DNA of 64,000 bases from assembly GCA_026126215.1 (NCBI GenBank), contig JAHCJQ010000001.1:62001-126000 (forward strand), given 5' to 3'. How positions within the stretch are numbered: the stretch's first letter is position 1; every line of letters begins with the position of its first letter. This DNA comes from Alphaproteobacteria bacterium. Lineage in GTDB: Bacteria > Pseudomonadota > Alphaproteobacteria > Ferrovibrionales > Ferrovibrionaceae. This document shows positions 1-64,000 of the stretch, piece after piece. The position numbers were made by a program, and so were the translations under genes. The notes below the pieces were generated by a model. It was not told the DNA's origin and did no database searches. It worked only from the letters and a program-made list of their open reading frames with translations.

Positions 1-55
1 GATCACGCTAGGCGATCTGCGCCGCGCCAAGCGCCTGTTCGACGCCTCCGCCTGA
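1..55 (+). CDS. C-terminal fragment of an unidentified protein
   Basis: The reading frame starting at base 2 is open to a TGA at 53-55 and encodes a short charged tail ending in RRAKRLFDASA. The tail looks protein-like and lies in the same direction as the oxidase that begins 67 bases later, so it may be the previous gene of one operon. Eighteen codons are too few to name a family, and the rest lies left of the window. Confidence 0.35.
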   Translation, partial: ITLGDLRRAKRLFDASA

Positions 56-122
56 CGGCGGGGATGACCCCGGCCGGCCGATCCCCTAAACTTCGCGGGT
101 CCGTTCCGCCCGGGGTCGTTCC

Positions 123-1310
123 TTGTCCGAAACCTGCGATGTTGCCGTCATCGGCGGCGGCGTTATCGGCACCGCCATCGCCTTCCACCTGACGCGCCTT
201 GGCGCCGGGCGCGTGCTTCTGTTCGAGCGCGACCAGATTGCCGGCGGCACCACTGCGCAGTCGAGCGGGCTGCTCAGGGCCCACTATTCTGTTCCGGAAA
301 ACATGGCCATGGCGCGAGCCTCACTCGCCATGTTCGAGGATTTCGCCGGCCTGATCGAGGACGGCGAGGCCTCCGCCGGCATGGTCCGCTGCGGCTATCT
401 GATCGTGGCGCCGACCGGCGAGCGCTCGCGCGCGGTGCGCGATGCAATCGGGCGCCAGCGCGAGCTTGGCATCGAGGCGAGCCTTGTCGACGCGGCGGCG
501 GCGCGCGCGCTGCATCCCTGGCTGTATCTCGATGATGTGGATGCGATCGGCTACGAGCCGGGCGCGGGCTTCGCCGACCCTAACCTGGTGGCGAGCTGGT
601 TCGCGCGCGGCGCCAGGCGGCGCGGCGCCCAGATCCGTCCCGGTGTCGCGGTCACCGGGCTGCTGCGCTCGGGCGGCCGCGTCTGCGGCCTGCGCACGGC
701 CGAAGGCGAAGTCGGCGCCGGCGTCACCATCGCCGCGATGAACGTCTGGAGCGGGGCGCTGGCGCGCTGGGCTGGCGTCAAACTGCCGATGACCATCACC
801 CGGCACGACCTTGCCAGTTTCGAGACTGGCGAGCCCTATACCACGCGCTTTCCCATGGTGAAGGATCTCGCCTCCGCCGGACTGATCTACACGCGCTCGA
901 CCTCCGGCAGCCAGATCCTGGTCGGCACCGGCGACGAGGGCATCGAAGTTTCGGCGCCAGAGGGATACGACGCGGACATCTCCCTCGACTGGATCGCCGA
1001 GCAGGGCGCGGCACTGGCGCACCGGATGCCGAAATTCGCGGAGGGCCGTTTCGTCACCTCCTGGTCGGGACTCTACGACACGACGCCGGACTGGAATCCG
1101 GTCCTCGGTCCGGTTCCCGGCCTGGACGGGCTGCTGGTCGCCTTCGGCTTCTCCGGCCATGGCTTCAAGCTCTCGCCCATGATCGGCCGCCTGCTCGCCC
1201 AGACGGCGCTCGGCCTGCCGACCGACCTGCCGCTCGCGCCCTACCGTTTCAGTCGGTTCGCGGAGAACGCGCCGCTGCGCGGCAGCTATGGCGCGGGGGC
1301 AGTGTCCTAA
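123..1310 (+). CDS. FAD-dependent oxidoreductase (DAO family, sarcosine/glycine-oxidase-like)
   Basis: A 395-residue flavoprotein of the D-amino-acid-oxidase superfamily. Such enzymes oxidise secondary or primary amines of amino acids, passing electrons to oxygen or a quinone. The N-terminus has the dinucleotide-binding fold: G11, G12, G13 and G16, with an acidic residue (E35) closing the second strand. A C-terminal segment with GFSGHGFKLSP is typical of FAD contacts in sarcosine oxidase beta subunits. No other subunit is visible here, so a monomeric enzyme is likely. The start is a TTG at 123; no ATG in frame would keep the Rossmann motif. The 3' end overlaps the convergent TRAP permease gene by four bases. 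The substrate cannot be read from the sequence; the neighbouring TAXI importer may supply it, but that is inference. Confidence 0.85.
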   Translation: MSETCDVAVIGGGVIGTAIAFHLTRLGAGRVLLFERDQIAGGTTAQSSGLLRAHYSVPENMAMARASLAMFEDFAGLIEDGEASAGMVRCGYLIVAPTGERSRAVRDAIGRQRELGIEASLVDAAAARALHPWLYLDDVDAIGYEPGAGFADPNLVASWFARGARRRGAQIRPGVAVTGLLRSGGRVCGLRTAEGEVGAGVTIAAMNVWSGALARWAGVKLPMTITRHDLASFETGEPYTTRFPMVKDLASAGLIYTRSTSGSQILVGTGDEGIEVSAPEGYDADISLDWIAEQGAALAHRMPKFAEGRFVTSWSGLYDTTPDWNPVLGPVPGLDGLLVAFGFSGHGFKLSPMIGRLLAQTALGLPTDLPLAPYRFSRFAENAPLRGSYGAGAVS

Positions 1311-3550
1311 TCCTCTCCGGGCTGCGCCGCCGGGACGCGGTGCAGGAACCAGTTGCCGCCGAGCGCCAGGGCCGCGATGGCGCTGCCGATCGCGATGGCG
1401 CGCAGATCGTTGGAGACCAGCAGCAGGCCGGCGATGGTCAGGGCGACCTTGGCCCAGCCGGAAACCTCGCCACGGAAATAGCCGATATAGGCGACCGACA
1501 TACAAAGGATGGAGAGAATTCCGCTCGCCATCGCCAGCGCGAACTCGTTCCAGGTGAAGTTCACCAAAAGCATGCTGGGCGCATAGACGAACATGAAGGG
1601 CACCAGCGCCTTGCCCATGGACAGGCGGAAGGCCGTGGTGCCGGTGCGCATCGGTTCCGAGCCGGCGATGCCGGCGCCTGCGAAAGCGGCGAGCGCCACC
1701 GGCGGCGTCACGTCGGCGAGCACGCCGTAATAGAAGACGAAGAAGTGCGTGACCAGAAGCGGCACGCCGAGATCGTGCAGCGCCGGTGCCGCGATCGAGG
1801 CGAGAATGATGTAGGTCGGCGTGGTCGGGATGCCGGCCCCCATGATGATGCAGGCGAGCGCCACGAAGACCAGCGCGAAGAACAGCGTCACGCCGTTACG
1901 GCCGATCCAGCCGGTGAAATCCATCGCCAGGACCAGATCGGCGAGGGAGCCGGCGATCTGCAGGACGGCCGCGGAGAACTTGAAGCCGATGCCCGACAGC
2001 GTGGCGATGCCGAGAATGAAGCCGACGCAGGCGCACGCTGCACCGATACCGAGTGCATATTTCGCACCAAGCTCGAATCCCTGCACGAGCTGGCGCGGGG
2101 TCAGCGCCGAGGCGGGATCGAGCGCACGAAATCCGAGCGGGCGCAGCAGCAGCGGCAGGTAGCCGCAGACCACCGTCAGGATGATGCCCCAGAAGGCTGC
2201 AAGGAAAGGCGTGTATTGCAGGATCAGCAGGGCGACCATGACGCCGAGCGGGATTATCAGGTGCCAGGAGCGGCCCATCACCTCGAAAAAGAGCGGGATA
2301 TAGCGCGGATCCATGCCGGCGAGTCCGCGCCTCTTCGCCTCCAGATGCACCATGAGCAGCATGGCGAAGTAGTGGAAGATCGCCGGAAAGATCGCGATCA
2401 GGATGAGGTAGCTGTAGGGAACGCCCAGCATCTCCGCCATGACGAAGGCAGAGGCGCCCATGATCGGCGGGGTGATCTGCCCGCCACAGGAAGCGGAAGC
2501 CTCGACCGCGCCGGCGAAGCGCGGCGAATAGCCGCCCTTTTTCATCAGCGGAATGGTGAGCGCGCCGGTCGTCACGGTATTGGCGATGGCCGAGCCCGAG
2601 ATCATGCCGAACAGGCCCGAGGAGACCACGGAGACCTTGGCGGCGCCGCCGGAGAAACGCCCGGCGACGATGGCTGCCATGTTCATGAAGAGCTGGCCCA
2701 GCCCGGTGAGCTGCATCAGCACGCCGAATAGCACGAAGTGGAAGACGTAGGTCGCCACGACCCCGACGGCAATGCCGTAGATGCCCTCGGTGCCAATGTA
2801 GATATGGTTGATGATGCGCAGGATCGAATAGCCGCGATGGCCGAGCACGCCCGGCAGATAGGGGCCAAGCATGCCGTAGAGCAGGCAGAGGACGCCTATC
2901 ACCGGCAGCGACAGGCCCATGGTGCGGCGCGTCGCCTCGACCACCACAATGATGGCGAGCACGCCCATCATGTAGTCGCGCCCGATCGGCGCGCCGACCC
3001 GGTCGATGAAGATGTCGCGGAAGAAGACGATGAAGTAGAGCGACACCGAGGCCGAGACCGCCGCCATGATCCAGTCGCGCCAGGAGATGCGCCCCTTGCC
3101 ACCGGAGAAGAAGGGAAAGGGAAGGCTGAGGAACGAAACGAAGGCAATGACGAGGACGAAGATCCAGGCGCCTTCCGCCTGCTCGCGCACCGCAAGCGCA
3201 CGCACCAGGTCGTAGGCGAGATAGAGATAGAAGGCCACGAAGCAGAGGCTCACCGTCCATTCCCGGCCAGGCCGCATGCGCCGCTGCTCCGGAAAAACCA
3301 GATAGATGAGCGCCAGCACGAAGGCGAGATGCACCGAGCGGTGCGCAATCTCGTTCAGCAGGCCGAAACCCGCGGTATAGAGGTGGAAGATCGACAGCAT
3401 GACGCCGAGCAGCGTCACGATGATGGCGGCGAAGCCGGCAAGCTGGCGAAAATTCGATTCCGGATCGTACTCCTCGACCAGGCGCTCGACTTCTTCCTTC
3501 GAAAGCGGCGCGCCGGTCTCCATCCGCCCATCGCGGTCGCTGTTAGTCAC
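1307..3550 (-). CDS. TRAP transporter fused permease (4TM + 12TM, TAXI type)
   Basis: A very hydrophobic protein of about 747 residues that joins the small (DctQ-like) and large (DctM-like) TRAP permease subunits in one chain, as is usual for TAXI systems. It would use a sodium or proton gradient to import a solute handed over by the TAXI binding protein encoded upstream. DctM-type signatures are visible, including SGSAIANTVTTGALTIP and GAGIPTTPTYIILA. I start it at a GTG whose bases overlap the stop of the DUF1850 gene as GTGA, implying translational coupling. An ATG 24 bases further upstream is also in frame, but its purine run is too close. Order on the minus strand: binding protein, DUF1850, permease. 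The tail overlaps the convergent oxidase by four bases. Confidence 0.92.
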   Translation of the reverse strand: MTNSDRDGRMETGAPLSKEEVERLVEEYDPESNFRQLAGFAAIIVTLLGVMLSIFHLYTAGFGLLNEIAHRSVHLAFVLALIYLVFPEQRRMRPGREWTVSLCFVAFYLYLAYDLVRALAVREQAEGAWIFVLVIAFVSFLSLPFPFFSGGKGRISWRDWIMAAVSASVSLYFIVFFRDIFIDRVGAPIGRDYMMGVLAIIVVVEATRRTMGLSLPVIGVLCLLYGMLGPYLPGVLGHRGYSILRIINHIYIGTEGIYGIAVGVVATYVFHFVLFGVLMQLTGLGQLFMNMAAIVAGRFSGGAAKVSVVSSGLFGMISGSAIANTVTTGALTIPLMKKGGYSPRFAGAVEASASCGGQITPPIMGASAFVMAEMLGVPYSYLILIAIFPAIFHYFAMLLMVHLEAKRRGLAGMDPRYIPLFFEVMGRSWHLIIPLGVMVALLILQYTPFLAAFWGIILTVVCGYLPLLLRPLGFRALDPASALTPRQLVQGFELGAKYALGIGAACACVGFILGIATLSGIGFKFSAAVLQIAGSLADLVLAMDFTGWIGRNGVTLFFALVFVALACIIMGAGIPTTPTYIILASIAAPALHDLGVPLLVTHFFVFYYGVLADVTPPVALAAFAGAGIAGSEPMRTGTTAFRLSMGKALVPFMFVYAPSMLLVNFTWNEFALAMASGILSILCMSVAYIGYFRGEVSGWAKVALTIAGLLLVSNDLRAIAIGSAIAALALGGNWFLHRVPAAQPGED

Positions 3551-4029
3551 GGCCCCTCGCTCCCCCTGCTGCATTCCTCCGGCCTGAGCCTGAGCCTGCG
3601 GTCACCCCAGCGGGTCAGGTCGAGCGTCTCGGCCCCTTCCAGGCGATTGCGGTGTTCCGCCCCGACACGCACCAGCAGATCAGGGATCTCGCGCCGGAGA
3701 TGGAGAACGAAGCGCCCGTCGCGCCGCTCGAGCCGGCTGCCCGGTTCCGCCGGCCCCGACGGCAGGCCGGCGCCATGCTGGTCGAACTCCTCCGTTCGCT
3801 GCACGATTCGTCCCCCCTTGATCATGTAGCGGCTGGTGACCGGCGTCAGCGAGACCGAATGGACGAAGTGCAGGGCGAAAGCCCCGGGCCGCGGTCCCGT
3901 AGCCAGGCGCGCCAGCATTTGCCCTTCCGGATGCGTCTCGATCCGCAGGCCCGGCCGGCAGGCTCCGGCCTCGGCGCATCCCGCCGCGAGCAGGACGGCG
4001 ATGCACGCCGCCCCCTCGCGCCAGGCCAT
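3547..4029 (-). CDS. DUF1850 domain protein, TAXI-TRAP accessory
   Basis: A 160-residue protein with an N-terminal hydrophobic stretch ending near AAGCAEAGAC, so probably exported or lipidated. It is followed by the FVHSVSLTPV and RTEEFDQHGAGLP segments characteristic of DUF1850. Genes of this family are habitually found between a TAXI binding protein and its fused permease, as here, but their biochemical role is not established. Start and stop are tightly packed: five bases from the upstream binding-protein gene and a GTGA overlap with the permease. It belongs to this transporter operon and probably helps its assembly or substrate transfer (inference). Confidence 0.8.
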   Translation of the reverse strand: MAWREGAACIAVLLAAGCAEAGACRPGLRIETHPEGQMLARLATGPRPGAFALHFVHSVSLTPVTSRYMIKGGRIVQRTEEFDQHGAGLPSGPAEPGSRLERRDGRFVLHLRREIPDLLVRVGAEHRNRLEGAETLDLTRWGDRRLRLRPEECSRGSEGP

Positions 4030-4034
4030 GGCTT

Positions 4035-5012
4035 CTACTTCAGGATGCCCTTTTCGCGATAATACTTGGCCGCGCCCGGATGCAGCGGGATCGACACGGA
4101 CTGCAGCGCCGTCTGAGGCGTGATGTTCTTGCCCTGGCTGTGCACCTTGGCGAGCGTCTCGGTATTTTCGTAGGCCGCCTTGACAACGGCATAGGCGATA
4201 TCGTCGGGCAGCTGGTCATGAGTAGCCCAGATCGCCATCACCGCGAGCGTCTTCACCGGGCCGGTCTGTCCCTTGTAGGTATTGGCCTCGAGCGTAACGG
4301 AAGCATAGTATGGCTGCTTCTTCTTCAGCGCCTCGACCTCCGGTCCATCGAGCGGCACGATGCTGATCGCATGGCCGTTCGCCAGGTCGATGACCGAGGA
4401 GGTAGGCGTGCCCGCGGTGATCAGGCTGGCCACGAGATTGCCGTCCTTGATCTTGTCCACCGACTGGGCGAAGGACGAGAAGTCCTCCTTCACGTCGGTC
4501 CGCTTCATGCCATGCACCTCGAGCAGGTCGCCCAAAAGCTGCCATTGGCCGGAACCGGGGGAACCGGACGAGACCGACTTGCCGCGCAGGTCGGCAAACT
4601 TCGCGACGCCGGAATCGGCGCGCACGATGAGCTGCACCGTTTCCGGGTAGAGCGCGCCGAGCGCCCGAAGGTTCTGGATCTTGCCGTCCTTGAACTGGTT
4701 CTCGCCCTTGAAGGCGGCGTCGAGAATGTCGGCGGCGATGAAGGCACTTTCGATCTCGCCGCGCCCGAGCAGCTTGGCATTGGCCACGGAGGCATTGCCG
4801 GTCTCCGCGGTGGCGGCCAGCTTCTTGCCGGCGACGGCGGCATTGTTGGAGATCACCTGGGCCAGCATGCCGCCCAGCGGATAATAGGTCCCCCCCGTAC
4901 CGCCGGTCGCGATGCCGAAAAACACCCGTTGCTGGGCATGTCCGGCACCCGAAAGCGCGATCGTGCTCGCCAGGCCGGCCGCCGCAGCCAGAATTGCAAA
5001 CTTCATCTTCAT
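4035..5012 (-). CDS. TAXI family TRAP transporter solute-binding protein
   Basis: Periplasmic binding protein of about 325 residues. It opens with a classical Sec signal peptide cut near GAGHAQQ. The mature start (FGIATGGTGGTYYPLGGMLAQVIS) is the hallmark of the TAXI branch, and the later ARSVSSGSPGSG-like segment RGKSVSSGSPGSG is also typical. It captures an organic acid or amino-acid-like ligand and delivers it to the fused permease. I chose the ATG at 5012 because a GGGAGG ribosome-binding site sits seven bases upstream; an in-frame start ten codons earlier would place charged residues before the signal peptide. It is the first gene of the three-gene operon. The ligand is unknown; glutamate, or a compound oxidised by the nearby DAO enzyme, would be reasonable guesses. 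Confidence 0.92.
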   Translation of the reverse strand: MKMKFAILAAAAGLASTIALSGAGHAQQRVFFGIATGGTGGTYYPLGGMLAQVISNNAAVAGKKLAATAETGNASVANAKLLGRGEIESAFIAADILDAAFKGENQFKDGKIQNLRALGALYPETVQLIVRADSGVAKFADLRGKSVSSGSPGSGQWQLLGDLLEVHGMKRTDVKEDFSSFAQSVDKIKDGNLVASLITAGTPTSSVIDLANGHAISIVPLDGPEVEALKKKQPYYASVTLEANTYKGQTGPVKTLAVMAIWATHDQLPDDIAYAVVKAAYENTETLAKVHSQGKNITPQTALQSVSIPLHPGAAKYYREKGILK

Positions 5013-5194
5013 GTCTTCCCTCCCATTCTGGCGACGCAGCACCCCACGCCGGGCCCGGCATCCCGCCGGGCGCCGCCACTCAGGTCGGGCAGCATAGCCC
5101 CGTCGCCCCTGACCTGCAAAGATCGCAGGGTTTCGGGCCGGCGGAAAGCTTCACGATCGGCGCCCGGGAACGGGGTCCTGCAGGGCGAGGGCGC

Positions 5195-7096
5195 ATGCGG
5201 GCTTGGCAAATGATGCGACGGCTGGCGCGACCCGGTCTTGCGGGTGCCATCGCCCTGCTGCATGCCGTGATCGCCGGCAGCTACATCCTGCTGAGCGACG
5301 CCGCACTCTCGTGGTTCGTGGCCGATCCGGGACAGAGGCAAGCGCTGGAATTGGCCAAGGGACTTGCCTTCGTCGCGGTCACGTCGCTCCTGCTTTTTCT
5401 CGGCCTGCGCGCCGGCTGGCGCCAGCTCGCCCGGGCGCGTTCGCGCCTGCAACTGGCGCTCGAGGGTCACGGCATTCTCTGGGAGGTCGATTTCGCCTCG
5501 GGACGGATATGGCTCTCGCCGGAGGCCACAGGCCTGCTCGGCCTGGATGCCGCGGCGTATGAGGCGCTCCTGGCCAGCGGGCGCTGGTCCGACCTTGTGC
5601 ATGCCGACGATCTCGCCGGCCTGGAACTCGCGCTCGATCGCACGCGGATCCTGGACGAGCCGTTCCACCAGCTCTTCCGCATGCGCCATCGCGATGGTCA
5701 CTATCTGTGGCTCAAGTCGGAAGGCCGGGTGCGCCGCGACCGAAAGGGCGTGGCGCGGGCGATGACGGGCATGGCGCTCGACGTGACGCGACTGATCGAG
5801 ACTCAGGCAAGGCTGCGACGCGTGAGCCGCTTCGATCTCCTGACCGGGCTGCCGAATCGCGACGAGTTCTTGCGGCTGCTCGCCGCGCGGCTCGCCCCCG
5901 ACGGGGAAAGAGGTGGCTGGCTGCTGCGGCTCGATGTCATTCGCTTCCGCGAGATCAACAGTGAACTCGGCTTCGCCGCCGGCGACGAGGTGCTGCGTCA
6001 GCTCGCGCGACGGCTGCTTGATGCAGCCGGCCCCCAGGCGCTGGTCAGCCGCTTGCCGGCGGACGAGTTCGCGATCTACACCAGCGACCCGCCCGACGAG
6101 TTGGCGGCTTCGGATTTCGCCGCCAGACTGGCGAAGAAACTGCGCGCGCCGTTGGATCTGTCCGGGCGGGTACTGCAGGTCGAGTGCCGGATCGGGCTTT
6201 GCGTCTTTCCACGCGACGCGCGCTCGCCGCAGGAACTTCTGGCTGCCGCCGGCCTCGCGCTGTCGGAGATGCCGCGCGGCAGTGCCGGCATCCGCTATTA
6301 CGATTCCGGCATGGACATGCGCTTCCGCGCCCGGATCGAGCGGCTCGATGCCTTGCGGCATGCGCTGGAACGGCGGCAGATCCTGCTTCACTTCCAGCCG
6401 GTCATCTCGCTCGTGGATGGGGCCGTGCTGGGGTTCGAGGCTCTCGTTCGATGGCAGATCGACGATGACACGCTTCTGCCACCGGGCGAGTTTCTGCCCC
6501 TGGCCGAGGAGCGCGGCCTGCTGGAAGAGATCACCGCCTTCGTGCTGTCAGATGCCTGCCGCGAGGCGGCGGCCTGGCCGGACGGGATCTTCGTCGCGGT
6601 CAATGTGTCGCCTTCGCTGCTTGGCGGCAGCTGGCTCATACAGGCGGTCGATGCAGCACTCTCCGGCAGCGGACTTGCGCCAGGCCGGCTCACCCTCGAA
6701 GTGACAGAAACGGCCCTGCCCGACGACATCGCCGCCGCCGCATCGTGCCTTGGCAAGATGCGCGCGCGCGGTATCGGGGTGGCGATCGACGATTTCGGTA
6801 CCGGCTATTCGTCATTCCTAACGCTGCAGTCGCTTCCCGCCAGCCGGCTCAAGATCGACCGGCAGTTCATCGCCGGCCTCGGCGAGAATGCAACGGCGCG
6901 GGCGATCGTCGGGGCGATCATCGATCTCTCGCGCGCCCTCGCCCTCGAAGTCACCGGCGAGGGCGTGGAAACGGCCGCGCAGGAGACGGCGCTGCGGGAA
7001 GCCGGCTGCGCCAGCGCACAGGGATACCGCTTCGCCCGACCCCTTGCCGCAGTGGATACAAAAGCGTTCATTTATAACCACCAAAGGAAACCTTAA
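5195..7096 (+). CDS. PAS-GGDEF-EAL protein, probable c-di-GMP phosphodiesterase
   Basis: Membrane-anchored signalling protein of 633 residues. Two hydrophobic segments (about 10-35 and 50-70) precede a PAS domain (about 85-195), a GGDEF domain (about 215-365) and an EAL domain (about 385-625). The GGDEF signature is replaced by LPADEF around residue 287, so cyclase activity is unlikely. The EAL domain keeps EALVRW, the NVS and EVTE segments, DDFGTGYSS, LKIDR and GEGVET, which hold the metal and catalytic residues. It should therefore degrade c-di-GMP, with the PAS and degenerate GGDEF parts serving as sensors (inference). The ATG at 5195 is preceded by a GGGCGAGGG purine run; the frame stays open further upstream but reads as noise. 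It is followed by three orphan receiver proteins. Confidence 0.9.
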   Translation: MRAWQMMRRLARPGLAGAIALLHAVIAGSYILLSDAALSWFVADPGQRQALELAKGLAFVAVTSLLLFLGLRAGWRQLARARSRLQLALEGHGILWEVDFASGRIWLSPEATGLLGLDAAAYEALLASGRWSDLVHADDLAGLELALDRTRILDEPFHQLFRMRHRDGHYLWLKSEGRVRRDRKGVARAMTGMALDVTRLIETQARLRRVSRFDLLTGLPNRDEFLRLLAARLAPDGERGGWLLRLDVIRFREINSELGFAAGDEVLRQLARRLLDAAGPQALVSRLPADEFAIYTSDPPDELAASDFAARLAKKLRAPLDLSGRVLQVECRIGLCVFPRDARSPQELLAAAGLALSEMPRGSAGIRYYDSGMDMRFRARIERLDALRHALERRQILLHFQPVISLVDGAVLGFEALVRWQIDDDTLLPPGEFLPLAEERGLLEEITAFVLSDACREAAAWPDGIFVAVNVSPSLLGGSWLIQAVDAALSGSGLAPGRLTLEVTETALPDDIAAAASCLGKMRARGIGVAIDDFGTGYSSFLTLQSLPASRLKIDRQFIAGLGENATARAIVGAIIDLSRALALEVTGEGVETAAQETALREAGCASAQGYRFARPLAAVDTKAFIYNHQRKP

Positions 7097-7113
7097 GGAG
7101 AAAATAATATAGT

Positions 7114-7133
7114 AGAGTCTTAACTTAAACTCT
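7114..7133. promoter_or_regulatory. AT-rich inverted repeat between EAL gene and receiver gene
   Basis: The arms AGAGT and ACTCT flank TTAA-C-TTAA in an AT-rich island that stands out against GC-rich surroundings. It lies 17 bases after the phosphodiesterase stop and 50 bases before the receiver start, so it may be an operator or promoter element. It lacks the GC stem and U-run of an intrinsic terminator. Confidence 0.3.
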
Positions 7134-7182
7134 GCTAGGCTGCGCCCGCTCGCCGATCCAACGCTGACCAATCAGGTGATCC

Positions 7183-7668
7183 ATGCATCCGACGACGACG
7201 CGCACCGGCGCGCGAATTCTTCTGCTTGAGGGCGATCCGGCGGAGCGGGCAAGGTACTCGGCATGGCTCGCGACGGCGGGCTACGACGTCGTCGCCGCAG
7301 GCTCGCTCGCCGAGGCCGGTGCGGCCCTTGCCAATGGCTGCTTCGACCTCGCCATCGCCGATCTCGACCCCGCGCGGAGCAATGGCCTCGGCCTGCTGAT
7401 CACGCTGCGGGCCGACCGGCTCGGCCTCCGGCTTCTGGCAATCTCGCGCGGGAGCTTTCTGGCGACCGCCCATGCCCTCGGCGCGGCCGGAACGCTGCGC
7501 AAGCCTTTCGAGCGGACCTGCCTGCTCGGGGCGGCGGCCGCAGCCTTGGCAGATCATGCATCCGGCCCGGGCGGGCGACCATCTTCCGGTCAGTTCGATC
7601 TTGGCTTTGCGCCGGCCCGCCCATCATTATTGCGGGAGGGGGGCAGCTTGCGATTGGCCGCCGCATGA
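7183..7668 (+). CDS. Single-domain receiver-like protein, atypical acidic pocket
   Basis: A 161-residue protein with a CheY-like receiver fold over about residues 10-125. D60 aligns with the phosphoacceptor and K106 (in RKPF) with the conserved lysine. The acidic pair that binds magnesium is altered to E16 and D18. About 35 residues after the fold show no motif. There is no output domain, so it would act by protein contact or as a phosphate sink. An AGGTGA ribosome-binding site precedes the ATG. Its stop overlaps an in-frame ATG of the next receiver gene, so the two are probably cotranscribed. Confidence 0.75.
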   Translation: MHPTTTRTGARILLLEGDPAERARYSAWLATAGYDVVAAGSLAEAGAALANGCFDLAIADLDPARSNGLGLLITLRADRLGLRLLAISRGSFLATAHALGAAGTLRKPFERTCLLGAAAAALADHASGPGGRPSSGQFDLGFAPARPSLLREGGSLRLAAA

Positions 7669-7697
7669 GGGGCTTTGCAGACGGGGGAGAAAGTGGC

Positions 7698-8084
7698 ATG
7701 GCGAACGGAGCCGGGCTCAGAATTCTTGTGGTGGACGACGACGATCTCGTTCGCATGACCATGGAGGCGGCGCTGGCGCAGGCCGGCCACGAAGTGACGC
7801 CGGCTTCCGACGGCAACGATGCGCTGCGCCTCTTTCAGGCGGGGCGCTACGATCTGGTGATCACGGACATCATCATGCCCGGCCGCGAGGGGATCGAGAC
7901 GATCCTCGAATTGCGACGGCTCTCCGCCAGCGTGCCGATCATCGCCATATCGGGCGGCGGGCGGACGCACAATCTGGATTTCCTGAGTGCGGCCAAGGCG
8001 CTTGGTGCGAACCACGCGCTCGCCAAGCCGTTCACCCCGGATGCGCTGCTGGCGATGGTGGAGACCGCCACTTCGGGAAACTAG
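7698..8084 (+). CDS. Single-domain response regulator (CheY-like)
   Basis: A 128-residue stand-alone receiver with all key residues: the acidic pair D13/D14, phosphoacceptor D57 in LVITDIIMPG, S85 in the AISGG loop and K110 in AKPF. The GREGIETI sequence after the phosphosite resembles stand-alone receivers common in Rhodospirillales. I start it at the ATG with GGGGGAG eight bases upstream; an earlier ATG at 7665 overlapping the previous stop would add 11 residues. No histidine kinase is encoded nearby. The 3' end overlaps the convergent PAS gene by 53 bases. Confidence 0.85.
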   Translation: MANGAGLRILVVDDDDLVRMTMEAALAQAGHEVTPASDGNDALRLFQAGRYDLVITDIIMPGREGIETILELRRLSASVPIIAISGGGRTHNLDFLSAAKALGANHALAKPFTPDALLAMVETATSGN

Positions 8085-8691
8085 CCTCCTCCGGGCCGGC
8101 GGCCACACATTCCGGACAGATCCCGTGGCTCACGCGGATGCGCATGGAGCTTCCGCCGGTCCTGTAATAGTCCTCCGCGTCGATCCAGTCCCGCCCGTCC
8201 GCCGCAAGAACCCTGGCGCAGAACGAACAGACGCGCACGATCGGCCAAGAGCGCTGCGCCTTCAACGCCTGCCGCACATTGACCGCACCAAACAGAGGGA
8301 GCGCCGGCCGCGTCGTCTGGTCGAGCGTGAGAGACTGGAACAGCACCCCCGCCGGCCGATCGCGCCGGAAGACAGCGCTCATCGACATCAGCATCAGCCG
8401 CCGGGTGACAGCGGAATCGCAGCGATAGGTGAAACGCAGCGGCGACGTCTCGCCGAGGAGCAGTCGCCTGAGCATCCCGTCATAGCTTTGCCGCACGTCC
8501 TCGCCATCGATCATGGAAAAAAGGTCGCGGCCCACCACGCTCGCGGGATTGGCCAGTGCCGCGCCTTCATTCTCGGCGGCGAAGTTCCGCCAGTTGAGCG
8601 CGCCGACCGCGACGATGCGGGCACGGCGATCCACCAGATAGCTGACGCCCGGCATCGCATCGAGCAGACCCTGGACGCCGATCCGCGACAT
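8032..8691 (-). CDS. PAS-like protein with C-terminal Cys4 zinc-ribbon-like tail
   Basis: A 219-residue protein. Residues about 5-125 resemble a PAS sensor (AMPGVSYLVDRRARIVAVG opening, DLFSMID core). A C-terminal part has two CxxC pairs, C155/C158 and C192/C195, with H189 next to the second pair, suggesting a structural metal site. No effector domain follows. The start is supported by GGAGGG seven bases upstream. It converges on, and overlaps by 53 bases, the preceding receiver gene, which may indicate antisense coupling. Known relatives are uncharacterised sensor-type proteins; a role linked to the neighbouring receivers is inference. Confidence 0.7.
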   Translation of the reverse strand: MSRIGVQGLLDAMPGVSYLVDRRARIVAVGALNWRNFAAENEGAALANPASVVGRDLFSMIDGEDVRQSYDGMLRRLLLGETSPLRFTYRCDSAVTRRLMLMSMSAVFRRDRPAGVLFQSLTLDQTTRPALPLFGAVNVRQALKAQRSWPIVRVCSFCARVLAADGRDWIDAEDYYRTGGSSMRIRVSHGICPECVAAGPEEASFPKWRSPPSPAAHPG

Positions 8692-8980
8692 GGCAAACTC
8701 CCTCCGCGATGGCGGCGAATTGCCGCCTCATCTGCAAATGGCAGTGGCCCCGTGGCCGGCTTGGGGGAACCGTGCCACGGGGCCATCGGTCGGATGGCGG
8801 CGAGACATACCAAAGACCAGGATCTTCGCCACCTTGCAGCCGCTTCCCGTCGGGGGGTACGGGCGAGCGGCACGCTCCGTGCCGTCAGAGGAGACTATAT
8901 GTTAGATACTTAAATAAATAGTAAAAAGCGGAATGGCTGTATAAGATTTCTCCGACGGGGATTTATCCAGGCAGGTCCGG

Positions 8981-9343
8981 ATGCGCGTTCTGGTGATCGA
9001 CGATTCCGCCGAGATCCTCGAGTTCGTCAAGATGTGCCTGGAGGAAGCCGGGCACATGGTCACGGCGATGCAGAATGCCGAGGATGCGATTGCCGTAGCC
9101 GGCGCCGGCGGGGAACCGTTTGATGTCGTGGTGACCGATCTCGTCATGCCCGGGATGGACGGGGTCGAACTTATCAAGCGGCTGCGCCAGCTCGACGGCA
9201 AGGTGCGGATCGTTGCCATGTCGGGCGGCGCGCGCCAGCTCCCGGCGGAAATCGGGCTCACGCTTTCAAGCGCCTTCGGTGCGGACCGCACCCTCTACAA
9301 GCCCTTCCGCCCCCGGGACCTCATCAAGGCCATCGAGCCCTGA
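8981..9343 (+). CDS. Single-domain response regulator
   Basis: A 120-residue receiver protein with D7/D8, phosphoacceptor D53 in VVVTDLVMPGMDG, S81 in MSGG and K107 in YKPF. It is the third orphan receiver within 2.2 kb and closely resembles the one at 7698, so the two probably arose by duplication. The upstream region (about 8890-8940) is conspicuously AT-rich and is the likely promoter. There is no output domain and no kinase partner in the window. Confidence 0.87.
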   Translation: MRVLVIDDSAEILEFVKMCLEEAGHMVTAMQNAEDAIAVAGAGGEPFDVVVTDLVMPGMDGVELIKRLRQLDGKVRIVAMSGGARQLPAEIGLTLSSAFGADRTLYKPFRPRDLIKAIEP

Positions 9344-9350
9344 AGGCGCG

Positions 9351-9362
9351 CCCCGGCCGGGG
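9351..9362. terminator. Palindrome between convergent genes, possible bidirectional stop
   Basis: A perfect 12-base GC palindrome, CCCCGGCCGGGG, fills most of the 28-base gap between the receiver gene and the convergent hydrolase-glycosyltransferase gene. It could pause transcription from both sides, but there is no loop or T-run, so the terminator call is weak. Confidence 0.25.
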
Positions 9363-9371
9363 ACCCGGCTC

Positions 9372-11480
9372 TCAGAGCAGTTCCGCCAGCATGCGCGCGG
9401 CCCGCGCCGCGCCATCCGCCTCGACAGGCCTGAATTGCGGTGGCGCCCGCAAGGCCGCGACCATGGCTTCGGCGATCTGGTCGGGCGTCGAAGTCGCATA
9501 GTCCATCCGCCGTCCCGCGCGATAGCGCTCGAGACGGTGGGCCACGTGAAAGTTCTGCTCGAAATGATTCCTTAGCGGAAAATAGAGAAACGGCGTTCCC
9601 GCCGCGGTCAGCTCCATGCATGTGGTGAGGCCGCCCTGCACGAGAGCGAGGTCGCAGGCCGCGAGATGGCGGTCGAGGTCGGGCACGAAGTGACGCGTCT
9701 CGACGCCGGAGGGTGCCGCGATCGATGCCGGGTCGATGCGCGGCCCGGTGACCAGAACCATGCGCAGATCGGGCAGTCGGGCACGGACCATCGGGAAGCT
9801 CTCCAGCACGCGCCCGATCAGGTGTGCGCCGACGCCGGAGCCACCGACCGTGACGATGCAAACGCGCTCGTCGGCGCGATAGCCAAGACGTTGGCGCAGT
9901 TCCGCGCGACTGCCAAAGGTCCTCGGATGCTCGCCGATGACATAGCCCGAGAAGTCGAAATGCCTCGGAATCCAGTCGCGCATGGCAGGCAGCCCGCTGC
10001 CGAAGGACAGCGGCACGATATCGTCGGGCTCGCCGACGAAGATGGCGCGGTCGCGCACACCGGGATGGCGCTCCACATGCCCGATCATCTCGGCATTGTA
10101 GTCGGCGGTGAGGAATGCCTCGCGCTCGCCGTTCTCCGGCATCGGCACGAAACCGACGAAATCGGTGAGCCAGGCGAGCTTCGCCTTCTTGAGTTCCGGA
10201 TGCTCGTGCCAGTAATGGTCTATATCCCAGGCTTCGTCCGCGATCACCAGATCATAGCCGCCCTCGTCTACCGCATCCTGGAAGATCATGAAATTGGCGA
10301 TCAGGATCTCGTCCATGCGGCGTATGGCCTGAAACGCATTCAGCTCGTGCGCGCCGGCCTCGAGTTCGATGTGGCGCGATTCGCTGGCCAGCCTGGCACT
10401 GAGCGGATGTATCCGCTCGCCATGGGCAGCGAGCAGCCGCGTAACGGGATCCTGTGCCAGCCAGTCGACCTTCAGGTCTGGATGGAGCCTGCGCAGTTCC
10501 TGCGCGATGGCAATGTCGCGGCGACCATGGCCAAGGCCGATCGGCGAGGAGAGATACAGCACCTTCCTGACCTTGGCCGCCCGAGGCGTCCGCTTTCTTG
10601 CAGGTGCCGCGATGCCCAGCCTGCGGTCGAGAAAATCGACGATCAGCCCATTGCATTTAGCCGGAAAGCGGCTGTTCGGTGCATGGCCGCCGCCGGGGAT
10701 GGTGACGAACTCCGCGCCGGTCAGTTCGGCGAGCACGCGCGCGCGCTCGTGGGGCTGGATCTGGTCGTTGTCGCCATGGATAAGCAGCACCGGGCAACGG
10801 ATCCTGCGATACATCTCCTCCCCGACATCGAACGGAGGCGCAATGGCACGCGCTTCCACGGTCCTTGCCAGCGTGGCACCGGTCGTGCCTGCCGCCCATT
10901 CAAGACCCTCCTCGATCTGCCGGGTCGAGTGAGGTTCGGTGAAGATGTTCGTTATGAAATGCTCTGCAAAGTCGGGATAGTTCGTCAGCCAGTAGTCTCG
11001 ATTGAACTTGTCCCATCCTTCGTAGCGCTCGCGCTTGGCCATGAAGTTCTGCGCCGTCGTGCGCGGATGACCCGGACCGACCGTGGCTACCGTCCCGATG
11101 AGGATGGCCGCCTTGACCCGCTGCGGATGGTAGGCAGCAAGTACGCAGGCGTGCAAGCCGCCGAGGGACAGGCCGACCAGGACCGCCTTTTCGACCGCCA
11201 CGGCATCCATGACGGCGAGCGCATCGGCGACGGAATGATCGAGCGCGTATGCCCGTGGATCGTCCGGGCGATCGGACCTGCCATTGCCGCGCGGATCGAA
11301 GGAGATGCAGCGGAAGCGTTCGCTGAAATAGGGTATCTGCGCCTTGTAGATACGGGAATGGACGATGCTCCAAGGCGGCAGGAACACCATGGTCTCGCGG
11401 CCGCTGCCATGAACCTCGTAGAAGAGGCGCACGCCATCACGCGAGACGGTTCCTTCCCGGTCGGGCACTCTGGCGCGCAC
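9372..11480 (-). CDS. Alpha/beta-hydrolase fused to GT-B glycosyltransferase
   Basis: A 702-residue two-domain protein. Residues 1-290 are an alpha/beta-hydrolase with the nucleophile elbow GLSLGG (S105), an acid in HGDND (D239) and H266 in GGGHAP, a complete triad. After a basic linker (RKRTPRAAKVRK) residues 305-702 form a GT-B glycosyltransferase. It has a GLGHGRRD loop at its start, like MurG and related enzymes, and a donor-site block QGGLTTCMELTAAGTPFLYFPLRNHFEQN near the C-terminus (split here by function, not by gap). The frame is continuous and codon use is even, so this is a real fusion. The GTG start has GGAGGTG six bases upstream and lies four bases past the stop of the TetR gene, giving one transcript. 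Substrates are unknown; cleavage or transfer on a glycolipid or polyketide-like compound is conceivable. Confidence 0.85.
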   Translation of the reverse strand: MRARVPDREGTVSRDGVRLFYEVHGSGRETMVFLPPWSIVHSRIYKAQIPYFSERFRCISFDPRGNGRSDRPDDPRAYALDHSVADALAVMDAVAVEKAVLVGLSLGGLHACVLAAYHPQRVKAAILIGTVATVGPGHPRTTAQNFMAKRERYEGWDKFNRDYWLTNYPDFAEHFITNIFTEPHSTRQIEEGLEWAAGTTGATLARTVEARAIAPPFDVGEEMYRRIRCPVLLIHGDNDQIQPHERARVLAELTGAEFVTIPGGGHAPNSRFPAKCNGLIVDFLDRRLGIAAPARKRTPRAAKVRKVLYLSSPIGLGHGRRDIAIAQELRRLHPDLKVDWLAQDPVTRLLAAHGERIHPLSARLASESRHIELEAGAHELNAFQAIRRMDEILIANFMIFQDAVDEGGYDLVIADEAWDIDHYWHEHPELKKAKLAWLTDFVGFVPMPENGEREAFLTADYNAEMIGHVERHPGVRDRAIFVGEPDDIVPLSFGSGLPAMRDWIPRHFDFSGYVIGEHPRTFGSRAELRQRLGYRADERVCIVTVGGSGVGAHLIGRVLESFPMVRARLPDLRMVLVTGPRIDPASIAAPSGVETRHFVPDLDRHLAACDLALVQGGLTTCMELTAAGTPFLYFPLRNHFEQNFHVAHRLERYRAGRRMDYATSTPDQIAEAMVAALRAPPQFRPVEADGAARAARMLAELL

Positions 11481-11484
11481 GGCG

Positions 11485-12099
11485 TCACCTCCGCCGCGAG
11501 GCGCTTTCCGCGACGCGAATCAGATCGCCGACGCGGCGCAGGGCCTGTCGCACCGGAACGTCCTTCTTCTCGAGGCCGAGCAGATACTGGCTCTCCGCGC
11601 CGATGAACAGGTTGGCGATCAGCGCGGCAACTTCGTCCACCGTGAACGGGCCGAGGCCGCCAAGCTCGCGTTCGGCCCTCCGCACCAGTTCCGTGATCAG
11701 GTCGATCCAGCCCTTGATGCCGGCCCGCGTGACCGTTGCCACCTCGGCATCGGTCCAGCTCGCGGCGATCAGCTCCTGCAGCACGCGCACATAACCGGAT
11801 GCGATGTCGTCGTCGAGATAGTCGCAGGCCCTGTCCCACTGTTCCGAGAGTCTGAGTTCCGGGTCGCGGAAGAGCGCATTCTGGCGGTCGAGGAGCCTGG
11901 CATTGAGATACTCGAACAGAGCCAGCACCAGCCCGAGCTTGGAGCCGAAATGGTAGTGGATCTGGCTCAAGGGCACGCCGGCCACGGCCGCGACGTCGCG
12001 GGTCGATAGTCCGGCATAGCCATTCTGTCGCAGCACCTTCTGCGCCGCATCGAGCAGTGTGGTGCTGGTTTCCGTTCTCCTTGCCGGGGCCTCTGCCAT
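11485..12099 (-). CDS. TetR/AcrR family transcriptional regulator
   Basis: About 204 residues. The N-terminal helix-turn-helix (AAQKVLRQNGYAGLSTRDVAAVAGVPLSQIHYHFGSK region, residues about 14-50) has the TetR recognition-helix tail HYHFGSK. The C-terminal ligand/dimerisation domain is diverse and does not reveal the inducer. The ATG at 12099 has AGGAAGAGGA upstream; a longer form starting at 12147 is less likely. The gene follows the MddA-like gene by about 110 bases and precedes the hydrolase-glycosyltransferase by four, so it probably controls both, perhaps through the paired palindromes at 13071-13113. Confidence 0.9.
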   Translation of the reverse strand: MAEAPARRTETSTTLLDAAQKVLRQNGYAGLSTRDVAAVAGVPLSQIHYHFGSKLGLVLALFEYLNARLLDRQNALFRDPELRLSEQWDRACDYLDDDIASGYVRVLQELIAASWTDAEVATVTRAGIKGWIDLITELVRRAERELGGLGPFTVDEVAALIANLFIGAESQYLLGLEKKDVPVRQALRRVGDLIRVAESASRRR

Positions 12100-12210
12100 C
12101 AAGATTCCTCTTCCTGTCTTCGCCAGGCCACGCATGCGTGCCTGCAATCTCCCGGAATACGCAAGGTAGCCGACGCGGCGATGCGCGACTATTCAGGTAG
12201 GCACGCCAGC

Positions 12211-12993
12211 TCAGCGATGGCGGGAATCCTCCGCGCGCAGTTCGGGCGCCGGCGGGTCGGCCATCCTTCCGCGCGGCAGCGGAATGAGCATCGAGACCTG
12301 CCGACGATACTGGCGGTACTGATCGCCGAACAGCGCGATCAGGTCGCGTTCCTCGAGATGGATTCCAATCAGGATATATCCCGTGGTCGCGACCGCAAAG
12401 AGGAGGTGACCCATGCTCATCGTCGGCGCAGCCCAGAATGCCAGCAGGAAGCCGAGATAGATCGGGTGCCGGACGCGCTTGTAGAAAAGCGGCGTCCTGA
12501 AGGCCGGCGGCGGCGGCGTCCGGCCTGTCAGTCGGGCGAAAACCTGGCGCAGGCCGAACAGTTCGAAGTGACTGATCAGGAACGTGCTGACGAGAACGAG
12601 CGCCCAGCCCGTCCAGAAGGCCATCTGCAGGAGGATCACGCCGAGCGGATGGCTCACCGTCCAGACCGGCTGCGGCATCGGCCGCCACTGCCAGTAGAGC
12701 AGCAGCAGCGCGAGGCTGGCAAACAGCACATAGGTCGAGCGTTCGACCGGAGAGGGCACGAAGCGTGTCCACCAGCGCTTGAACGCCGGCCGGGCCATGA
12801 CGCTGTGCTGCACGGCAAAGAGACCGAGCAGCAGCGCATTCGTGGCAATGGCCGCACCCAGCGGACCAGCTTCGCCGCTGTCGATGGTCTTTGGCACGGG
12901 CAGGTTGCCGACGAAGGCCACGGCATAGAGGAAGGTTCCGAGGAAGATCCCATATGCGACCAACCCATAGAGAACGGCGACTGGCCCAGACAT
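12211..12993 (-). CDS. mddA: Methanethiol S-methyltransferase-like membrane protein
   Basis: A 260-residue multi-pass membrane protein of the NnrU/isoprenylcysteine-methyltransferase-like superfamily. It closely follows the pattern of MddA, which methylates methanethiol to dimethyl sulfide with S-adenosylmethionine. Diagnostic blocks are [61 protein letters not shown] and GIHLEERDL near the C-terminus. Five to six hydrophobic segments are visible. The gene is the first after a strong candidate operator region and precedes the TetR regulator and hydrolase-glycosyltransferase on the same strand. The family call rests on remembered motif similarity. Methylation of another thiol or small acid is possible. 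Confidence 0.72.
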
Positions 12994-13070
12994 GGCAGTA
13001 CTCCCCTGGCAGGTTTGCAGCGGACATCCGGATGCGTGGATTCGGGCGTAGTCTTCCCTCTGTCTTGTTC

Positions 13071-13113
13071 GGTCGGCCGACCTAGCCTCTATGAGTGTAT
13101 ATCGGTCGACCGA
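13071..13113. promoter_or_regulatory. Paired palindromic operators upstream of mddA-like gene
   Basis: Two perfect 12-base palindromes, GGTCGGCCGACC at 13071-13082 and TCGGTCGACCGA at 13102-13113, share the GGTCG/CGACC core. Their centres are 31 bases apart, close to three helical turns. They lie 78-120 bases upstream of the mddA-like start and downstream of the MarR gene. This is the arrangement expected for cooperative binding of a dimeric repressor. The TetR protein encoded two genes downstream is the obvious candidate; the MarR protein upstream is the alternative. Confidence 0.6.
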
Positions 13114-13176
13114 CCGAAGTCAATCCCCGCGATTTCCGTCATGGCCGGAACTGCGTCCGCGACGTGCCGGCCTGGC

Positions 13177-13659
13177 CTAGGGCTTCTCACCCTCCGCCGG
13201 CAGCCGGCGCAACAGGTTGCGCAGCAGCAATTCCATGACCTCGGCACCGGCGAAAAGCTGCTCGTCGGAAAGCTCGGCCAGATGCTGGGCGAGCTTGGCC
13301 ATCGGATCGTCGAGCAGCGCACGGCTGCCCTTGGATGTGAGTTCCAGCACGCGCCGTCGCGCATCGACCTCGGAGGGCACCTTGCGGATGAAACCCCGCT
13401 GTTCGAGCGAGCCAAGGGTCTGCGAGGCGCTGCTTGGCGTCGTCAGGTTGTGCCGGGCAAATGCACCGACAGTGCGCGCCTCTTCGTTCGCGCCGGCGAT
13501 ATAGCGTAGCGCCGCCCATTGCGTGGGATTGAGCCCGAAGGCGAAGGACTGGCTGGACAGCAGGCGCGAGAACTGATCGATCAACTCCAGCAATGCGGAC
13601 GCGGCTCGAACTTTCGGGCGCTCCCTGTCGCTTGCATGCTGCGTCATTGCTGCCGGCAT
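13177..13659 (-). CDS. MarR family winged-helix regulator
   Basis: About 160 residues with the MarR layout: a helical dimer interface at both ends and a winged helix in the middle (LNPTQWAALRYIAG, NLTTPSSASQTLGSLEQRGFIRKVPSEVDARRRVLELTSKG). The wing carries the usual D-x-R-R arginines. No good ribosome-binding site marks the start; ATGs at 13659 and 13647 and a GTG at 13686 are all possible. It reads toward the mddA-like gene and is divergent from the MFS gene at 13871, with which it shares an upstream region of about 200 bases, so it may regulate that transporter. Confidence 0.85.
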   Translation of the reverse strand: MPAAMTQHASDRERPKVRAASALLELIDQFSRLLSSQSFAFGLNPTQWAALRYIAGANEEARTVGAFARHNLTTPSSASQTLGSLEQRGFIRKVPSEVDARRRVLELTSKGSRALLDDPMAKLAQHLAELSDEQLFAGAEVMELLLRNLLRRLPAEGEKP

Positions 13660-13870
13660 ACCCACAGAATGTTGGTAAGCATACACTAGGCGAGTCGCCG
13701 TCCCACGTCACCCGGCCTGTTGCATTCCGGGACAGAACGCATGGTTGGCGCGCCCGCCGCCCGAACTCGCGCCACCGGTTCACCCCCGATTTTACCTGCA
13801 AGATCCGGGCGGCGGCGGGCCGGACACAATGCCAGTCTGCGCCAACTTCCAGGTTTCGCAGCGAGGCACG

Positions 13871-15091
13871 ATGTCACAGCGGCATGTCACGATCCTGGCG
13901 CTGGCCGCAGGCGGCGCCCAGGCAGGCGATCAGTTCGTCCTTGCGAGCCTGCCTCTTCTCGCCGTGCTGCTGTTTGGCGGCGGCGCGGAGCTTGCGGGAC
14001 CGCTCGTCGCCGCCCATGGCGCCGCCTGGCTGGCCGCCGCGCTGCCGGCCGGGCTGCTGGCCGACCGGCTGCCCCGGCGCGCCCTGCTCGGTGCCGGATT
14101 ATGGCTCGGCCTGGGCGGCGGCCTGCTCGCGATCATCGGACTGCGTTGCGATTTCATCCCGCTGCTGGGCGGCGGCGCCTTCGTCGCCTCCGCCGGCACG
14201 GTGCTGTTCGCGATCGTGGCGAGCGCGCTGGTACCGGAACTCGCGCCACCGGATCGGCTGCCGCGCGCAAACGCGCGCATCGAACTGGCGCGCGCGCTCG
14301 CCGGCCTTCTGGCTCCGCCCCTGGTCGGACTGGCGGCGAGCCGATGGTCGCCCGCCCTCGGCCTCGCCTTCGCCATGGCCGCCCTTCTGCTCGCCCTGCT
14401 TGCCCTGGCGCGCCTGCCGCGCCAACCGGCACCTGTGGTCGAACGGGCGCGCGGGGGAAGCCTGGCGGCCCTCGCCGAGGGCGCCGGCTTCGTGCTTCGC
14501 CAGCCCTGGCTATGCGCGCTCGCTGCCTGCGCCATTTTCTGGAACTTCGCCTTCTTCGTCCTGGTCGCGGTCTTCGTTCCCTTCGCCCTGCAGCGGCTCG
14601 GCCTGACGCCGTTGCAGACCGGACTGGCGCAATCCGCCCAGGGCTTCGGCATGCTGCTGGCCGCGCTGCTCGCCGGTCGGATCGTCCGCCTTACCCGACC
14701 CAATGTCCTGCTGCTGTTCGGGCCCGCCGTCTCCTGCCTCGCCGCGGTGCTCCTGCTCGCCGCGCCGGCCGGGACCGCGCCCATCCTCGCCCCCGCCTGC
14801 TGGTTCCTGCTGGGCTTTGGACCGATGCTCTGGCTCATCTGCCAGACCAGCCTGCGCCAGCTCCTCACGCCGCGCCGCCTGCAGGGCCGGGTCAATGGCA
14901 GCATCCAGCTCGCCATCTATGGCGTCCGGCCGCTCGGCGCCCTGGCCGGAGGCTTCGTCGCCACGCGCTTCGGCGGCGAGGCCGCCCTGGCGCTGGCCGG
15001 CCTCTGCTTCCTCGCTTCCTTCCTCGTGCCGCTGACCTCGGGGCTGCGCCGCCTGCACAGCCTGCCGGCATCGCACGCGGCCACCGCTTGA
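13871..15091 (+). CDS. MFS transporter (enterobactin-exporter-like, MFS_3 type)
   Basis: A 406-residue major-facilitator protein with about twelve hydrophobic segments. It opens with a short cytoplasmic tail and the acidic residue in AGDQF within the first helix, typical of the DUF/MFS_3 branch that includes EntS-like exporters. LLADRLPRRALL is the loop 2-3 signature (a G-x-L-x-D-R-x-x-R relative), and RLPRQPAP marks the central loop. The substrate is not readable. I chose the ATG at 13871, preceded by GCGAGGC; upstream frame is proline- and glycine-rich noise. It is divergent from the MarR gene, and a GNAT acetyltransferase gene follows after 34 bases. Confidence 0.87.
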   Translation: MSQRHVTILALAAGGAQAGDQFVLASLPLLAVLLFGGGAELAGPLVAAHGAAWLAAALPAGLLADRLPRRALLGAGLWLGLGGGLLAIIGLRCDFIPLLGGGAFVASAGTVLFAIVASALVPELAPPDRLPRANARIELARALAGLLAPPLVGLAASRWSPALGLAFAMAALLLALLALARLPRQPAPVVERARGGSLAALAEGAGFVLRQPWLCALAACAIFWNFAFFVLVAVFVPFALQRLGLTPLQTGLAQSAQGFGMLLAALLAGRIVRLTRPNVLLLFGPAVSCLAAVLLLAAPAGTAPILAPACWFLLGFGPMLWLICQTSLRQLLTPRRLQGRVNGSIQLAIYGVRPLGALAGGFVATRFGGEAALALAGLCFLASFLVPLTSGLRRLHSLPASHAATA

Positions 15092-15125
15092 AGGCTCCCG
15101 CCCATACTGGGAGACTGGGCCGGCC

Positions 15126-15605
15126 ATGCTGATCAGGCCATACCGAACGGACGATGCGGTGCAGATCGTGCGCCTGTTTCACGATACGGTTCACCTGGTG
15201 AACCGGCGCGACTATGCGCCGGCGGAGATCGCCGCCTGGGCGCCGCGGATACCCGATCCGCAAGCCTGGGACATCCGCATGCGGGCGAACCGGACCCTGG
15301 TCGCGGATTTCGATGGCGAGGTGGGCGGCTTCGCCGAACTCACGATGCAGGGCCATGTGGAGATGCTGTTCTGCCAGGCCGGACGCATCGGCACCGGCGT
15401 CGGGCAGGCGCTCCATGAAAGTATCGAGGAGGCGGCGCGACTGGCCGGAATGGACCGCCTCACCGCCCATGTCAGCATCACCGCCCGGCCGTTCTTCGAG
15501 CGGCAGGGCTTTCGCGTGCTTAAGGAACGGCGGGTGGAGAGAGGCGGCGTGGTATTGGTAAACTACGCCATGGCGAAATCGCTGGAGCCGTCGGCCGGGC
15601 CCTGA
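15126..15605 (+). CDS. GNAT family N-acetyltransferase
   Basis: A 159-residue acetyltransferase of the GNAT fold. It opens with the usual IRPYRTDDAVQIVRLFHDTVH. The acetyl-CoA loop is GRIGTGVGQALHESIEEAAR around residues 85-105, a variant of Q-x-x-G-x-G/A. Near the end the ITARPFFERQGFRVLKERRVERGGV segment is a typical GNAT motif B with the YgjM/YafP-like layout. The acceptor amine is unknown. It follows the MFS gene closely and may be cotranscribed. Confidence 0.87.
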   Translation: MLIRPYRTDDAVQIVRLFHDTVHLVNRRDYAPAEIAAWAPRIPDPQAWDIRMRANRTLVADFDGEVGGFAELTMQGHVEMLFCQAGRIGTGVGQALHESIEEAARLAGMDRLTAHVSITARPFFERQGFRVLKERRVERGGVVLVNYAMAKSLEPSAGP

Positions 15606-15617
15606 TCGCGCCGCCGG

Positions 15618-15935
15618 TCAGCGCCGCCGGTCGGCAGGATCGGAGCGACTTTCCTCGATCACGCGCCATTCGCCCTCGATGGTCGCGCCGCCCGCCTCTC
15701 CGCCGCCGGGGCCTTCGCGTCTTTCCGGCCCATCGCCGGCGGTAGGGCGCGCCAGCAGGAGGCGCGCAAGCAGGCCGACCAGCAGCGCGAGCGGCAACAG
15801 CAGCAGGACGAAGAAAGAGAGCAGAAGCCCGGCGGCGATGGCGATGGCCGCGCCGAGAACGAGAATCGCGGCCCGCTTCCAGGGCGGGATCTCGCCCCAG
15901 CCGAAGCGCAGCACGTGAATGCGGTGAGCCTCCAT
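15618..15935 (-). CDS. Small membrane protein, unknown
   Basis: A 105-residue protein with a basic amphipathic start and one long hydrophobic block (about residues 22-62, enough for two helices back to back). The hydrophilic tail is rich in glycine, glutamate and arginine. I recognise no family. It is convergent with the GNAT gene (12-base gap) and divergent from the sterol-desaturase-family gene. The codon pattern is that of a coding frame, but no functional hint is visible. Confidence 0.6.
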   Translation of the reverse strand: MEAHRIHVLRFGWGEIPPWKRAAILVLGAAIAIAAGLLLSFFVLLLLPLALLVGLLARLLLARPTAGDGPERREGPGGGEAGGATIEGEWRVIEESRSDPADRRR

Positions 15936-16043
15936 CGATATTCAAGTGGCCCTTCGCGCCGGCATTTCAAGCGCTCGCGCCCGAGCGCCGGCCTCTGCTA
16001 CTTTTCTTGGCCCGGGACAGCGCAAGGCTCGAGACCAGAAAAG

Positions 16044-17162
16044 ATGTCGCCTTCACCCGCCAATGGCATCAGGGCCCGCCGCCTGCCGGCCGGCGCGCTC
16101 TCCGCCGCGCTCGGACTGCTCGGCCTGCTGTCGGTTCTCTGCTTTCACTTCCCCGAATGGCTGACCACGCCCGAAGTGCGTGCGGCCATCGACCTGCCAT
16201 TGCTGCGCAAGCTGCTGCTCGGCGGACTGATCGCCGCCATTGCGTCCGGCGTCGCGGCGCTGTTCCTGCGAGCGGAACGCCGGGCGGGCCTGATCGGCCT
16301 CACGGCAGCGGCAGTCGCATTCGCGCTCGGCGGCCATACGGTGCCCGAGACGCAGGCCGTGCCGCTCCGGACCTTCTATATCGGCCTAGATTACTTCATC
16401 CTCAGCCTGTTCTTCACCGCCCTTGCCTTCGTAACGCTGGAACGGTTGTTCCCGAAACGCGCCGATCAGCCGGTGATGCGGGCGGAAGCCGGCCTCGACC
16501 TGCGATACTTCGCGCTCAATCATCTGGGCGTGTCGCTGATCCTGCTCACCGTCAACGGCATCGCGGCCATGGCGGGCGATGTCCGGCTGACGGGCGGCCT
16601 CTTGCCCGATCCTGCCGCGATGCCGCTTTGGCTGCAGTTCCTCATGATCGTCCTGGTCGCCGACCTCACGCAGTACTGGCAGCATCGCATCTTCCACCGC
16701 GTGCCGTTCCTCTGGCGCTTCCATGCGGTGCATCATTCGGTGCGCCAGATGGACTGGCTCGCCGGGTCGCGCCTGCATTTCCTCGAAGTCCTGTTTCAGC
16801 GCGCCCTCGTGGTGGCGCCGATCCACCTGCTGGGTTTCGCCCGCGAGGCGATCGACATCTATGTCATCTTCGCCGGCATCATCACCGTGTTCATCCACGC
16901 CAATATCGGCGTTGATTTCGGCTGGCTGCGCTACGTGATTGCGACGCCATCCTTTCATCACTGGCACCACGCCGCATCGCCTGAGGCGCACGACAGGAAC
17001 TTCGCCGTGCACCTGCCCGTGCTGGACCTGCTGTTCGGAACCTTTCATCTGCCCGGCCGCCGCTGGCCGGACGCCTACGGCCTGGAGGGCAAGCGGCCGG
17101 CGCAAGGGCTGATCGCCCAGCACCTTCAGCCGTTCCGGCGCGCGCCGGATGGCGCGCCTTGA
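16044..17162 (+). CDS. Sterol desaturase/fatty acid hydroxylase family protein
   Basis: A 372-residue integral membrane di-iron protein. The histidine boxes of the family are present: HRIFHRVPFLWRFHAVHHS in the middle and, after further membrane segments, FHHWHHA near the C-terminus. About eight hydrophobic segments surround them. In this family the di-iron centre hydroxylates or desaturates lipids, carotenoids or sterol-like compounds. The N-terminal 150 residues add four extra membrane segments compared with minimal members. The ATG at 16044 gives a short positively charged leader before the first helix. Substrate unknown. Confidence 0.88.
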   Translation: MSPSPANGIRARRLPAGALSAALGLLGLLSVLCFHFPEWLTTPEVRAAIDLPLLRKLLLGGLIAAIASGVAALFLRAERRAGLIGLTAAAVAFALGGHTVPETQAVPLRTFYIGLDYFILSLFFTALAFVTLERLFPKRADQPVMRAEAGLDLRYFALNHLGVSLILLTVNGIAAMAGDVRLTGGLLPDPAAMPLWLQFLMIVLVADLTQYWQHRIFHRVPFLWRFHAVHHSVRQMDWLAGSRLHFLEVLFQRALVVAPIHLLGFAREAIDIYVIFAGIITVFIHANIGVDFGWLRYVIATPSFHHWHHAASPEAHDRNFAVHLPVLDLLFGTFHLPGRRWPDAYGLEGKRPAQGLIAQHLQPFRRAPDGAP

Positions 17163-17175
17163 TGCGGCACCGGCC

Positions 17176-17460
17176 TCAGAGTTCGGTCAGGCGCAGGATC
17201 TCCGGCTTGCCGTCCATGAACTGACCCATCTTGCGGCCCAATTCCCGGAAGTGATCAGCGGCGCGATGCTGGTCCATCGCCGCCTGGTCGACATAGCGTT
17301 CGATAAAGGTATAGACCAGCGGCGTCTCGCCCCGGGCCAGCGTGTAGAGCCGGCAACCCGGCTCCTTCTCGTTTACCTGCTTCACCAGTTCGAGCGCGAC
17401 CGCCTCGAAATCCTTCTCGTTGCCGGCCTTGACCCTGATCGTCGCGATGATTGCGTGCAC
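17176..17460 (-). CDS. Antibiotic biosynthesis monooxygenase (ABM) domain protein
   Basis: A small dimeric alpha/beta-barrel protein of 94 residues. The pattern I-x-V-K-x-G-x-E-x-x-F followed by EPGCRLYTLARGETPLVYTFIERYVDQAAMDQHRAADHF is classic for the YgiN/ABM superfamily, whose members act as quinol monooxygenases or heme enzymes. The start is a GTG with AGGGGAG eight bases upstream; the frame stays open further left but reads as noise. It is convergent with the sterol-desaturase-family gene and divergent from the secreted-protein gene. Confidence 0.85.
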   Translation of the reverse strand: MHAIIATIRVKAGNEKDFEAVALELVKQVNEKEPGCRLYTLARGETPLVYTFIERYVDQAAMDQHRAADHFRELGRKMGQFMDGKPEILRLTEL

Positions 17461-17578
17461 GTTTTCCACTCCCCTTCCATCCGGGCGCGGCATTGTGCCT
17501 CCATCCCCGCGCCGGACGCCAGTCCGTTCGCGCCCCTGAATTGTGCGATTGGCGCCGGCATGGGATAATATCGCCCGC

Positions 17579-17887
17579 ATGGTGGGGAGACCGGACAGGG
17601 TGAAACCGCAACCAGCACTGACCTTGGGCATGCTTGCGCTGCTGCTCGTTGCTTTCGGCGCCGCGCCGGCTTCGGCGGTGGAAGTGCTGCGCGGGACACG
17701 CGCGGCGGTCGTGGCCACCGGCGAGGCGCGGGCGAAAGTCCCAGCGGATAATAAAGCCGCGGACCGTACCCTGCTGGCCGGCGAGCGCCTCTGGATTCAT
17801 GACGCCGCAAGCGGGCGCGTCGCGGCCTGCACGCTGCGCAAGACGACACAGGTTGGCGGCTGGCGCGTAAGCTGCTACGGGGAGTAG
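17579..17887 (+). CDS. Small secreted protein, unknown
   Basis: About 102 residues with a basic start, a hydrophobic core (LTLGMLALLLVAFGAAPASA) and a signal-peptidase site near ASAVE, leaving a mature periplasmic domain of about 70 residues. Two cysteines (in ACTLRKTT and VSCYG) could form a disulfide. No family is recognised. A start further in (GTG at the VKPQ codon) is possible. Its tail is 19 bases from the convergent PAS_5 gene. Confidence 0.55.
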   Translation: MVGRPDRVKPQPALTLGMLALLLVAFGAAPASAVEVLRGTRAAVVATGEARAKVPADNKAADRTLLAGERLWIHDAASGRVAACTLRKTTQVGGWRVSCYGE

Positions 17888-17906
17888 GCGGGCCGCCGGC
17901 CTCGCC

Positions 17907-18461
17907 TCAGCCGCTCCGGGAATCGACGCCCCAGCCTTCCTGCCAGCTGTAGAGCGAGGCACTGAGGATCATGCCGACCTCGCCCGCCTCGCCCTGGAGG
18001 GGCAGACTCAACCGTTCGACCACCTGGACATGGCGGGAATGCGGCAGTGTCGGCGCGCCGCAGCGATAGGACCAGGTGCGGCCCTGGCAGACCTGCAAGA
18101 GGTTTTCGTAAAGGCTGCGGCTTTGCTCGCCTGGTGCAGGCGGGCCCATCACGTCGCCGGTGCGATAGGGCGAGCCCGCCTCGACGATCGCCTCGCCCAC
18201 CAGACGGTAGCGGAACCGGAAGGGATCGCGCAGGACCTCCACGAGCCAGACATGGGGCAACAGTTCCGGGATGGCACGGGCGATTTCCACCGGATCGATG
18301 TCGCGCCGGCGCGGCATGGCCCCGTCGGCGCCATGCTTCGATTCCCAGTAGCGGTAGAGTCGCGCCAGCTTCCACGACAGATGCTCGACCGGCAGCGAAC
18401 CGCCGGTCCCATCCAATTGCCTTGGCGCCGGTGCCGCGCCGCCCGACCTCACCACGTTCAC
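17907..18461 (-). CDS. PAS_5 family protein (PF07310-like)
   Basis: A 184-residue protein matching the alphaproteobacterial PAS_5 pattern: LARLYRYWESKHGADGAMPRRRDIDPVEI, then IPELLPHVWLVEVLRDPFRFRYRLVGEAIV, with the domain spanning residues 30-165. Such proteins are presumed sensors of unknown ligand, and no output domain is attached. The GTG start has GGAGGT five bases away. It is divergent from the DUF411 gene. Confidence 0.8.
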   Translation of the reverse strand: MNVVRSGGAAPAPRQLDGTGGSLPVEHLSWKLARLYRYWESKHGADGAMPRRRDIDPVEIARAIPELLPHVWLVEVLRDPFRFRYRLVGEAIVEAGSPYRTGDVMGPPAPGEQSRSLYENLLQVCQGRTWSYRCGAPTLPHSRHVQVVERLSLPLQGEAGEVGMILSASLYSWQEGWGVDSRSG

Positions 18462-18617
18462 ACCCGACCTCCGTCCCGTTGCGGGCGGCGGAGCCTAGCG
18501 CAAAACCGCTCATCAAGACAATTTCCGCGCGCATTGCCCGGCGGCCTTCTGCCGCGTTGACCTTCCGCCTGGCGGTTGCGACCATGGAGGTGCGAAGGAT
18601 GGGACCGGAGGTGCCAG

Positions 18618-19085
18618 ATGATGATGTCGCGGCGGGGAATGATGCTCTGCCTGCTAACGCTGGTGGCGGCGCCGGCGGGCGTCCGCGCCCAGGGCCGGAT
18701 CGAGGTCTGGCGCGACGCGGGCTGCGGCTGCTGCGGCGGCTGGATCGCGCATCTGCGCGAGGGCGGCTTCGCGGTGACCGACAACAAGGTGCGCGATCTG
18801 GAACAGGCGCGGCGGATGCTTGGCCTGCCCGACGATCTGCGCTCTTGCCATGTCGCCAGGCTGGACGGCTATCTGATAGAGGGCCATGTCCCGGGCGCGG
18901 CGCTGCGCCGGCTCCTGGCCGAGCGGCCACCGCGGCTGCGCGGCGTCGCCGTTCCAGGCATGCCGGTCGGCTCGCCCGGCATGGAAGTTCCCGGACAGGC
19001 GGACGAGATCTATGACGTGATCGCCTTCGGCGAGGGGTCGGAACGCTGGCCCTTCATGCGCTTCCGCGGCCTGCGCCCGGCCTGA
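18618..19085 (+). CDS. DUF411 family periplasmic protein
   Basis: About 155 residues. A signal peptide ends near GVRAQG, followed by the DUF411 hallmark DAGCGCCGGWIAHLREGGF, with three cysteines in CGCC. LRSCHVARLDGYLIEGHVPGAALRRLL and a C-terminal GMPVGSPGMEVPG follow. DUF411 proteins are thioredoxin-like and often occur near copper-handling genes; a metal-binding role is suggested but unproven, and no copper gene is seen here. Three ATGs in a row begin the gene, and GGAGGT five bases before the first favours 18618. Confidence 0.87.
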   Translation: MMMSRRGMMLCLLTLVAAPAGVRAQGRIEVWRDAGCGCCGGWIAHLREGGFAVTDNKVRDLEQARRMLGLPDDLRSCHVARLDGYLIEGHVPGAALRRLLAERPPRLRGVAVPGMPVGSPGMEVPGQADEIYDVIAFGEGSERWPFMRFRGLRPA

Positions 19086-19088
19086 GCC

Positions 19089-19556
19089 TCAACTTCCCTG
19101 CGGCTCGATCGTCACCACGCTGGTGATCGAATTGGCGATGAAGCAGTGCTCGTGCGCCTTCTCGTGCAACTCCGCCAGCGTCGCGGCATCCTTCCCGGCG
19201 GGATCAGAAAACTCGACCACCGGCCGCAGGACGATGCGGGTGATGGCGAGCCGGTCCTGCTCGTTACGCTCCAGATAGCCGCTCGCCGCGTCGCGGTAAG
19301 ATCGCACGCCAAGTCCCGCCCGGGCCGCGAACCAGAGGAACCAGAGCATGTGGCAGGAAGCCGCGGCGGCGACGAAGGCTTCTTCGGGGTCGACGGCCGC
19401 GGCATCGGACATCGGCGGCCCGAGGACATGCGGCGAGGCGGAGGCCGGCACCACCGCGCCACCATCGAAATGCCATTCGTGCCGGCGGCTGAAGCGGTTG
19501 TCGGTGAAGGTCCCGCCCTGATGCCGCCATTCGACGACTGCCTTGTGCTCGCTCAC
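19089..19556 (-). CDS. OsmC family peroxiredoxin-like protein
   Basis: A 155-residue protein of the OsmC/Ohr superfamily, which reduces organic hydroperoxides. The two redox cysteines are at C68 (in AAASCHMLWFLWF) and C138 (in HEHCFIANSI), spaced as in the OsmC branch rather than Ohr. The start is a GTG with GGGAGG upstream. It is convergent with the DUF411 gene, only three bases apart, and begins 30 bases downstream of the TauE-family gene on the same strand. Confidence 0.87.
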   Translation of the reverse strand: MSEHKAVVEWRHQGGTFTDNRFSRRHEWHFDGGAVVPASASPHVLGPPMSDAAAVDPEEAFVAAAASCHMLWFLWFAARAGLGVRSYRDAASGYLERNEQDRLAITRIVLRPVVEFSDPAGKDAATLAELHEKAHEHCFIANSITSVVTIEPQGS

Positions 19557-19586
19557 CCCTGGCCTCCCATGGTGTCGTGATCGCGT

Positions 19587-20333
19587 TCAGGGCAAACCGG
19601 CACCGCGCAGCGCGATCTGCGCGCCGACCGCCAGCAACCCGATGAAGAAGATGCGCCGGAACAGCGTGGCGCTGATCCGCGCCCGCAGCATGGTCCCGAG
19701 CCAGAGACCGGCGAGGGCAGGTGCCAGGGCCAGAGATGAGGGCACAAGCTGCGCCGGCCGCAGTTCGCCCATGCCATGCAGCCCCGCGCCGAGCGCGAGG
19801 GTCGACACGGTGAAGGAAAGTCCCATCGACTGCACCAGGCGGTCGCGATCGAGGGCGAGCGCCTGAAGAAGCGGCACGGCGGGCAGCACGAAGACGCCGG
19901 TGCCGACAGTGAGCAGCCCGGTCGCGAGGCCCGTGGGAAGCGCCAGCAGGCGCTCCAGCCGGGGCGGACAGCGCAGTGCCGGCGCCGCCAGGCCATACAG
20001 TCCATAGGCGAGCAGCAGAAGTCCGAGCGTGATCAGTGCCGCGCCACCACCCTGGCCGCGCCAGAACAGCGCGCCCAACCCGGCGCCGAACACGATTCCG
20101 GCCAGCATGGGCAGGAGGCGGACGGAAAGCGCGCCGAGACCCGGACCCAGCATCTGCGCCAGGTTGGTGACGAAGGATGGCACCAGCAGCAGCGCTGCCG
20201 CCTCCGCCGGACGCATGAACAGCGACAGCAGCGCGATGGCGACGGTCGGCAGGCCGAGGCCGATCACGCCTTTCACAAGGCCCGCGAGCAGAAAGACGCC
20301 GGCTGTGGCCAGGATCGGTGTCGGGTCCATCAT
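19587..20333 (-). CDS. Sulfite exporter TauE/SafE family protein
   Basis: About 248 residues, eight hydrophobic segments in two repeated halves. The first half starts with VFLLAGLVKGVIGLGLPTVAIALL and the second with LPTGLATGLLTVGTGVFVLPAVPLLQALALDRDRLVQ, the usual glycine-rich repeats of the TauE family. Members export sulfite, sulfoacetate or other organic anions. The start is the first of two adjacent ATGs; upstream frame is basic noise. It is followed by the OsmC gene on the same strand. Confidence 0.85.
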   Translation of the reverse strand: MMDPTPILATAGVFLLAGLVKGVIGLGLPTVAIALLSLFMRPAEAAALLLVPSFVTNLAQMLGPGLGALSVRLLPMLAGIVFGAGLGALFWRGQGGGAALITLGLLLLAYGLYGLAAPALRCPPRLERLLALPTGLATGLLTVGTGVFVLPAVPLLQALALDRDRLVQSMGLSFTVSTLALGAGLHGMGELRPAQLVPSSLALAPALAGLWLGTMLRARISATLFRRIFFIGLLAVGAQIALRGAGLP

Positions 20334-20513
20334 GGTCCGCAGACTGGCCGTGCCGGCGTATCGCGACAATTCAGTTTTCGCGATGGCTGCCCCGCGCCGG
20401 CGCGTGGGCACGCGGTTCGGGCTCGGCGCGCACCGGTATCGGTGCATGGCGGATCAGCGGCGGCGAACCCGCGCTGCGGGTCCGGCCATCGGCGCTTTGC
20501 GACGCCCTGCCCT

Positions 20514-21164
20514 TCAGTCGGGCCGGCGGCGCGCTCCCGTCAGGAAAAGTTCGACCGCATGGTCGACCATCCCATCGATAGCGGCGCGGGTCTCCGCCTC
20601 CGGCAAGGCCGCGAAAAGCAGGCCGATCTGCGCGTGGCCAAGCACCATGCCGAGGAACTGCTCCGCCGCCAGCGGCGGGTTCTCGAGGCGGAGTTCCTTG
20701 CGCGAGGAGAGATAGTCGGCAAGCGTGGCGACGATCGGCCGCGGACCGCTTCGATGGATGAGCCGGCCGAGCGCCGGGTCGCGCGCCGTCTCGGCCACCA
20801 GAAGGCGATGCAGGCCGAGCGAGGATGGCGCCAGCGCCAGGCGGAGATAGGCGCGCCCGACCTGTCGTAGCGCTTCCTCCGGCGGCAGACCCGAAAGGGC
20901 CAGCCGCCGGATCGCCGCGGTCAGCCGACCGGCCAGTCCTTCGACGATGGCGGCGAAGAGCGCCGCCTTGCTGGAGAAATGCGCATAGATGGTAATCTTC
21001 GACACGCCCGCCGACGCGGCGATGCGATCCATGCTCGTCGCCCGGTAGCCGCGCTCGAGAAACAACCCCGTCGCGGCTTCAAGGATGCCGTCATGTTTGG
21101 CCCTGTCGGCCGGCCGGCCGGGACGTCCGGCCTTCCCGGCAGCGCGTTCGCGTACGCGCCCCAT
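20514..21164 (-). CDS. TetR/AcrR family regulator of the adjacent RND pump
   Basis: About 216 residues. An arginine-rich N-terminus (GRPGRPADRAKHDGILEAATGLFLERGYRATSMDRIAASAGVSKITIYAHFSSK in outline) contains the TetR helix-turn-helix, ending in the recognition-helix motif TIYAHFSSK. The C-terminal domain has the AefR-like layout. It is divergent from the MFP/RND efflux genes, with a candidate operator at 21211-21228 between them, the standard arrangement for a local repressor of a drug pump. A start at 21176 (four more residues) is possible. Confidence 0.9.
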   Translation of the reverse strand: MGRVRERAAGKAGRPGRPADRAKHDGILEAATGLFLERGYRATSMDRIAASAGVSKITIYAHFSSKAALFAAIVEGLAGRLTAAIRRLALSGLPPEEALRQVGRAYLRLALAPSSLGLHRLLVAETARDPALGRLIHRSGPRPIVATLADYLSSRKELRLENPPLAAEQFLGMVLGHAQIGLLFAALPEAETRAAIDGMVDHAVELFLTGARRRPD

Positions 21165-21210
21165 CGGCAACCCCAAGGATCAGCTTGTGAATATTAGCGT
21201 TTCGCAATTT

Positions 21211-21228
21211 CTATACCGGATAGTATAG
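21211..21228. promoter_or_regulatory. Inverted repeat operator between TetR gene and RND pump
   Basis: Perfect six-base arms CTATAC and GTATAG flank a six-base spacer CGGATA. The AT-rich site lies 47 bases upstream of the TetR start and 85 bases upstream of the adaptor start. Size and position suit a TetR dimer site controlling both divergent units. Confidence 0.55.
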
Positions 21229-21312
21229 TTATCCTTCTTCCATCGCAAGACGCGAACCGGTCTGCGTCTGCGGTGCGTGAACGCCCCCGGGGCAACAGGG
21301 CGCAGGCGGACC

Positions 21313-22428
21313 ATGAAAAGGCTTCTCGGACTTGGTTTTCTGGCGCTGGCCGTGGCGGCGGGGTTTGCTGCCTGGCGGTTCGCGCCCGACCTCCGTGCCG
21401 GCCTGGCACGGCTCGAAGCACTCGCCGCCTCGTCGGGCCCGGCGCGTCCGGCCGGCCCGCCACCCGGCAGCCGCGAGGCGCCGATCCCGGTCGAGATCCG
21501 CCCCGTGACGGTCGGCCGGGTGAGCCACGAGATCGAGGCCGTGGGCAGCCTGCGCTCCAACGAGTCCGTGATCCTGCGCCCGGAAATATCCGGCCGCGTG
21601 ACCGAGATCCTGTTCGAAGAAGGGCAGCCCGCCAAGCGCGGCGCGCCGCTGGTCCGGCTCAATGCCGCGGTCGCCCGCGCCCAGGTCAATCAGGCCAAGG
21701 CGAGCGTCGCGTTGAGCCGCGCCAATCACGCGCGGGCCGAGGAACTTTACGCCAAGGGTGCCGGCACCCAGCGCGCGCGGGACGAATCCACCGCCAAGTT
21801 GGCGGCGGACGAGGCATCGCTGGCGCTGGCGGAAGCCATTCTGGAGCGCAGCACCATCTATGCCCCCTTCGATGGCGTGCTTGGCCTGCGCCAGATCGCC
21901 ATCGGCGACTATGTCAATCCAGGCCAGGCGCTGGTCAATATCGAAAGCATCGACCAGCTCAAGGTCGATTTCCGCATTCCCGAGATCCATGCGCAGGTGC
22001 TTGCCGTCGGCCAGACCATTCGCGTCCGGCTTGACGCCATTCCCGGTCGGAGCTTCGAAGGCGCGGTCTATGCCGTCGATCCTGCTTTCGATCCCAACGG
22101 CCGCGCCGCCATCCTGCGCGCCCGGCTACCCAACCCGGAGACCCTGCTCCGCCCCGGCATGTTCGCGCGCGTAACCTTGATCGTCGAACAGCGCGACGAC
22201 GCGATCCTGGTCCCGGAGACGGCGCTCATGGCCATCGGCGGCGACATCTTCACCTATCGCGTCGTCGAAGGCCGCGCCATCCGCACCCGACTGCTGACCG
22301 GCCTGCGTCGCGACGGCATGGTGCAGGTCACGCAGGGCCTTGGACCCGGCGAGATGATCGTGGCGGAGGGCGCACAGAAACTTCGCGACGGGCAGTATGT
22401 CCGTGGCGCGGAGATCAGGGGCTCGTGA
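21313..22428 (+). CDS. RND efflux periplasmic adaptor (membrane fusion protein)
   Basis: A 371-residue adaptor of an RND tripartite pump. It has an N-terminal membrane anchor, then a barrel-sandwich hybrid half (SNESVILRPEISGRVTEILFEEGQPAKRGAPLVRLN), an alpha-hairpin (about residues 115-165), the second lipoyl half (APFDGVLGLRQIAIGDYVNPGQALVNIESID), a beta-barrel and a membrane-proximal domain (ILVPETALMAIGGDIFTYRVV). It links the inner-membrane RND protein to an outer-membrane channel. No channel gene is present here, so a shared TolC-type protein is implied. The ATG at 21313 has AGGCGGA upstream. The RND gene starts four bases after its stop. Confidence 0.93.
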   Translation: MKRLLGLGFLALAVAAGFAAWRFAPDLRAGLARLEALAASSGPARPAGPPPGSREAPIPVEIRPVTVGRVSHEIEAVGSLRSNESVILRPEISGRVTEILFEEGQPAKRGAPLVRLNAAVARAQVNQAKASVALSRANHARAEELYAKGAGTQRARDESTAKLAADEASLALAEAILERSTIYAPFDGVLGLRQIAIGDYVNPGQALVNIESIDQLKVDFRIPEIHAQVLAVGQTIRVRLDAIPGRSFEGAVYAVDPAFDPNGRAAILRARLPNPETLLRPGMFARVTLIVEQRDDAILVPETALMAIGGDIFTYRVVEGRAIRTRLLTGLRRDGMVQVTQGLGPGEMIVAEGAQKLRDGQYVRGAEIRGS

Positions 22429-22432
22429 GCGC

Positions 22433-25400
22433 GTGAGGATTTCCGACATCTGCATCCGCCGGCCGGTCTTCGCCACGGTGCTGAGCCTCGTGGTGGTGCT
22501 GATCGGTCTCGTCTCCTTCACCCGACTCACGGTCCGGGAATATCCCAACATCGATCCGCCGGTGGTGCTGGTCGAGACCAGGTATCGCGGCGCCAGCGCC
22601 GAGGTGATCGAGAGCCAGGTCACGCGCGTACTCGAGGAATCCATCGCCGGCATCGAGGGCATTGACTTCGTCCGCTCGATCACCCGACCCGAGCGCAGCC
22701 TTGTGGTGGTGCGTTTCTCGCTGGCGCGCGATGCGGAATCGACGGCGAACGACGTTCGCGACCGGGTAAGCCGCGTGCGCGGCAAGCTGCCCGACGAGAT
22801 CGAGGAGCCCATCGTCTCCAAGGTCGAGGCCGACGCGCAGCCCGTCCTTTACATCGCTTTCTCTTCCGACCGGCATTCCGCGCTGGAACTGACCGATTAC
22901 GCCGATCGCTACGTGAAGGACCGGCTGCAGTCAGTGCCGGGTGTCGCCGAGGCACGCATCTTCGGCGAACGGCGCTACGCCATGCGTATCTGGCTCGATG
23001 CCGCCAGGCTCGCCGCCTACAATCTGACGCCGCAGGACGTGGAGAGCGCACTCCGCCGGCAGAATGTCGAGGTCCCAGCCGGCCGCATTGAGAGCCAGGA
23101 CATGGAATTCACGGTCCTTTCCGAGACGGACCTGCGCAGCGCGGAACAGTTCGGCGCCATCATCGTCCGCGAAGTGAATTCCTATCCCGTGCGCCTTGCC
23201 GATGTGAGCCGGATCGAGGTCGGGCCGCTCGACCAAAGGGTGAGCGTGCGCTTCAACGGCAAGCCCGCGGTCTCGCTCGGCATCGTCAAGCAGGCGGTCG
23301 CCAATCCTCTGGACATCTCGCAAGGCGTGCGCGAGGCATTGCCGGCGATCCTGGACAGCCTGCCGGAGGGAATGCGCGCCGAGATCGCCTATGATACCTC
23401 GGTCTTCGTCCGCGCCTCGATCGACTCCGTCTACTGGACCATCGGCGAGGCCGTGATCCTGGTGGTGGGTGTCGTCTTCCTGTTCCTGCGCAACCTGCGT
23501 GCCACGCTGATCCCGGTCGTCACCATTCCGACCTCGCTGCTCGGCGCTTTCGCTATCATGCACGCGCTGGGCTTCACGGTGAATACCCTGACTCTGCTCG
23601 CCATGGTGCTGGCGATCGGCCTCGTGGTCGACGATGCCATCGTGGTCCTGGAGAACATCTACCGGCATATCGAGGAGGGCATGAAGCCGTTGCAGGCCGC
23701 CTTCACCGGCGCCCGCGAGATCGGCTTCGCCGTGGTGGCCATGACCCTGACGCTGGCGGCGGTCTATGCGCCGATCGGCTTCATGAGCGGCACCACCGGC
23801 CGGCTGTTCACCGAATTCGCCTGGGCGCTCGCCGGCGCGGTGCTGGTCTCGGGTTTCGTCGCCCTCACGCTCAGTCCGATGATGTGCGGGCGCATGCTGC
23901 GCCACGAGACGCGGCATGGCTTCCTCTTTAACCTGGTCGAGGGGGCGCTCGAAGGCCTGACGCGCGGCTACACCGCGGCGCTGCGCGCCTCGCTCAGGGC
24001 GCGGCCGCTGATCGTGCTGGTCGGTTTCGTTTTTGCGAGCGCCAGCTATTTCGTCTTTGTCGGGCTCAAGCCGGAACTCTCGCCGGTCGAGGATCGCGGC
24101 ACCGTCATCGGCAGCTTCAACGGACCGGAAGGTGCCACCATCGGCTACATGGAGAAGTATGCGAGGCAGGTGGAAGCCATCATGGAATCGGTGCCGGAAG
24201 CGGAGTCGCGCTTCGTCGTCGCCGGCAACCCGATCGTCTCGCAAGGCGTGGCCTTCAGCCGCCTCGCCCACTGGGACCAGCGCGAGCGCAAGCAGCAGGA
24301 CATCGTCAACGAGTTGACGCCGCGCTTTCGCGAGCTGGCGGGCGTACAGGGTTTCGTCACCAATCCGCCGTCGCTGGGCCAGAACCTGCGTTCGCCCCCG
24401 GTCTGGATCGTGCTGCAATCGAGCGTCGATTTCGACGAGTTGAACCGAATGGTCGAGATGGTGATGGCGGAAGCCTCCACCTATCCGGCGCTGGCCAACG
24501 TCGATACCCGCCTGAAGCTGAACAAGCCCGAGATCAAGGTTTCTGTGAACCGCGAAAAGGCCTCGGACCTCGGTGTCGAGGTGGAGACGATCGGCCGGAC
24601 GCTCGAGACCATGCTGGGCGGGCGCCAGGTGACCCGCTTCAAGCAGAACGGCAAGCAATACGACGTGATCGTGCAGATCGCCGACGTGGAGCGGACCAAT
24701 CCGGACGATCTTTCGAAGATTCATGTGCGCGGAAGCAGCGGGCAGATGGTTCAGCTCTCGAACCTTGTCACGCCGCGTGAGGCGGTCACGGCGCGCGAGC
24801 TGACGCGCATGAGCCAGCTCCGCGCCGCCGACATCACCGCCAACGTGGCGCCCGGCTATTCGCAGGGCGAGGCGCTGGCCCAGATGGAGGCGGCGGCGCG
24901 CAAGGTCCTGCCGCCGGGCGTGCAGATCGACTTCAACGGGCAGTCGCGCGAGTACAAGCAGGCATCGGGCGATATCTACTTCACCTTCATCCTGGCGCTG
25001 CTTTTCATCTATCTCGTCCTCGCAGCGCAGTTTGAAAGCTTCGTCGACCCCTTCATCATCATGCTGACCGTGCCGCTTTCGATGACCGGCGCGCTGCTGG
25101 CCCTTAAATATGGCGGCGGTACCATGAACATCTACAGCCAGGTTGGCCTGGTGACCCTGGTCGGGCTGATCACCAAGAACGGTATTCTCATCGTCGAATT
25201 CGCGAACCAGCTCCAGGATCGCGGCATGGGCCGTCTGGAAGCCGTGATCCGGGCGGCGAGCCTGCGGCTGCGGCCGATCCTCATGACCACCGCGGCCATG
25301 GTCCTTGGTGCCGTGCCACTTGCCATCGCGACCGGCGCCGGCGCCGAAAGCCGCAACCAGATCGGACTGGTGATCGTCGGCGGATTGCTGCTCGGCACCT

Positions 25401-25501
25401 TGCTGACGCTTTTCGTCATTCCGGCTGCCTATACCTTGCTGGCGCGCGACCGGAGCCGGATGCGGGCAGAAGCGGAAGCCACGCCCGCACCGGCCGAATA
25501 G
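22433..25501 (+). CDS. RND efflux pump inner-membrane transporter (HAE1-like)
   Basis: A 1022-residue AcrB-type proton-driven transporter. The N-terminus (ISDICIRRPVFATVLSLVVVLIGL) is the first helix. Helix 4 holds the proton-relay aspartates in GLVVDDAIVVLENI (about 398-399), and the relay lysine is in GLITKNGILIVEFAN (about 914). Two large periplasmic loops are present with the expected internal duplication, and full length is conserved. The GTG start at 22433 lies four bases after the adaptor stop. The substrate range cannot be told; the branch looks like the MexF/VexF- or MdtB-like multidrug type rather than heavy-metal CzcA. Confidence 0.93.
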   Translation: MRISDICIRRPVFATVLSLVVVLIGLVSFTRLTVREYPNIDPPVVLVETRYRGASAEVIESQVTRVLEESIAGIEGIDFVRSITRPERSLVVVRFSLARDAESTANDVRDRVSRVRGKLPDEIEEPIVSKVEADAQPVLYIAFSSDRHSALELTDYADRYVKDRLQSVPGVAEARIFGERRYAMRIWLDAARLAAYNLTPQDVESALRRQNVEVPAGRIESQDMEFTVLSETDLRSAEQFGAIIVREVNSYPVRLADVSRIEVGPLDQRVSVRFNGKPAVSLGIVKQAVANPLDISQGVREALPAILDSLPEGMRAEIAYDTSVFVRASIDSVYWTIGEAVILVVGVVFLFLRNLRATLIPVVTIPTSLLGAFAIMHALGFTVNTLTLLAMVLAIGLVVDDAIVVLENIYRHIEEGMKPLQAAFTGAREIGFAVVAMTLTLAAVYAPIGFMSGTTGRLFTEFAWALAGAVLVSGFVALTLSPMMCGRMLRHETRHGFLFNLVEGALEGLTRGYTAALRASLRARPLIVLVGFVFASASYFVFVGLKPELSPVEDRGTVIGSFNGPEGATIGYMEKYARQVEAIMESVPEAESRFVVAGNPIVSQGVAFSRLAHWDQRERKQQDIVNELTPRFRELAGVQGFVTNPPSLGQNLRSPPVWIVLQSSVDFDELNRMVEMVMAEASTYPALANVDTRLKLNKPEIKVSVNREKASDLGVEVETIGRTLETMLGGRQVTRFKQNGKQYDVIVQIADVERTNPDDLSKIHVRGSSGQMVQLSNLVTPREAVTARELTRMSQLRAADITANVAPGYSQGEALAQMEAAARKVLPPGVQIDFNGQSREYKQASGDIYFTFILALLFIYLVLAAQFESFVDPFIIMLTVPLSMTGALLALKYGGGTMNIYSQVGLVTLVGLITKNGILIVEFANQLQDRGMGRLEAVIRAASLRLRPILMTTAAMVLGAVPLAIATGAGAESRNQIGLVIVGGLLLGTLLTLFVIPAAYTLLARDRSRMRAEAEATPAPAE

Positions 25502-25510
25502 GCGTGGTGT

Positions 25511-27040
25511 TCAGCCGGGCACGTGGTGTTGCGCCGGCGGCCGGAAGAGCAATAGCAGCGGCACTGCAAGCAGGCTGACCCAGGTCATCAGGTGGAAGTC
25601 GCTTACATAGGCGAGCGCGGCCGCCTGGCGCGTCACCTCCTCGTTCAGATGCGCGGCACCGGCACCGGCATGCCAGTTCCAGACCTCGGGCAGCCAGATG
25701 CGCCCCGGTCCAAGCCGGAACGGATCGATCGTAGCGGCAATCGCCGCATGGTTTGCCTGGGTGTTCCGCACCACCAGGCCGACCACGACCGAAATACCGA
25801 TGCTGCCGCCCAGATTACGCATCAGGCTGAACATCGCGGCACCTTCGGTGCGGCGATCCGGCGCCAGGGTGGCAAAGGCGATGGTCGAGAGGGGCACGAA
25901 GATGAAGCCTAGGCCAAAGCCCTGGATAACGCCGGTCCAGACCAGCGCCGAGGCCGGCATGTCCGGCGTGAAGCCGGCCATGAGGTGCATGGACCATGCG
26001 GCGACGAGCAGGCCAAGGAGGATGATCAGGCGCGGCTCGACCCGGTTGATCATCCGCCCGACCAGCAGCATGGCAAGCGCGGTGCCGATACCGCGCGGAG
26101 CGATCACCTGGCCGGCGAGGAGAACGGGATAGTCCATCACGTGCGACATGAATGGCGGCAGCAGCGCCAGCGAGGAAAGCAGCAGTGCCCCCACCACGAA
26201 CATCAGCAGAAGACCGACCGAGAAATTGCGGTCGCGGAACAGGCGCGGCTCGATGAACGGCCGCTCGGCGGTGAACATGTGCACCAGGAACATGTAGAGG
26301 AAGAGCAGGGAGAGCACCGCTGCGGCAAGAATCTCGGGCGAGGCGAACCAGTCCTTGAGTTCACCACGATCGAGCATGAGCTGGAACAGGCCGACCGAGA
26401 GGCTGAGCAGCAGGAAGCCGAACCAGTCGAAGCCACGCTCCTTGTCCCGGCTCGTCTCCGGCAGGAAGGCGGCGATGCCGAACAGAGCGAGCAGGCCGAA
26501 TGGAAGGTTGATGTAAAAGATCCAGCGCCAGTCGTGGAACTCGGTCAGGTAGCCGCCGAGCGTCGGCCCGAGGATCGGTCCGACCATCACGCCGAGGCCC
26601 CACATCGCCATGGCGCGGCCGTACTTCTCCCGCGGATAGGTATCGAGCAGGACCGCCTGCGACAACGGCACCAGGCTGGCGCCGAAGGCCCCCTGCAGAA
26701 GGCGATAGACGACGATCTCCGCCAGCGAGCCGGCGGCCCCGCACAGCATCGAGGTAATTGTGAAGCCGCCGACCGCCACCAGAAACAGGCGCTTGCGGCC
26801 GAAGCGGCGCGCGAGCGCACCGGTCGGCGGTATCATGATCGCGGTGGCGACGAGGTAAGAGGTGAGAACCCAGGATATCTGGTCCTGGGTGGCGGACAGG
26901 CCGCCCTGCATGTGCGGCAGTGCCACATTGGCAATGGTCGTGTCGAGCGCCTGCATGATCGTGGCCAGCATGACGGCCACAGTGATCATGCCCCGGCGCA
27001 GCGCCGGCGCCCCACCTGCCACGGGCGCCCGCCGGATCAT
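25511..27040 (-). CDS. emrB: DHA2 family MFS multidrug efflux protein (EmrB-like)
   Basis: A 509-residue, fourteen-helix MFS exporter. Family marks are LDTTIANVALPHMQGGLSATQDQISWVLTSYLVATAI in helix 1 and its loop (shown in outline), GALARRFGRKRLFL, FGASLVPLSQAVLLDTYP, and GPTLGGYLTEFHDWRWIFYINLPFGL. It exports drugs across the inner membrane, passing them to the EmrA-type adaptor. Its start overlaps the EmrA stop by four bases (ATGA). It converges on the RND gene with a nine-base gap. A MarR regulator heads this operon. Confidence 0.92.
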   Translation of the reverse strand: MIRRAPVAGGAPALRRGMITVAVMLATIMQALDTTIANVALPHMQGGLSATQDQISWVLTSYLVATAIMIPPTGALARRFGRKRLFLVAVGGFTITSMLCGAAGSLAEIVVYRLLQGAFGASLVPLSQAVLLDTYPREKYGRAMAMWGLGVMVGPILGPTLGGYLTEFHDWRWIFYINLPFGLLALFGIAAFLPETSRDKERGFDWFGFLLLSLSVGLFQLMLDRGELKDWFASPEILAAAVLSLLFLYMFLVHMFTAERPFIEPRLFRDRNFSVGLLLMFVVGALLLSSLALLPPFMSHVMDYPVLLAGQVIAPRGIGTALAMLLVGRMINRVEPRLIILLGLLVAAWSMHLMAGFTPDMPASALVWTGVIQGFGLGFIFVPLSTIAFATLAPDRRTEGAAMFSLMRNLGGSIGISVVVGLVVRNTQANHAAIAATIDPFRLGPGRIWLPEVWNWHAGAGAAHLNEEVTRQAAALAYVSDFHLMTWVSLLAVPLLLLFRPPAQHHVPG

Positions 27041-28191
27041 TTCCTGGCTGCAGCCTCGGCCACCGGCCTGACGCCAAGCCAGTCGAGAACCATGCGCAGC
27101 GGCTCCGGCAGCGAGCGGCGTTGGCCGGTGTCGATCTCCACTTCCGCGCTCATTCCTGCCCTGAGTCCAACTGCCTCGCCAGGCTCGAGCGCGATGCGGA
27201 CCGGAATCCGCTGCACGATCTTGACCCAGTTGCCGGTGGCGTTCTGTGGCGGGATGATGGCGAATTCGGCGCCCGTGGCCGGTGCGATGCTGCGCACTCG
27301 CCCCTGCAGGACGCGGCCTGCATGGGAGTCTATGGTGACGCGCGCCGGCTGGCCGGTCCGTACATGGGCGAGATCGGTTTCCCTGAAGTTCGCCTCGATC
27401 CAGGGTTCCTGGTCGGCCACGACGGCCATGATCGGCCGGCTCATCGGACCATTGCCGATCACCTGTTGGCCCGGAAGCGGCGTATTGGTGGCGATGCCCG
27501 CGAACGGCGCCCGGATCGCCGTCCGCTCCAGTTCGAGCGCGGCGCGCTCGCGCGCTGCGCGGGCGGCGCGATGACGCGGATGCGCCTCGACCGGCGCGTC
27601 CGGCGTGCCGCCGAGCTGGGCCGCGATCTCGGCGATTTCCTGCTCGACCACGCGCAGCCGCTGGCGCGCCATGTCGAGATCGTGGCGGATCGCATCGAGC
27701 CGCGCGCGCGGCAGCGCATTGGCGCTGGCGAGCTGCGCGTGCCTTTCGAACTCTCTCCTGGCATGAGCCAGTTCCAGGCTCGCGAGCGAGAGTTCCTCGC
27801 GCTTGCGTCCGTGCGCTGCGCGCAGCGCCTCTATCTCGTCGCGCACGGCCACGAGCCGCGCCTCCGCCTCCGCCAGTGCGATACGGTAGGCACGATCGTC
27901 GATGCGGAGCAGGAGTTCGCCGGTGGCGACGCGCTGATGCTCACGCACCGCCACCTCCGCTATGAGGCCTGAGACCTCGGCCGCGATCATCACCTTGTCG
28001 GCCTTGACATAGGCATTGTCCGTCGTGACATACCTGCCGCCGGCAAGGTAGAGAAACGTGACGACCGCCAGCACCGCGAGCGGACCTGCCGCCAGCAGCA
28101 GGCGACGCAGCCGGCGCCGTCGCAAGGCAGCGCCACGGGCGGAAGCTGTCCCGTCCACGCTCTCCTGTTCGCGCTCCCGCCCCGTCGTCAT
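27037..28191 (-). CDS. emrA: HlyD/EmrA family secretion adaptor
   Basis: A 384-residue membrane fusion protein. A cytoplasmic basic N-terminus and one transmembrane helix (about 35-52) are followed by GGRYVTTDNAYVKADKVMIAAEVSGLIAEV (the EmrA first lipoyl half), a long alpha-helical coiled coil (about 105-200) and a second lipoyl half (RAPFAGIATNTPLPGQQVIGNGPM). The DNAYVKAD block is diagnostic of EmrA. It pairs with the DHA2 transporter encoded immediately downstream; an outer-membrane partner is not in the window. It begins eight bases after the stop of the MarR gene. Confidence 0.92.
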   Translation of the reverse strand: MTTGREREQESVDGTASARGAALRRRRLRRLLLAAGPLAVLAVVTFLYLAGGRYVTTDNAYVKADKVMIAAEVSGLIAEVAVREHQRVATGELLLRIDDRAYRIALAEAEARLVAVRDEIEALRAAHGRKREELSLASLELAHARREFERHAQLASANALPRARLDAIRHDLDMARQRLRVVEQEIAEIAAQLGGTPDAPVEAHPRHRAARAARERAALELERTAIRAPFAGIATNTPLPGQQVIGNGPMSRPIMAVVADQEPWIEANFRETDLAHVRTGQPARVTIDSHAGRVLQGRVRSIAPATGAEFAIIPPQNATGNWVKIVQRIPVRIALEPGEAVGLRAGMSAEVEIDTGQRRSLPEPLRMVLDWLGVRPVAEAAARK

Positions 28192-28199
28192 CTTGTCCG

Positions 28200-28673
28200 T
28201 CAGCCCGCCTGCCGTTCGGGCCGCTCGCCTGCGGCCGCGGGACCCTCGACCTCCTGCAGGTTCTGCTTCATGCGCATCAGGCTTTGCACGAGACCGGCCC
28301 GCATGCTTGCATCAAGGCCCGACATCGCCTCCTCGTGGGTCTCGCCGGCAAGCGCCCACATGCGGGCAAGCCACGGCTTGGCCTGATCGGTGAGAAACAG
28401 GCGGAAGGCCCGCCGGTCCTCCGGGTCCGGGCGCCGCGCGACGAGGCCGGCCTCCTCAAGCCGGTCGATCTGCCGGGCCAGGGTGATGGGCTGGATCTCG
28501 AGCCGCTCCGCGAGGGTGACCTGGCGGATGCCCTGCTGGCGGGACAGGTAGGCGAGCGCACGCCACTGCGCCAGCGACAGGCCGAGTGACTGGGCACGGC
28601 GATTGAAGTTGAGGCGCATCAGGCGGGCGACCTCGTTCATCAGAAAACCGAGACTCTGGTTCGGATCGCGCAT
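28200..28673 (-). CDS. MarR family regulator of the emrAB-like operon
   Basis: A 157-residue winged-helix repressor: LGLSLAQWRALAYLSRQQGIRQVTLAERLEIQPITLARQIDRLEEAGLVARRPDPEDRRAFRLFLTDQ (in outline) covers the recognition helix and the wing with its D-R-R arginines. As first gene of the operon with EmrA and EmrB it likely represses all three and is relieved by drugs or phenolics. The ATG at 28673 is chosen because the upstream frame is not regulator-like; an AT-rich palindrome lies about 40-60 bases upstream. Confidence 0.9.
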   Translation of the reverse strand: MRDPNQSLGFLMNEVARLMRLNFNRRAQSLGLSLAQWRALAYLSRQQGIRQVTLAERLEIQPITLARQIDRLEEAGLVARRPDPEDRRAFRLFLTDQAKPWLARMWALAGETHEEAMSGLDASMRAGLVQSLMRMKQNLQEVEGPAAAGERPERQAG

Positions 28674-28711
28674 CGACAGAACTCCGGATGAGCCGCGAGG
28701 ACATAATAATA

Positions 28712-28736
28712 AGCTACATATATTATATGGATAGCT
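28712..28736. promoter_or_regulatory. AT-rich palindrome upstream of MarR-emrAB operon
   Basis: The core CATATA-T-TATATG (28717-28729) is a perfect 13-base palindrome, flanked by AGCTA on one side and TAGCT on the other. It stands in an AT-rich stretch between the MarR gene and the divergent secreted-protein gene. This is the expected place and type of site for MarR autoregulation. Confidence 0.5.
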
Positions 28737-28887
28737 GATAAAATTCATCGGCCATGGCACGCGGACTTGTTGACTTGGGTCATTGCGGAGCCAAGCAGAG
28801 TCGCCATGCTAAAGGGGTTGGAGACCCTTCAGACGGGAAACCGGCCATCGACCGATACCCGGCCGGCATGCAATCGGGGGAACGCAC

Positions 28888-29928
28888 ATGCAAAAGTCGC
28901 TCAGGATGATGGGCATGGCCACACTGGCCCTGTCCATGCTGGCGCCGCCCGCGCTGGCACAGCAACAACAGCAGCAGCAGCGCTACCGGGAGCAGACGAT
29001 CCAGGCCCAGACAGGCGAGCTGCCGGAGATGATTGGCGAATTGCGCCGCCTCACCGATCAGGCGGCGCGCCTGCGGGCGGCCGATCCCATCTTCATTGGT
29101 GACCTCCGCCGGCTTGCGGACATCTATCAGGAGCGTCACGACTATGCGATGCAGTGGCCGGTACAGCTTGTGTCCGAGGATTTCCGGGATGGCGACTTCA
29201 CCCGCAATCCCGCCTGGACGCCGGTCGAGGGCAACTGGCAGATCGTGAGCCGAGACAACCGGGCCATGCTGCACAGCGCCATCCTCAAGCCCCAGCCCGC
29301 GGCCCCGCCGCCGGCCGCGACCGGCGCGCCTGCGCCGATGACCGGCCAGGACGTGGTGGTCGGCGTGCTCGGCGCCATCATCCGGCAGCAATCGGGCCAA
29401 GGCGCGCAGACGACCCAGCCGGCACCGACGCCACCGGCGGCGGCGGTGCAGCCGACCAGCGCCACGATCCAGCTCCCCGCCACCATCTCCAACGCCTTCG
29501 CGCTGAAGATGGAACTGGCCTCGGCAGGCGCCGATGGCCGTCTCGACCTCGCCCTCTACCGCGGCCAGCCTGGGGAAAGCGCTTATCGGCTGATCTACTC
29601 ACCGGCAGCTGAGACCGGGCTGGTGCTGGCGCGGCTTACGCCGCAGGGCACCAAGCTGCTCGGCAGCTCGACCGGGCGCGTCAATCTCGAGGACGACAAG
29701 CTGCATGTCATCGAGTGGCGGCGCGACCAGGCGGGCAAGATGAGCGTGATGCTCGACGGCAAACCGATGATCGAGGTTTCCGACAGCGAGATCCGTGGCC
29801 GCCTCGACGGGCTGACCCTGGTCAATGGCGGCGGCAGCCACTGGATCGCCTCGCTCGCCGTCAATGGCGCGCGCGAGCCCGCCGCGCGACCGGACGGCGC
29901 GCCGTCCTACCGTCGCGGAACGCAGTAA
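28888..29928 (+). CDS. Secreted protein with polyglutamine start, unknown
   Basis: A 346-residue exported protein. A signal peptide ends at PPALAQ, immediately followed by seven glutamines in a row. A helical segment (about 45-90) is followed by a beta-rich domain (about 95-340) with FRDGDFTRNPAWTPVEGNWQIVSRD and KLHVIEWRRDQAGKMSVMLDGKPMIEVSD. The last block resembles the concanavalin-like (LamG/DUF1080-type) folds that bind glycans, but no enzyme residues are evident. A proline/alanine-rich linker interrupts the domain around residues 130-185. The GGGGGA ribosome-binding site fits the ATG. It stands alone, divergent from the MarR gene. Confidence 0.7.
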   Translation: MQKSLRMMGMATLALSMLAPPALAQQQQQQQRYREQTIQAQTGELPEMIGELRRLTDQAARLRAADPIFIGDLRRLADIYQERHDYAMQWPVQLVSEDFRDGDFTRNPAWTPVEGNWQIVSRDNRAMLHSAILKPQPAAPPPAATGAPAPMTGQDVVVGVLGAIIRQQSGQGAQTTQPAPTPPAAAVQPTSATIQLPATISNAFALKMELASAGADGRLDLALYRGQPGESAYRLIYSPAAETGLVLARLTPQGTKLLGSSTGRVNLEDDKLHVIEWRRDQAGKMSVMLDGKPMIEVSDSEIRGRLDGLTLVNGGGSHWIASLAVNGAREPAARPDGAPSYRRGTQ

Positions 29929-29966
29929 GGTCCCGCCAGGGCCGCGCCCCGGCCGGCTGCCTCGCC

Positions 29967-29999
29967 GCCTCGCCTTTTTGCCGCGCGCGGAGGCGAGGC
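29967..29999. other. GC hairpin after the secreted-protein gene
   Basis: Perfect eight-base arms GCCTCGCC and GGCGAGGC enclose a 17-base loop. It lies 38 bases after the secreted-protein stop and 72 bases before the MFS start. A T5 run is in the loop rather than after the stem, so the terminator role is uncertain. Confidence 0.3.
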
Positions 30000-30070
30000 G
30001 CGCGCATGTTGCCAATGCCGCCGCGCTGCCGTTATATGCGCGAGAGCAGCCGTGCGAGCCCCGCCACCCG

Positions 30071-31282
30071 ATGAAACCATTGCCGACGACCGGTGCGGAG
30101 AAGACGCGGAAGGAGGCGCAGGACCGCACCGCCATCGCCCTTATCTGCGCGGCGCATTTCGTGAGCCATTTCTACATCCTGCTGCTGCCGCCGGTCTTCG
30201 CGCCGGTTCGCGAGGAGATGGCGGTGAGCTATACCGCCCTTGGCCTGGCGCTCACCGCCTTCAATCTGGTCTCCGCCCTCATGCAGACGCCCACCGGTTT
30301 TCTCGTCGACCGGATCGGCGCGCGTCCGGTGCTGGTCGCGGGACTGCTGCTGGGCGCCTTCGCCATCATGCTGGTGGCGGCCCTGCCCTCCTACTGGATG
30401 CTGGTGGCCGCCTTCGCCCTGCTGGGCCTGGCGAATACGGTCTATCACCCGGCGGACTATGCGATCCTTGCAAGCACGGTGAGCGAGGCGCGGATCGGCA
30501 AGGCATTTTCCGTCCACACCTTTGCCGGCTATATCGGCATGGGTGTCGCGCCGGCGACGATCCTCTCCATCGCCGCCGTCTGGGGATGGCGCGGCGCCTG
30601 GTGGGCGGCGGCCGGACTGGGCTTCGCGGTGGCTTTGGCGCTGATCTTCTTCGGGCAGGTGCTGACGGCCCGGCGGCGGATCGCGGCACCACTCCAGACC
30701 GGGGCCAGGGCGCCGGATGGCTGGCGCCTGCTCTTCTCGGCGCCCATCCTGCGCAACCTGTTCTTCTTCGTGCTGCTCGCCATGTCGAACGGCGGCATCC
30801 AGAACTTCAGCGTCGTGGCGCTGGGCTCGGTCCATGGCACCGCGCCGGCGATCGCCAATGCGGGCCTCTCGAGCTTCCTCATCCTCAGCGCCTTCGGCGT
30901 GCTCGTGGGCGGCGTAATCGCCGACCGCACGCGGCGCCACGAGCGCGTGGCCGCCATCTGCTTCGTCGCCACATCCGGCATGGCCTTCATGATCGGCTGG
31001 CTCGATCTCGGCGCCACCCTGCTGGTTCTGCTGATGGCCTGGGGCGGCCTGATGAACGGCATCATCCAGCCCTCGCGCGACATGATGGTGCGGGCGGTGA
31101 CGCCGCCCGGGTCGTTCGGCAAGGTGTTCGGATTCGTCTCGACCGGCTTCAATATCGGCGGCAGCGTCTCGCCCCTGCTCTATGGCTGGTGCATGGATCT
31201 TGGCCGGCCGGGACTGGTCTTTGCCTTCGTCGGCGGCTTCTTCCTGCTCTCGCTGTTGACCGTGATCACCCGGCGCCCCTGA
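30071..31282 (+). CDS. MFS transporter
   Basis: A 403-residue, twelve-helix major-facilitator protein. Helix 1 carries HFVSHFYILLLPPVFAPVREE, a pattern seen in fosmidomycin-resistance-type and related transporters. The loop 2-3 motif is GFLVDRIGARPVLVAGL. The substrate is unknown. The ATG at 30071 is the first plausible start. Its end overlaps the convergent amidase gene by 17 bases. Confidence 0.87.
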   Translation: MKPLPTTGAEKTRKEAQDRTAIALICAAHFVSHFYILLLPPVFAPVREEMAVSYTALGLALTAFNLVSALMQTPTGFLVDRIGARPVLVAGLLLGAFAIMLVAALPSYWMLVAAFALLGLANTVYHPADYAILASTVSEARIGKAFSVHTFAGYIGMGVAPATILSIAAVWGWRGAWWAAAGLGFAVALALIFFGQVLTARRRIAAPLQTGARAPDGWRLLFSAPILRNLFFFVLLAMSNGGIQNFSVVALGSVHGTAPAIANAGLSSFLILSAFGVLVGGVIADRTRRHERVAAICFVATSGMAFMIGWLDLGATLLVLLMAWGGLMNGIIQPSRDMMVRAVTPPGSFGKVFGFVSTGFNIGGSVSPLLYGWCMDLGRPGLVFAFVGGFFLLSLLTVITRRP

Positions 31283-32537
31283 GCCTGCCGGACAGCCAGG
31301 CGGCTGTCATCAGCAGCTCCCGGTCGCGCCCCGCCAGCCCGACGAGCTGCACGCCGAGCGGCAGGCGACCCTTTCCGGGCAGAGGCACATTGATGCAGGG
31401 CGTGCCGAGCAGGGTCCAGATGCGGTTGCAGGCCGGATCGCCGGTTCCCGCTGAAATCTCCGGCGCGACGCCTGGCGCCGCGGCGGTCACGATCACTTCA
31501 TCCTCGCCCAGGTGCGATGCCAGGTGGCGGGCGGCCTCCGCCTTGAGCGCCAGCGCACCGGCATAGGCCGCATCGTCGACCCTCTCGCCGGCACGGCAGA
31601 GTTCGGTGAATTGCGGACTGACCAGATCCGCGTGCCGGCGAAGGAGATCGCCAAAGCCTTCGGCGGCCTCCCGCGACATGATGGATTTCTGCGCCTCTTC
31701 CAGCCTGCCGAAGAGCGCGGGCGATTCAAGGTCGCGGATTGTAGCCTGCCCCCACAGCATGTCTCGGAGACGGGCGAACTGCACCCTGGTCTCGTCCGAC
31801 ACGAGAGGCCAGTAGGGGCCGGTGAAGAAGGCAAGTCTTGGCCTGTTGGCCAGCGCTCCGGGCGCGGCAGGGATTCTTCCTTCGGAAAGAACCGCGCCGA
31901 TCAGGGCCAGATCGTCCACGCTGCGGGCAAAGATCCCCGCCGTGTCGAGACTGGGCGAGAGCGGCTTGACGCCGGTCATGTCGATCAGGCCGAAGGTCGG
32001 CTTGTAGCCGTGAATCCCGCAATAGGCGGCCGGGCGGATGGTCGAACCGGCGGTCTGCGTGCCGAGCGCCACCGGCACCATCGCGTCCGCGACGGCAGCG
32101 GCCGAACCGCTGGAGGAGCCCCCCGGCGTGCGGCGCGGATCATGCGGATTGACGGTCTCCGCCGGCCGGAAATAGGCGAACTCCGTCGTCGCGGTCTTTC
32201 CCAGGATGACCGCACCCGCCGCGCGGAGGCGCGCGACCATGACGCAATCGCGCGCCGGCCGGTGTCCGGCGAAGATCGGCGAGCCGTATTCGGTCGGCAT
32301 GTCCACCGTGTCATAAACGTCCTTGATCCCGACCGGAATCCCGGCCAGCGGCCCCACGCCGACCGAGGACGGGTCGTACGAAGCGGGCAAATGCGCCCAG
32401 GCACGGATGATGCTCTCCCGCGCGCCAATCCGTGCAAGGCAGGCGGCGAGAACTTCGCCGCCGGACACCGCGCCGCTGCCGATCAGCCGGCGCAGTTCCG
32501 TGGCGGTCAGACATTCAAGGGAGAGGTCCATCGGCAT
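31266..32537 (-). CDS. Amidase-signature family amidohydrolase (short form)
   Basis: A 423-residue amidase with the Ser-cisSer-Lys triad: K72 in IPVGIKDVYDT, cis-serine in TPGGSSSGSAAA (about 142) and nucleophile S165 in TQTAGSTIRPA. Such enzymes hydrolyse amides to acids and ammonia. It is slightly shorter than the second amidase encoded 14 bases upstream on the same strand, so the pair is probably one operon. Its neighbourhood (IclR regulator, ring oxygenases, importer) suggests hydrolysis of an amide intermediate such as a formamide or maleamate-like compound, but that is inference. Confidence 0.9.
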   Translation of the reverse strand: MPMDLSLECLTATELRRLIGSGAVSGGEVLAACLARIGARESIIRAWAHLPASYDPSSVGVGPLAGIPVGIKDVYDTVDMPTEYGSPIFAGHRPARDCVMVARLRAAGAVILGKTATTEFAYFRPAETVNPHDPRRTPGGSSSGSAAAVADAMVPVALGTQTAGSTIRPAAYCGIHGYKPTFGLIDMTGVKPLSPSLDTAGIFARSVDDLALIGAVLSEGRIPAAPGALANRPRLAFFTGPYWPLVSDETRVQFARLRDMLWGQATIRDLESPALFGRLEEAQKSIMSREAAEGFGDLLRRHADLVSPQFTELCRAGERVDDAAYAGALALKAEAARHLASHLGEDEVIVTAAAPGVAPEISAGTGDPACNRIWTLLGTPCINVPLPGKGRLPLGVQLVGLAGRDRELLMTAAWLSGRLRGAG

Positions 32538-32551
32538 ATCCCCGCGATGGT

Positions 32552-33979
32552 TCAGCCGGCCGCCCGCATGGCGGATAAGCCTGCAGGTTCCCCGAGCTTC
32601 AGATCCCGCGCCGCTTCATAGGCCGCCGCAAGCGCCAGCACCCGCGCCTCGGCAAACCGCGGCCCGATGATCTGCAGGCCGATGGGAAGGCCATGGCCGG
32701 ACATGGCGCAGGGCAAGGTGATGGCCGGACTCTGGATCAGATTGACCGGATAGCCAAACGGCGTCCAGGCACGCGGATCGTCGAGATCCCCGAAGCCCTC
32801 CGGAACCCAGCGATCGGCAGCGAAGGCCGTGACACTCACCATCGGTGTCAGCAGGAGGTCGAAGCGCTCGAAGAAGCGGGCGAACGCAGCCGCCAGCGCG
32901 CGCCTCGCATCCTGGGCTTCGAGATAGGCGTGCAGGCTCACCTCGCGACCCTTTGCCGCCACGTCGCGCAGCACCTCGCCGACGAGCGTCATCTGATCCG
33001 GGCCGAACCCCCGCAGCGCATAACCGAAGCCCGACCTGAACAGCGTGTTGAACGTCTGGATCGGATCGTCGATCTCGGGATGGGCCTCCGAGACCTGGGC
33101 GCCGAGACCGGCGATCGTCTCGCCCGCCCGGCGGATGGCGGCGGCGATCTGCGGATCGACGCGGCGGGCATAGCCAAGATCGGTACTCAGCGCCACACGC
33201 AATCCTCTGGGCGCGTGCGCCGAAAGGTCGAGCCAGTCCTGCGGTGGCGGCGGCGCACTTTCCACATCGCGCCCGTCAGGCTTCGCGAGAATGCCGAGCA
33301 TGAGCGCCGCGTCCGCGACCGAACGGGTTATGGCCCCCGGGCTCGACAGGTTTCCGGCGACATTGGCCGGCCAGGCAGGAACCCGTCCACCGGTGGGCTT
33401 CATGCCAACGACGCCACAGAAGCCGGACGGGATTCGGATTGAACCTCCGGCATCGGTGGCAAGCGCTGCGTAGCCCAGTCCGGCGGCAATACTGGCGGCA
33501 GCGCCGCCACTCGATCCGCCGGAGTTCATGGCCGTGTTCCACGGATTGCGCGTGATTCCCGTAAGCGGACTGATCGTGATCGGCCCCGCGCCGAATTCCG
33601 GCGTGGTGGTGATGCCGAGCAGCACGGCACCCTGTTCGAGCACGCGCTCGACGGCTGGCGCGCTGGCCGGCGCGGGCTCGGCGGAGGTCGCGCGCGAACC
33701 CCGCCGGTGCGGCACGCCGCCCACCATGAGCGTGTCCTTTACCGAAAGCGGAACCCCGTCGAGGGGACCCAACGGCGCGCCTTTTCGCCAGCGCGACTCG
33801 GAGCGCTGCGCCGCCTCCAACGCAAGCGAGGCCGTCACCGCCGTGTAGCTGTTGATCCGTCCGTCGAAGGATTCGATGCGCCGGAGGATCGACTTGGTGA
33901 CCTCGACCGGAGAGAGTTCGCCCGAGGCGTAACGCTGACCGAGGTCGCGGATCGTGAGAAACGGCAGGTCTTGGGTCAT
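32552..33979 (-). CDS. Amidase-signature family amidohydrolase (long form)
   Basis: A 475-residue amidase with K81 (VPLSVKDTL), cis-serine in NSGGSSGGAA (about 156) and nucleophile S180 in DAGGSIRIPSGF, the canonical triad in canonical spacing. FFERFDLLLTPMVSVTAF and the C-terminal GLPIGLQIIGPRF blocks complete the family. The start is uncertain: ATGs at 33979, 34003 and 34033 are in frame and none has a strong ribosome-binding site. It lies divergent from the IclR gene and upstream of the second amidase. Two amidases in tandem hint at two successive amide hydrolyses, or one active on the incoming substrate. Confidence 0.9.
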   Translation of the reverse strand: MTQDLPFLTIRDLGQRYASGELSPVEVTKSILRRIESFDGRINSYTAVTASLALEAAQRSESRWRKGAPLGPLDGVPLSVKDTLMVGGVPHRRGSRATSAEPAPASAPAVERVLEQGAVLLGITTTPEFGAGPITISPLTGITRNPWNTAMNSGGSSGGAAASIAAGLGYAALATDAGGSIRIPSGFCGVVGMKPTGGRVPAWPANVAGNLSSPGAITRSVADAALMLGILAKPDGRDVESAPPPPQDWLDLSAHAPRGLRVALSTDLGYARRVDPQIAAAIRRAGETIAGLGAQVSEAHPEIDDPIQTFNTLFRSGFGYALRGFGPDQMTLVGEVLRDVAAKGREVSLHAYLEAQDARRALAAAFARFFERFDLLLTPMVSVTAFAADRWVPEGFGDLDDPRAWTPFGYPVNLIQSPAITLPCAMSGHGLPIGLQIIGPRFAEARVLALAAAYEAARDLKLGEPAGLSAMRAAG

Positions 33980-34051
33980 CCTGGGCCTATCGCCGGATTG
34001 CATGGGGAGTATCGGGCGGCTATCTTGTCGCATTCTGCAATACCGAACAAG

Positions 34052-34066
34052 TTACGCTTTGCGGAG
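34052..34066. promoter_or_regulatory. Possible IclR site in the amidase/IclR intergenic region
   Basis: TTACGCTTTGCGGAG shares 11 of 15 positions with the near-palindrome TTACGCACTGCGCAA found upstream of livH at 47042. It sits between the divergent amidase and IclR genes. By itself the match is weak. Confidence 0.2.
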
Positions 34067-34177
34067 CAACATGAAGCGAGGCTGCATCATGAGCCTGGAG
34101 AACGCCTTGCGCCAGACACGACATCCAGTTAATGAACGTGGAGTGTTCCTTCAATAAACCTGCCTTCGGTTGCCTCC

Positions 34178-35011
34178 ATGCCCGCCGCACGAAAGTCGAG
34201 CAGACCTCGCTCCGCAGACCAGCAACGTCGCCGTAGCGTTCAGTCCATCAAAGTCGGCTCGGCATTGCTGAATGCCCTCGCCGGCTCCGCAAGGCCGGTC
34301 CCGTTGAATGAACTCTCGCGGCTCGCCGGCATGCCGCCCAGCAAGGCACGGCGCTATCTCATCTCGTTCCTGGATTGCGGTCTCGCCGAACAGAACAGTA
34401 TCTCCGGTCACTACGATCTCGGCCCGATGGCGCTTCGCCTCGGGCTGGCGGCGCTGAGCCGCATCGATCCGGTCCGGGCTTCCGTCGAGGCCGCCGCCAC
34501 GCTGTCGCGGCAGATCGATCGCACGCTGCTGGTATCGGTGTGGAGCGAGCGGGGCCCCGTCATCATTGCCTGGTTCGACAGTACGGAAATTCTTGCCTGC
34601 AACCTTCGCGTCGGATCGGTTCTGCCCCTCGCGAACAGCGCCAGCGGCAACCTGTTCCTGACCCATCTTCCGCGCAAGACGACGCGGCATCTTGTCGATC
34701 AATGGACCAGGCAGGCAACCGCCGGCGGACAGATTTCGAGGACCAAGGCTCGGGAAGAGCTCGAGCGGATCATCGAGACGGTGCGCCGGTGCGGTGTCGG
34801 TACGACGCAGGAGAGCCTGCTGCCCGGCCTCTCCGCCATCGCAGCGCCGGTCTTCGACAGCAACGGAAGCATCATCGCGGCCATCGCCGAGATCCACAAG
34901 GCGCAGGACGCGACCATCGACCCGAAGGCGCTTGGCCAGCTCCTCATCCAGACGGCGAACGAGGTTTCCGCGAAGGTCGGCTACCGGTGGCAGGCTTTCC
35001 AGGAAGCCTAG
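34178..35011 (+). CDS. IclR family transcriptional regulator
   Basis: A 277-residue regulator with a winged helix at about residues 22-85 (VPLNELSRLAGMPPSKARRYLISFLDCGLAEQ in outline) and the IclR effector domain at about 95-265, ending in EVSAKVGYRW. IclR proteins often control aromatic-catabolism genes and bind the pathway substrate. It is divergent from the two amidases and convergent with the flavodoxin end of the long catabolic run. That makes it the obvious regulator of the cluster. Confidence 0.92.
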   Translation: MPAARKSSRPRSADQQRRRSVQSIKVGSALLNALAGSARPVPLNELSRLAGMPPSKARRYLISFLDCGLAEQNSISGHYDLGPMALRLGLAALSRIDPVRASVEAAATLSRQIDRTLLVSVWSERGPVIIAWFDSTEILACNLRVGSVLPLANSASGNLFLTHLPRKTTRHLVDQWTRQATAGGQISRTKAREELERIIETVRRCGVGTTQESLLPGLSAIAAPVFDSNGSIIAAIAEIHKAQDATIDPKALGQLLIQTANEVSAKVGYRWQAFQEA

Positions 35012-35090
35012 ACCTCTTACCATCGGGCCAGGGCCGCTCCGTTGCCCGGTACAGCTCCGCGCGGAAGCGGAACGACCACGCCGGTGCAAG

Positions 35091-35612
35091 TCAGCGCGCG
35101 ATGTCGGTCCGGGCTTTGCCGGAGGCCATGTCGGCATCGGCTCCGACTGCAATGGCAAGCCAGTCGGCAAGCCAGGGCCTCGCCACCTCTGCCGGATCGT
35201 CACCCGTCTGGCAGTCGATCTTCAGGATCTCCCCGACCCGGCGCGCGCCGCATTGCCGCAAGGCATCGTCCCAATGGAGCCCACCCTTCGCGAAGGTATC
35301 GCCATAGTGCGAATCGCCAAGTGAGATGACGCCAAATCTCAGCGCGCGCAGCTCGGGCTTCTCGGCCAGGAGTGACGCAAGCGCGCGCTCCGCCGTCTCC
35401 GGGACGTCACCTGTTCCATACGTGCTCGAGACGACGAGCGCCAGCCCTGTGGTTGGAAAGTCGGCCGCCACGGCGTTCTCGAGCAGGCGAAGCTCGACCT
35501 TTTCCGGCCCGCCAAGCTCTGCCTGAAGGTCTTCCGCGAGCATCTCCGCAGCGCCGGTCATGGTTGCCACCAGGATGACCAGCTTTCCAGCCTCTGACTG
35601 CAACTCCGGCAC
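35091..35612 (-). CDS. Flavodoxin / MioC-like FMN protein
   Basis: A 173-residue flavodoxin-fold protein. The phosphate loop is ATMTGAAEMLAEDL, the 60s loop SSTYGTGDVPETAE and the 90s region SLGDSHYGDTFAKGG, all FMN contacts; the pattern is closest to the flavodoxin domains of sulfite and cytochrome P450 reductases. As the last gene of the minus-strand run, 12 bases after the CoxG-like gene, it could pass electrons to the Rieske oxygenase or accept them from the molybdenum hydroxylase. No separate ferredoxin reductase is encoded here. The start is a GTG at 35612. Confidence 0.87.
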   Translation of the reverse strand: MPELQSEAGKLVILVATMTGAAEMLAEDLQAELGGPEKVELRLLENAVAADFPTTGLALVVSSTYGTGDVPETAERALASLLAEKPELRALRFGVISLGDSHYGDTFAKGGLHWDDALRQCGARRVGEILKIDCQTGDDPAEVARPWLADWLAIAVGADADMASGKARTDIAR

Positions 35613-35624
35613 TCCAGACTCGCC

Positions 35625-36092
35625 TTACACCGGGCCTGGCTCGCCTGCATCGCCGGGCTCGATCCGGGCGACAAGGTTCTCGAAGAACTGGAGCGTCAGG
35701 CGCGTCGCCACGCCCTGCACCACCCGCGAGCCGATCTGCGCGAGCTTCCCGCCAATCGCCGCATGCACATTGTAACGGATCAGTGTCGCCCCCTGGCTCT
35801 CGATGAGCTCGACCTGCGCATTGCCTTTGGCAAAACCCGCGACACCGCCCTGTCCTTCGCCGACGATTGCGCAGCGGTGAGGCTGCTGGATGTCCTCCAG
35901 GCGGACGCTGCCCTTGAACTTGGCCTTGAGCGGTCCGACCTTGACCTGCACTACCGCGTCGAACTCGGTATCGGACTTCTTGTGCAGTTCCTGGCAGCCG
36001 GGGATCGCATCCCGCAGGACGTCAGGGTCGTTGATCGCATCCCAGACAGCGTGCTTAGGGCTTCTAATCAGGTGCTCGCCAGCGAAGTTCAT
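35625..36092 (-). CDS. CoxG-like SRPBCC carbon-monoxide-dehydrogenase-subunit-G family protein
   Basis: A 155-residue lipid/START-like fold with the CoxG signature: AVWDAINDPDVLRDAIPGCQEL, VVQVKVGPLKAKFKGSVRLED and AIGGKLAQIGSRVVQGVA. CoxG proteins accompany molybdenum hydroxylases and are thought to help membrane recruitment or maturation. The start overlaps the stop of the large-subunit gene by four bases (ATGA), so it is translationally coupled. The family call is firm; the CO-related name should not be taken as the activity of this cluster. Confidence 0.88.
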   Translation of the reverse strand: MNFAGEHLIRSPKHAVWDAINDPDVLRDAIPGCQELHKKSDTEFDAVVQVKVGPLKAKFKGSVRLEDIQQPHRCAIVGEGQGGVAGFAKGNAQVELIESQGATLIRYNVHAAIGGKLAQIGSRVVQGVATRLTLQFFENLVARIEPGDAGEPGPV

Positions 36093-38479
36093 TTACGGTC
36101 TCCATCCACGGCCAATTGCCGGCGACGCATCTCCCGCAGCAGATAACTAGGCCGCAAGGGAAGCCGGTTGATGTTGGCCCCGGTCCTCGCCAAGGCATCC
36201 GCGACGGCATTGGTGACCGCCGGCACGGCGCCGATCACCCCGCCCTCGCCCACGCCCTTGAAGCCACCAAGTGCGTCGATCGAAGGCGTCTCGATGTGCG
36301 AAATGTCGATCTGCGGCACGTCGAGCGCCATTGGCATCAGGTAGTCGAGCAGGTTGGCATTAAGCATCTGCCCGTCCTCGTCATAGACGATCTGCTCCAT
36401 GAGTGCCTCGCCGATTCCCTGGACGATGCCGCCGTGAATCTGCCCGTCGACGATCATCGGGTTGATCAGGCGGCCGGAATCATGGACGACGACATACTTC
36501 TCGATGCTGACCTTCGCGGTCCTCCGATCCACGGCCACGACGACCGCGTGCACGGCGTTTGGCCAGGTGGCAAGCGGCGGGTCATACATCTCGACGACCT
36601 CGAGACCGAAGCTCTCGCCCTGCGGCAGGGCCACGGATGTCATTGAGTAGGCAATCTGCGCCACCTGCCGGAAGTCGACGGACTTCTCCGGGTTCTCCTT
36701 GTCGATCGCCTTGCTCTCGGTAAGCTCCACGCGCTCCACGTCCACATCGAGCAGGAAGGCGGCGATCCGCGCGATCTTCTGGCGCAGCGACTGCGCGGCC
36801 TTGATGACCGCGCCGCCCGCCGCTACCGCACCGCGGCTCGCGAAGGTATTAGTGCCGTAAGGGGCGGTGGCCGTGTCGCCCTCCGAGACGAAAACGTCTT
36901 CGACCTTGACACCGAGGTAATCGGCGAGCACCTGCGCAAACGTCGTCAGGTGTCCCTGCCCAGCGGCGGCCTGGCTTACCAGCAACGTCACCTTGCCCGT
37001 CGGTTCCACCTTGATCGATGCGCTGTCGAATCCCGGCACCTTGGTGAGGCCGCGGACCCGCCAGCCACCCGACCCGGCTCCGGCGACTTCCGTGAAGCAG
37101 CATATGCCGATCCCGCGCAGCACCTCGTCGTCGTCGCGCGCCTCTGCCTGCCGCTTGCGGAAGTTCCAGTAGTCGACCCGCTCCAGGGCACGCCGCAGGC
37201 ACTCCTCGTAACTGCCCGTGTCGTAGCGGACCCCCAGGACGTTGGTATAGGGGAGTTGTTCGCTCCGGATCAGGTTGCGCTGCCGCACGGTCGCCGGATC
37301 GATGCCGAGCTTGCGGCCGATCCGGTCCATCAGGCCCTCGATCGCCATGAAGCAGGAGGGCTGCGCGACGCCCCGGTAGGCGCCCGAGGGGCAGGTGTGG
37401 GTGGCAATCGCCCGGGTGTGGAAGGCGTAGTTCCGGATGTCGTACGGCCCGACGATCATGCGCGCCCCACCCGTCGCCTCGAGCGTGCAGCCGAATGGAT
37501 AGCTCGAATAGGCCCCGGCATTCGTCGTCAGATCGGTTCGAAGGGCCTTGATTCGCCCTTCACCGTCGATGGCCGCCTCCAGCCGGTAGATATGATCGCG
37601 CGCATGGATGCTGGTCAGCAGCTCCTCGCGGCGGTCCTGGACCCACTTGATGGGCCGGCGAAGGTTGAGCGCCAGCGCCGCCGTTACCACTTCCTCGGTA
37701 TAGAACTGGGCCTTGGTGCCGAACCCGCCGCCCACTTCCGGCGTCACGACGCGGATCCGGGGTTCGGGAAAATCGAGAATCTCCGAAAGCGCGGTCCGGG
37801 CCAGATGGGGGATCTGCGTCGAAGTGTAGAACAGCAGCGAGTCCGCCACGTGATCGAGCAGCGCGAGACAGCCGCGCGGTTCCAGCGGAACACCGGCGAC
37901 ACGGCCGGTGCGGAAGGTCTCGCTGACAATCATTTCTGCCGATTCGAATGCGGCTTGAAAGTCCGGCGAGGCGAATGCGGCCTCGAACATGACGTTGCGC
38001 GGAATATCCTCATGCACCAAAGGCGCGGATTCGGAGTCAGCCTCCTCGAGCCGCACCGCGGCCGGTAGCGGTTCGTAATCGACCTCGATCAGCTCGGCCG
38101 CATCCTGCGCGATGTAGGGGTCCTCGGCGACGACGACCGCCACATGTTCGCCGACGAAGCGGACCTCATCCTGCGCCAGCACCATCCGGGAGCTGGCACG
38201 ATAGCCCTGGATCTCGATGACGGTGCGGATCGGCTTGACGAACCGGGCCATGTCCTCCGCCGTATAGACGGCAACCACGCCCGGGAGGGCGCTGGCGGCG
38301 TCCGTGCGTATCGCGAGGATGCGGGCATGGGCGTGCGGGCTCATGGCGAAGCTCAGAAAGAGCGTATCCTTCGGTTCCGCGATATCGTCCAGAAACCGTC
38401 CCTCGCCGCGCAGGAGATAGGGATCCTCCCGGCGCGGGACATGCTTGCCGATGCTGCGTGGATGGCCTTGTGCAATCAT
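36089..38479 (-). CDS. Molybdenum hydroxylase large subunit (xanthine dehydrogenase family)
   Basis: A 796-residue molybdopterin-cytosine-dinucleotide-binding subunit of an aerobic hydroxylase. The N-terminus SIGKHVPRREDPYLLRGEGRFLDDI is typical. The active-site loop reads TCPSGAYRGVAQPSCF, with AYRG and not the AYxCSFR loop of true CO dehydrogenase. The catalytic glutamate lies in GVGEGG near the C-terminus, and GGFGTKAQFYTEE is the usual cofactor-contact segment. It should insert a water-derived hydroxyl into an aromatic N-heterocycle or an aldehyde. Its start overlaps the small-subunit stop and its end overlaps the CoxG-like start, both by four bases. Confidence 0.92.
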   Translation of the reverse strand: MIAQGHPRSIGKHVPRREDPYLLRGEGRFLDDIAEPKDTLFLSFAMSPHAHARILAIRTDAASALPGVVAVYTAEDMARFVKPIRTVIEIQGYRASSRMVLAQDEVRFVGEHVAVVVAEDPYIAQDAAELIEVDYEPLPAAVRLEEADSESAPLVHEDIPRNVMFEAAFASPDFQAAFESAEMIVSETFRTGRVAGVPLEPRGCLALLDHVADSLLFYTSTQIPHLARTALSEILDFPEPRIRVVTPEVGGGFGTKAQFYTEEVVTAALALNLRRPIKWVQDRREELLTSIHARDHIYRLEAAIDGEGRIKALRTDLTTNAGAYSSYPFGCTLEATGGARMIVGPYDIRNYAFHTRAIATHTCPSGAYRGVAQPSCFMAIEGLMDRIGRKLGIDPATVRQRNLIRSEQLPYTNVLGVRYDTGSYEECLRRALERVDYWNFRKRQAEARDDDEVLRGIGICCFTEVAGAGSGGWRVRGLTKVPGFDSASIKVEPTGKVTLLVSQAAAGQGHLTTFAQVLADYLGVKVEDVFVSEGDTATAPYGTNTFASRGAVAAGGAVIKAAQSLRQKIARIAAFLLDVDVERVELTESKAIDKENPEKSVDFRQVAQIAYSMTSVALPQGESFGLEVVEMYDPPLATWPNAVHAVVVAVDRRTAKVSIEKYVVVHDSGRLINPMIVDGQIHGGIVQGIGEALMEQIVYDEDGQMLNANLLDYLMPMALDVPQIDISHIETPSIDALGGFKGVGEGGVIGAVPAVTNAVADALARTGANINRLPLRPSYLLREMRRRQLAVDGDRK

Positions 38480-39000
38480 TTTCTGCTCTCCCCGGCCGGG
38501 TCGGCCGTGGTCTTGTCGCGGTCCCTGGCGGCGTTTGCTATGGCCTTGACGATGTTCACATAGCCTGTGCAGCGGCATAGGTTGTTGGACAGGGCGGCGC
38601 GGATCTCCTGTTCGCTCGGCTCTGGGTTCTCCGACAGAAACTCCTCCGCCGTCAGAAGAACCCCGGGCGTGCAGTAACCGCACTGCAGCCCGTGGGCGTC
38701 ATGAAACGCCTTCTGCAGACCTGCCAGCCGGCCGTCGGCAGACAGCCCTTCCAGCGTCTCGATCTCGGCCCCTTGCACCGCAACCGCGAAATGCAGGCAG
38801 CTTCGCGCGGTCCGTCCGTCGATCCGCACCGTACAGGCACCACAGACGCCGTGTTCGCAGCCGATATGCGTGGCTTTCAATCCGACATCGTGCCGGATGA
38901 AATCGACGAGGAGGCGACGCGGCTCCACCTGGCGGGTGTAGCTCTTGCCGTTGATCGTCAGCGTCACGTCCGTTTTCCTGAGGGAAGTTGCCTGCGACAT
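38476..39000 (-). CDS. Molybdenum hydroxylase small subunit, two [2Fe-2S] clusters
   Basis: A 174-residue iron-sulfur subunit. A plant-ferredoxin-type cluster is held by C48, C53, C56 and C68 (CEHGVCGACTV and SCLHF). The second, helical-domain cluster is held by C107, C110, C142 and C144 (CGYC and CRC). Electrons pass from the molybdenum site through these clusters to FAD. The ATG at 39000 overlaps the FAD-subunit stop by one base (TGATG). Residues after 150 are a short charged tail. Confidence 0.94.
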   Translation of the reverse strand: MSQATSLRKTDVTLTINGKSYTRQVEPRRLLVDFIRHDVGLKATHIGCEHGVCGACTVRIDGRTARSCLHFAVAVQGAEIETLEGLSADGRLAGLQKAFHDAHGLQCGYCTPGVLLTAEEFLSENPEPSEQEIRAALSNNLCRCTGYVNIVKAIANAARDRDKTTADPAGESRK

Positions 39001-39884
39001 CAGATGCTCCTCGCCCTGCCGGCGGCACCGGAGGCGACCTGTATCAGGGCGCGTTCGACCAGCACGGCCACTAGTTCGCGGCGGTAGGCCGCATCGGCAT
39101 GAAAATCCCCAGCGACATCGACGAGTGACGCAGTCAGGCGGCCCGCCTCGCGCGCGGCGGCCTCGTCGATGATGCTGCCGGCGAGCGCCACCTCGGTATC
39201 GCTGGCGCGTTTCGCGATGTTCTCGCCGCCCATGACCGCCAGGCGTGCCCGGCGGCACCGGCCATCTTCGCCGAACGTGACTTCCAGGGCGACGCCGGCG
39301 ATTGCAAAACCATGGTTGCGGTTGCCGAGTTCGATGAAGCACGAGCGCGATCCGGTAGGGGCATACGGGAACCGTACCGCCTCGAGAATCTCGTCGGGCC
39401 TGAGACTGTTCTCCAGGGCACCGACGAAGAATTCCCGCGCCGGCACGACGCGCCGTCCGGTGCTGCTCGCCGCGATCATGTCCGCATCGAGCGCCAGCGC
39501 CACGGCCGGAAGTTCAGCCAGCGGATCAGCATGCGCGAGGCTGCCGCAAACCGTGCCCCGGTTGCGGTTCGACCTGGCGCCCACATGATGCAGCGCCTGG
39601 ACCAAAAGCGGGCAGCGCTGGATCGCCACCTGGTCGTGCTCGACATCCCACTGGCGGGCCAGTGCGCCGCAGACGAGCCCATCCTCCTCGGCCCTGATGT
39701 AGGAGAGTTCCTTGCAATGATTGATGCTGACGAGCACGGATGGCTGCAGCATGCGCAGGTTCATCAGCGGGACCAGGCTCTGTCCGCCGGCCAGGATGCG
39801 CGCGGCCTCGCCGTGTTCCCGCATTTCCTCCAGCACGCCGTCCAGGCTGACGGGCGCCCGAAACTCGAATGGAGCTGGTTTCAC
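39000..39884 (-). CDS. Molybdenum hydroxylase FAD subunit
   Basis: A 294-residue FAD-binding subunit (CoxM type). The FAD signature blocks are AARILAGGQSLVPLMNLRM near residue 35 and TVCGSLAHADPLAELPAVALAL near 110, followed by the CO_deh_flav_C domain. It passes electrons from the [2Fe-2S] subunit to an unknown acceptor. Gene order FAD, FeS, Mo subunit is that of cox-type clusters. It lies 19 bases downstream of the NicX-like gene. Confidence 0.93.
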   Translation of the reverse strand: MKPAPFEFRAPVSLDGVLEEMREHGEAARILAGGQSLVPLMNLRMLQPSVLVSINHCKELSYIRAEEDGLVCGALARQWDVEHDQVAIQRCPLLVQALHHVGARSNRNRGTVCGSLAHADPLAELPAVALALDADMIAASSTGRRVVPAREFFVGALENSLRPDEILEAVRFPYAPTGSRSCFIELGNRNHGFAIAGVALEVTFGEDGRCRRARLAVMGGENIAKRASDTEVALAGSIIDEAAAREAGRLTASLVDVAGDFHADAAYRRELVAVLVERALIQVASGAAGRARSI

Positions 39885-39903
39885 GTTCCTGCACCTCCGC
39901 CTT

Positions 39904-40956
39904 TCATCGCCGGGCCGGATCGGTCTTGATACGCAGGTTCCGCGAGGCGGCCACCAGTTCCGCGGGCGCCACCGCGATGCCGGCCTCGATCATGAGCTGG
40001 CCATCGACCCAGATCGACTGATCGCCGACCACGACATCCGGATGGTTCTCGCCGCCGCCCGGAACCCACCAGGGCAGGCCGAGACCGACGGCGTTCATGC
40101 CCATTACGCGCGAATCCTCGATGAAGGACTGCCCGGTGCGGCGCGCAGCCGGGTGCATGGCGAAGGTGAAATGGATGATGTACCCATAGTCCCCATTGCC
40201 GGCACGGCGGAGCGCCCGCTCCAGTACGTGCCGGTCCGCGCCACCGCCATGAACGGACCGGATCCGCCCGTCCACCTCGATGGTGACCTGGCCGTCGAAC
40301 GGCGTGAAGTATTCATGGAAACCGGCTTCGGTCCGGATCACGCCCTTCACCGACTCGATATCCGGGAACATGGTGCAGGAGCCGGGAACCAGGTAGGTAC
40401 CGGGCTTCAGCGCGCGGCGCGGCTTGCCATAGGCCGACTTGCCCAGTCGGAAGGTCACGTCGGTGCCCCTGGAATTGGCAACACGGATTTCGGTGCCTTC
40501 GGGCTGCGTGAGAACCTTCGAGAAGACGTCGAAGGCGCTTTGATATTCGTCCAGATCGACGCCGCCGAAGAGGCGCGTCAGGCCGCCGGCCCCCATATCC
40601 CCGCCCAGCAGATAGCGTACCTTGCCGCTTTCCATCGCGTGGTCATGCACGCTCGACCCGGCGAGATAGGGGAAGGTCAGGTCGATCCAGACATCGCAGC
40701 GCGAGACCGCGCCTTCGAGGATCGCCGGGATGAAGGGGTCGCAGAGCTTGCCCTGGAATGGCAGCCGGGGGACCTCCACGACGACCGGCCGCGCGCCGGC
40801 CGCGAGCGCGCTGGCGAACACCGCCTCCGCCGCCCGCGCGTCGGTCGCCGTATCGGTCGTTATAAGGACGTTGCTGTCCGCGCCGATGTTCATGTAATCG
40901 GCAAGAACGTCGGCCGCGAGCCTGAGTTCCGGCCCCATTTCCCCGCCGCGGCTCAA
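39904..40956 (-). CDS. NicX-like M29-fold protein, putative ring-cleavage dioxygenase
   Basis: A 350-residue protein, the same length as 2,5-dihydroxypyridine 5,6-dioxygenase (NicX) of Pseudomonas. That family shares the M29 aminopeptidase fold but binds ferrous iron through two histidines and an aspartate (H265, H318, D320 in NicX, as I recall). Here the equivalents are H262 (YGYIIHFTFAMHPAAR), H305 and D307 (NHPDVVV), with the same H-x-D spacing. VHGGGADRHVLERAL near 235 matches the conserved glycine-rich block before the first ligand. Overall identity outside these blocks appears low, so the true substrate may differ. Its start overlaps the Rieske gene stop by four bases. A plain aminopeptidase is the alternative. 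Confidence 0.65.
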   Translation of the reverse strand: MSRGGEMGPELRLAADVLADYMNIGADSNVLITTDTATDARAAEAVFASALAAGARPVVVEVPRLPFQGKLCDPFIPAILEGAVSRCDVWIDLTFPYLAGSSVHDHAMESGKVRYLLGGDMGAGGLTRLFGGVDLDEYQSAFDVFSKVLTQPEGTEIRVANSRGTDVTFRLGKSAYGKPRRALKPGTYLVPGSCTMFPDIESVKGVIRTEAGFHEYFTPFDGQVTIEVDGRIRSVHGGGADRHVLERALRRAGNGDYGYIIHFTFAMHPAARRTGQSFIEDSRVMGMNAVGLGLPWWVPGGGENHPDVVVGDQSIWVDGQLMIEAGIAVAPAELVAASRNLRIKTDPARR

Positions 40957-42122
40957 CGGACCACCCCACTTGGGCTGCCATCCGGCCCGAAGATGCGGGC
41001 CAGATAGGCGTTCAGATAATGATGCAGCGGCTTTTCGAGGTAGGACATGCGCCCTGGCTTGTAGCTCGGCAGGGACATGGCCCGCTGCATCGATTCCATC
41101 ATCGAGGTGTCCTCGCCCAGCACCTTGAGCTGGTACTGGCGATAGACTTCCGCCTTATCGTGGAAGTCTGGACGTTCAAAGAACTCTTCCGGGAAGAGAT
41201 GATAGATGAAGACCTCGCAGCGGTCTGGACCGAGCGGCCAGGCCACGAACGGCCGCACGCAGTCGATCCGGCCGAACACGGTCAGGTTCGGCATCATGAA
41301 GCCGTGCGAGGCGAAGCTCGAATCGCGGTCCTGCATCCAGGGCATCTTGCCGAGCAGCATTTCCCCGCCCGGGGTCGGTGGCGCGGCCTTGTACCAGATC
41401 GAGAACTCGCCGCGATCGCGGAGAACCACGTCGTCGTTCTTCCACGAGAAGTTCGATCCGAACGTTCCGGCATGAAGGACGTTGACATGGTAGAAGTCCA
41501 TGATGTTCTCCGGCACGAACTTCCAGTTGCAGTTCAGTTCCAGCCGGATCTTGTTGGCGAGTCTGCAACGGTCCATCTGGAGGAAACCGAAATCCTTCTC
41601 GAAGGGTGCGATTGCCTCCTCGAAGCTCCGGCCGTCCTGGTCGAAGCAGATGAAGATGTTGCCGCGCCAGACATCGAGGCGGATCGCGCGCAGCCGGCAG
41701 TCTTTTGCATGAAAGCCCTCGCTCGCATCCATGTGCGCGGCGCCCTTGAGTTGCCCCGTCAGGTCATAGACCCAGCCATGATACGGGCACTTGAACGAGC
41801 GCGTATTCCCGCAACCCGCCGCGACCTCGACGCCACGATGGACGCACATGTTGTAGAAGGCATTCAGATTGCCAGACCGGTCCCGCGCGATCACGATCGG
41901 CTCGTCGCAGATCCTGAGCGTCATGTAGTCGCCCGGGTTGGGGATCTCCTCCACGCGGGCGACCATCAGCCAGTCCTTCATGAAGAGCAGCTCGACTTCC
42001 TTCCGATAGACTTCCGAAGAGTGATAGATCGCCCCCGGAGCATGCGACGCCAGCTCCAGCCGCTGCCGCGGGCCGGACAATTTTCCGCCAGGCTTCGCCG
42101 TTTCGACAGCCATATCCGCCAT
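40953..42122 (-). CDS. Rieske aromatic ring-hydroxylating oxygenase, alpha subunit
   Basis: A 389-residue oxygenase component. The Rieske cluster is held by C93 and H95 (MCVHRG) and C112 and H115 (CPYHGW). The mononuclear iron site has D209, H212 and H217 (NIMDFYHVNVLH). Such enzymes hydroxylate or demethylate aromatic rings with electrons from a reductase or flavodoxin. No beta subunit or reductase is encoded nearby, which suggests a homotrimer of the demethylase/KshA type or use of the flavodoxin at 35091. The ATG at 42122 has GGAGGTG upstream; the first in-frame start at 42164 is unlikely. Confidence 0.93.
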   Translation of the reverse strand: MADMAVETAKPGGKLSGPRQRLELASHAPGAIYHSSEVYRKEVELLFMKDWLMVARVEEIPNPGDYMTLRICDEPIVIARDRSGNLNAFYNMCVHRGVEVAAGCGNTRSFKCPYHGWVYDLTGQLKGAAHMDASEGFHAKDCRLRAIRLDVWRGNIFICFDQDGRSFEEAIAPFEKDFGFLQMDRCRLANKIRLELNCNWKFVPENIMDFYHVNVLHAGTFGSNFSWKNDDVVLRDRGEFSIWYKAAPPTPGGEMLLGKMPWMQDRDSSFASHGFMMPNLTVFGRIDCVRPFVAWPLGPDRCEVFIYHLFPEEFFERPDFHDKAEVYRQYQLKVLGEDTSMMESMQRAMSLPSYKPGRMSYLEKPLHHYLNAYLARIFGPDGSPSGVVR

Positions 42123-42252
42123 TGTCCTCACCTCCGTAATTCCAGCCATCCCTGCCAGGCCCACTCGCCCCGCCTGTCGTTCGCCGGGCGCGAGTCCGGC
42201 GCGGCCCCGTCACGGGAAGGCTCCTTGCCGCTATGTTACAATGCACAACGAA

Positions 42253-42267
42253 TTACGCAATGTCGCC
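42253..42267. promoter_or_regulatory. Possible IclR site upstream of the Rieske gene
   Basis: TTACGCAATGTCGCC, 131 bases upstream of the Rieske start and 36 bases after the binding-protein stop, shares TTACGCA-x-TG with the site at 47042. It lies within an AT-richer stretch that may hold an internal promoter. Confidence 0.25.
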
Positions 42268-42302
42268 CGGCCGCCGCAAGGGGCGGCCGGGTTATGTACC
42301 TT

Positions 42303-43553
42303 CTAGCGCTTCGATTTCGGCAACGGGTGAATGACGTTCGCGGTCTTGAGTTCAGGCGGATACACCAGTTTCGGGACGCCGCCCTGGAACTGACTGGGAT
42401 AGACGGTTCCACCCTGGTTGAGGCCGTCGTCGGCGAACCTCACCGTCGAGAAGAAGGTCTCTCCGTTCATGTCGATGAATGCCTTGCGCAACTTGACCGG
42501 ATCGCCCGCGCCACCGGCCGCCATCAGCGCCAGCATGCCCGTCACGATAGTGTTGGCACCGTTCGCGGCGACGAAGTCCGGCGGAGCCGACCCATAGGCT
42601 TTTTCGTACCGCTTCGCGAAGTCGCGACTGGTGCCGATGATCGGGTCCTTCGTCTTGTCGAGGGTCGGGTCCCAGAAGGTTGGGGCGAAGACACCCTCCA
42701 GGTCCGGGCCCAGGGCCTCTGCCAGAGAGGTCGGCGCCTCGACGATCACGACCGGCGGGAAATAGTTGATCGACTGCATCTCCTTGTATACGCCGATGAT
42801 CTCCGGCGTGTAGCAGTTGATGATCAGGATCTCCGGATTGGCCCGCCGCACCCGGTCGAGGGCGGAGGAGAATTCCTGCGTGCCTGGCGGGAAGAACTCT
42901 GCCGCCACCAATTCCAGCCCAGCTTTCTTGACGTCCGATGGCACATACTGGTTGACGGTGAACACCCCAAGCTCGTCCTGCGGAGTGATCAGTCCGACTT
43001 TCCTTACGCGGGGATTCTCGAACTTCGACACCATTTCGAGGATCATCGTGTAGTAGAGGCTGAAGGGTGGCATCGGGCCGAACACGTAAGGAGCGCCCTT
43101 CTGACCGGCGAATACGCCATCCACCTGCGCCCAGAACGCGACCATCGGCGTGCGCAGGCGCTGCGCCACCGGAATCACGGTCTTGACGTTGACACTGCCA
43201 ACGCCGGCGATGACCAGGTCGGTCTTCTCGTTGGTGATCGCCCGCTCGACCAGTCGGGCGGCGGTGGCAGCATCCGTCTTGTCATCATACTCGGTGATGT
43301 TGAGCCTGACCGGGGCACCGCCGATCTTGATCTGCGCCTCGTTCACGGCAGCAACAGCCAGGTCGACGCCCCGCTTCAGTTCTGCACCATATCTGGCAAA
43401 CCGGCCCGACAGGCTGTTGACGATCGCGAAGTTCAACTGACCGGCCGCCGCGGCTGCCGGGTTGGAGATGAATGGGGCGCCGACCGCCGCCAGTCCGGCG
43501 GCACCGCCTGCCTTGAGCACCTGTCTGCGTGTGATCGCTGAACGCTTCCGCAT
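42303..43553 (-). CDS. Branched-chain-amino-acid-type ABC substrate-binding protein
   Basis: A 416-residue periplasmic binding protein of the LivK/UrtA family (Peripla_BP_6). A twin-arginine-type leader (TRRQVLKAGGAAGLAAVGAP) replaces the usual Sec signal, suggesting export in folded form. The mature part begins LNFAIVNSLSGRFARYGAELKRGVDLAV, a typical ligand-binding opening. In catabolic clusters such proteins often bind aromatic acids rather than amino acids. It lies five bases downstream of the LivF-type ATPase gene and before the Rieske gene. Confidence 0.9.
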   Translation of the reverse strand: MRKRSAITRRQVLKAGGAAGLAAVGAPFISNPAAAAAGQLNFAIVNSLSGRFARYGAELKRGVDLAVAAVNEAQIKIGGAPVRLNITEYDDKTDAATAARLVERAITNEKTDLVIAGVGSVNVKTVIPVAQRLRTPMVAFWAQVDGVFAGQKGAPYVFGPMPPFSLYYTMILEMVSKFENPRVRKVGLITPQDELGVFTVNQYVPSDVKKAGLELVAAEFFPPGTQEFSSALDRVRRANPEILIINCYTPEIIGVYKEMQSINYFPPVVIVEAPTSLAEALGPDLEGVFAPTFWDPTLDKTKDPIIGTSRDFAKRYEKAYGSAPPDFVAANGANTIVTGMLALMAAGGAGDPVKLRKAFIDMNGETFFSTVRFADDGLNQGGTVYPSQFQGGVPKLVYPPELKTANVIHPLPKSKR

Positions 43554-43558
43554 GATTC

Positions 43559-44299
43559 CTAGCCTCCCAAGTAAGTGGAAACAATCTGGGGGTCCTTGAG
43601 CAGCTCGCCCGCCGGTCCCTTGAGCACCACGTGCCCGGACTGGATGACGCTCGCGCGATCGGAGAAACCCAGAGCCACGGAGATGTCCTGCTCGACAAGC
43701 AGAACGGTGGTACCTGCCGCGTGAATCTTCGACAGGATATTGAGCAGCTCCTCCACAATGATCGGAGCCAGCCCAAGCGAAAGCTCGTCGATGATGAGCA
43801 GTTGCGGCGCGGTCATGAGCGCGCGACCGATGGAACACATTTGCTGCTCGCCACCCGAAAGCGTGCCGGCCAGCTGGCGCCGGCGCTCGAACAGCTTCGG
43901 GAAGTAGCCGAAGATCTCGTCGAGCGCCCGGTCAATGTCCGCCCGGCCTCGGGCGGCGCGCCGATAGGCGCCGAGCCGCAGATTCTCCTCGACGGAGAGC
44001 CCGCGAAATACCCGGTGCCCTTCGGGAGCCTGGGAGATGCCGAGTTCCACTATGTCGGCCGGGGAGGTCCTGGAGATATCCCGGTCACCGAAAAAGACAC
44101 CGCCTGCATCCGGCCGGATCAGCCCGGAGATCACCCGCAGCAGCGTGGTCTTTCCTGCGCCGTTCGCGCCGACGATGGCATGAATTTCGCCGCGTTCGAC
44201 TTCGAGTCCGATTTCATGCAGAACCTCGATCGGGCCGTAGCCCGCGCGAAGTTTCCGCACGCTCAGGATCGGCCGGGAGAGCCCCTGTTCAGCGCCCAC
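43559..44299 (-). CDS. livF: ABC transporter ATPase, LivF type
   Basis: About 246 residues with Walker A GANGAGKTT, the signature LSGGEQQM, Walker B LLIIDELSLGLAP and the H-loop replaced by the usual Liv sequence LLVEQD. IVELGISQAPEGHRVFRGLSVEENL is the LivF-specific Q-loop region. The GTG start at 44299, with GGGAGG upstream, overlaps the LivG gene end by 11 bases. It pairs with the LivG-type ATPase to energise the importer. Confidence 0.93.
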   Translation of the reverse strand: MGAEQGLSRPILSVRKLRAGYGPIEVLHEIGLEVERGEIHAIVGANGAGKTTLLRVISGLIRPDAGGVFFGDRDISRTSPADIVELGISQAPEGHRVFRGLSVEENLRLGAYRRAARGRADIDRALDEIFGYFPKLFERRRQLAGTLSGGEQQMCSIGRALMTAPQLLIIDELSLGLAPIIVEELLNILSKIHAAGTTVLLVEQDISVALGFSDRASVIQSGHVVLKGPAGELLKDPQIVSTYLGG

Positions 44300-45077
44300 C
44301 GGCCGCCTCCCTGCCCTTTCGCAGCCTGGCATAACGCTCCACCGCGCCGCCGACATCGCCGAGATACGCCTTCTGGACGTCGGCGTTGCGCACGATCTCC
44401 TGCGGCGTGCCCTCGGCAAGCTTCGTTCCATTGGCCAGAACGATGACGCGGTCGCTGATCGCCATCACCGCGTGCATGATGTGTTCGATGAAGATGATGG
44501 TCATGCCGCGGTCGCGGATCGACCTGATAAGGGAGAGCGACTCCTTCACCTCGGCCTGGTTCAGCCCGCTCAGCGGTTCGTCGAGAAACACCAGCGACGG
44601 ATCGCTGGCCAGGCAGCGCGCAAGTTCGAGGCGTTTGAGACCCGCCGTCGTCAGCGTGCGCGCCGGATTGCCGGCGGCCGCGCCGAGGCCGACCCAGTCC
44701 AGCACTTCGCGCGCCCTTGCCCGGGCCTGCGGCATCGACCGCCTGGTCCCGCCGCTGCCGAAAAGCGCCGAGGCCATGACATTCTCCTCCACTGTCAGGC
44801 CGATGAAGGGCTGCGGGACCTGGAAGGTTCTGGCCAGGCCCAGCCGGCAGCGTTGATGGGGCTCCAGATCCGTGATGCTGCGATCCCTGTAGGCGATCTC
44901 GCCACCGCTGCATTTCAGCGTGCCGGTCAACAGATTGACGAAGGTGGTCTTGCCGGCCCCGTTCGGACCGATCAGGCCGACGATTTCGCCCTTCGATATC
45001 GAGACCGTGACGTCGTTGACGGCAACCAGGCCGCCAAAGCGCTTCGTCAGGTTCCTGACCTCGAGCTCCGCTGCCAT
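44289..45077 (-). CDS. livG: ABC transporter ATPase, LivG type
   Basis: A 262-residue ATPase with Walker [11 protein letters not shown]-loop region [19 protein letters not shown], and a signature slightly unusual for the family ([32 protein letters not shown] in outline), with LTTAGLKR in place of LSYGQQR. The Walker B aspartate and glutamate are intact, and [20 protein letters not shown] is the LivG H-loop. The ATG at 45077 overlaps the LivM stop as TGATG. Confidence 0.92.
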
Positions 45078-46135
45078 CAATCGACCTTGTAGCGCCGGAA
45101 GTTGCCAAGGATGACCCGCGGCGAGAGCGCCACAGGGCCGCGCCGCATCACCTCGATCAGCCCATCGGGCTGCAGAAGCACGATCGCGACCACGATGACG
45201 CCGGAGATGATGGTGCTGATCTCGGCGAACTCCACGCCGATGAACTCGTTCAGCGTGAAGACCAGGAAGACGCCGATCACCGGCCCCCAGACGGTTCCAC
45301 GTCCGCCAAGGAACACCATGACGATGACCTGGAATGTCACCGCGAGATCGAAGGCCGATGTCGTATCGAATGTTCCAAGCCAGATCGATGAGGTGATGCC
45401 GACCGCCGCCGCGATCGCCGCGCTGAGCACGAAGATGGCGAGCTTGACCCCGGCAACCGGTATGCCGATGGCGGAGGCGGCTCCTTCGGCGTCGCGGATC
45501 GCCTTGAGCGCCAGTCCCCAGCGGGAACGCTCCACCAGCGCCACGAGAAGCATGGCCATGCCCGCGAGGCCCGCCATGATGTAGTAGAAAAGCCGGTTGT
45601 ACTCGACCGCGCTCAGGTCCTGGAGGCCCGTGAAGGCACCGATATTCTGCGATATGGCGCCATGGAATCCGAAGATGTTGAGGTTCCGCGCACCGTTCAG
45701 AAGCGCTTCGCTGACGATCAGCGTGGCGATGACGAAATAGTGGCCCTGCAGCCGCAGGGTGGGTGCGCCGATCAGCAGCGCCAGGACCGAGGCGAGAAGG
45801 ATGCCTCCGGCAGCCGCCAGAAGCACGGGCGCGCCGTTCAGCAACAGGATGGTTGCCCCCAGCGCTCCCAGTCCGAAGAAGGCGGAATGTGCAAGCGACA
45901 TAAGCCCGACATAGCCGCCGATCAGGTTCCAGGACTGGGCAAGCGCGATATACATCAGGATCGTCCCGCCGACGCGCGAGCCATAGGCGCCGGCGAAGAA
46001 GGGTAACGCCAGCACAGCGGCGAGCAGTACCGCAAGACCGGCTGGCCCGCCGATGGTCCGCAGCATGACTGCACGGCCCGGCATGGCCCCGACGGCTTGC
46101 CCCCGGGCGTGACTTATCCCGCCATCAGGCCTCAT
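45077..46135 (-). CDS. livM: ABC transporter permease, LivM type
   Basis: A 352-residue inner-membrane permease with eight to ten hydrophobic segments. [24 protein letters not shown] is the LivM signature and [21 protein letters not shown] the conserved C-terminal loop. The first ATG overlaps the end of the livH-type gene by 11 bases. An internal start about 23 codons on ([10 protein letters not shown]) would begin just before the first helix and is equally plausible. Confidence 0.93.
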
Positions 46136-46997
46136 AGAATCTCCGGCCGAGCAGCCCCGACGGCCTCACCGCCAGAACGAGGAGTACAAGTAGAGTCCCG
46201 GCGAGAACGGCATATGTGCCACCCCAGAGATTGGCGACGATGCTCGATACCAGTCCCAGAACAAGGGCGCCGACAAGCGGCCCCACCATGCTGCCCAGAC
46301 CGCCCAGGACAGCGACGATGAGAACCTGGAGGAACTGGTGATCGCCCATCCCCGGCGAGACGCTGTAGATCACCGCCATCAGGGCGCCCATGGCGCCGGC
46401 CAGCGCACTGGAGATGCCGGCGACCACGTTGAAGATGAATCTTGGGCGAATGCCCACGAGCTGCGCGGATTCGAAATCCATGCGCGTCGCCCGGATCGCC
46501 GTCCCGAGCTCGGTCCTGTCCATGAACCACCAGACCAGCGCGGTCAGGCTCAGGGCGAAGAGCATCACCATGATGCGCGCATAGGTGAGGTGAGCGCCGC
46601 CGATCTGCACCGAACCGCGCAGATGATCCGGCAGCGCCACGCTCCGGTACTCGGCGGTGAAGAGATAGAGGGCAAGTCCGATCAGGATGAGATTGATGCC
46701 GTAAGTGAGGGCAATCGACAGGGAATGCGGGCCGCGCATCACGTAGTCGAGCAGCAGGCGCTGCAGGAGCCAGCCGAACACGAACATCACTGTCATCACG
46801 ATAGGGACGGCAGCGATCGGATCCATGCCCCAGAGGGCAAGGCCATAAGCGGCATAAGCCCCAAGCATGATCATGGCGGCATAGGCAATGTTCAGGACAT
46901 TCAGCACGCCCCATACAAGCGCGAAGCCCAGCGCCCCGATGGCGTAAAGCCCCCCGAGAAGAAGGGCGTCAAACCCTATCTGCAATGCTAGCGACAT
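46125..46997 (-). CDS. livH: ABC transporter permease, LivH type
   Basis: A 290-residue permease with GGLYAIGALGFALVWGVLNVLNIAYAA as first helix and family mark, and GGLGSMVGPLVGALVLGLV near the end. It is the first gene of the long minus-strand catabolic run, downstream of a candidate operator at 47042-47056. LivH and LivM form the membrane channel of the importer. Confidence 0.93.
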   Translation of the reverse strand: MSLALQIGFDALLLGGLYAIGALGFALVWGVLNVLNIAYAAMIMLGAYAAYGLALWGMDPIAAVPIVMTVMFVFGWLLQRLLLDYVMRGPHSLSIALTYGINLILIGLALYLFTAEYRSVALPDHLRGSVQIGGAHLTYARIMVMLFALSLTALVWWFMDRTELGTAIRATRMDFESAQLVGIRPRFIFNVVAGISSALAGAMGALMAVIYSVSPGMGDHQFLQVLIVAVLGGLGSMVGPLVGALVLGLVSSIVANLWGGTYAVLAGTLLVLLVLAVRPSGLLGRRFYEA

Positions 46998-47462
46998 CGA
47001 AATTTCGCGACTTTCCCCTTTTCCGACTCGGTATCATCAGATTACGCACTGCGCAATACATTTCGCATTTTCAGCAGGGCGCGCCGTGAAAGTTTTTCGG
47101 TCCTGACCAGCCGCGGGGTTCGCCTGCGGCTGTCAGCGTTTCATCGGGCAGCGCCGATGCGCCATCAGGTTGAAGGACTGCGGTCCCGCGCCCCGACCGC
47201 CGTTCGGTCGCGCGCCATGGTGTCGACGATGTTCTCGATCGGCGACCGGTTCATCGCCGCGCGGCGTCAGCGCGGAACGCGGAAGGCAAGAGATCGGAAG
47301 TCGGCGTCCCGTGACCCTGTCTCATCGGCCGGACCGGACAGGCACTCGCATTGCGCCGACGATCCGGCATGAAGGTGGTTTGCCGAGGACACATGCTCGT
47401 CCGCGCAGGCGCGCGCGATCGCGCTGATCGCACCGACCGGCAGCCCGCCGGGGCACGACGGC
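46998..47462. other. Long intergenic region upstream of livH
   Basis: A stretch of 465 bases with no supported gene. The first 60 bases are AT-richer and contain the likely promoter and operator of the livH-led run. The rest is GC-rich and holds only short frames with arginine-rich, unprotein-like translations. A decayed gene is possible but nothing can be recognised. Confidence 0.6.
47042..47056. promoter_or_regulatory. Near-palindromic operator candidate upstream of livH
   Basis: TTACGCA-C-TGCGCAA is a 15-base inverted repeat with a single mismatch between arms, located 45-59 bases upstream of livH. Its length and position suit an IclR-type dimer site. Weaker versions lie at 34052 and 42253. 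Confidence 0.4.
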
Positions 47463-48770
47463 CTAATGGCCGGCGCGCCGTGTCGGCGCGATCTGTTTCG
47501 CAAGAACCTTGTCAACGCGGCGGCCATCAAGGTCGAGCACCTCGATGCGCCAGCCGTGCCTGTTGAAGGAGTCCCCTTCCTTGGGCAGGATTCCAAAGCC
47601 TTCCAGAACGAAGCCCGCCACCGTGTGATAGGTCCGCTTCTCGGGCACCGGAATGCCTAGCAATTCGCTGAAATCGTCGACCGGCATCCACCCCGATATC
47701 AGGTAAGACCCATCTTCGCGGAGGATGGCCGCCGGTTCGCCGGCGCCCTCGTTCATGCGAAAGATGCCGACGATACTCTCCAGGATGTCTGTCGTCGTCA
47801 CCAGTCCCTGGAAATGTCCATATTCGTCATGGACCAGGCCAACATGGACCGAAGATTCCTTGAAAATGTTCACGACATCGCGAGCGTCCACGGTTTCCGG
47901 GATAATTGGCGCCTGACGGATGAAGCTGCGGATCTCTGGTTCGGTCCCGGTCAGATAAGCATCGAGAAGGTCCTTGGCTTGGATAATCCCGAGTACATGA
48001 TCGGGATTTCCTTCGTGGACGGGCAAGCGTGAGTGCGGGCTTTTGCAGATGGCCATGCGAATGGCCTCCGGACTGTCGGTGAGATCGATCATGTCCACGT
48101 CTCGGCGGGGCGTCATCACCGCACCGACCGGCCGGTCGGCGAGGCGCAGGACCCCGGCGATCATCTCTTTTTCACCGGGTTCGAGCACGCCCGCGTGCTC
48201 GGCTTCCACAACGAGCATGCGGATTTCGTCCTCGGTCACGCCCGGCTGTGGTTGCTCGCGATACCCGAGGAGCCAAAGCACAGCCTTGCCCGAGAGATCG
48301 AGGAGCCGGACCAGGGGTGAGGCGCCTTTCGCGAGCAGGGTCATGGCCGGAGCGACCCGGACCGCGATTCGCTCCGGATTCCGAAGTGCAATCTGCTTGG
48401 GGACCAGCTCGCCGATGATCAATGAGGCGTACGTGATGGCCGCGACGACCGTTCCGACCCCGATCGTGTCGGCGGCCCCGCGCGCGATCGAGAGCCCGCT
48501 CAGCCAGTCAGCCAGACGGAGCCCCAATGTCGCTCCTGAGAATGCCCCTGAGAGTACGCCCACGAGAGTGATTCCGATCTGGACGGTGGAAAGAAACCTG
48601 CCCGGATCCGATGCAAGCGCGAGGGCGCGGCTGGAGCCCTTTATGCCCTCTTTGAGCATTGCGCGGAGACGGGTTGGTCGGGACGAGACGATCGCCAGTT
48701 CGGCCATGGCCAAGAGCCCATTGAGACCGATCAGACCGGCCACGACTGCAATCTCTAGGGAGATCATCAA
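47463..48770 (-). CDS. CNNM/HlyC-CorC family membrane protein with CBS domains
   Basis: A 435-residue protein. An N-terminal CNNM transmembrane domain (about 1-195) contains AELAIVSSRPTRLRAMLKEG and SLIIGELVPKQIALRNPE. A CBS pair (about 215-335) opens with MTPRRDVDMIDL. A C-terminal CorC_HlyC domain ends in HGWRIEVLDLDGRRVDKVL. Family members act in magnesium or cobalt efflux and are sometimes called hemolysins without good reason. The start carries two adjacent methionines; the ATG at 48770 is used. It stands alone at the border of the accessory region. Confidence 0.9.
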   Translation of the reverse strand: MMISLEIAVVAGLIGLNGLLAMAELAIVSSRPTRLRAMLKEGIKGSSRALALASDPGRFLSTVQIGITLVGVLSGAFSGATLGLRLADWLSGLSIARGAADTIGVGTVVAAITYASLIIGELVPKQIALRNPERIAVRVAPAMTLLAKGASPLVRLLDLSGKAVLWLLGYREQPQPGVTEDEIRMLVVEAEHAGVLEPGEKEMIAGVLRLADRPVGAVMTPRRDVDMIDLTDSPEAIRMAICKSPHSRLPVHEGNPDHVLGIIQAKDLLDAYLTGTEPEIRSFIRQAPIIPETVDARDVVNIFKESSVHVGLVHDEYGHFQGLVTTTDILESIVGIFRMNEGAGEPAAILREDGSYLISGWMPVDDFSELLGIPVPEKRTYHTVAGFVLEGFGILPKEGDSFNRHGWRIEVLDLDGRRVDKVLAKQIAPTRRAGH

Positions 48771-49067
48771 GAAGCAGAAGCCTCCGCCTCTGGGGAAAGA
48801 AACCGAAATATTTTGCCTGCGCGCATGGGCGCAACAGTGACCGTCTTTGCCCGGATCGAGTTCCTATGCACCTCCAAAGGCTACTCGCATTGCGTCACTT
48901 CTCGTCCCGCCTGCGTACTGCACGAGTCGCCGGGAGCAGTCGTAAGCCTCGGGAATGATGTGATATGGCATTGCGCTTTCATGCAACACGGAATCCAAAG
49001 GCGAGTCGCCGCAATCCTGGCGCTGGCGGAGGAGCGCCGCGGCGCGGGATCTGCTTTGGCCAACAAA
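48771..49067. other. Intergenic region before the putative island boundary
   Basis: About 300 bases with no supported gene. The right part leads into the terminator at 49068. Frames that cross it do not look like proteins. It probably contains the promoter of the CNNM gene near its left end. Confidence 0.5.
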
Positions 49068-49099
49068 AAACGCCCCGACCTTGCTGGATCGGGGCGTTT
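49068..49099 (-). terminator. Intrinsic terminator (minus-strand transcription)
   Basis: An 11-base perfect stem, AAACGCCCCGA with TCGGGGCGTTT, closes a ten-base loop. On the minus strand the stem is followed by TTTTTTG, giving a good intrinsic terminator for a transcript running leftward. No gene now feeds it; it sits right after a fragment resembling a tRNA 3' end. Confidence 0.75.
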
Positions 49100-49107
49100 G
49101 CTGTCGG

Positions 49108-49118
49108 TGGTTGCGGGG
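49108..49118 (-). other. Fragment matching a tRNA 3' end (CCCCGCAACCA)
   Basis: Read on the minus strand the eleven bases are CCCCGCAACCA, identical to the acceptor end with CCA of common bacterial tRNA genes such as initiator tRNA-Met. They are followed after eight bases by the intrinsic terminator. No T-arm or other tRNA parts are found to the right, where sequence becomes AT-richer. It may be the scar of an integration into a tRNA 3' end. Eleven bases could also match by chance. Confidence 0.35.
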
Positions 49119-49244
49119 ACACGCCTCAACCATTACCGAACAAGTATCTATCGCAAAAAATACTCGTCTGGAAACGTACCAAGAAACAGATGACACAAAG
49201 CCAGACAATATTGGCATAATTTCTGTCAATAGACATTTAGCGTC

Positions 49245-49448
49245 CTAGCTATTTGTTATGACAATAGGTTTACGCATTACTCGCCAGTTCCTTTTCTTGA
49301 ATTTTGACAGCACAGATCCTCGATCATTCTGTTTGAACGCATGTGACTCGAGCCGTGGATAAGTGGCGAGCCCGTTTTCCAAGAAGCGGAGCTCAAATAC
49401 ACCGCTTTTTATACCATATTTTTTCTCCAGAAATACCACAATTGGCAT
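49245..49448 (-). CDS. Small AT-rich ORF, doubtful
   Basis: A 67-codon frame in an AT-rich stretch. The translation (PIVVFLEKKYGIKSGVFELRF at the start, shown only in part) is not arginine-biased and could be a real protein, but no ribosome-binding site or family is apparent. It is divergent from the DUF4258-like gene. Confidence 0.25.
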   Translation of the reverse strand: MPIVVFLEKKYGIKSGVFELRFLENGLATYPRLESHAFKQNDRGSVLSKFKKRNWRVMRKPIVITNS

Positions 49449-49486
49449 AGACCTCAGCCTCGGTCAGACCTTAACCTCTCCGCATC

Positions 49487-49786
49487 ATGAATGAGGTCGT
49501 GGACATGATCGCCATCTCCGAGCACGCCAAGCGTAGATGCCAGACTCGTGGCATCCGTTCCGACTTCCTGGTCGCGTTGATTGTGAATGCCGACATGGAT
49601 TTCGCGGTCGGGGACAATTGCCGCATGCTTCGCGTGAGCCGCCGCCAAGCCAAAGCACTGAGCCGGTACGACAATATCGATCGTTACGGGGTGATCTGGA
49701 GCGATGACAACCAGAAGATTGTTTCCGTCATCCCGATCCATGACGGCCCGAAGGGGCGTCGCTATCGGCGGCAGTACTGCCAATGA
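49487..49786 (+). CDS. DUF4258-like small protein
   Basis: A 99-residue basic protein. IAISEHAKRRCQTRGIRSDFLVALIVNAD matches the opening H-x-x-x-R-x-x-x-R-G-I pattern of DUF4258 and related toxin-like proteins, and VGDNCRMLRVSRRQAKAL and IWSDDNQKIVSVIPI follow. A relative lies at 60549. Function is unproven; distant similarity to RelE-like folds is sometimes suggested for such proteins. The start at 49505 is an alternative. Its stop overlaps the next start by four bases, making it the first gene of a four-gene cassette. Confidence 0.65.
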   Translation: MNEVVDMIAISEHAKRRCQTRGIRSDFLVALIVNADMDFAVGDNCRMLRVSRRQAKALSRYDNIDRYGVIWSDDNQKIVSVIPIHDGPKGRRYRRQYCQ

Positions 49787-51363
49787 GCAGCAACATCATT
49801 CCTTTCGTACTACCCGCAGAGAAACAGGGGAGCCGAGAATTGCCAGCCGATCGTGCGAAAGAGGAACAGGAACACGAGCACAAACAGCGCTCGCAGGAGC
49901 TGGTGCAACTGAATAGGCTTCGCGAGCAAATAAGTCGCGAGAAGAGCGAAGGCAGGAAGGGGCCAATATTTGGTCGCAATGAGCTCATTCTGGCCGCACA
50001 GGCGGTGGACCGTCTGGTTGGAAAAGTTTGCACCTTGAAAGGGGCAAAGATCTCGGACATCCAGGAGTGTCTGACCGGCAACCTTGCCCGTCTGGAGCGC
50101 TTTCGCGTCGATCTTGATCTCCAGACTGAGCAGTTGAGCGAGACCGATCTGACGAGGATCCGGAAGCGGCTCACGCAGAAAATTGAGCCCTACCTTGAAC
50201 TCACGAGAATACTGGCTCACCACTACGGTCTCGACGCTATTGAAGAACAGATCGCAATTCTGCGCCCTACCGTCTTTGCTCGATTCAGGCAAGCAACGCC
50301 GGAAACGGACGCGCTTGACCTCGAAGCAGCAGGACATCTCACCTTGCGCCTGAACGCCGTGGCGCAGCGCGTCATTCGACAAACTGCACTGGTAGCCCTG
50401 TTCAGGCGCATGCAAAAGATTCCAGGCATATGGTCGTTCGAGGAGAAAACCTTCAGACGCTCGGAAATGAGATGTCTACGGCCGATCCCCTACGCTGGAT
50501 GGAACGAGTATTGGGGTGAAGCGCCGCCGTTACCCTCTGTGCCGTTGATGCGGTTCCTTCACAGCGTCGTGCCTCTGGATGTGATCGTGGGCGAAGACCC
50601 GGGAGTTACACCGCGCAAGGCGCTTCTGGGCCTGTTCCGTCAAATCGGCCTGGCCCTAGGTCCCACATCATCGGTTGAACAGATCGGGCCTCTGTACGAG
50701 ACGCGGCCATATTTCGAGCTGGTTTTCGTCGACACCGAAGACAAGAGAAAACAGTATGACCTTGGCGCCACGTTTGGCCCTCATCTGGAACTTGTCCTTG
50801 AACACTGGACCGGTGCTCAGCTTCGACCAAACCACACTGTCGAGAACCTGGCGGAGCATGGCCGAACCTCAGTCAGAGATGGTGATGCCTGGAAGCCGAT
50901 CCGTTCCATTGGCCCACTGATTGCCGTCTCTTTCGAGCAAATTATGTCTGCTGTTGCAGGAAACCCTGCGCACCATCCCTTCCTTTGGGACTTTTACCCT
51001 CTTGAAGACGAGAGATGGGGTTGTGAGTACTGGTACTTTTCGTGGACGCCAGTTCGTGCTGATTACACAGCCTATTGGCTAGACCGAGATACTGATCTCC
51101 CCGGCACTTGCCGAACGCTTCTCGAGCCGGGCGGTTCACCCGCCTCGCCGCTTTATCCCAGCGGAACCATCGCCTCTGAAGTCGAGTGCGCGATCGCCAG
51201 CAACGCTCTTGAAAAAGACCTCCGTTCCGCTGTCACCGAAATCCGGACAGCGTTCGAGAGATGGGAACAACAATGGCGAGAATCGGCAGCACGTGAAACC
51301 GACCGCCTGGTCAATGAGCTGACGCAGGATGCGTCCGCCGAAGCTGATGGTTTACCGGAATAG
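49783..51363 (+). CDS. Unknown 526-residue protein with charged coiled-coil N-terminus
   Basis: The gene starts inside the stop of the DUF4258-like gene (ATGA overlap). After a short hydrophobic start, residues about 20-60 are highly charged and helical (AKEEQEHEHKQRSQELVQL), probably a coiled coil. A globular middle (about 60-450) contains aromatic-rich stretches such as YPLEDERWGCEYWYFSWTPVRADYTAYWLDRD. A final helical tail follows. I recognise no domain. G+C is visibly lower than the window average, suggesting horizontal transfer. The neighbouring nuclease-like gene hints at a defence or mobile-element role, which is inference. Confidence 0.8.
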   Translation: MSSNIIPFVLPAEKQGSRELPADRAKEEQEHEHKQRSQELVQLNRLREQISREKSEGRKGPIFGRNELILAAQAVDRLVGKVCTLKGAKISDIQECLTGNLARLERFRVDLDLQTEQLSETDLTRIRKRLTQKIEPYLELTRILAHHYGLDAIEEQIAILRPTVFARFRQATPETDALDLEAAGHLTLRLNAVAQRVIRQTALVALFRRMQKIPGIWSFEEKTFRRSEMRCLRPIPYAGWNEYWGEAPPLPSVPLMRFLHSVVPLDVIVGEDPGVTPRKALLGLFRQIGLALGPTSSVEQIGPLYETRPYFELVFVDTEDKRKQYDLGATFGPHLELVLEHWTGAQLRPNHTVENLAEHGRTSVRDGDAWKPIRSIGPLIAVSFEQIMSAVAGNPAHHPFLWDFYPLEDERWGCEYWYFSWTPVRADYTAYWLDRDTDLPGTCRTLLEPGGSPASPLYPSGTIASEVECAIASNALEKDLRSAVTEIRTAFERWEQQWRESAARETDRLVNELTQDASAEADGLPE

Positions 51364-51411
51364 GCTTACTGCCAATTCCTTTCCGCATGAATGTTTGACA
51401 GGAGATTGAGA

Positions 51412-51825
51412 ATGGACCTCGACACGTTCAGGCATCTGCCCGCCCACCGAAAGAAGACTCTTATTGAGAATGCGAAGCGCACGCTTTGCCGGCAGCCTGA
51501 CAATGCACTTGCGCGTCATATTCTCGCAATCGCGAAGGACTGCGATCTCTTGTCTCACCGAAACAGGGCCGTGAAGAACCGCAACAAGATCACATGGACG
51601 CCTCACGGCCACGATACGGTCAGCTATGGCCTCGTCGACAACAAGCGTTTGGCCATCATTCGAAAGTTCGAGAACCACAACAGCAGGAATAATGAAGTCT
51701 ACGAGGTCGAAGTCGCGGGAAGGGTGCTCCCCGATCGATATCGCTACTTACGCGATGCCCACAAAGCTGCAGAGGATGCACTCGCCAACACATTGGCCCA
51801 CTCAAAGTCAGTTGCGCAGAATTGA
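51412..51825 (+). CDS. Unknown 137-residue basic protein
   Basis: The ATG at 51412 has AGGAGA upstream. The protein is basic and has a helical start (MDLDTFRHLPAHRKKTLIEN) followed by a beta-type stretch (DTVSYGLVDNKRLAIIRKFENHN, EVYEVEVAGRVLPDRYRYL). No family is recognised. It lies between the coiled-coil protein and the nuclease-like gene on the same strand, spaced 48 and 31 bases, so it is probably part of the same cassette. Confidence 0.7.
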   Translation: MDLDTFRHLPAHRKKTLIENAKRTLCRQPDNALARHILAIAKDCDLLSHRNRAVKNRNKITWTPHGHDTVSYGLVDNKRLAIIRKFENHNSRNNEVYEVEVAGRVLPDRYRYLRDAHKAAEDALANTLAHSKSVAQN

Positions 51826-51856
51826 TACTTCGGCCCGCAACGAAGAGGCAGAGGCC

Positions 51857-52843
51857 ATGTCAGCAAGATCTTCCAAACCTGCGGTATTCGCTGATGTCTG
51901 GTGGCAAACAATCCCCGCACTCCCAACCTCGCCAAGCTCTCAAGCCTATTTTGCTCTGCGTCGCGTATGGGGCGACCATACGATCGCTGGCGCCAGGAGT
52001 TTCTATCGCCTCGGCTCGGAAGATAACGTGACTCCGGCACTTTTTCAGAACTGGGCAATATTCGGCGGCCGCACTTGGCTGCCTGACCTCGTTTCACACT
52101 GTGGCGGCACAGTTCTCGGAGCCGTGACACACGTCCAGTGGGCCTATGCGTGCGAAGAGGTGCTGGATCAAAGACTAAGGCCTGACCATGGACGCGACTT
52201 TGTAACGCCGGATATCATGCTCAGATGGGAGGATGAGGCTGGCGAGGGACTACTGGTTATCGAGGTCAAGAAGCCGGGGACTGCCGTAGAGGCAAAGGAC
52301 TACCGTAAACTGGCTACGTATTGCGACCTCCCCAGCACCAGAAGCATCGGACGCCGCCATGGCTGCTTCCTGCTCGGTGAAAGTGCCGCACGACGGACGA
52401 ATCACGTCTCGCATGGAGAATTCCCGATTCTGACGTGGGAACAACTGGCTGACATGCAACTTCGCTGGACGGAGAAGCTCGATGTTCCCGACCGGATCAG
52501 GCAGAGAGCGCGCGCTTGGCTGGTTCGGCACTTTGACTTCTACGGTGTCCGGGTAGAAGCTCTTGCCGCGCCACAATCCTTTGGTCCAGCGTTTGGCAGT
52601 GAAGCGTCGCATCGGACGATTTCCAAGCTTGAAATTCCCGAATCCCTGAAGCTCTTCTTTCTTGGATCGGAGTGTGCCGAAGCGCTTCGGCAGGGGCTTC
52701 AGCCAGTTGCGCCACTTCGATGGCTTGAGGAAGAACCAACGGCGAATGACATCCGACGGAGAAAGTTCCAATCCACCGACGATCGACGCATCAATCGATG
52801 GAACCGAAGCTGGAACGCCGCCGCGGAAAGAACCTGGACGTGA
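51857..52843 (+). CDS. PD-(D/E)XK nuclease-like protein
   Basis: A 328-residue protein whose middle holds a classical restriction-endonuclease-like core. PD at 118-119 opens a strand (TPDIMLRWEDEAGEG), and E136-V-K138 follows in LLVIEVKKPG, giving the D-(16)-E-x-K arrangement. An upstream acidic residue at E100 or E101 could complete the metal site. The C-terminal third contains no known domain. It ends the four-gene lower-G+C cassette. Probable DNA cleavage is inferred from the motif only. The ATG at 51857 is preceded by a GAGG purine run. Confidence 0.72.
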   Translation: MSARSSKPAVFADVWWQTIPALPTSPSSQAYFALRRVWGDHTIAGARSFYRLGSEDNVTPALFQNWAIFGGRTWLPDLVSHCGGTVLGAVTHVQWAYACEEVLDQRLRPDHGRDFVTPDIMLRWEDEAGEGLLVIEVKKPGTAVEAKDYRKLATYCDLPSTRSIGRRHGCFLLGESAARRTNHVSHGEFPILTWEQLADMQLRWTEKLDVPDRIRQRARAWLVRHFDFYGVRVEALAAPQSFGPAFGSEASHRTISKLEIPESLKLFFLGSECAEALRQGLQPVAPLRWLEEEPTANDIRRRKFQSTDDRRINRWNRSWNAAAERTWT

Positions 52844-52916
52844 GACGGTTTCCGCAGCATGACGGGTACTCGGTGAACGCAAGGGACCTTTGATCAGTAA
52901 CCTTGGTTCTGTGCTC

Positions 52917-53297
52917 TCAGCTCGTATACCCCCGCGCCCGCATGCAGGCATCGATGCTGTCGCTGTAATCAGTGACGGCCTTGATCCCACCGACGATCAG
53001 GCCGAGACCGGCGCCGGCCGCCGCGCCGATCGCCGCACCTTCCCCGGCGCCGCCATGGATGGCGCCGTGGACCACGCCGTGATAGCTGCCCAGGGCCGCG
53101 CCGATCAGGATCGCGCCGAGCGGCCAGCGGATGCCGTGGCCCTGTTCCGCCGCCCGGTCGCGGCAGACGCCGAGATCCGCCTCGAGATCGTCAGCCCCGA
53201 TCGCCGCCGGCCGGTCCGGCAGTGGGCGATAGCTGCTGCAGGCCGGCCCAAGCAGCAGAATGCCAAGGGCAGTACAGACGATCAGTCCTCGCACCAC
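52917..53297 (-). CDS. Glycine-zipper lipoprotein
   Basis: About 126 residues. A signal peptide with lipobox LLGPAC predicts an outer- or inner-membrane lipoprotein. A charged segment with two later cysteines (GVCRDRAAEQ and DACMRARGYTS) surrounds a glycine-zipper stretch (GAAIGAAAGAGLGLIVGGI). Such proteins are usually envelope components. A GTG at 53297 or 53294, just after GGGGAGGGGG, is the best start; an ATG further upstream is less likely. Confidence 0.72.
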   Translation of the reverse strand: MVRGLIVCTALGILLLGPACSSYRPLPDRPAAIGADDLEADLGVCRDRAAEQGHGIRWPLGAILIGAALGSYHGVVHGAIHGGAGEGAAIGAAAGAGLGLIVGGIKAVTDYSDSIDACMRARGYTS

Positions 53298-53353
53298 TCG
53301 CCCCCTCCCCTGCCGCCCGGCGACCTGATGGCCCATGCCGTATCACCCCTGCC

Positions 53354-54319
53354 TCAGTCTGCCAGTGCCGAGCTAGGAAACGCGCTCAGATGGATGATCG
53401 CTTCCTCAGCCACCAGGGCAGCGCCAAGCAGTTCATGGGCCGTCAGCCGGAGATCGGTGCCAAGGCCGACCGAGGGGAAGCTCTCGCCCGCACAGCTTCC
53501 CAGCCGATCGAGCAGCCGCGACGCCGAGCGAGTGGCGGCGGAAAAGGCGGCCGGCGGGCTGAGGCGCTCCTCGGCCGGGTCGAGCGCATCCATGGCATAG
53601 GAGCGGATCAGTTTGGGCGCGAGCTTGGCGAAAAGGGCGGGCGAGCGAAAAAGCTCCAGGCCCGCCACCTCGCCATGAACCAGGAAGATTGCCCCCACCT
53701 GCCCGTCCTGCGGCGCCAGCGCGGCAAGCCAGGCCGCCATCTGCTCCTCATAGGTCCAATAGAGCTCCGCCGCCGCCAGGGTCGCCCCGTGATCGACCTT
53801 GAGCCGCGCTGCCCGGGCATCGATCTCTTCCCACACATTCCGCTGCGAGGCCATCGGCTTGCCGCTGGTCTTCAGGGACCAGTAGACCTCACGCATCTTG
53901 CGGGCCCGTGCCTTGGCGAACCAGGCGCGATCGGCAGCGGCGAAGCGCCGCGTGCGCCAGGTCCAGCGACCGGCCTCGACACAGGAGACCGGGATGACGA
54001 GTTCGGCCCCGGCTGGCGCCAGGATGCTGAGATTGAGGATGCGGTTCTGCTTCGCCCCCACCAGTTCCTCGCCATCCAGCAGCAGCACCGGCCGCGCCGC
54101 CCTGTTAACGAACTTGAGTTCAGGTACGCGTCCCGCCTCGGAGACCTCGCTGATCTCGACCAGGCCCGCCGCCAGCGCCTCATCGAGCGTGAGCGGATCC
54201 TCCCCATCCACCTCGGCCTCGAGGATTGGCAGCATCTCGAGCCCTGCAAGGCCCATCCTTTCCCCGATTGTCAGCCGTTTCAGCCGTTCCGCCACAATCT
54301 CCATCCGCTTGGTCCCCAT
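53354..54319 (-). CDS. ARPP-1 domain family protein
   Basis: About 321 residues. The block RPVLLLDGEELVGAKQNRILNLSILAPAG and the following VIPVSCVEAGRW are the signature of the ARPP-1 domain (PF20208-like), seen in bacterial proteins often linked to ADP-ribosylglycohydrolase-type genes. Its role is unknown, but NAD/ADP-ribose chemistry is suspected in the family. The C-terminal region, helical and alanine-rich, shows no motif. ATGs at 54319 and 54304 are possible starts. No ADP-ribosyl gene is adjacent here. Confidence 0.75.
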   Translation of the reverse strand: MGTKRMEIVAERLKRLTIGERMGLAGLEMLPILEAEVDGEDPLTLDEALAAGLVEISEVSEAGRVPELKFVNRAARPVLLLDGEELVGAKQNRILNLSILAPAGAELVIPVSCVEAGRWTWRTRRFAAADRAWFAKARARKMREVYWSLKTSGKPMASQRNVWEEIDARAARLKVDHGATLAAAELYWTYEEQMAAWLAALAPQDGQVGAIFLVHGEVAGLELFRSPALFAKLAPKLIRSYAMDALDPAEERLSPPAAFSAATRSASRLLDRLGSCAGESFPSVGLGTDLRLTAHELLGAALVAEEAIIHLSAFPSSALAD

Positions 54320-54430
54320 GTCCGTTGCACCGGCGGGCTGGACGCGCCGGCCCGCTCGCGCCAGCATGACGGATCAGGGTGTCAGAAGCGGGCACACACG
54401 TCTGTCTCGACGGCGCTCCCCAACGGTCGC

Positions 54431-55513
54431 TCAGACGGGCTCGTCCGGGTCCGGAATACCATTGTCCAGCGCTGCCCCCTCGCCCTGATCCTGCCCATCC
54501 GGCAACGCAGCCTGTTGCGCACTTCGGCGCGGTCTCTCGTCACCTTCGAGGCACAGATGCTCGATGGCGTCGGCAACCCCATCGGGAGGTATCCCGGCTG
54601 CCGCAAATCCTGACTGCAAGCGCTCCCGGCGTTCCGGACTGAGCCTGCGGTTACGCGGTCCCTTTGCCTCGCTCAGAAACCAGCCGAGGCGACCGCGCCG
54701 CTCGACCATGCACACCGCCTTCAGACGAGGCTCTTCCCAGAGATAGATCGCCTTGCTGCCCTGATCGACTTCATCGACGAAGCTGGCGAGACAGTTCCGC
54801 CAGCGCCTGGCCAGTTCGCGCAGTTCGGCCGGATGATCGAGGCGCCGCGCGAAACCCAGTTCGGCTGGCGGAAGCGCAGCCGGCAGCGGCAGCGCCTCGA
54901 CAAGCCTGCACAGCCTGGCCTTGAACTGGGACCGGCAGTTGAGCGCGCTCAGATCGTCTCGAAGTGCCTCCACGTCGGTTGCCACGCCGCGTCTTACAAG
55001 GAGAGCAAGGATCTCCTCGAGCCAGCTCGCATTCTGGAAGCAGCCGAATGCATCGACGATCGCGGACCGGCGCAACCTCGTCGGCAACGCATGCAGATCA
55101 TCAATGTCTTCCTCCTCGATGGCATGGACATGATTGAGGATCTTCGCGGCGTTGGGTTCGCGCAACAGCGCCACGAGTTGCCGATAACCTCGTGCCGAGA
55201 TGGCCCTGTCCGGCAGCCGGTCGAGCGCGCGCAGGATCCCCGCAGGCCGACCATCAAGTATGCGGTCAAGAACCTCGCGAGCCGAGCCCCTGGCCAGCAG
55301 GCGGGCAAGTTCGCCGGACGCTCCATCATCGGCATGAGCCAGGGTGAGCGCCACCAGGTGCATCCGCTTGCGATCGAGTTCAAGCATATGCGTGAGCAAC
55401 TCCACGTCGAGCCGTGCCAGCTTCGCCACCGGCCCGGCCGCCCAATCGAAGAAGGAAAGCAGATGACCCGGCTTGAATCGCCGGATGGATGGTTCGGAAA
55501 CAGGCAATGTCAT
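54431..55513 (-). CDS. Unknown 360-residue protein with PcfJ-like segment
   Basis: A leucine- and arginine-rich, largely helical protein. Residues about 210-310 (LARRWRNCLASFVDEVDQGSKAIYLWEEPRLKAVCMVERRGRLG in outline) recall the PcfJ-like domain, in which a C-x-x-x-Y/F motif is followed by a strand-rich part. The similarity is weak. The remainder looks like helical repeats. The ATG at 55513 has GGAGAG upstream. It is divergent from the WYL regulator and may be controlled by it. Confidence 0.6.
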   Translation of the reverse strand: MTLPVSEPSIRRFKPGHLLSFFDWAAGPVAKLARLDVELLTHMLELDRKRMHLVALTLAHADDGASGELARLLARGSAREVLDRILDGRPAGILRALDRLPDRAISARGYRQLVALLREPNAAKILNHVHAIEEEDIDDLHALPTRLRRSAIVDAFGCFQNASWLEEILALLVRRGVATDVEALRDDLSALNCRSQFKARLCRLVEALPLPAALPPAELGFARRLDHPAELRELARRWRNCLASFVDEVDQGSKAIYLWEEPRLKAVCMVERRGRLGWFLSEAKGPRNRRLSPERRERLQSGFAAAGIPPDGVADAIEHLCLEGDERPRRSAQQAALPDGQDQGEGAALDNGIPDPDEPV

Positions 55514-55864
55514 GCAATCTCTCCACATCGTGGAGCGACCTGTTTAGGCGGGACCCGTGACAGATATGGACACCTGGCCCAACCCTGCCTGCCGGCAAGC
55601 CGGGATGCCCCTCCCGACCACCGAGGCGCCCAACTCGGCGCAGTCGGGGAAAGCCCGTTTTGGTTGAAATGCCCATGGAATACCGCAAACTGCAACCAGG
55701 CGAGGTGTCCGGGGCCAGGGTGCGATGCCCTGCCGGGAGCGGATCCATGTCATGGCCGGTCGACCGGCGGAAGAGACCGGCTTCACATCCTGGGTGTCCG
55801 AAACGGACATCCTGGGTCATCAGAATGGATTGCCAAAGCTGAAGGTAAGCAAGGGCAAGGCAGG
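55514..55864. other. Divergent intergenic region between unknown gene and WYL gene
   Basis: A 351-base non-coding stretch. Its right end holds a good palindrome at 55792-55812 flanked by a direct repeat of ACATCCTGGGT (55785 and 55807). The left 270 bases show no recognisable gene or structure. Confidence 0.5.
55792..55812. promoter_or_regulatory. Palindromic operator candidate upstream of the WYL gene
   Basis: Arms GGGTGTCCG and CGGACATCC, separated by AAA, pair at eight of nine positions. The element lies 52 bases upstream of the WYL start and is embedded in an 11-base direct repeat 22 bases apart. It is the best operator candidate for this regulator. Confidence 0.55.
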
Positions 55865-56905
55865 ATGCGCTATCAGAATGCCGACCGGGTGATGCAGCTG
55901 GCGCTCGAATTGCAGGCAACCCGCACCGGCCTGTCGCTCGACGATATCGAGCAGCGCTTCGGCATCAAGCGCCGGACGGCGCAGCGCATGCGGGACGCCA
56001 TCCTGCGCAGCTTCCCGCAAACCATAGAGACGGTAGATGAGGAGCGACGGCGCCGCTGGCGCATTCCGCCGCTGGGTCAGTTCAGCCCCGGCGAGGTGAG
56101 CGCCGACGAACTCGCCGATCTCGAAGTTGCCGTCCGGCTGTTGCGGCGCGAAGGACAGCGGGAACGGGCGAAGTCGCTCGAACGGGTGTCGGCCAAGCTC
56201 AAGGCGCTGCTCCGGCCGGAGACGGCACGCCGCATCGAGCCGGACCTTGAGGTCCTGCTGGAGGCGGAGGGTCTCGCCATGCGGCCGGGGCCGCGCCCTC
56301 TCGTCAGGGGCGAGGTGCTGGAGACGCTGCGGCTGGCCATCAAGCAGGGGCGCGAGGTCTATGTCAGCTACCGCAAGATGCGGGAAGGGCGCAGCACGGG
56401 GCGCCGGCTCGAGCCCTACGGGTTCCTCTTTGGCAACCGCCACTATCTGGTCGCCATGGCACCGGACCGGCATCCGGGCGAGGCCAGGCTTTATGCCCTT
56501 TCCCACATCCGGAAGGTCAGGATCGGCGAGACCACGTTCCGGCGCGATCCTGCCTTCTCGCTGCAGGCCTTCGCCGAGCGCTCATTCGGCGTCTTCCAGG
56601 AGCAGCCGATGGAGGTGGTTTGGCGCTTCCGGCCGGACACAGCGCCGATCGCCCGCGACTATCTCTTCCATCCGAACCAGCAGATGGAGCAGCAGCGGGA
56701 CGGCAGCCTGATCGTGCGCTTTCGCGCCGGCGGCCTCACCGAGATGGCATGGCATCTCTATACCTGGGGCGATGGTGTCGAAGTGCTGGAGCCCAGCCAG
56801 CTCAAGGAGCGACTCAAGGTGGCGCATCGCCACCTCAACTTCCGCCTGCCTGACGAGGAGGCGGCCAGCGCAGGTCGGTCGAAGAAAGGAAAGGAACAGC
56901 GATGA
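55865..56905 (+). CDS. WYL domain transcriptional regulator
   Basis: A 346-residue regulator. An N-terminal winged HTH (ADRVMQLALELQATRTGLSLDDIEQRFGIKRRTAQRMRDAI in outline) is followed by a WYL domain (about 155-235, with YVSYRKMREGRSTGRRLEPYGFLFGNRHYLVA) and a WCX-like C-terminal extension (about 245-330). WYL proteins sense nucleic acids or nucleotides and often govern DNA-damage or phage-defence genes. The ATG at 55865 is the natural start. Its stop overlaps the next small gene by four bases (ATGA), so they are cotranscribed. Confidence 0.9.
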   Translation: MRYQNADRVMQLALELQATRTGLSLDDIEQRFGIKRRTAQRMRDAILRSFPQTIETVDEERRRRWRIPPLGQFSPGEVSADELADLEVAVRLLRREGQRERAKSLERVSAKLKALLRPETARRIEPDLEVLLEAEGLAMRPGPRPLVRGEVLETLRLAIKQGREVYVSYRKMREGRSTGRRLEPYGFLFGNRHYLVAMAPDRHPGEARLYALSHIRKVRIGETTFRRDPAFSLQAFAERSFGVFQEQPMEVVWRFRPDTAPIARDYLFHPNQQMEQQRDGSLIVRFRAGGLTEMAWHLYTWGDGVEVLEPSQLKERLKVAHRHLNFRLPDEEAASAGRSKKGKEQR

Positions 56906-57057
56906 CAGCAGTGGAAGATCTCTGGCGGCAACTGAATGGTGCGGCGGAGGAGTTGCTCCGGCGGTGCGGCGAGGCCCTTGCCTGGATGGCCGGCGCGCTG
57001 CATGGCGCCGTGCGTCTCCTGCTCCTGCTCTTTCTGCTTGGCCTGATCCTCGGCTGA
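56902..57057 (+). CDS. 51-residue single-pass membrane protein
   Basis: A short gene that starts inside the WYL stop codon (ATGA). The first 34 residues form an amphipathic helix (VEDLWRQLNGAAEELLRRC), and the end is a leucine-rich membrane segment (VRLLLLLFLLGLILG). The overlap with the WYL gene, the AAGGAA purine run upstream and a clean hydrophobic pattern support it as real. Function unknown; small membrane proteins coupled to regulators are sometimes toxins or stress effectors. Confidence 0.65.
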   Translation: MTAVEDLWRQLNGAAEELLRRCGEALAWMAGALHGAVRLLLLLFLLGLILG

Positions 57058-57075
57058 GCGGAAGCGGGTCGCGCC

Positions 57076-57456
57076 ATGACACGGGCCGCTTGCCTGTCGC
57101 TCGCCCTGTGCGGGCTCTGCATCCTGGCATCCGCGGCACTCGCGGACGGCTACATCGTGCGGGATCCGGCAGGCCGGCGGCTCGAAACGATCGAGCCGGG
57201 AAGCGGCGACCGGCTGATCCGCCGCGACCCTTCGGGTCGGCGCATCGGCACGGTGGAGCCAGGCCCCGGCGACCGCCTCATCCTGCGTGATGCCGCGGGC
57301 CGGCGCAGCGGCACGGTGGAAGGCGGTGTGGGCGAGCGCCAGATCCTGAGGGACGGCACAGGGCGGCGCACCGGCACCATCGAACCGGGCAGCGGCGACC
57401 GGCTGATCATCCGGGATGCGACGGGGCGGCGCATCGGCACCGTGGAGAGGCGGTAG
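57076..57456 (+). CDS. Secreted protein of five 21-residue tandem repeats
   Basis: A 126-residue protein. A signal peptide ends near AALADG. The whole mature part is five repeats of the pattern L-I-x-R-D-x-x-G-R-R-x-G-T-V/I-E-P-G-x-G-D-R (residues 26-46, 47-67, 68-88, 89-109 and 110-126, the last incomplete). The repeats are probably beta-hairpins with a regular basic/acidic alternation. Copies of similar short repeats occur in some alphaproteobacterial envelope proteins; no function is known. It lies 18 bases after the small membrane protein gene. Confidence 0.85.
   Translation: MTRAACLSLALCGLCILASAALADGYIVRDPAGRRLETIEPGSGDRLIRRDPSGRRIGTVEPGPGDRLILRDAAGRRSGTVEGGVGERQILRDGTGRRTGTIEPGSGDRLIIRDATGRRIGTVERR
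57151..57453 (+). repeat. 63-bp tandem repeat array, five copies
   Basis: The array consists of four complete copies of 63 bases and one partial copy, all in phase with the reading frame of the secreted repeat protein. Copies differ by several substitutions, so the array is not a recent duplication. The core GGCCGGCGC/GGTCGGCGC-like codon run for G-R-R is best conserved. Confidence 0.8.
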
Positions 57457-57517
57457 GCGCCCAAGCCCCGGACCGCCGGCCGCAGGAGCGAGTGAACTTA
57501 CGAAGGAAGGTCAGGCG

Positions 57518-57775
57518 ATGACGGACTCTGGCCTCGTGTTCCTCGTGCTGCTGCTGATCCCTTTATTGGCGATACCCGCTTTGTTCGGGCTTCTGGTTGC
57601 CGGCACCATCCTCTTCATCGGGGTTGGCATGATCCTGATGATGATCGGGGTTGAGCCAACTGACGCCTTCTTTGCCTCGGCCATCGCCGTCTTCATAATC
57701 ATGGTCAGCGCGGCAATTCGGGCGTTCATAGACAACAGAGGTGTATCCCGCGGTCAGAGGTCGCGGCGACGGTAG
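57518..57775 (+). CDS. 85-residue membrane protein, unknown
   Basis: Two long hydrophobic segments (about 6-40 and 48-68) and a basic tail (GVSRGQRSRRR). A GAAGGAAGG ribosome-binding site supports the ATG at 57518. It is the fourth gene of the WYL-led group and lies 61 bases after the repeat-protein gene. No family is recognised. Confidence 0.65.
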   Translation: MTDSGLVFLVLLLIPLLAIPALFGLLVAGTILFIGVGMILMMIGVEPTDAFFASAIAVFIIMVSAAIRAFIDNRGVSRGQRSRRR

Positions 57776-57937
57776 CTTGTCCCGCCATCCACGGTGAAGA
57801 GCTTCAGGCCGAGTGGTAATAGTCCTCGAGCAGACACTGCTACAGATCATTGACATAGATGGGCGCCACAGGATTCTCACGGCGAACTTCGCGAACTCGA
57901 ATTCATTGGGTCAATCACTGTTGAGAGCCCTCCGTTG

Positions 57938-58789
57938 TCAGACGGAATCTGCTGATATCACACCAACATCTACACATTTTCGAAACCCGACCAGCCCTGC
58001 CGATTGTCGAGCCTGATCCGCAGTAAGGTCAAATAGCTCGTCGGCGGGGTCGGGAGCGGACAGGATCGTACCAAGTCCGCTGGTAAGTATGTCGCAGGCG
58101 ACGCCGTTCTCGACGAAACCTGCAACCCCATCGACGATCACGCGTCGAGGTATGCGACACGGCCCATCGAGAGATACTCCATTTGCAGCCGCTGAGGCCA
58201 CGATTGCAGCGGCCTGGCGCAGTGTGGGTGCCATCGACTTGCTTGGGTATCGCTGCGTCGGCTTTGGGATGAACTGCCCGACCGGCTTGAAAATCGCTGA
58301 ACGCATTGGGGCGATATTCAGTACAAACCTGTTCAAGGTCGCGCGCTCTGGATTGTCCTTGGGCTCGCCTGCAAGTGTTGCAGAATGGCGCTCCTTTGAA
58401 TGTGGCGCATTTCCTGCTGTTGAGCCGCCGCCTGGATCCAGGTTCGTCAATGGACCACCTTCATGAAGGCGCTTGAACGAACTGATAAGGAACATTTCAC
58501 GCGCGAGTGCAGTTGCCTCGTCAGTTGCGACGAAATCAATTTCGTAGATGATTCTGTCGCCGGCACTCTTGATCTTCCTGATCACATTGAGCTTGAAGGG
58601 GTTCGACCGATAGTCGTTGGGATGCCGCGCTTCATTCTCGTGATCAAGAACGCGGTATGCCTTTCCTTTCCCTACGTAGAACGGACGCCCGTCCGGCCTT
58701 CGAAGTATGTAGACATACGAAGAGCTTAAAGACCGCAGAAACGCCTTGCAGCTTGCCTGATCACCAATGAACACGGATCCTGTTTTCAT
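57938..58789 (-). CDS. GIY-YIG nuclease domain protein
   Basis: A 283-residue protein. The N-terminal domain has YVYILRRPDGRPFYVGKGKAYR (residues 25-46), the GIY-YIG strand pair in the LEM-3/endonuclease form, followed by a later glutamate in LAREMFLI that would bind the metal. Residues 110-283 are an unknown domain with GDRGT-like loops and SMAPTLRQAAAIVASAAANG, which may recognise DNA. AGGGAGA precedes the start. It lies on the same strand as, and 60 bases downstream of, the split rmuC gene. G+C is lower than average. Confidence 0.8.
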   Translation of the reverse strand: MKTGSVFIGDQASCKAFLRSLSSSYVYILRRPDGRPFYVGKGKAYRVLDHENEARHPNDYRSNPFKLNVIRKIKSAGDRIIYEIDFVATDEATALAREMFLISSFKRLHEGGPLTNLDPGGGSTAGNAPHSKERHSATLAGEPKDNPERATLNRFVLNIAPMRSAIFKPVGQFIPKPTQRYPSKSMAPTLRQAAAIVASAAANGVSLDGPCRIPRRVIVDGVAGFVENGVACDILTSGLGTILSAPDPADELFDLTADQARQSAGLVGFRKCVDVGVISADSV

Positions 58790-58849
58790 TGATCTGTCTC
58801 CCTTCGGCAGGTTTTATCCCGACTCGGCGAGCCGATCCGCGTCGCTCCC

Positions 58850-60484
58850 TCAGATACTTGCCTGCTCCTCGCTGTCAGTATCTTCGTCTGAGCCATTGTC
58901 AGGCAGGGCCGAAAGCTGGAGCATTGCTTCGGCCTTCTCCTCGGGCAGCATCTCGACGCCTTGCAATTTCCTGTTCATCGCTCTGGTCCGGGTACTCAGA
59001 TTGTCAATGGTGTTGCTCGCTGTTTCGAGCTGCTTCTTGAGCTTGTTCACGACTTCCCCGTACTTGGAGAACTCCTTCCGCACCGCCCCAAGCACCTGCC
59101 AGACTTCGCTTGATCGCTTCTCGATGGCGAGCGTCCGGAAGCCCATCTGCAGGGCGTTCAGGATGGCGGTCAGAGTGGTCGGCCCGACCAGGATTACCCG
59201 GCACTCCCGCTGGACAAGATCGAAGAAGCCAGGTCGTCGCAGCACCTCTGCATAAAGACCTTCCGTCGGGAGAAACAGCAAAGCAAAATCCGTCGTTCTC
59301 GGCGGGTTGATATACTTCTCTGAAATAACCTGAGCAGATTGACGCACACGAGCAAGCAGGGCATTCACCGCGGCATCGACGGCGGCACTGTCCGAAGACT
59401 CGGCTGCCTGCACGAGGCGGTCATAGTCCTCTTGTGGAAACTTTGCATCGATGGGCAGCAGAACTTCTGCCTCTTCGCCACGACCGGGAAGGCGGATGGC
59501 AAACTCCACACGCTCGCCCGAATTCTCCTTTACCTGGGCATTGGCAAGATACTGTTCCGGGGAAAGGAACTGCTCCAGGAGTGTGCCGAGCTGCGTTTCT
59601 CCCCAGATACCCCGAGTCTTGACGTTCGAGAGCACCTTCTTCAGATCGCCGACGCCTGCCGCCAGCTTCTGCATCTCTCCGAGTCCGTGATAGACACGTT
59701 CCAGTTGCTCGGTGACCATCCGGAATGACTCTCCCAGCCGCTTCTCGAGCGTCGTCTGGAGTTTCTAATCGACCGTATTGCGGATTTCATCCAGCTTTTG
59801 CCCGCTCTCTGCCCGTATGACGTCAAGACGACCTTCGACGGTCCCGCGCAAGCCCTCCAGAGACCTGGTCTGTTTCTCCGTCAGGTCCGCAATTTCCTTC
59901 GCAACCTTGTCGAGCTTGTCGGTCTGCTGCAGGCCAAGAACCTCCAGATGGGCGGTCATGGCCTGCCGGAGGCTGCCGAAGCTGCTTGACAACTCCTCCC
60001 GCAGCGTCTTGCCCGTCTCGGCAGTCTGCTGGCCAAATGCGTTGAGCCTCTCGTCAATCTGCTGGCGCTGGCGGTCGCGACCTTCGATCGCCTCCCGCCC
60101 GAGCTTCGCGATATCCTCATCGAGCTTCCGGGCGATGCGCTCGATGCGCGCTTCATTCTCCTTCATGTCCTGCTCGAGCGTCTTCGCAAATCCATCCATG
60201 CGCGCCGTAATCTGTTTGCTGAGCTCACCAAACACCCCGGCAGTTGAGGTTTGAAAGCCCTGGATGCTGCCCGCGAGTTCGGTGCGCAGGCGTCCGGCAT
60301 TCTCCTCGGCTGTCATTCGCGATCGATCAGCCTCCTGCCGGATCGCCTCGCCAAGGCTGCGGATGTCGGCTGCCGTGGCGGGTTGAGCGGCGCCTTCGGG
60401 GCGTGACGGCAACCTGAACAGGAGAACCAGAACAAGCGCAAGGGTCGCGACGGCAAGGATTGTTGGCAAGTGGTCGAGTATCAT
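58850..60484 (-). pseudogene. rmuC: rmuC interrupted by an in-frame amber stop
   Basis: DNA recombination protein RmuC, coiled-coil plus nuclease-like domain. The first part (60484 down to 59765) encodes the membrane anchor and coiled coil (residues 1-239). The second (from 59719 down) encodes the conserved RmuC core, including GIWGETQLGTLLEQF, LPIDAKFP and TDFALLFLPTEGLY. Both lie in the same frame. The only break is a TAG at 59765-59767, and reading through it gives the uninterrupted sequence NTVD-stop-KLQTTLEKRLGESFR. A GAG-to-TAG substitution would explain it. Sequencing error, true nonsense mutation or suppression are the options. The start has GGAGAGAC upstream. Confidence 0.85.
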
Positions 60485-60548
60485 GTCTCTCCTTCCAACA
60501 CGGAACGGACATCACGGTCTGCCACTGGACGGTCAGACCCGCCGCGCC

Positions 60549-60818
60549 TCATCCAAACTTGAGCCTTCTCTTTCGCGGCGCCGCGGTGATGATGTCGCCA
60601 TCATTCGACACCACGAGGTAGGTGTTCAGACGATCGCTGATCCGGGCAAACCGTCTTGCACCGAGTGCAGCCTTCGCCGCGCGCCGGGCGCGATGATCCA
60701 TGAACAACACTTCGGCGCCGTGCCTGAACTTCCGTGCGCCGTAATCGAGGATGATGTCGACGACATCGGGCTGAATACCCCGCTGCTGGCAGCGCTCGGT
60801 TGAATGTCGCGTATGCAT
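60549..60818 (-). CDS. DUF4258-like small protein
   Basis: An 89-residue basic protein opening with TRHSTERCQQRGIQPDVVDIILDYG, the H-x-x-x-R-x-x-x-R-G-I pattern shared with the protein at 49487, and ending in a beta-strand pair (NTYLVVSNDGDIITAAPR). GGGGAGGAAGGG upstream makes the start firm. It lies between the TM0106-type nuclease gene and rmuC, all on the same strand. Confidence 0.7.
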   Translation of the reverse strand: MHTRHSTERCQQRGIQPDVVDIILDYGARKFRHGAEVLFMDHRARRAAKAALGARRFARISDRLNTYLVVSNDGDIITAAPRKRRLKFG

Positions 60819-60877
60819 CCCTTCCTCCCCTGAAATCCGCACAAGGAGAGGTTCAGATACCTGGATGTCAAAACCTG

Positions 60878-63800
60878 TCATCCGCACACATCCGGACCAT
60901 GCGCGCCATATTCCCATGCGGCACACAGCGCATTGACCAGGCGCATCTGCTCCACCGTGCTGCAGGCCACATCAAGCAGGCGGGGACTGGCGAACAGCAC
61001 CGCCACGGCCATGGCCCGCGAAATCGCCACGTTCAGCCGATTGACACTGAACAGGAATTCGAGGTTGCGCGGCAGATCCTCGCCGCTCGATGTAACCATG
61101 GAGATCAGGCAGACCGGTGCCTCCTGCCCCTGGAACTTGTCCACGGTACCGACGCGAGCGCCATCGGGGAGCCTGTCGGAAAGCAGATTGACCTGCGCGT
61201 TATAGGGGGTGACCACGAGTATGTCGGAGAGGGTCAGCTCCTTTTTCTTTCCATCCCGGCCGATGAATGTCACGCCAAGAAGGCGACGCAGATACTCGGC
61301 GATGGCGGCTGCCTCCTCCGGGCAGGACTGGCTGTTGCCCTCGTGCGGCACTTCGATGAACCGCAGCCCTGCCCCCGCCAGATCCGTTGCGGCGCGGCCG
61401 GCAATCAGCTTCTGGCGCGCGGCGCCGCGGTCGGCCGTCAGCCGACCGTCATAGACCATCTCGGAGATATATCGGCAGACTGCAGGGTGCAGGCGGCGCG
61501 TCACGGGAAGGAAGATGCCTCGATCGGGCGGCAGGGTCGCGTGCCCCGCCAGGAGATGTTCCAGCGCTGACTGGCCGCTCTGCCCCGGATGGGCTCCCTG
61601 AATGGGCTGGGAAAGCTGCATCGGATCGCCGACCAGGACCAGATTGGCGGCGGCGCGCGACATGGCGAGCACGTTGGCGAGCGCGACCTGTCCCGCTTCG
61701 TCGATGAAGAGATAGTCGAAGGCCAGATCGAGCTCATCGCGGGAAAACAGCCAGGCGGTGCCGCCCACCAGATTGGCATCCTCGATCATCGCGCTGCCGT
61801 TCTGGGTAACGAAGCGGATTCCTGCCTGCCTCAGTTCAGGGGACTCCTCGCCCCGGCTGATCTTTTTCACCGCGCGAACATCCTGCTTGCGACCCCTGGC
61901 CTGTCGCAGGATCGCGAGCAGTAGATTGTCGATCGCCTTGTGCGAGTTGGAGCTGACAGCCACCCGTTTGCCGGCCGCCAGGAGCTCGAGAATGGCGCTG
62001 GCGCTGACGTGGGTCTTTCCTGTGCCCGGCGGGCCCTGGATGGGAAGGCAGCTGTTCCGGAGGCTCATCACGATCCGGATGGTTTCACTCGTGAGGTCCT
62101 TCCCCGGATCAATGAGTGGGGCGCCCTTGCGACAGCCAAGGACGCGCGGGCTTTTCCGCAGGATCAGGTCTCGCGCGGCCTGGTAGCGGCGCTTCCCGGA
62201 CAGCAGGCTCCGCACCACTTCCTCGACGGCAGCACGGATCACCTGATTGTCGAGCGGGCCGGCAGGGATCAGGTCCATGCGATCAGGCGGGGTACCCGCC
62301 GAGCCGCCGAACTTCACCAGGGCCTCGCGACGCCGCAAATCAATCTTCTGGAGTGTGACGTCCGCAAGAGTGGCGCGAATCTTCACCCGGGATCCGGCGC
62401 GAAGTTTCGTTTCCTGCTCGGGAAAGCGATAGAGGCGGACCCTGCTCCTCGCCTCCGGCCGGTCCGGCCCCACCACCACCAGCCCGGACAGGCACTCAAG
62501 ATCATCGATCAGTTCATCCGACTCATGTCCCGCCCGATCGAACATCGCCCACCAGCGCGGCTTGTCCTCGCGCTCATGGAACCAGGCGAGATCGAAGAGA
62601 AGTGCGGCTGCCTTCTCGCCAAGTTCAGGTTTGGCCCGATCCCTGAGCGCGGCAAGCGCCTGGTGGCGAGCCTCCGCCTGCGCGGACTTCGCCACGATTG
62701 CGGAAGATGCCTCGGCATCATCTGCCCGGTTCGCCCGCCAGGGCAGACCCTTCGGCCGCACTTCGCGCACCAGCCAGTCCCGCAGCTCCATGGCCGAGCG
62801 GCAGTCGGTTTCGTTGTAGTCGCGGATCTGGGACAGGGCCTCATCGTCACCGGTCTCGCGCCAGCGCTCATAGGTGACCATGCTGTCCATTGCCGAACGG
62901 ACCGCGTCCTGGCGCTGCCCGCGGTAGAAGACCTCAAGGTCCTTGATGGAATATCCGGCCTCGGAGGCAAACAGGCTCTGTCGCACGATGCGATGAAGAT
63001 CGACAAAACGGTTCTCCCGCAGCAGGCGGTCAAGGCCCGCCTCGCCGACCGCATGCCGGCTGGACAGCCGCTTCAACGCCGTCACTTCGTACTGGGCATA
63101 GTGGTAGATGTGGGCGCCCGGATTTTTCTCCACGTGACTGACGAAGAGGTCGATGACCTTGCCCGTGGCGGTCCGCTCCGCGTCCCTGTCATGTGCCCAG
63201 ATGGCGCGGAAACCGCCAAAATCTGGTGCTTTCGAATAGATGCCAAACAGGTATTCAAGGCCTTCCGGGTAATAGGGATCGCCTTCCATGTCGAAGAACA
63301 AGTCGGCCTTGTCCGGCTTCGGCAGGAGGGCAAGGCCGCGCTCGGGCTCCTGCTCGCGCAACTCGAAGCGAGGCCGACCGTCCTGCCGGCGCAAATGTTG
63401 CAGCGCCGCCTGACGGCGAAGCTTGTCGAGCGTATCCTTGGCCAGTCTCGCCACCGGTCTGCGATGCCCGGCCAGGGCATCGATGGAGGTGATGCCGGCC
63501 GCCTCCAGCCTCCGAACCTGGCTGCGGGAGATTCCGGCAACAAGATGAAGGCTGTCCTTCGACTCCCACTCCGCCGCGCAATGCTCGCGCCACGAACAGT
63601 AGGCGCAGGCGGACACGGGTGCCGGACACGTTTCCTCCGGATCGGCGACAAACGCTTCCAGGCGCTGGCGCAATCGCCGCGCATAGGAGGCATAGTCGCG
63701 GGTGCGGAAAGTCCCCCGATTGCCATTGCCCAGCACGACATGCACCTGCTCCGGCAGGACACCCTGTTCCCGAGCGAGCAGATCCGCATACACGGAGAGT

Positions 63801-64000
63801 TGCAGCAGATGCTTGGGGTCCGGCGAAAGCTTTAGCTTGGTATCGATGACCTCATAGGAGTGCCCGCCAAGCTCCGACGGGCGCTCGACACGCATCAGGA
63901 AGTCCGCATAACCCGCCCAGTGCCGATCCGCGAGCGCCGCCTGAAAGATGTAGGCAGGCCCCTCGCCAAGCAGCTGCCGTGTGCGTTCCACCGCCTCGGC
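60878..64000 (-). CDS. TM0106-type RecB-like nuclease fused to SF1 helicase (partial)
   Basis: More than 1037 residues are visible; the N-terminus lies beyond the right edge. An N-terminal PD-(D/E)XK nuclease (YEVIDTKLKLSPDPKHLLQLSVYADLL) carries its iron-sulfur-type cysteines in CPAPVSACAYCSWREHC. An RNase-H-like exonuclease domain (FFDMEGDPYYPEG and NETDCRSAMELRDW) is followed by a helix-rich linker and an SF1 helicase with Walker A GPPGTGKTHV, Walker B YLFIDEAGQ, GDPMQLSQP and the motif VGTVDKFQGQEAPV. It matches TM0106 family RecB-like putative nucleases, which have DNA repair or defence roles. No internal stop is seen. Confidence 0.9.
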   Translation of the reverse strand, partial: AEAVERTRQLLGEGPAYIFQAALADRHWAGYADFLMRVERPSELGGHSYEVIDTKLKLSPDPKHLLQLSVYADLLAREQGVLPEQVHVVLGNGNRGTFRTRDYASYARRLRQRLEAFVADPEETCPAPVSACAYCSWREHCAAEWESKDSLHLVAGISRSQVRRLEAAGITSIDALAGHRRPVARLAKDTLDKLRRQAALQHLRRQDGRPRFELREQEPERGLALLPKPDKADLFFDMEGDPYYPEGLEYLFGIYSKAPDFGGFRAIWAHDRDAERTATGKVIDLFVSHVEKNPGAHIYHYAQYEVTALKRLSSRHAVGEAGLDRLLRENRFVDLHRIVRQSLFASEAGYSIKDLEVFYRGQRQDAVRSAMDSMVTYERWRETGDDEALSQIRDYNETDCRSAMELRDWLVREVRPKGLPWRANRADDAEASSAIVAKSAQAEARHQALAALRDRAKPELGEKAAALLFDLAWFHEREDKPRWWAMFDRAGHESDELIDDLECLSGLVVVGPDRPEARSRVRLYRFPEQETKLRAGSRVKIRATLADVTLQKIDLRRREALVKFGGSAGTPPDRMDLIPAGPLDNQVIRAAVEEVVRSLLSGKRRYQAARDLILRKSPRVLGCRKGAPLIDPGKDLTSETIRIVMSLRNSCLPIQGPPGTGKTHVSASAILELLAAGKRVAVSSNSHKAIDNLLLAILRQARGRKQDVRAVKKISRGEESPELRQAGIRFVTQNGSAMIEDANLVGGTAWLFSRDELDLAFDYLFIDEAGQVALANVLAMSRAAANLVLVGDPMQLSQPIQGAHPGQSGQSALEHLLAGHATLPPDRGIFLPVTRRLHPAVCRYISEMVYDGRLTADRGAARQKLIAGRAATDLAGAGLRFIEVPHEGNSQSCPEEAAAIAEYLRRLLGVTFIGRDGKKKELTLSDILVVTPYNAQVNLLSDRLPDGARVGTVDKFQGQEAPVCLISMVTSSGEDLPRNLEFLFSVNRLNVAISRAMAVAVLFASPRLLDVACSTVEQMRLVNALCAAWEYGAHGPDVCG

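Follow-up and report, generated by a model that had tools for sequence, protein, structure and literature searches.

A hydrolase-glycosyltransferase fusion gene beside a TetR-family regulator: a possible inducible unit for inactivating small molecules

The question raised by this locus is whether a single polypeptide that carries both an alpha/beta hydrolase and a GT-B glycosyltransferase is genuine, and what such a protein might do in the company of a TetR-family regulator and a methyltransferase resembling MddA. The stretch of DNA analysed here, called the window, is 64,000 nucleotides long. The original prediction for it described a complete hydrolase triad and a complete glycosyltransferase donor site on one continuous chain of 702 residues, in an odd trio with the other two genes. 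Table 1 gives the positions of the features discussed.

Table 1. Features of the fusion gene and its surroundings, in window coordinates
Feature	Position	Strand	Basis or remark
Fusion gene, 702 aa	9372..11480	(-)	alpha/beta hydrolase + GT-B glycosyltransferase; 131 confirmed relatives, best 80 kept
Hydrolase domain, residues 1-290	10611..11480	(-)	Pfam; triad conservation; fold matches
Triad codons	S105 11166-11168; D239 10764-10766; H266 10683-10685	(-)	identical 79/79
Linker, residues 291-304	10569..10610	(-)	low-confidence model stretch near 291-300; split point in L063, L079
GT-B glycosyltransferase domain, residues 305-702	9375..10568	(-)	Pfam; motifs; fold matches
Glycosyltransferase residue codons	H318 10527-10529; Q615 9636-9638; E641-Q642 9555-9560	(-)	motifs 79/79
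TetR-family repressor	11485..12099	(-)	TetR_N; homologue upstream in 81/81 loci
MddA-type membrane methyltransferase, first gene of predicted operon	12211..12993	(-)	NF045656; adjacent in 35/81 loci
Operator 1 (predicted), exact TCGGTCGNNCGACCGA	13102..13117	(-)	only exact site in 3.65-Mb assembly
Operator 2 (predicted), one mismatch	13069..13084	(-)	just downstream of predicted -10

The fusion gene, its relatives and their history

The frame is open from a GTG start through all 702 codons, as originally claimed, and Pfam recognises both domains: Abhydrolase_1 at residues 45-266 (E 6.3e-27, 95.2 bits against a gathering score of 25.8) and Glyco_tran_28_C at residues 541-681 (E 2e-8, 34.9 bits against a gathering score of 22). 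The search for relatives took one genome per species, from 84,980 species; it confirmed 131, a lower bound since the scan requires short exact peptide patterns, and the best 80 were kept. All 80 span both halves, at 54-96% identity, and 78 do so as one open frame (that of L031 was found by tblastn though missing from the ORF listing). The triad had been assigned correctly: S105, D239 and H266, a GxSxG-type nucleophile with its Asp and His, are identical in all 79 aligned members, that is, the window and its 78 unsplit relatives, as are the glycosyltransferase motifs SPIGLGH (H318), VQGG (Q615-G616-G617) and HFEQ (E641-Q642). Comparison with a 96%-identical relative (L009) gives a dN/dS of 0.24 for the hydrolase and 0.06 for the linker plus glycosyltransferase, so both halves are under purifying selection. 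A frameshift or assembly join of two genes, the possibility that the original prediction itself had raised against the fusion, is excluded by the 78 single-frame relatives and by the dN/dS of both halves. The fusion is a real gene, conserved in scattered bacteria.

The full-length fusion was found in 7 of 289 genomes of the class and in 2 of 200 of the phylum. Its relatives reach Betaproteobacteria, SAR324, Actinomycetota and Deinococcus; the copy of Deinococcus QL22 is on a plasmid and has one in-frame stop within the glycosyltransferase part. One annotated record names the products alpha/beta hydrolase and glycosyltransferase. Trees of the hydrolase, the glycosyltransferase and the adjoining TetR protein are concordant (rank correlations of distances 0.75-0.81), the hydrolase having evolved about twice as fast as the glycosyltransferase (mean tree distance 1.33 vs 0.63).

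In two relatives, L063 and L079, the hydrolase and the glycosyltransferase are separate neighbouring genes. Both group with L070 in the glycosyltransferase and TetR trees (support 0.97-0.98), and in L070 a standalone hydrolase that shares 81% identity with that of L063 precedes a fusion with a different hydrolase, the two hydrolases of L070 sharing 47% identity. L079 retains, between its two genes (6881-7075), three fragments of a fused-type second hydrolase, in three different frames. This grouping, together with the fused-type remnants in L079, led us to reject the split as the ancestral state of these two; the simplest history is that a fusion gained a standalone hydrolase and that the fused hydrolase then decayed, and both split cases look secondary. 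Whether in cis or in trans, a hydrolase has been retained in every case, and this suggests that the two activities serve one pathway. A decayed copy in another family of the class (G083/L090, C1:1713906-1714229) has only the last 110 glycosyltransferase residues left, at 75% identity. These natural split, duplicated and decayed versions offer a ready test of whether physical linkage of the activities matters.

The two catalytic halves

The hydrolase half matches esterases and an enol-lactonase in fold, at Z about 29-31. It shares its fold, GxSxG nucleophile and Asp/His with aryl esterases, the enol-lactonase PcaD, Est816 and the macrolide esterases EstT and EstX, but identity to these is only about 20-28% and the fusion adds a C-terminal glycosyltransferase domain. 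The fusion likewise misses the cut-offs of the corresponding curated models, scoring 104.2 bits vs 255.85 for the 3-oxoadipate enol-lactonase PcaD (TIGR02427), and 66.2 vs 420 and 57.6 vs 450 bits for the macrolide esterase models NF052610 and NF041759 (EstT). The closest-named fusion in NCBIfam, the lipase/adenylate cyclase LipJ, is a weak match (50.6 bits vs 800); LipJ and PcaDC also join a hydrolase of the same superfamily to an unrelated catalytic domain, but that domain is a cyclase or decarboxylase in them and a glycosyltransferase here. Residues 7-286 also match the far end (residues 332-599) of PHROG 789, annotated as esterase/lipase and 637 positions long; this phage-borne family appears to have a related hydrolase behind another domain.

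The fold matches of the hydrolase half also include RsbQ (Z 28.9) and the plant D14 (Z 28.6), which, along with the weak LipJ match, would suit a hydrolase acting as a ligand-sensing domain that switches the glycosyltransferase on. We regard such a role as highly improbable: the unit already has a sensor in its TetR protein (81 of 81 loci), L063 and L079 encode the hydrolase separately, and the best fold matches are ordinary esterases.

Modelled alone (pLDDT 88.7), the glycosyltransferase half matches OleI (Z 27.7), CalG1 (27.5), UGT109A1 (27.3), the spider-mite enzyme TuUGT202A2 (26.0) and MurG (25.8), the OleI match spanning the whole GT-B domain (343 aligned residues, rmsd 3.5); by sequence it is closest to YjiC/UGT109A1 and Kcn28. 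With the GT1-type macrolide and aglycone glycosyltransferases (OleI, OleD, CalG1, YjiC/UGT109A1) it has in common the GT-B fold over the whole domain and an EQ pair, and with YjiC and UGT109A1 a sequence match of the C-terminal half. Comparison with YjiC, UGT109A1, CalG1 and MurG places the EQ pair at the sugar site, HFEQ aligning with the YEQ of UGT109A1 and YjiC, and H318 is presumably the catalytic base, as judged from GT-B families. The complete donor site claimed at the outset has to be corrected at one point, Q615, which in all 79 members occupies the place of the HGG histidine of YjiC/UGT109A1 in the alignment. Unlike the GT1-type enzymes, to which it is 16-20% identical, it has QGG rather than HGG and an attached hydrolase, and the macrolide glycosyltransferase model TIGR01426 is missed by the fusion (32.4 bits vs 260) and by the glycosyltransferase half alone (33.8). 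The MurG and Glyco_tran_28 group is approached through Glyco_tran_28_C, above its gathering score, and the MurG fold match, but the models for MurG (TIGR01133, 32 bits vs 250.25) and MJ1255 (34.6 vs 195.9) are far from reached and the gene is a fusion without cell-wall context. UDP-GlcNAc 2-epimerases match the glycosyltransferase model as well, at Z ~25. A shared fold is no proof of function.

The AF2 model of the whole chain has a pLDDT of 89.1 and a pTM of 0.89; over two catalytic domains such a pTM suggests that both are predicted in a fixed packing.

The repressor, its predicted operator and the methyltransferases

The TetR frame is open to 12147, and the start homologous to those of its relatives is the ATG at 12099. 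A TetR_N domain (45.8 bits vs a cut-off of 24) bears out the family proposed for it. The homologous gene lies upstream of the fusion on the same strand in all 81 loci (the 80 kept relatives and the window), and in 79 of them its alignment ends within 53 nt of the fusion; of the exceptions, L070 has its extra hydrolase in between, and the TetR protein of L088 is more distant (30%) and aligned only in part. Within the class the TetR protein (E up to 1e-12) was found in exactly the 7 of 289 genomes that have the full-length fusion, so the pair travels together. The arrangement is that of the local repressor operons of TetR, QacR and AcrR, in which the repressor adjoins the gene it controls and a palindromic operator lies over the promoter; in those operons, unlike here, the controlled gene encodes an efflux pump rather than a fused enzyme.

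The best curated match of the TetR protein is the ScbR autoregulator-binding family, at a weak 41.8 bits vs 150, and among the near matches of the hydrolase half is Est816, an acyl-homoserine lactone (AHL) lactonase. Taken together these might point to a unit whose target, to be degraded and glycosylated, is a signal of the AHL or butyrolactone type, yet the similarities are all far below the family cut-offs and no signal synthase lies beside the unit in the loci examined; we think this very unlikely.

Upstream of MddA, operator 1 fills the whole 16-bp spacer between the predicted -35, TTGACT (13118-13123), and the predicted -10, TATACA (13096-13101). The palindrome TCGGTCG-NN-CGACCGA is exact in 44 of the 79 usable upstream regions (L024 and L054 were omitted, the contig end being too near) and in one region at most in any shuffle, while 72 of the 79 contain the unified core TCGKTCGAMCGA with no more than one mismatch, against 0.2 expected from shuffles; outside the first group the core is mostly TCGTTCGAACGA. 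No operator of this kind precedes the TetR gene of Deinococcus QL22. TetR would be expected to bind these palindromes. Since the operator stands ahead of MddA and not between MddA and TetR, the three genes appear to form a single transcription unit. The supposedly odd trio is present in full, the MddA-like gene exceeding the cut-off of the methanethiol S-methyltransferase model NF045656 (369.6 bits vs 270), but these are more than odd neighbours, the TetR gene being invariant and MddA lying behind a shared operator-promoter.

In the genome of the window five places come within one mismatch of the operator, two of them in the MddA promoter. Fifteen carrier genomes, chosen among those with an exact site and with contig identity inferred from coordinates, hold 24 exact sites, all inside the operon locus, and none for a reversed control pattern, so the regulon seems to be this operon alone. 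Across the class 11 of 289 genomes have the exact operator; 4 of them belong to the 7 fusion carriers and the other 7 are non-carriers. With the reversed control turning up in 8 genomes, the non-carrier sites are at chance level, and the one inspected (G236, L114) is inside a coding frame. A wider regulon was rejected on the strength of these chance-level sites and of the position, in the MddA promoter, of the sole exact site in the window's own genome.

In what may be called the METHYLTRANSFERASE slot, MddA adjoins the fusion in 35 of the 81 loci (by tblastn, the count adopted; 32 by clustering), upstream in 32 of them and on the downstream side in the other three (L025, L028 and L054). A second, unrelated methyltransferase with an Rv2258c-like domain (c3) is found in 13 loci, downstream in 11 and divergent upstream in L047 and L049 with the operator in between, and a DUF1326/DUF2182 (PpoB2) pair or a single member of it in 12. 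Never do two of these three share a locus, and 21 loci have none of them, L071 and L072 among these having a third kind of methyltransferase. About 30 of the 81 have neither methyltransferase family, the others having MddA (35), c3 (13) or a class-I enzyme, c97 (2). The P values for the lack of overlap among the neighbour families, 2.7e-4 and 5.5e-4, ignore phylogeny and are indicative only. On the combined glycosyltransferase and TetR tree the neighbour labels change 17 times vs 40 in shuffles (minimum 32); they follow the tree, then, with several independent origins, and the Rv2258c-like gene falls into four separate groups. In the MddA tree, from which 9 of 55 candidate copies were removed for stops, gaps or length, most operon copies (28) lie together with a group support of only 0.19, and the copies of L028/L037 and L054 fall in other MddA lineages, among non-operon copies, which suggests at least three separate recruitments of MddA. 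The gene also exists outside the operon: the MddA cut-off is passed in 22 of 289 genomes of the class, with the gene beside the fusion in only 3 of the 7 carriers, and L020 and L021, which have another methyltransferase at the locus, have MddA elsewhere in the genome. The MddA association is common but not required, and some methyl transfer seems favoured.

Other neighbours across the loci are tailoring or conjugation enzymes: glutathione S-transferase (GST), FAD oxidases of the berberine-bridge type and second hydrolases. A GST lies near the fusion of L014. In L071 (1561-3928) and L072 the TetR-fusion pair is immediately preceded by genes for a berberine-bridge-type FAD oxidase and for a member of the homocysteine S-methyltransferase family. 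DUF1326 and DUF2182 (PpoB2, copper chaperone) are downstream of the fusion in L053, L055, L059, L063, L065, L067, L076, L079, L080 and L087; one more, weak tblastn match to DUF2182, covering 105 residues at 32% on the opposite strand of the MddA locus L051, was left uncounted.

The S-methyltransferase score of MddA, its position behind the operator and its recruitment from at least three lineages, along with the homocysteine S-methyltransferase-family gene of L071/L072 and the GST near L014, would also be in keeping with an organosulfur unit, in which a thioester or something similar is cleaved by the hydrolase and the thiol so released is then capped, either through S-methylation by MddA or through S-glycosylation. 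We consider this unlikely to a marked degree, as the fusion lacks an adjacent MddA in 46 of the 81 loci, the alternative methyltransferase bears no sign of thiol specificity, and MddA homologues in their membrane superfamily may methylate other groups.

A candidate role for the unit

Several features would suit a small molecule's being inactivated on induction: a local repressor with a sole target, enzymes for hydrolysis, glycosylation and methylation, a glycosyltransferase whose fold is of the antibiotic/xenobiotic type, and a patchy occurrence. Our preferred reading, which we put forward tentatively and at a little short of even confidence, is that MddA, TetR and the fusion form a self-contained, substrate-inducible unit that inactivates or turns over one class of lipophilic small molecule. 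With the compound absent, TetR would sit on the two palindromes, over the -35/-10 spacer and the start region, and keep the promoter shut; the compound or a relative would bind TetR and release it. The hydrolase half would then open an ester, lactone or similar bond by means of the Ser-Asp-His triad, and the GT-B half, with H318 as base, would add a sugar from an NDP-sugar to the same molecule, probably on the group exposed by hydrolysis. In most lineages a further group would be capped by a methyltransferase, drawn from one or another of several unrelated families. We infer both chemistries, the order of steps, the hand-over from domain to domain and the role in detoxification; the compound may be a toxic or signalling small molecule that is hydrolysed, then glycosylated and often methylated.

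This proposal draws on the invariance of the triad and glycosyltransferase motifs (79 of 79) and on the fixed domain packing suggested by the whole-chain pTM. It draws also on the nearness of the glycosyltransferase fold to antibiotic and xenobiotic enzymes (OleI, CalG1, UGT109A1/YjiC, TuUGT202A2) and of the hydrolase to esterases and an enol-lactonase. The strict linkage to TetR and its predicted operator, the patchy occurrence, including a Deinococcus plasmid, and the tailoring or conjugation enzymes nearby point the same way. Against it, no reaction can be read from the sequence of so promiscuous a fold as the alpha/beta hydrolase, the nucleotide site has glutamine where the solved UGT relatives have histidine, the 2-epimerases match the glycosyltransferase model, no transporter or other resistance gene is a constant neighbour in the 81 loci, and about 30 of these loci have neither methyltransferase family.

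The glycosyltransferase half is, moreover, unusually strongly conserved for a broad-specificity detoxifier, with a tree distance half that of the hydrolase, and one fixed acceptor or an endogenous substrate would fit at least as well. This conservation and the absence of a transporter keep alive a biosynthetic or housekeeping role, in which a glycosylated metabolite of the cell itself, be it a glycolipid, a pigment ester or a signal, would be made or remodelled by the fusion, with TetR as its feedback sensor. The very strong purifying selection on the glycosyltransferase half, the one-to-one linkage with the regulator and the presence of methyltransferases, which are usual tailoring enzymes, would all be explained; the patchiness within the class (7 of 289), the regulon of one operon and the 81 loci, where no constant biosynthetic core gene stands beside the unit, make us judge it unlikely, though it carries real weight.

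In its fuller form, the inactivation reading would make this an undescribed resistance or detoxification unit, one polypeptide that hydrolyses and glycosylates one compound class at sites packed together, with a dedicated repressor and with methyltransferases added repeatedly and independently; that much we hold to be rather improbable. In its boldest form the compound would be a thioester or masked thiol, and the sulfur toxin, once freed, would be S-glycosylated and S-methylated. An anti-phage role was rejected, PADLOC giving no match for the fusion, TetR or MddA, and Rfam found no RNA family at 8900-13800.

All the parts come from known superfamilies, and by sequence only MddA reaches the cut-off of a characterised enzyme family. 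The original prediction knew of no well-characterised enzyme with this pair of domains, and in the open-licence PMC literature we found none either, nor the same hydrolase-glycosyltransferase fusion in print, nor the domain pairing, the fixed regulator with its operator or the recurrent recruitment of methyltransferases; the passages of PMC5607357 that were examined mention no gene cluster, glycosyltransferase or hydrolase. If our preferred reading is true, the fusion is a compact enzyme of the 'open it, then conjugate it' kind with a sensor of its own, in logic comparable to phase I and phase II drug metabolism carried out by one chain. Thanks to the dedicated TetR and its operator the substrate should be directly findable, an inducer of the operon being the compound or a look-alike, and two questions become testable: the role of MddA-type methyltransferases inside such an operon, and the way in which Alphaproteobacteria from soil and the sea deal with a class of compounds that has no annotated resistance or degradation gene.

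Some further features of the window deserve mention. A single-domain response regulator (8981-9343, plus strand) is convergent with the fusion and ends 28 bases from its stop, in the window and in L009. Two ORFs of 526 and 405 aa at 49783-52843 (plus strand) have no Pfam match and a G+C of 0.56-0.58 vs about 0.65, and may belong to an island. At 57938-60484 (minus strand), also of lower G+C, a LEM-3-like GIY-YIG protein, an RmuC-family protein and an apolipoprotein-like helical protein are encoded in a row.

Follow-up and report, generated by a model that had tools for sequence, protein, structure and literature searches.

The closest characterised relative of the protein described here is NicX of Pseudomonas putida (PDB 7CN3, 7CNT and 7CUP), a 2,5-dihydroxypyridine 5,6-dioxygenase. 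In its crystal structure, the iron is held by four protein ligands—H265, S302, H318 and D320, each of which is essential—and the substrate is contacted by H105, E177 and H189; the serine ligand was presented as unreported before in such dioxygenases (PMC7910607). In the nicotinate pathway of P. putida (NicAB, NicC, NicX, NicD, NicF and NicE), a molybdenum hydroxylase is followed by a second hydroxylase, ring cleavage and amide hydrolysis. The M29 aminopeptidases (AmpS, AmpT and PepS) are the other described group to be weighed, and require E250, E316, H345, Y352, H378 and D380, all six shown to be essential when mutated (PMC7023490).

How does the present locus compare with these systems? The window—the whole 64,000-nucleotide stretch that we analysed—carries a gene for a NicX-like protein within a catabolic gene cluster. 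Along the minus strand, the genes of the Liv permeases, ATPases and binding protein are followed by those of the Rieske alpha subunit, the NicX-like protein, CoxM, CoxS, CoxL, CoxG, a flavodoxin and two amidases, and a divergent IclR regulator sits between the flavodoxin and the amidases:

42303..46997, minus strand: Liv-type ABC importer (binding protein, two ATPases, two permeases), from a reading of the translations
40953..42164, minus strand: Rieske ring-hydroxylating oxygenase alpha subunit (Pfam PF00355, PF00848), bridging Asp kept
39904..40956, minus strand: NicX-like protein (350 aa with the TTG start, ~344 aa with the ATG at 40938); predicted iron site H262, H305, D307
39000..39884, minus strand: CoxM-type FAD subunit of a molybdenum hydroxylase (Pfam PF00941, PF03450)
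38476..39000, minus strand: CoxS-type [2Fe-2S] subunit (Pfam PF01799, PF00111), start inferred from an ATG overlapping the CoxM stop
36089..38479, minus strand: CoxL-type molybdopterin subunit (Pfam PF20256, PF02738, PF01315), start inferred; the listed ORF reaches 38683
35625..36092, minus strand: CoxG-like protein (Pfam PF06240)
35091..35612, minus strand: MioC-like flavodoxin, possible electron carrier (Pfam PF00258; NCBIfam MioC model below cut-off)
34178..35011, plus strand: divergent IclR-family regulator (Pfam PF01614, PF09339)
32552..34033, minus strand: amidase-signature amidase 1 (Pfam PF01425; NCBIfam NF004815 above cut-off)
31266..32537, minus strand: amidase-signature amidase 2 (Pfam PF01425)

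The same five importer genes are syntenic in a sister genome (L048), and the Rieske ORF shares the four bases at its 3′ end with the beginning of the NicX-like ORF, as read from TTG. We saw no ferredoxin or reductase gene for the Rieske oxygenase in the operon; the MioC-like flavodoxin (35091-35612) might donate electrons to it. The nearest solved relative of this Rieske enzyme is carnitine monooxygenase, which suggested an N-demethylating role. We disfavour that role, because the bridging residue is Asp here, whereas the carnitine monooxygenase CntA has Glu. Elsewhere in the window (20514-28760), the translations read as efflux-like genes: a TetR-like regulator, a membrane-fusion protein and an RND pump, together with an MFS pump of the EmrAB kind, a fusion protein and a MarR-like regulator.

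The homologs of the NicX-like protein align from M7, the ATG six codons past the TTG, so that the protein probably has ~344 residues. The sequence-only reading had pointed to a length equal to that of NicX (350). The count is right for the TTG start, but it is worthless as evidence, since that start is uncertain and the homologs align from M7; we dropped the equality as a likely accident of start choice. Neither Pfam nor NCBIfam yielded a match to the protein. A genuine NicX-type protein encoded in the same genome likewise lacks a Pfam match, and the missing match therefore cannot separate the two; PF26233, which we take to be a NicX family, is absent from the Pfam copy searched. The single-sequence AlphaFold2 model (mean pLDDT 35) was unusable for judging the fold or the clustering of the ligands.

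We aligned the query with 14 homologs that are 42-54% identical to it, and used this alignment (A1) as a profile. Residues 262, 305 and 307 are His, His and Asp, and are invariant in all 15 sequences; R180, R283 and the block GxGxPxWxxGGGENHPD are also kept throughout. In the Protein Data Bank, the profile matched NicX alone at E<=10 (E=1.2e-8), with H262/H305/D307 falling on the iron ligands H265/H318/D320. The profile–profile comparison with six NicX-type proteins, which are NicX relatives (e.g., L047 versus 7CN3, E=2.1e-67), gave 99.6% probability across 301 columns. Moreover, the reverse search of the window's own genome with the NicX-type profile recovered the NicX-like gene at E=4.5e-8. 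Because the three residues are invariant among homologs of 42-54% identity, and the profile finds NicX with the ligands aligned, their agreement with NicX is, at the sequence level, more than a chance match. By the same comparisons, the sequence places the protein in the NicX superfamily, with a predicted iron site; the homology to NicX extends over most of the protein, and the two are 21% identical. The earlier assignment of H262, H305 and D307 to the ferrous-iron ligands of NicX is thus borne out by both the alignment and the invariance, but it had missed the fourth ligand, Ser302, which is unconserved here.

The protein differs from NicX at several functional positions. In the joint alignment, the Ser302 position corresponds to Gly291, which is Gly in 15/15 clade members and Ser in 8/8 NicX-type proteins. 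The E177 position corresponds to residue 178, which is Lys or Arg in 15/15 clade members (Lys178 in the query), and which varies among the NicX-type relatives as well. The segment containing His189, a residue kept in all eight NicX-type proteins, is two residues shorter in the clade and has no conserved His, while H105 is variable even among the NicX relatives. From the replacement of Ser302 by Gly and of E177 by Lys/Arg, and from the loss of His189, we infer that the clade iron site would consist of three residues, and that the substrate would differ from that of NicX and would probably be acidic. The acidic group may be bound by Lys178, Arg180 and Arg283, each of which is either unchanged or basic in every clade member. 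Since the NicX substrate contacts are missing, the chemistry of the protein could also differ.

Could the protein nevertheless be a divergent 2,5-dihydroxypyridine 5,6-dioxygenase, catalysing the same reaction as NicX? It shares the superfamily and the H-H-D residues, and the Variovorax SRS16 member lies ~7 kb from a NicX-type cluster. However, H189 and S302 are absent, and the NicX-type profile search detected a separate true NicX, 49% identical to the crystal protein, on contig C171 of the window's own genome. Because the genome has this genuine NicX, the NicX-like protein is probably not the 2,5-dihydroxypyridine enzyme. In addition, both Variovorax SRS16 and genome G270 (L037) hold NicX-type and NicX-like genes side by side, which suggests different jobs. 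We consider an identical reaction quite unlikely.

The sequence-only reading had offered an aminopeptidase as the alternative to a ring-cleavage dioxygenase. The M29 enzymes resemble the NicX-like protein in the H-x-D metal motif and in a G-x-G-type segment before it. One NicX-like gene is annotated as 'leucyl aminopeptidase', and the Pfam model of M29 (PF02073) shows weak similarity at the N-terminus (E=0.3; 10.3 bits versus a cut-off of 27). PF02073 had no match in the whole of the window's own genome. In the joint alignment, the two-metal peptidase residues E250, H345 and Y352 are replaced by Ser193, Ala289 and a gap, respectively; the bridging E316 is aligned with Asp256, where the local alignment is unsure. 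H378/D380 do align with H305/D307, but this pair is common to NicX as well. Furthermore, the identity to M29 proteins is 13-14%, and the gene neighbours are oxygenases. An M29-type metallo-aminopeptidase or related hydrolase is accordingly very improbable, while a remote common origin of the two groups is likely.

Relatives with at least 44% identity occur in 9 of 385 genomes drawn from the same class, the window's own genome included, and several of these nine hold two to four copies. Copies annotated as 'hypothetical protein' also occur on plasmids, in Agrobacterium sp. T29 and in Variovorax sp. SRS16. Our search of viral contigs found no relatives, and that of the genome contig collection found nothing beyond a near-identical MAG copy. 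In the tree, the candidate clade (support 89/91), the NicX clade (99/99) and M29 (100/100) are all separate; the deeper branching order is unsure, because the tree contains two long-branch outliers. Two fragmentary copies were also observed: a fragment on pMOL30 of Cupriavidus metallidurans CH34 (L030:8001-8332), which covers 28% of the query in two pieces and has no gene annotated there, and a family copy split over two frames in G626 (L051/L056).

The clade, as distinct from NicX, is partnered mainly with Rieske oxygenases. Counting Ring_hydroxyl_A matches, of which the nine member genomes hold 1 to 56 each, we found a Rieske gene within 6 kb of 12/15 members (1.2 expected) and within 1.5 kb of 8/15 (0.39 expected). 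The nominal probabilities, 1e-13 and 1e-10, respectively, exaggerate the association, since catabolic genes occur in clusters and three of the genomes, G042, G173 and G270, are relatives of one another; the genomes with few Rieske genes (G000, G010, G084 and G198) each show the link on their own. In the adjoining Rieske proteins, the bridging Asp of ring hydroxylases is retained. The order Rieske–NicX-like gene–CoxMSL is found again at L033, in a genome from another bacterial family, where the identities are 52-62%. At L034:3876-6206 and L036:3071-5401, the NicX-like gene adjoins one for a 777-aa CoxL-type subunit, while no gene in the vicinity is labelled CoxS or CoxM, and at L034, F420-biosynthesis-like genes (CofC, CofD, CofG/H) lie beside it. 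At L038 and L040, a flavin monooxygenase adjoins the NicX-like gene in place of the Rieske gene, which suggests that Rieske and NicC-like enzymes occupy the same pathway slot. Among solved structures, the nearest relatives of the L038 enzyme are tropone 2-monooxygenase, which is the closest, and 6-hydroxynicotinate 3-monooxygenase (NicC).

Amide-type hydrolases—amidases, isochorismatase-family enzymes, hydantoinase and alpha/beta hydrolases—are found near many members. In Agrobacterium T29, an alpha/beta hydrolase directly follows the NicX-like gene, and the region also encodes an isochorismatase-family hydrolase, a flavin monooxygenase and a racemase-family relative of maleate isomerase (E=2.8e-11). 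These neighbours belong to the same broad families as NicD, NicF, NicC and NicE, a correspondence at the level of family alone.

The neighbourhoods also bear on another reading, in which a NicX-fold Fe(II) enzyme performs ring cleavage or another oxidation on a carbocyclic or non-aromatic Rieske product. Rieske oxygenases act mostly on carbocyclic acids, the flavin partner at L038 is closest to tropone 2-monooxygenase, and a fumarylacetoacetate-hydrolase-like gene near the L031 member could fit a carbocyclic pathway. Weighing against these points, the substrate of the characterised relative, NicX, is a pyridine, amide hydrolases turn up repeatedly in the clusters, and molybdenum hydroxylases of the CoxMSL kind often oxidise N-heteroaromatics. 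We judge a carbocyclic or non-aromatic substrate unlikely, though less so than a reaction identical to that of NicX.

We therefore favour the view that the protein is an Fe(II) ring-cleavage dioxygenase with the NicX fold, from an unnamed clade apart from NicX, and that it probably acts on a hydroxylated N-heteroaromatic compound. A NicX-like ring-cleavage dioxygenase for another substrate, as already put forward from the sequence, is the best-supported reading: NicX is the sole PDB match, the H-H-D residues are invariant, the substrate contacts are changed, the operon is catabolic, with two hydroxylases and amidases, and the genome encodes a separate true NicX. The aminopeptidase half of that earlier interpretation is disfavoured. 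The N-heteroaromatic nature of the substrate is suggested by the gene neighbours and by analogy with NicX, which shares the catabolic setting of hydroxylases upstream and amide hydrolases downstream. A more specific proposal, which we put forward tentatively and hold at slightly under an even chance, is that the clade combines a 2-His-1-carboxylate iron site lacking the serine of NicX with the opening of an acidic N-heteroaromatic ring fed by Rieske oxygenases.

In the proposed pathway, the Liv-type importer would bring in the N-heteroaromatic compound, and the CoxMSL molybdenum hydroxylase would place an oxygen from water beside the ring nitrogen. The Rieske oxygenase would then hydroxylate a ring carbon, which is the job of the flavin enzyme NicC in nicotinate breakdown. 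Subsequently, the NicX-like protein, with Fe(II) on H262/H305/D307 and O2, would split the electron-rich ring next to the nitrogen. Ring opening would yield an open-chain amide or formamide, which the two amidases would hydrolyse. The analysis itself shows the homology to NicX, the conserved ligands, the missing Ser302 and His189, and the arrangement and linkage of the genes; the dioxygenase activity, the class of substrate and the sequence of steps are proposals. The logic proposed here is the same as that of the nicotinate pathway, with a Rieske oxygenase standing in for NicC and amidase-signature enzymes for NicD and NicF; unlike in that pathway, no maleate isomerase gene was seen in the window's cluster. 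Our literature searches on Rieske enzymes with pyridine ring cleavage, homarine catabolism and trihydroxypyridine dioxygenases returned no matching system, and we found no description of Rieske-fed opening of pyridine-type rings in the searchable papers.

A natural clade with Gly at the place of Ser302 would offer a test of whether ring cleavage depends on the serine or whether this ligand is a peculiarity of NicX, and the substrate of the clade, once found, would add a Rieske-fed route to the opening of heterocyclic rings. The query has no family match, and 'hypothetical protein' is the label of both intact members that carry an annotation, so that the catabolic clusters of this clade currently go unread.

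Two NicX-type loci deserve mention in their own right. At L037:1289-4130, a further NicX-type gene has a Rieske oxygenase gene before it and, after it, an aconitase-family gene along with a small ORF; the Rieske linkage is thus not limited to the new clade. At L069 (C171, 15500-27213; especially 7228-11712), the true NicX-type gene is accompanied by aconitase-family and PEP mutase/isocitrate-lyase-family genes, and a divergent alpha/beta hydrolase gene, a CoxL-like gene and a Liv-type importer lie nearby. This locus possibly encodes a pyridine pathway in which a hydratase and a lyase take the place of maleate isomerase.
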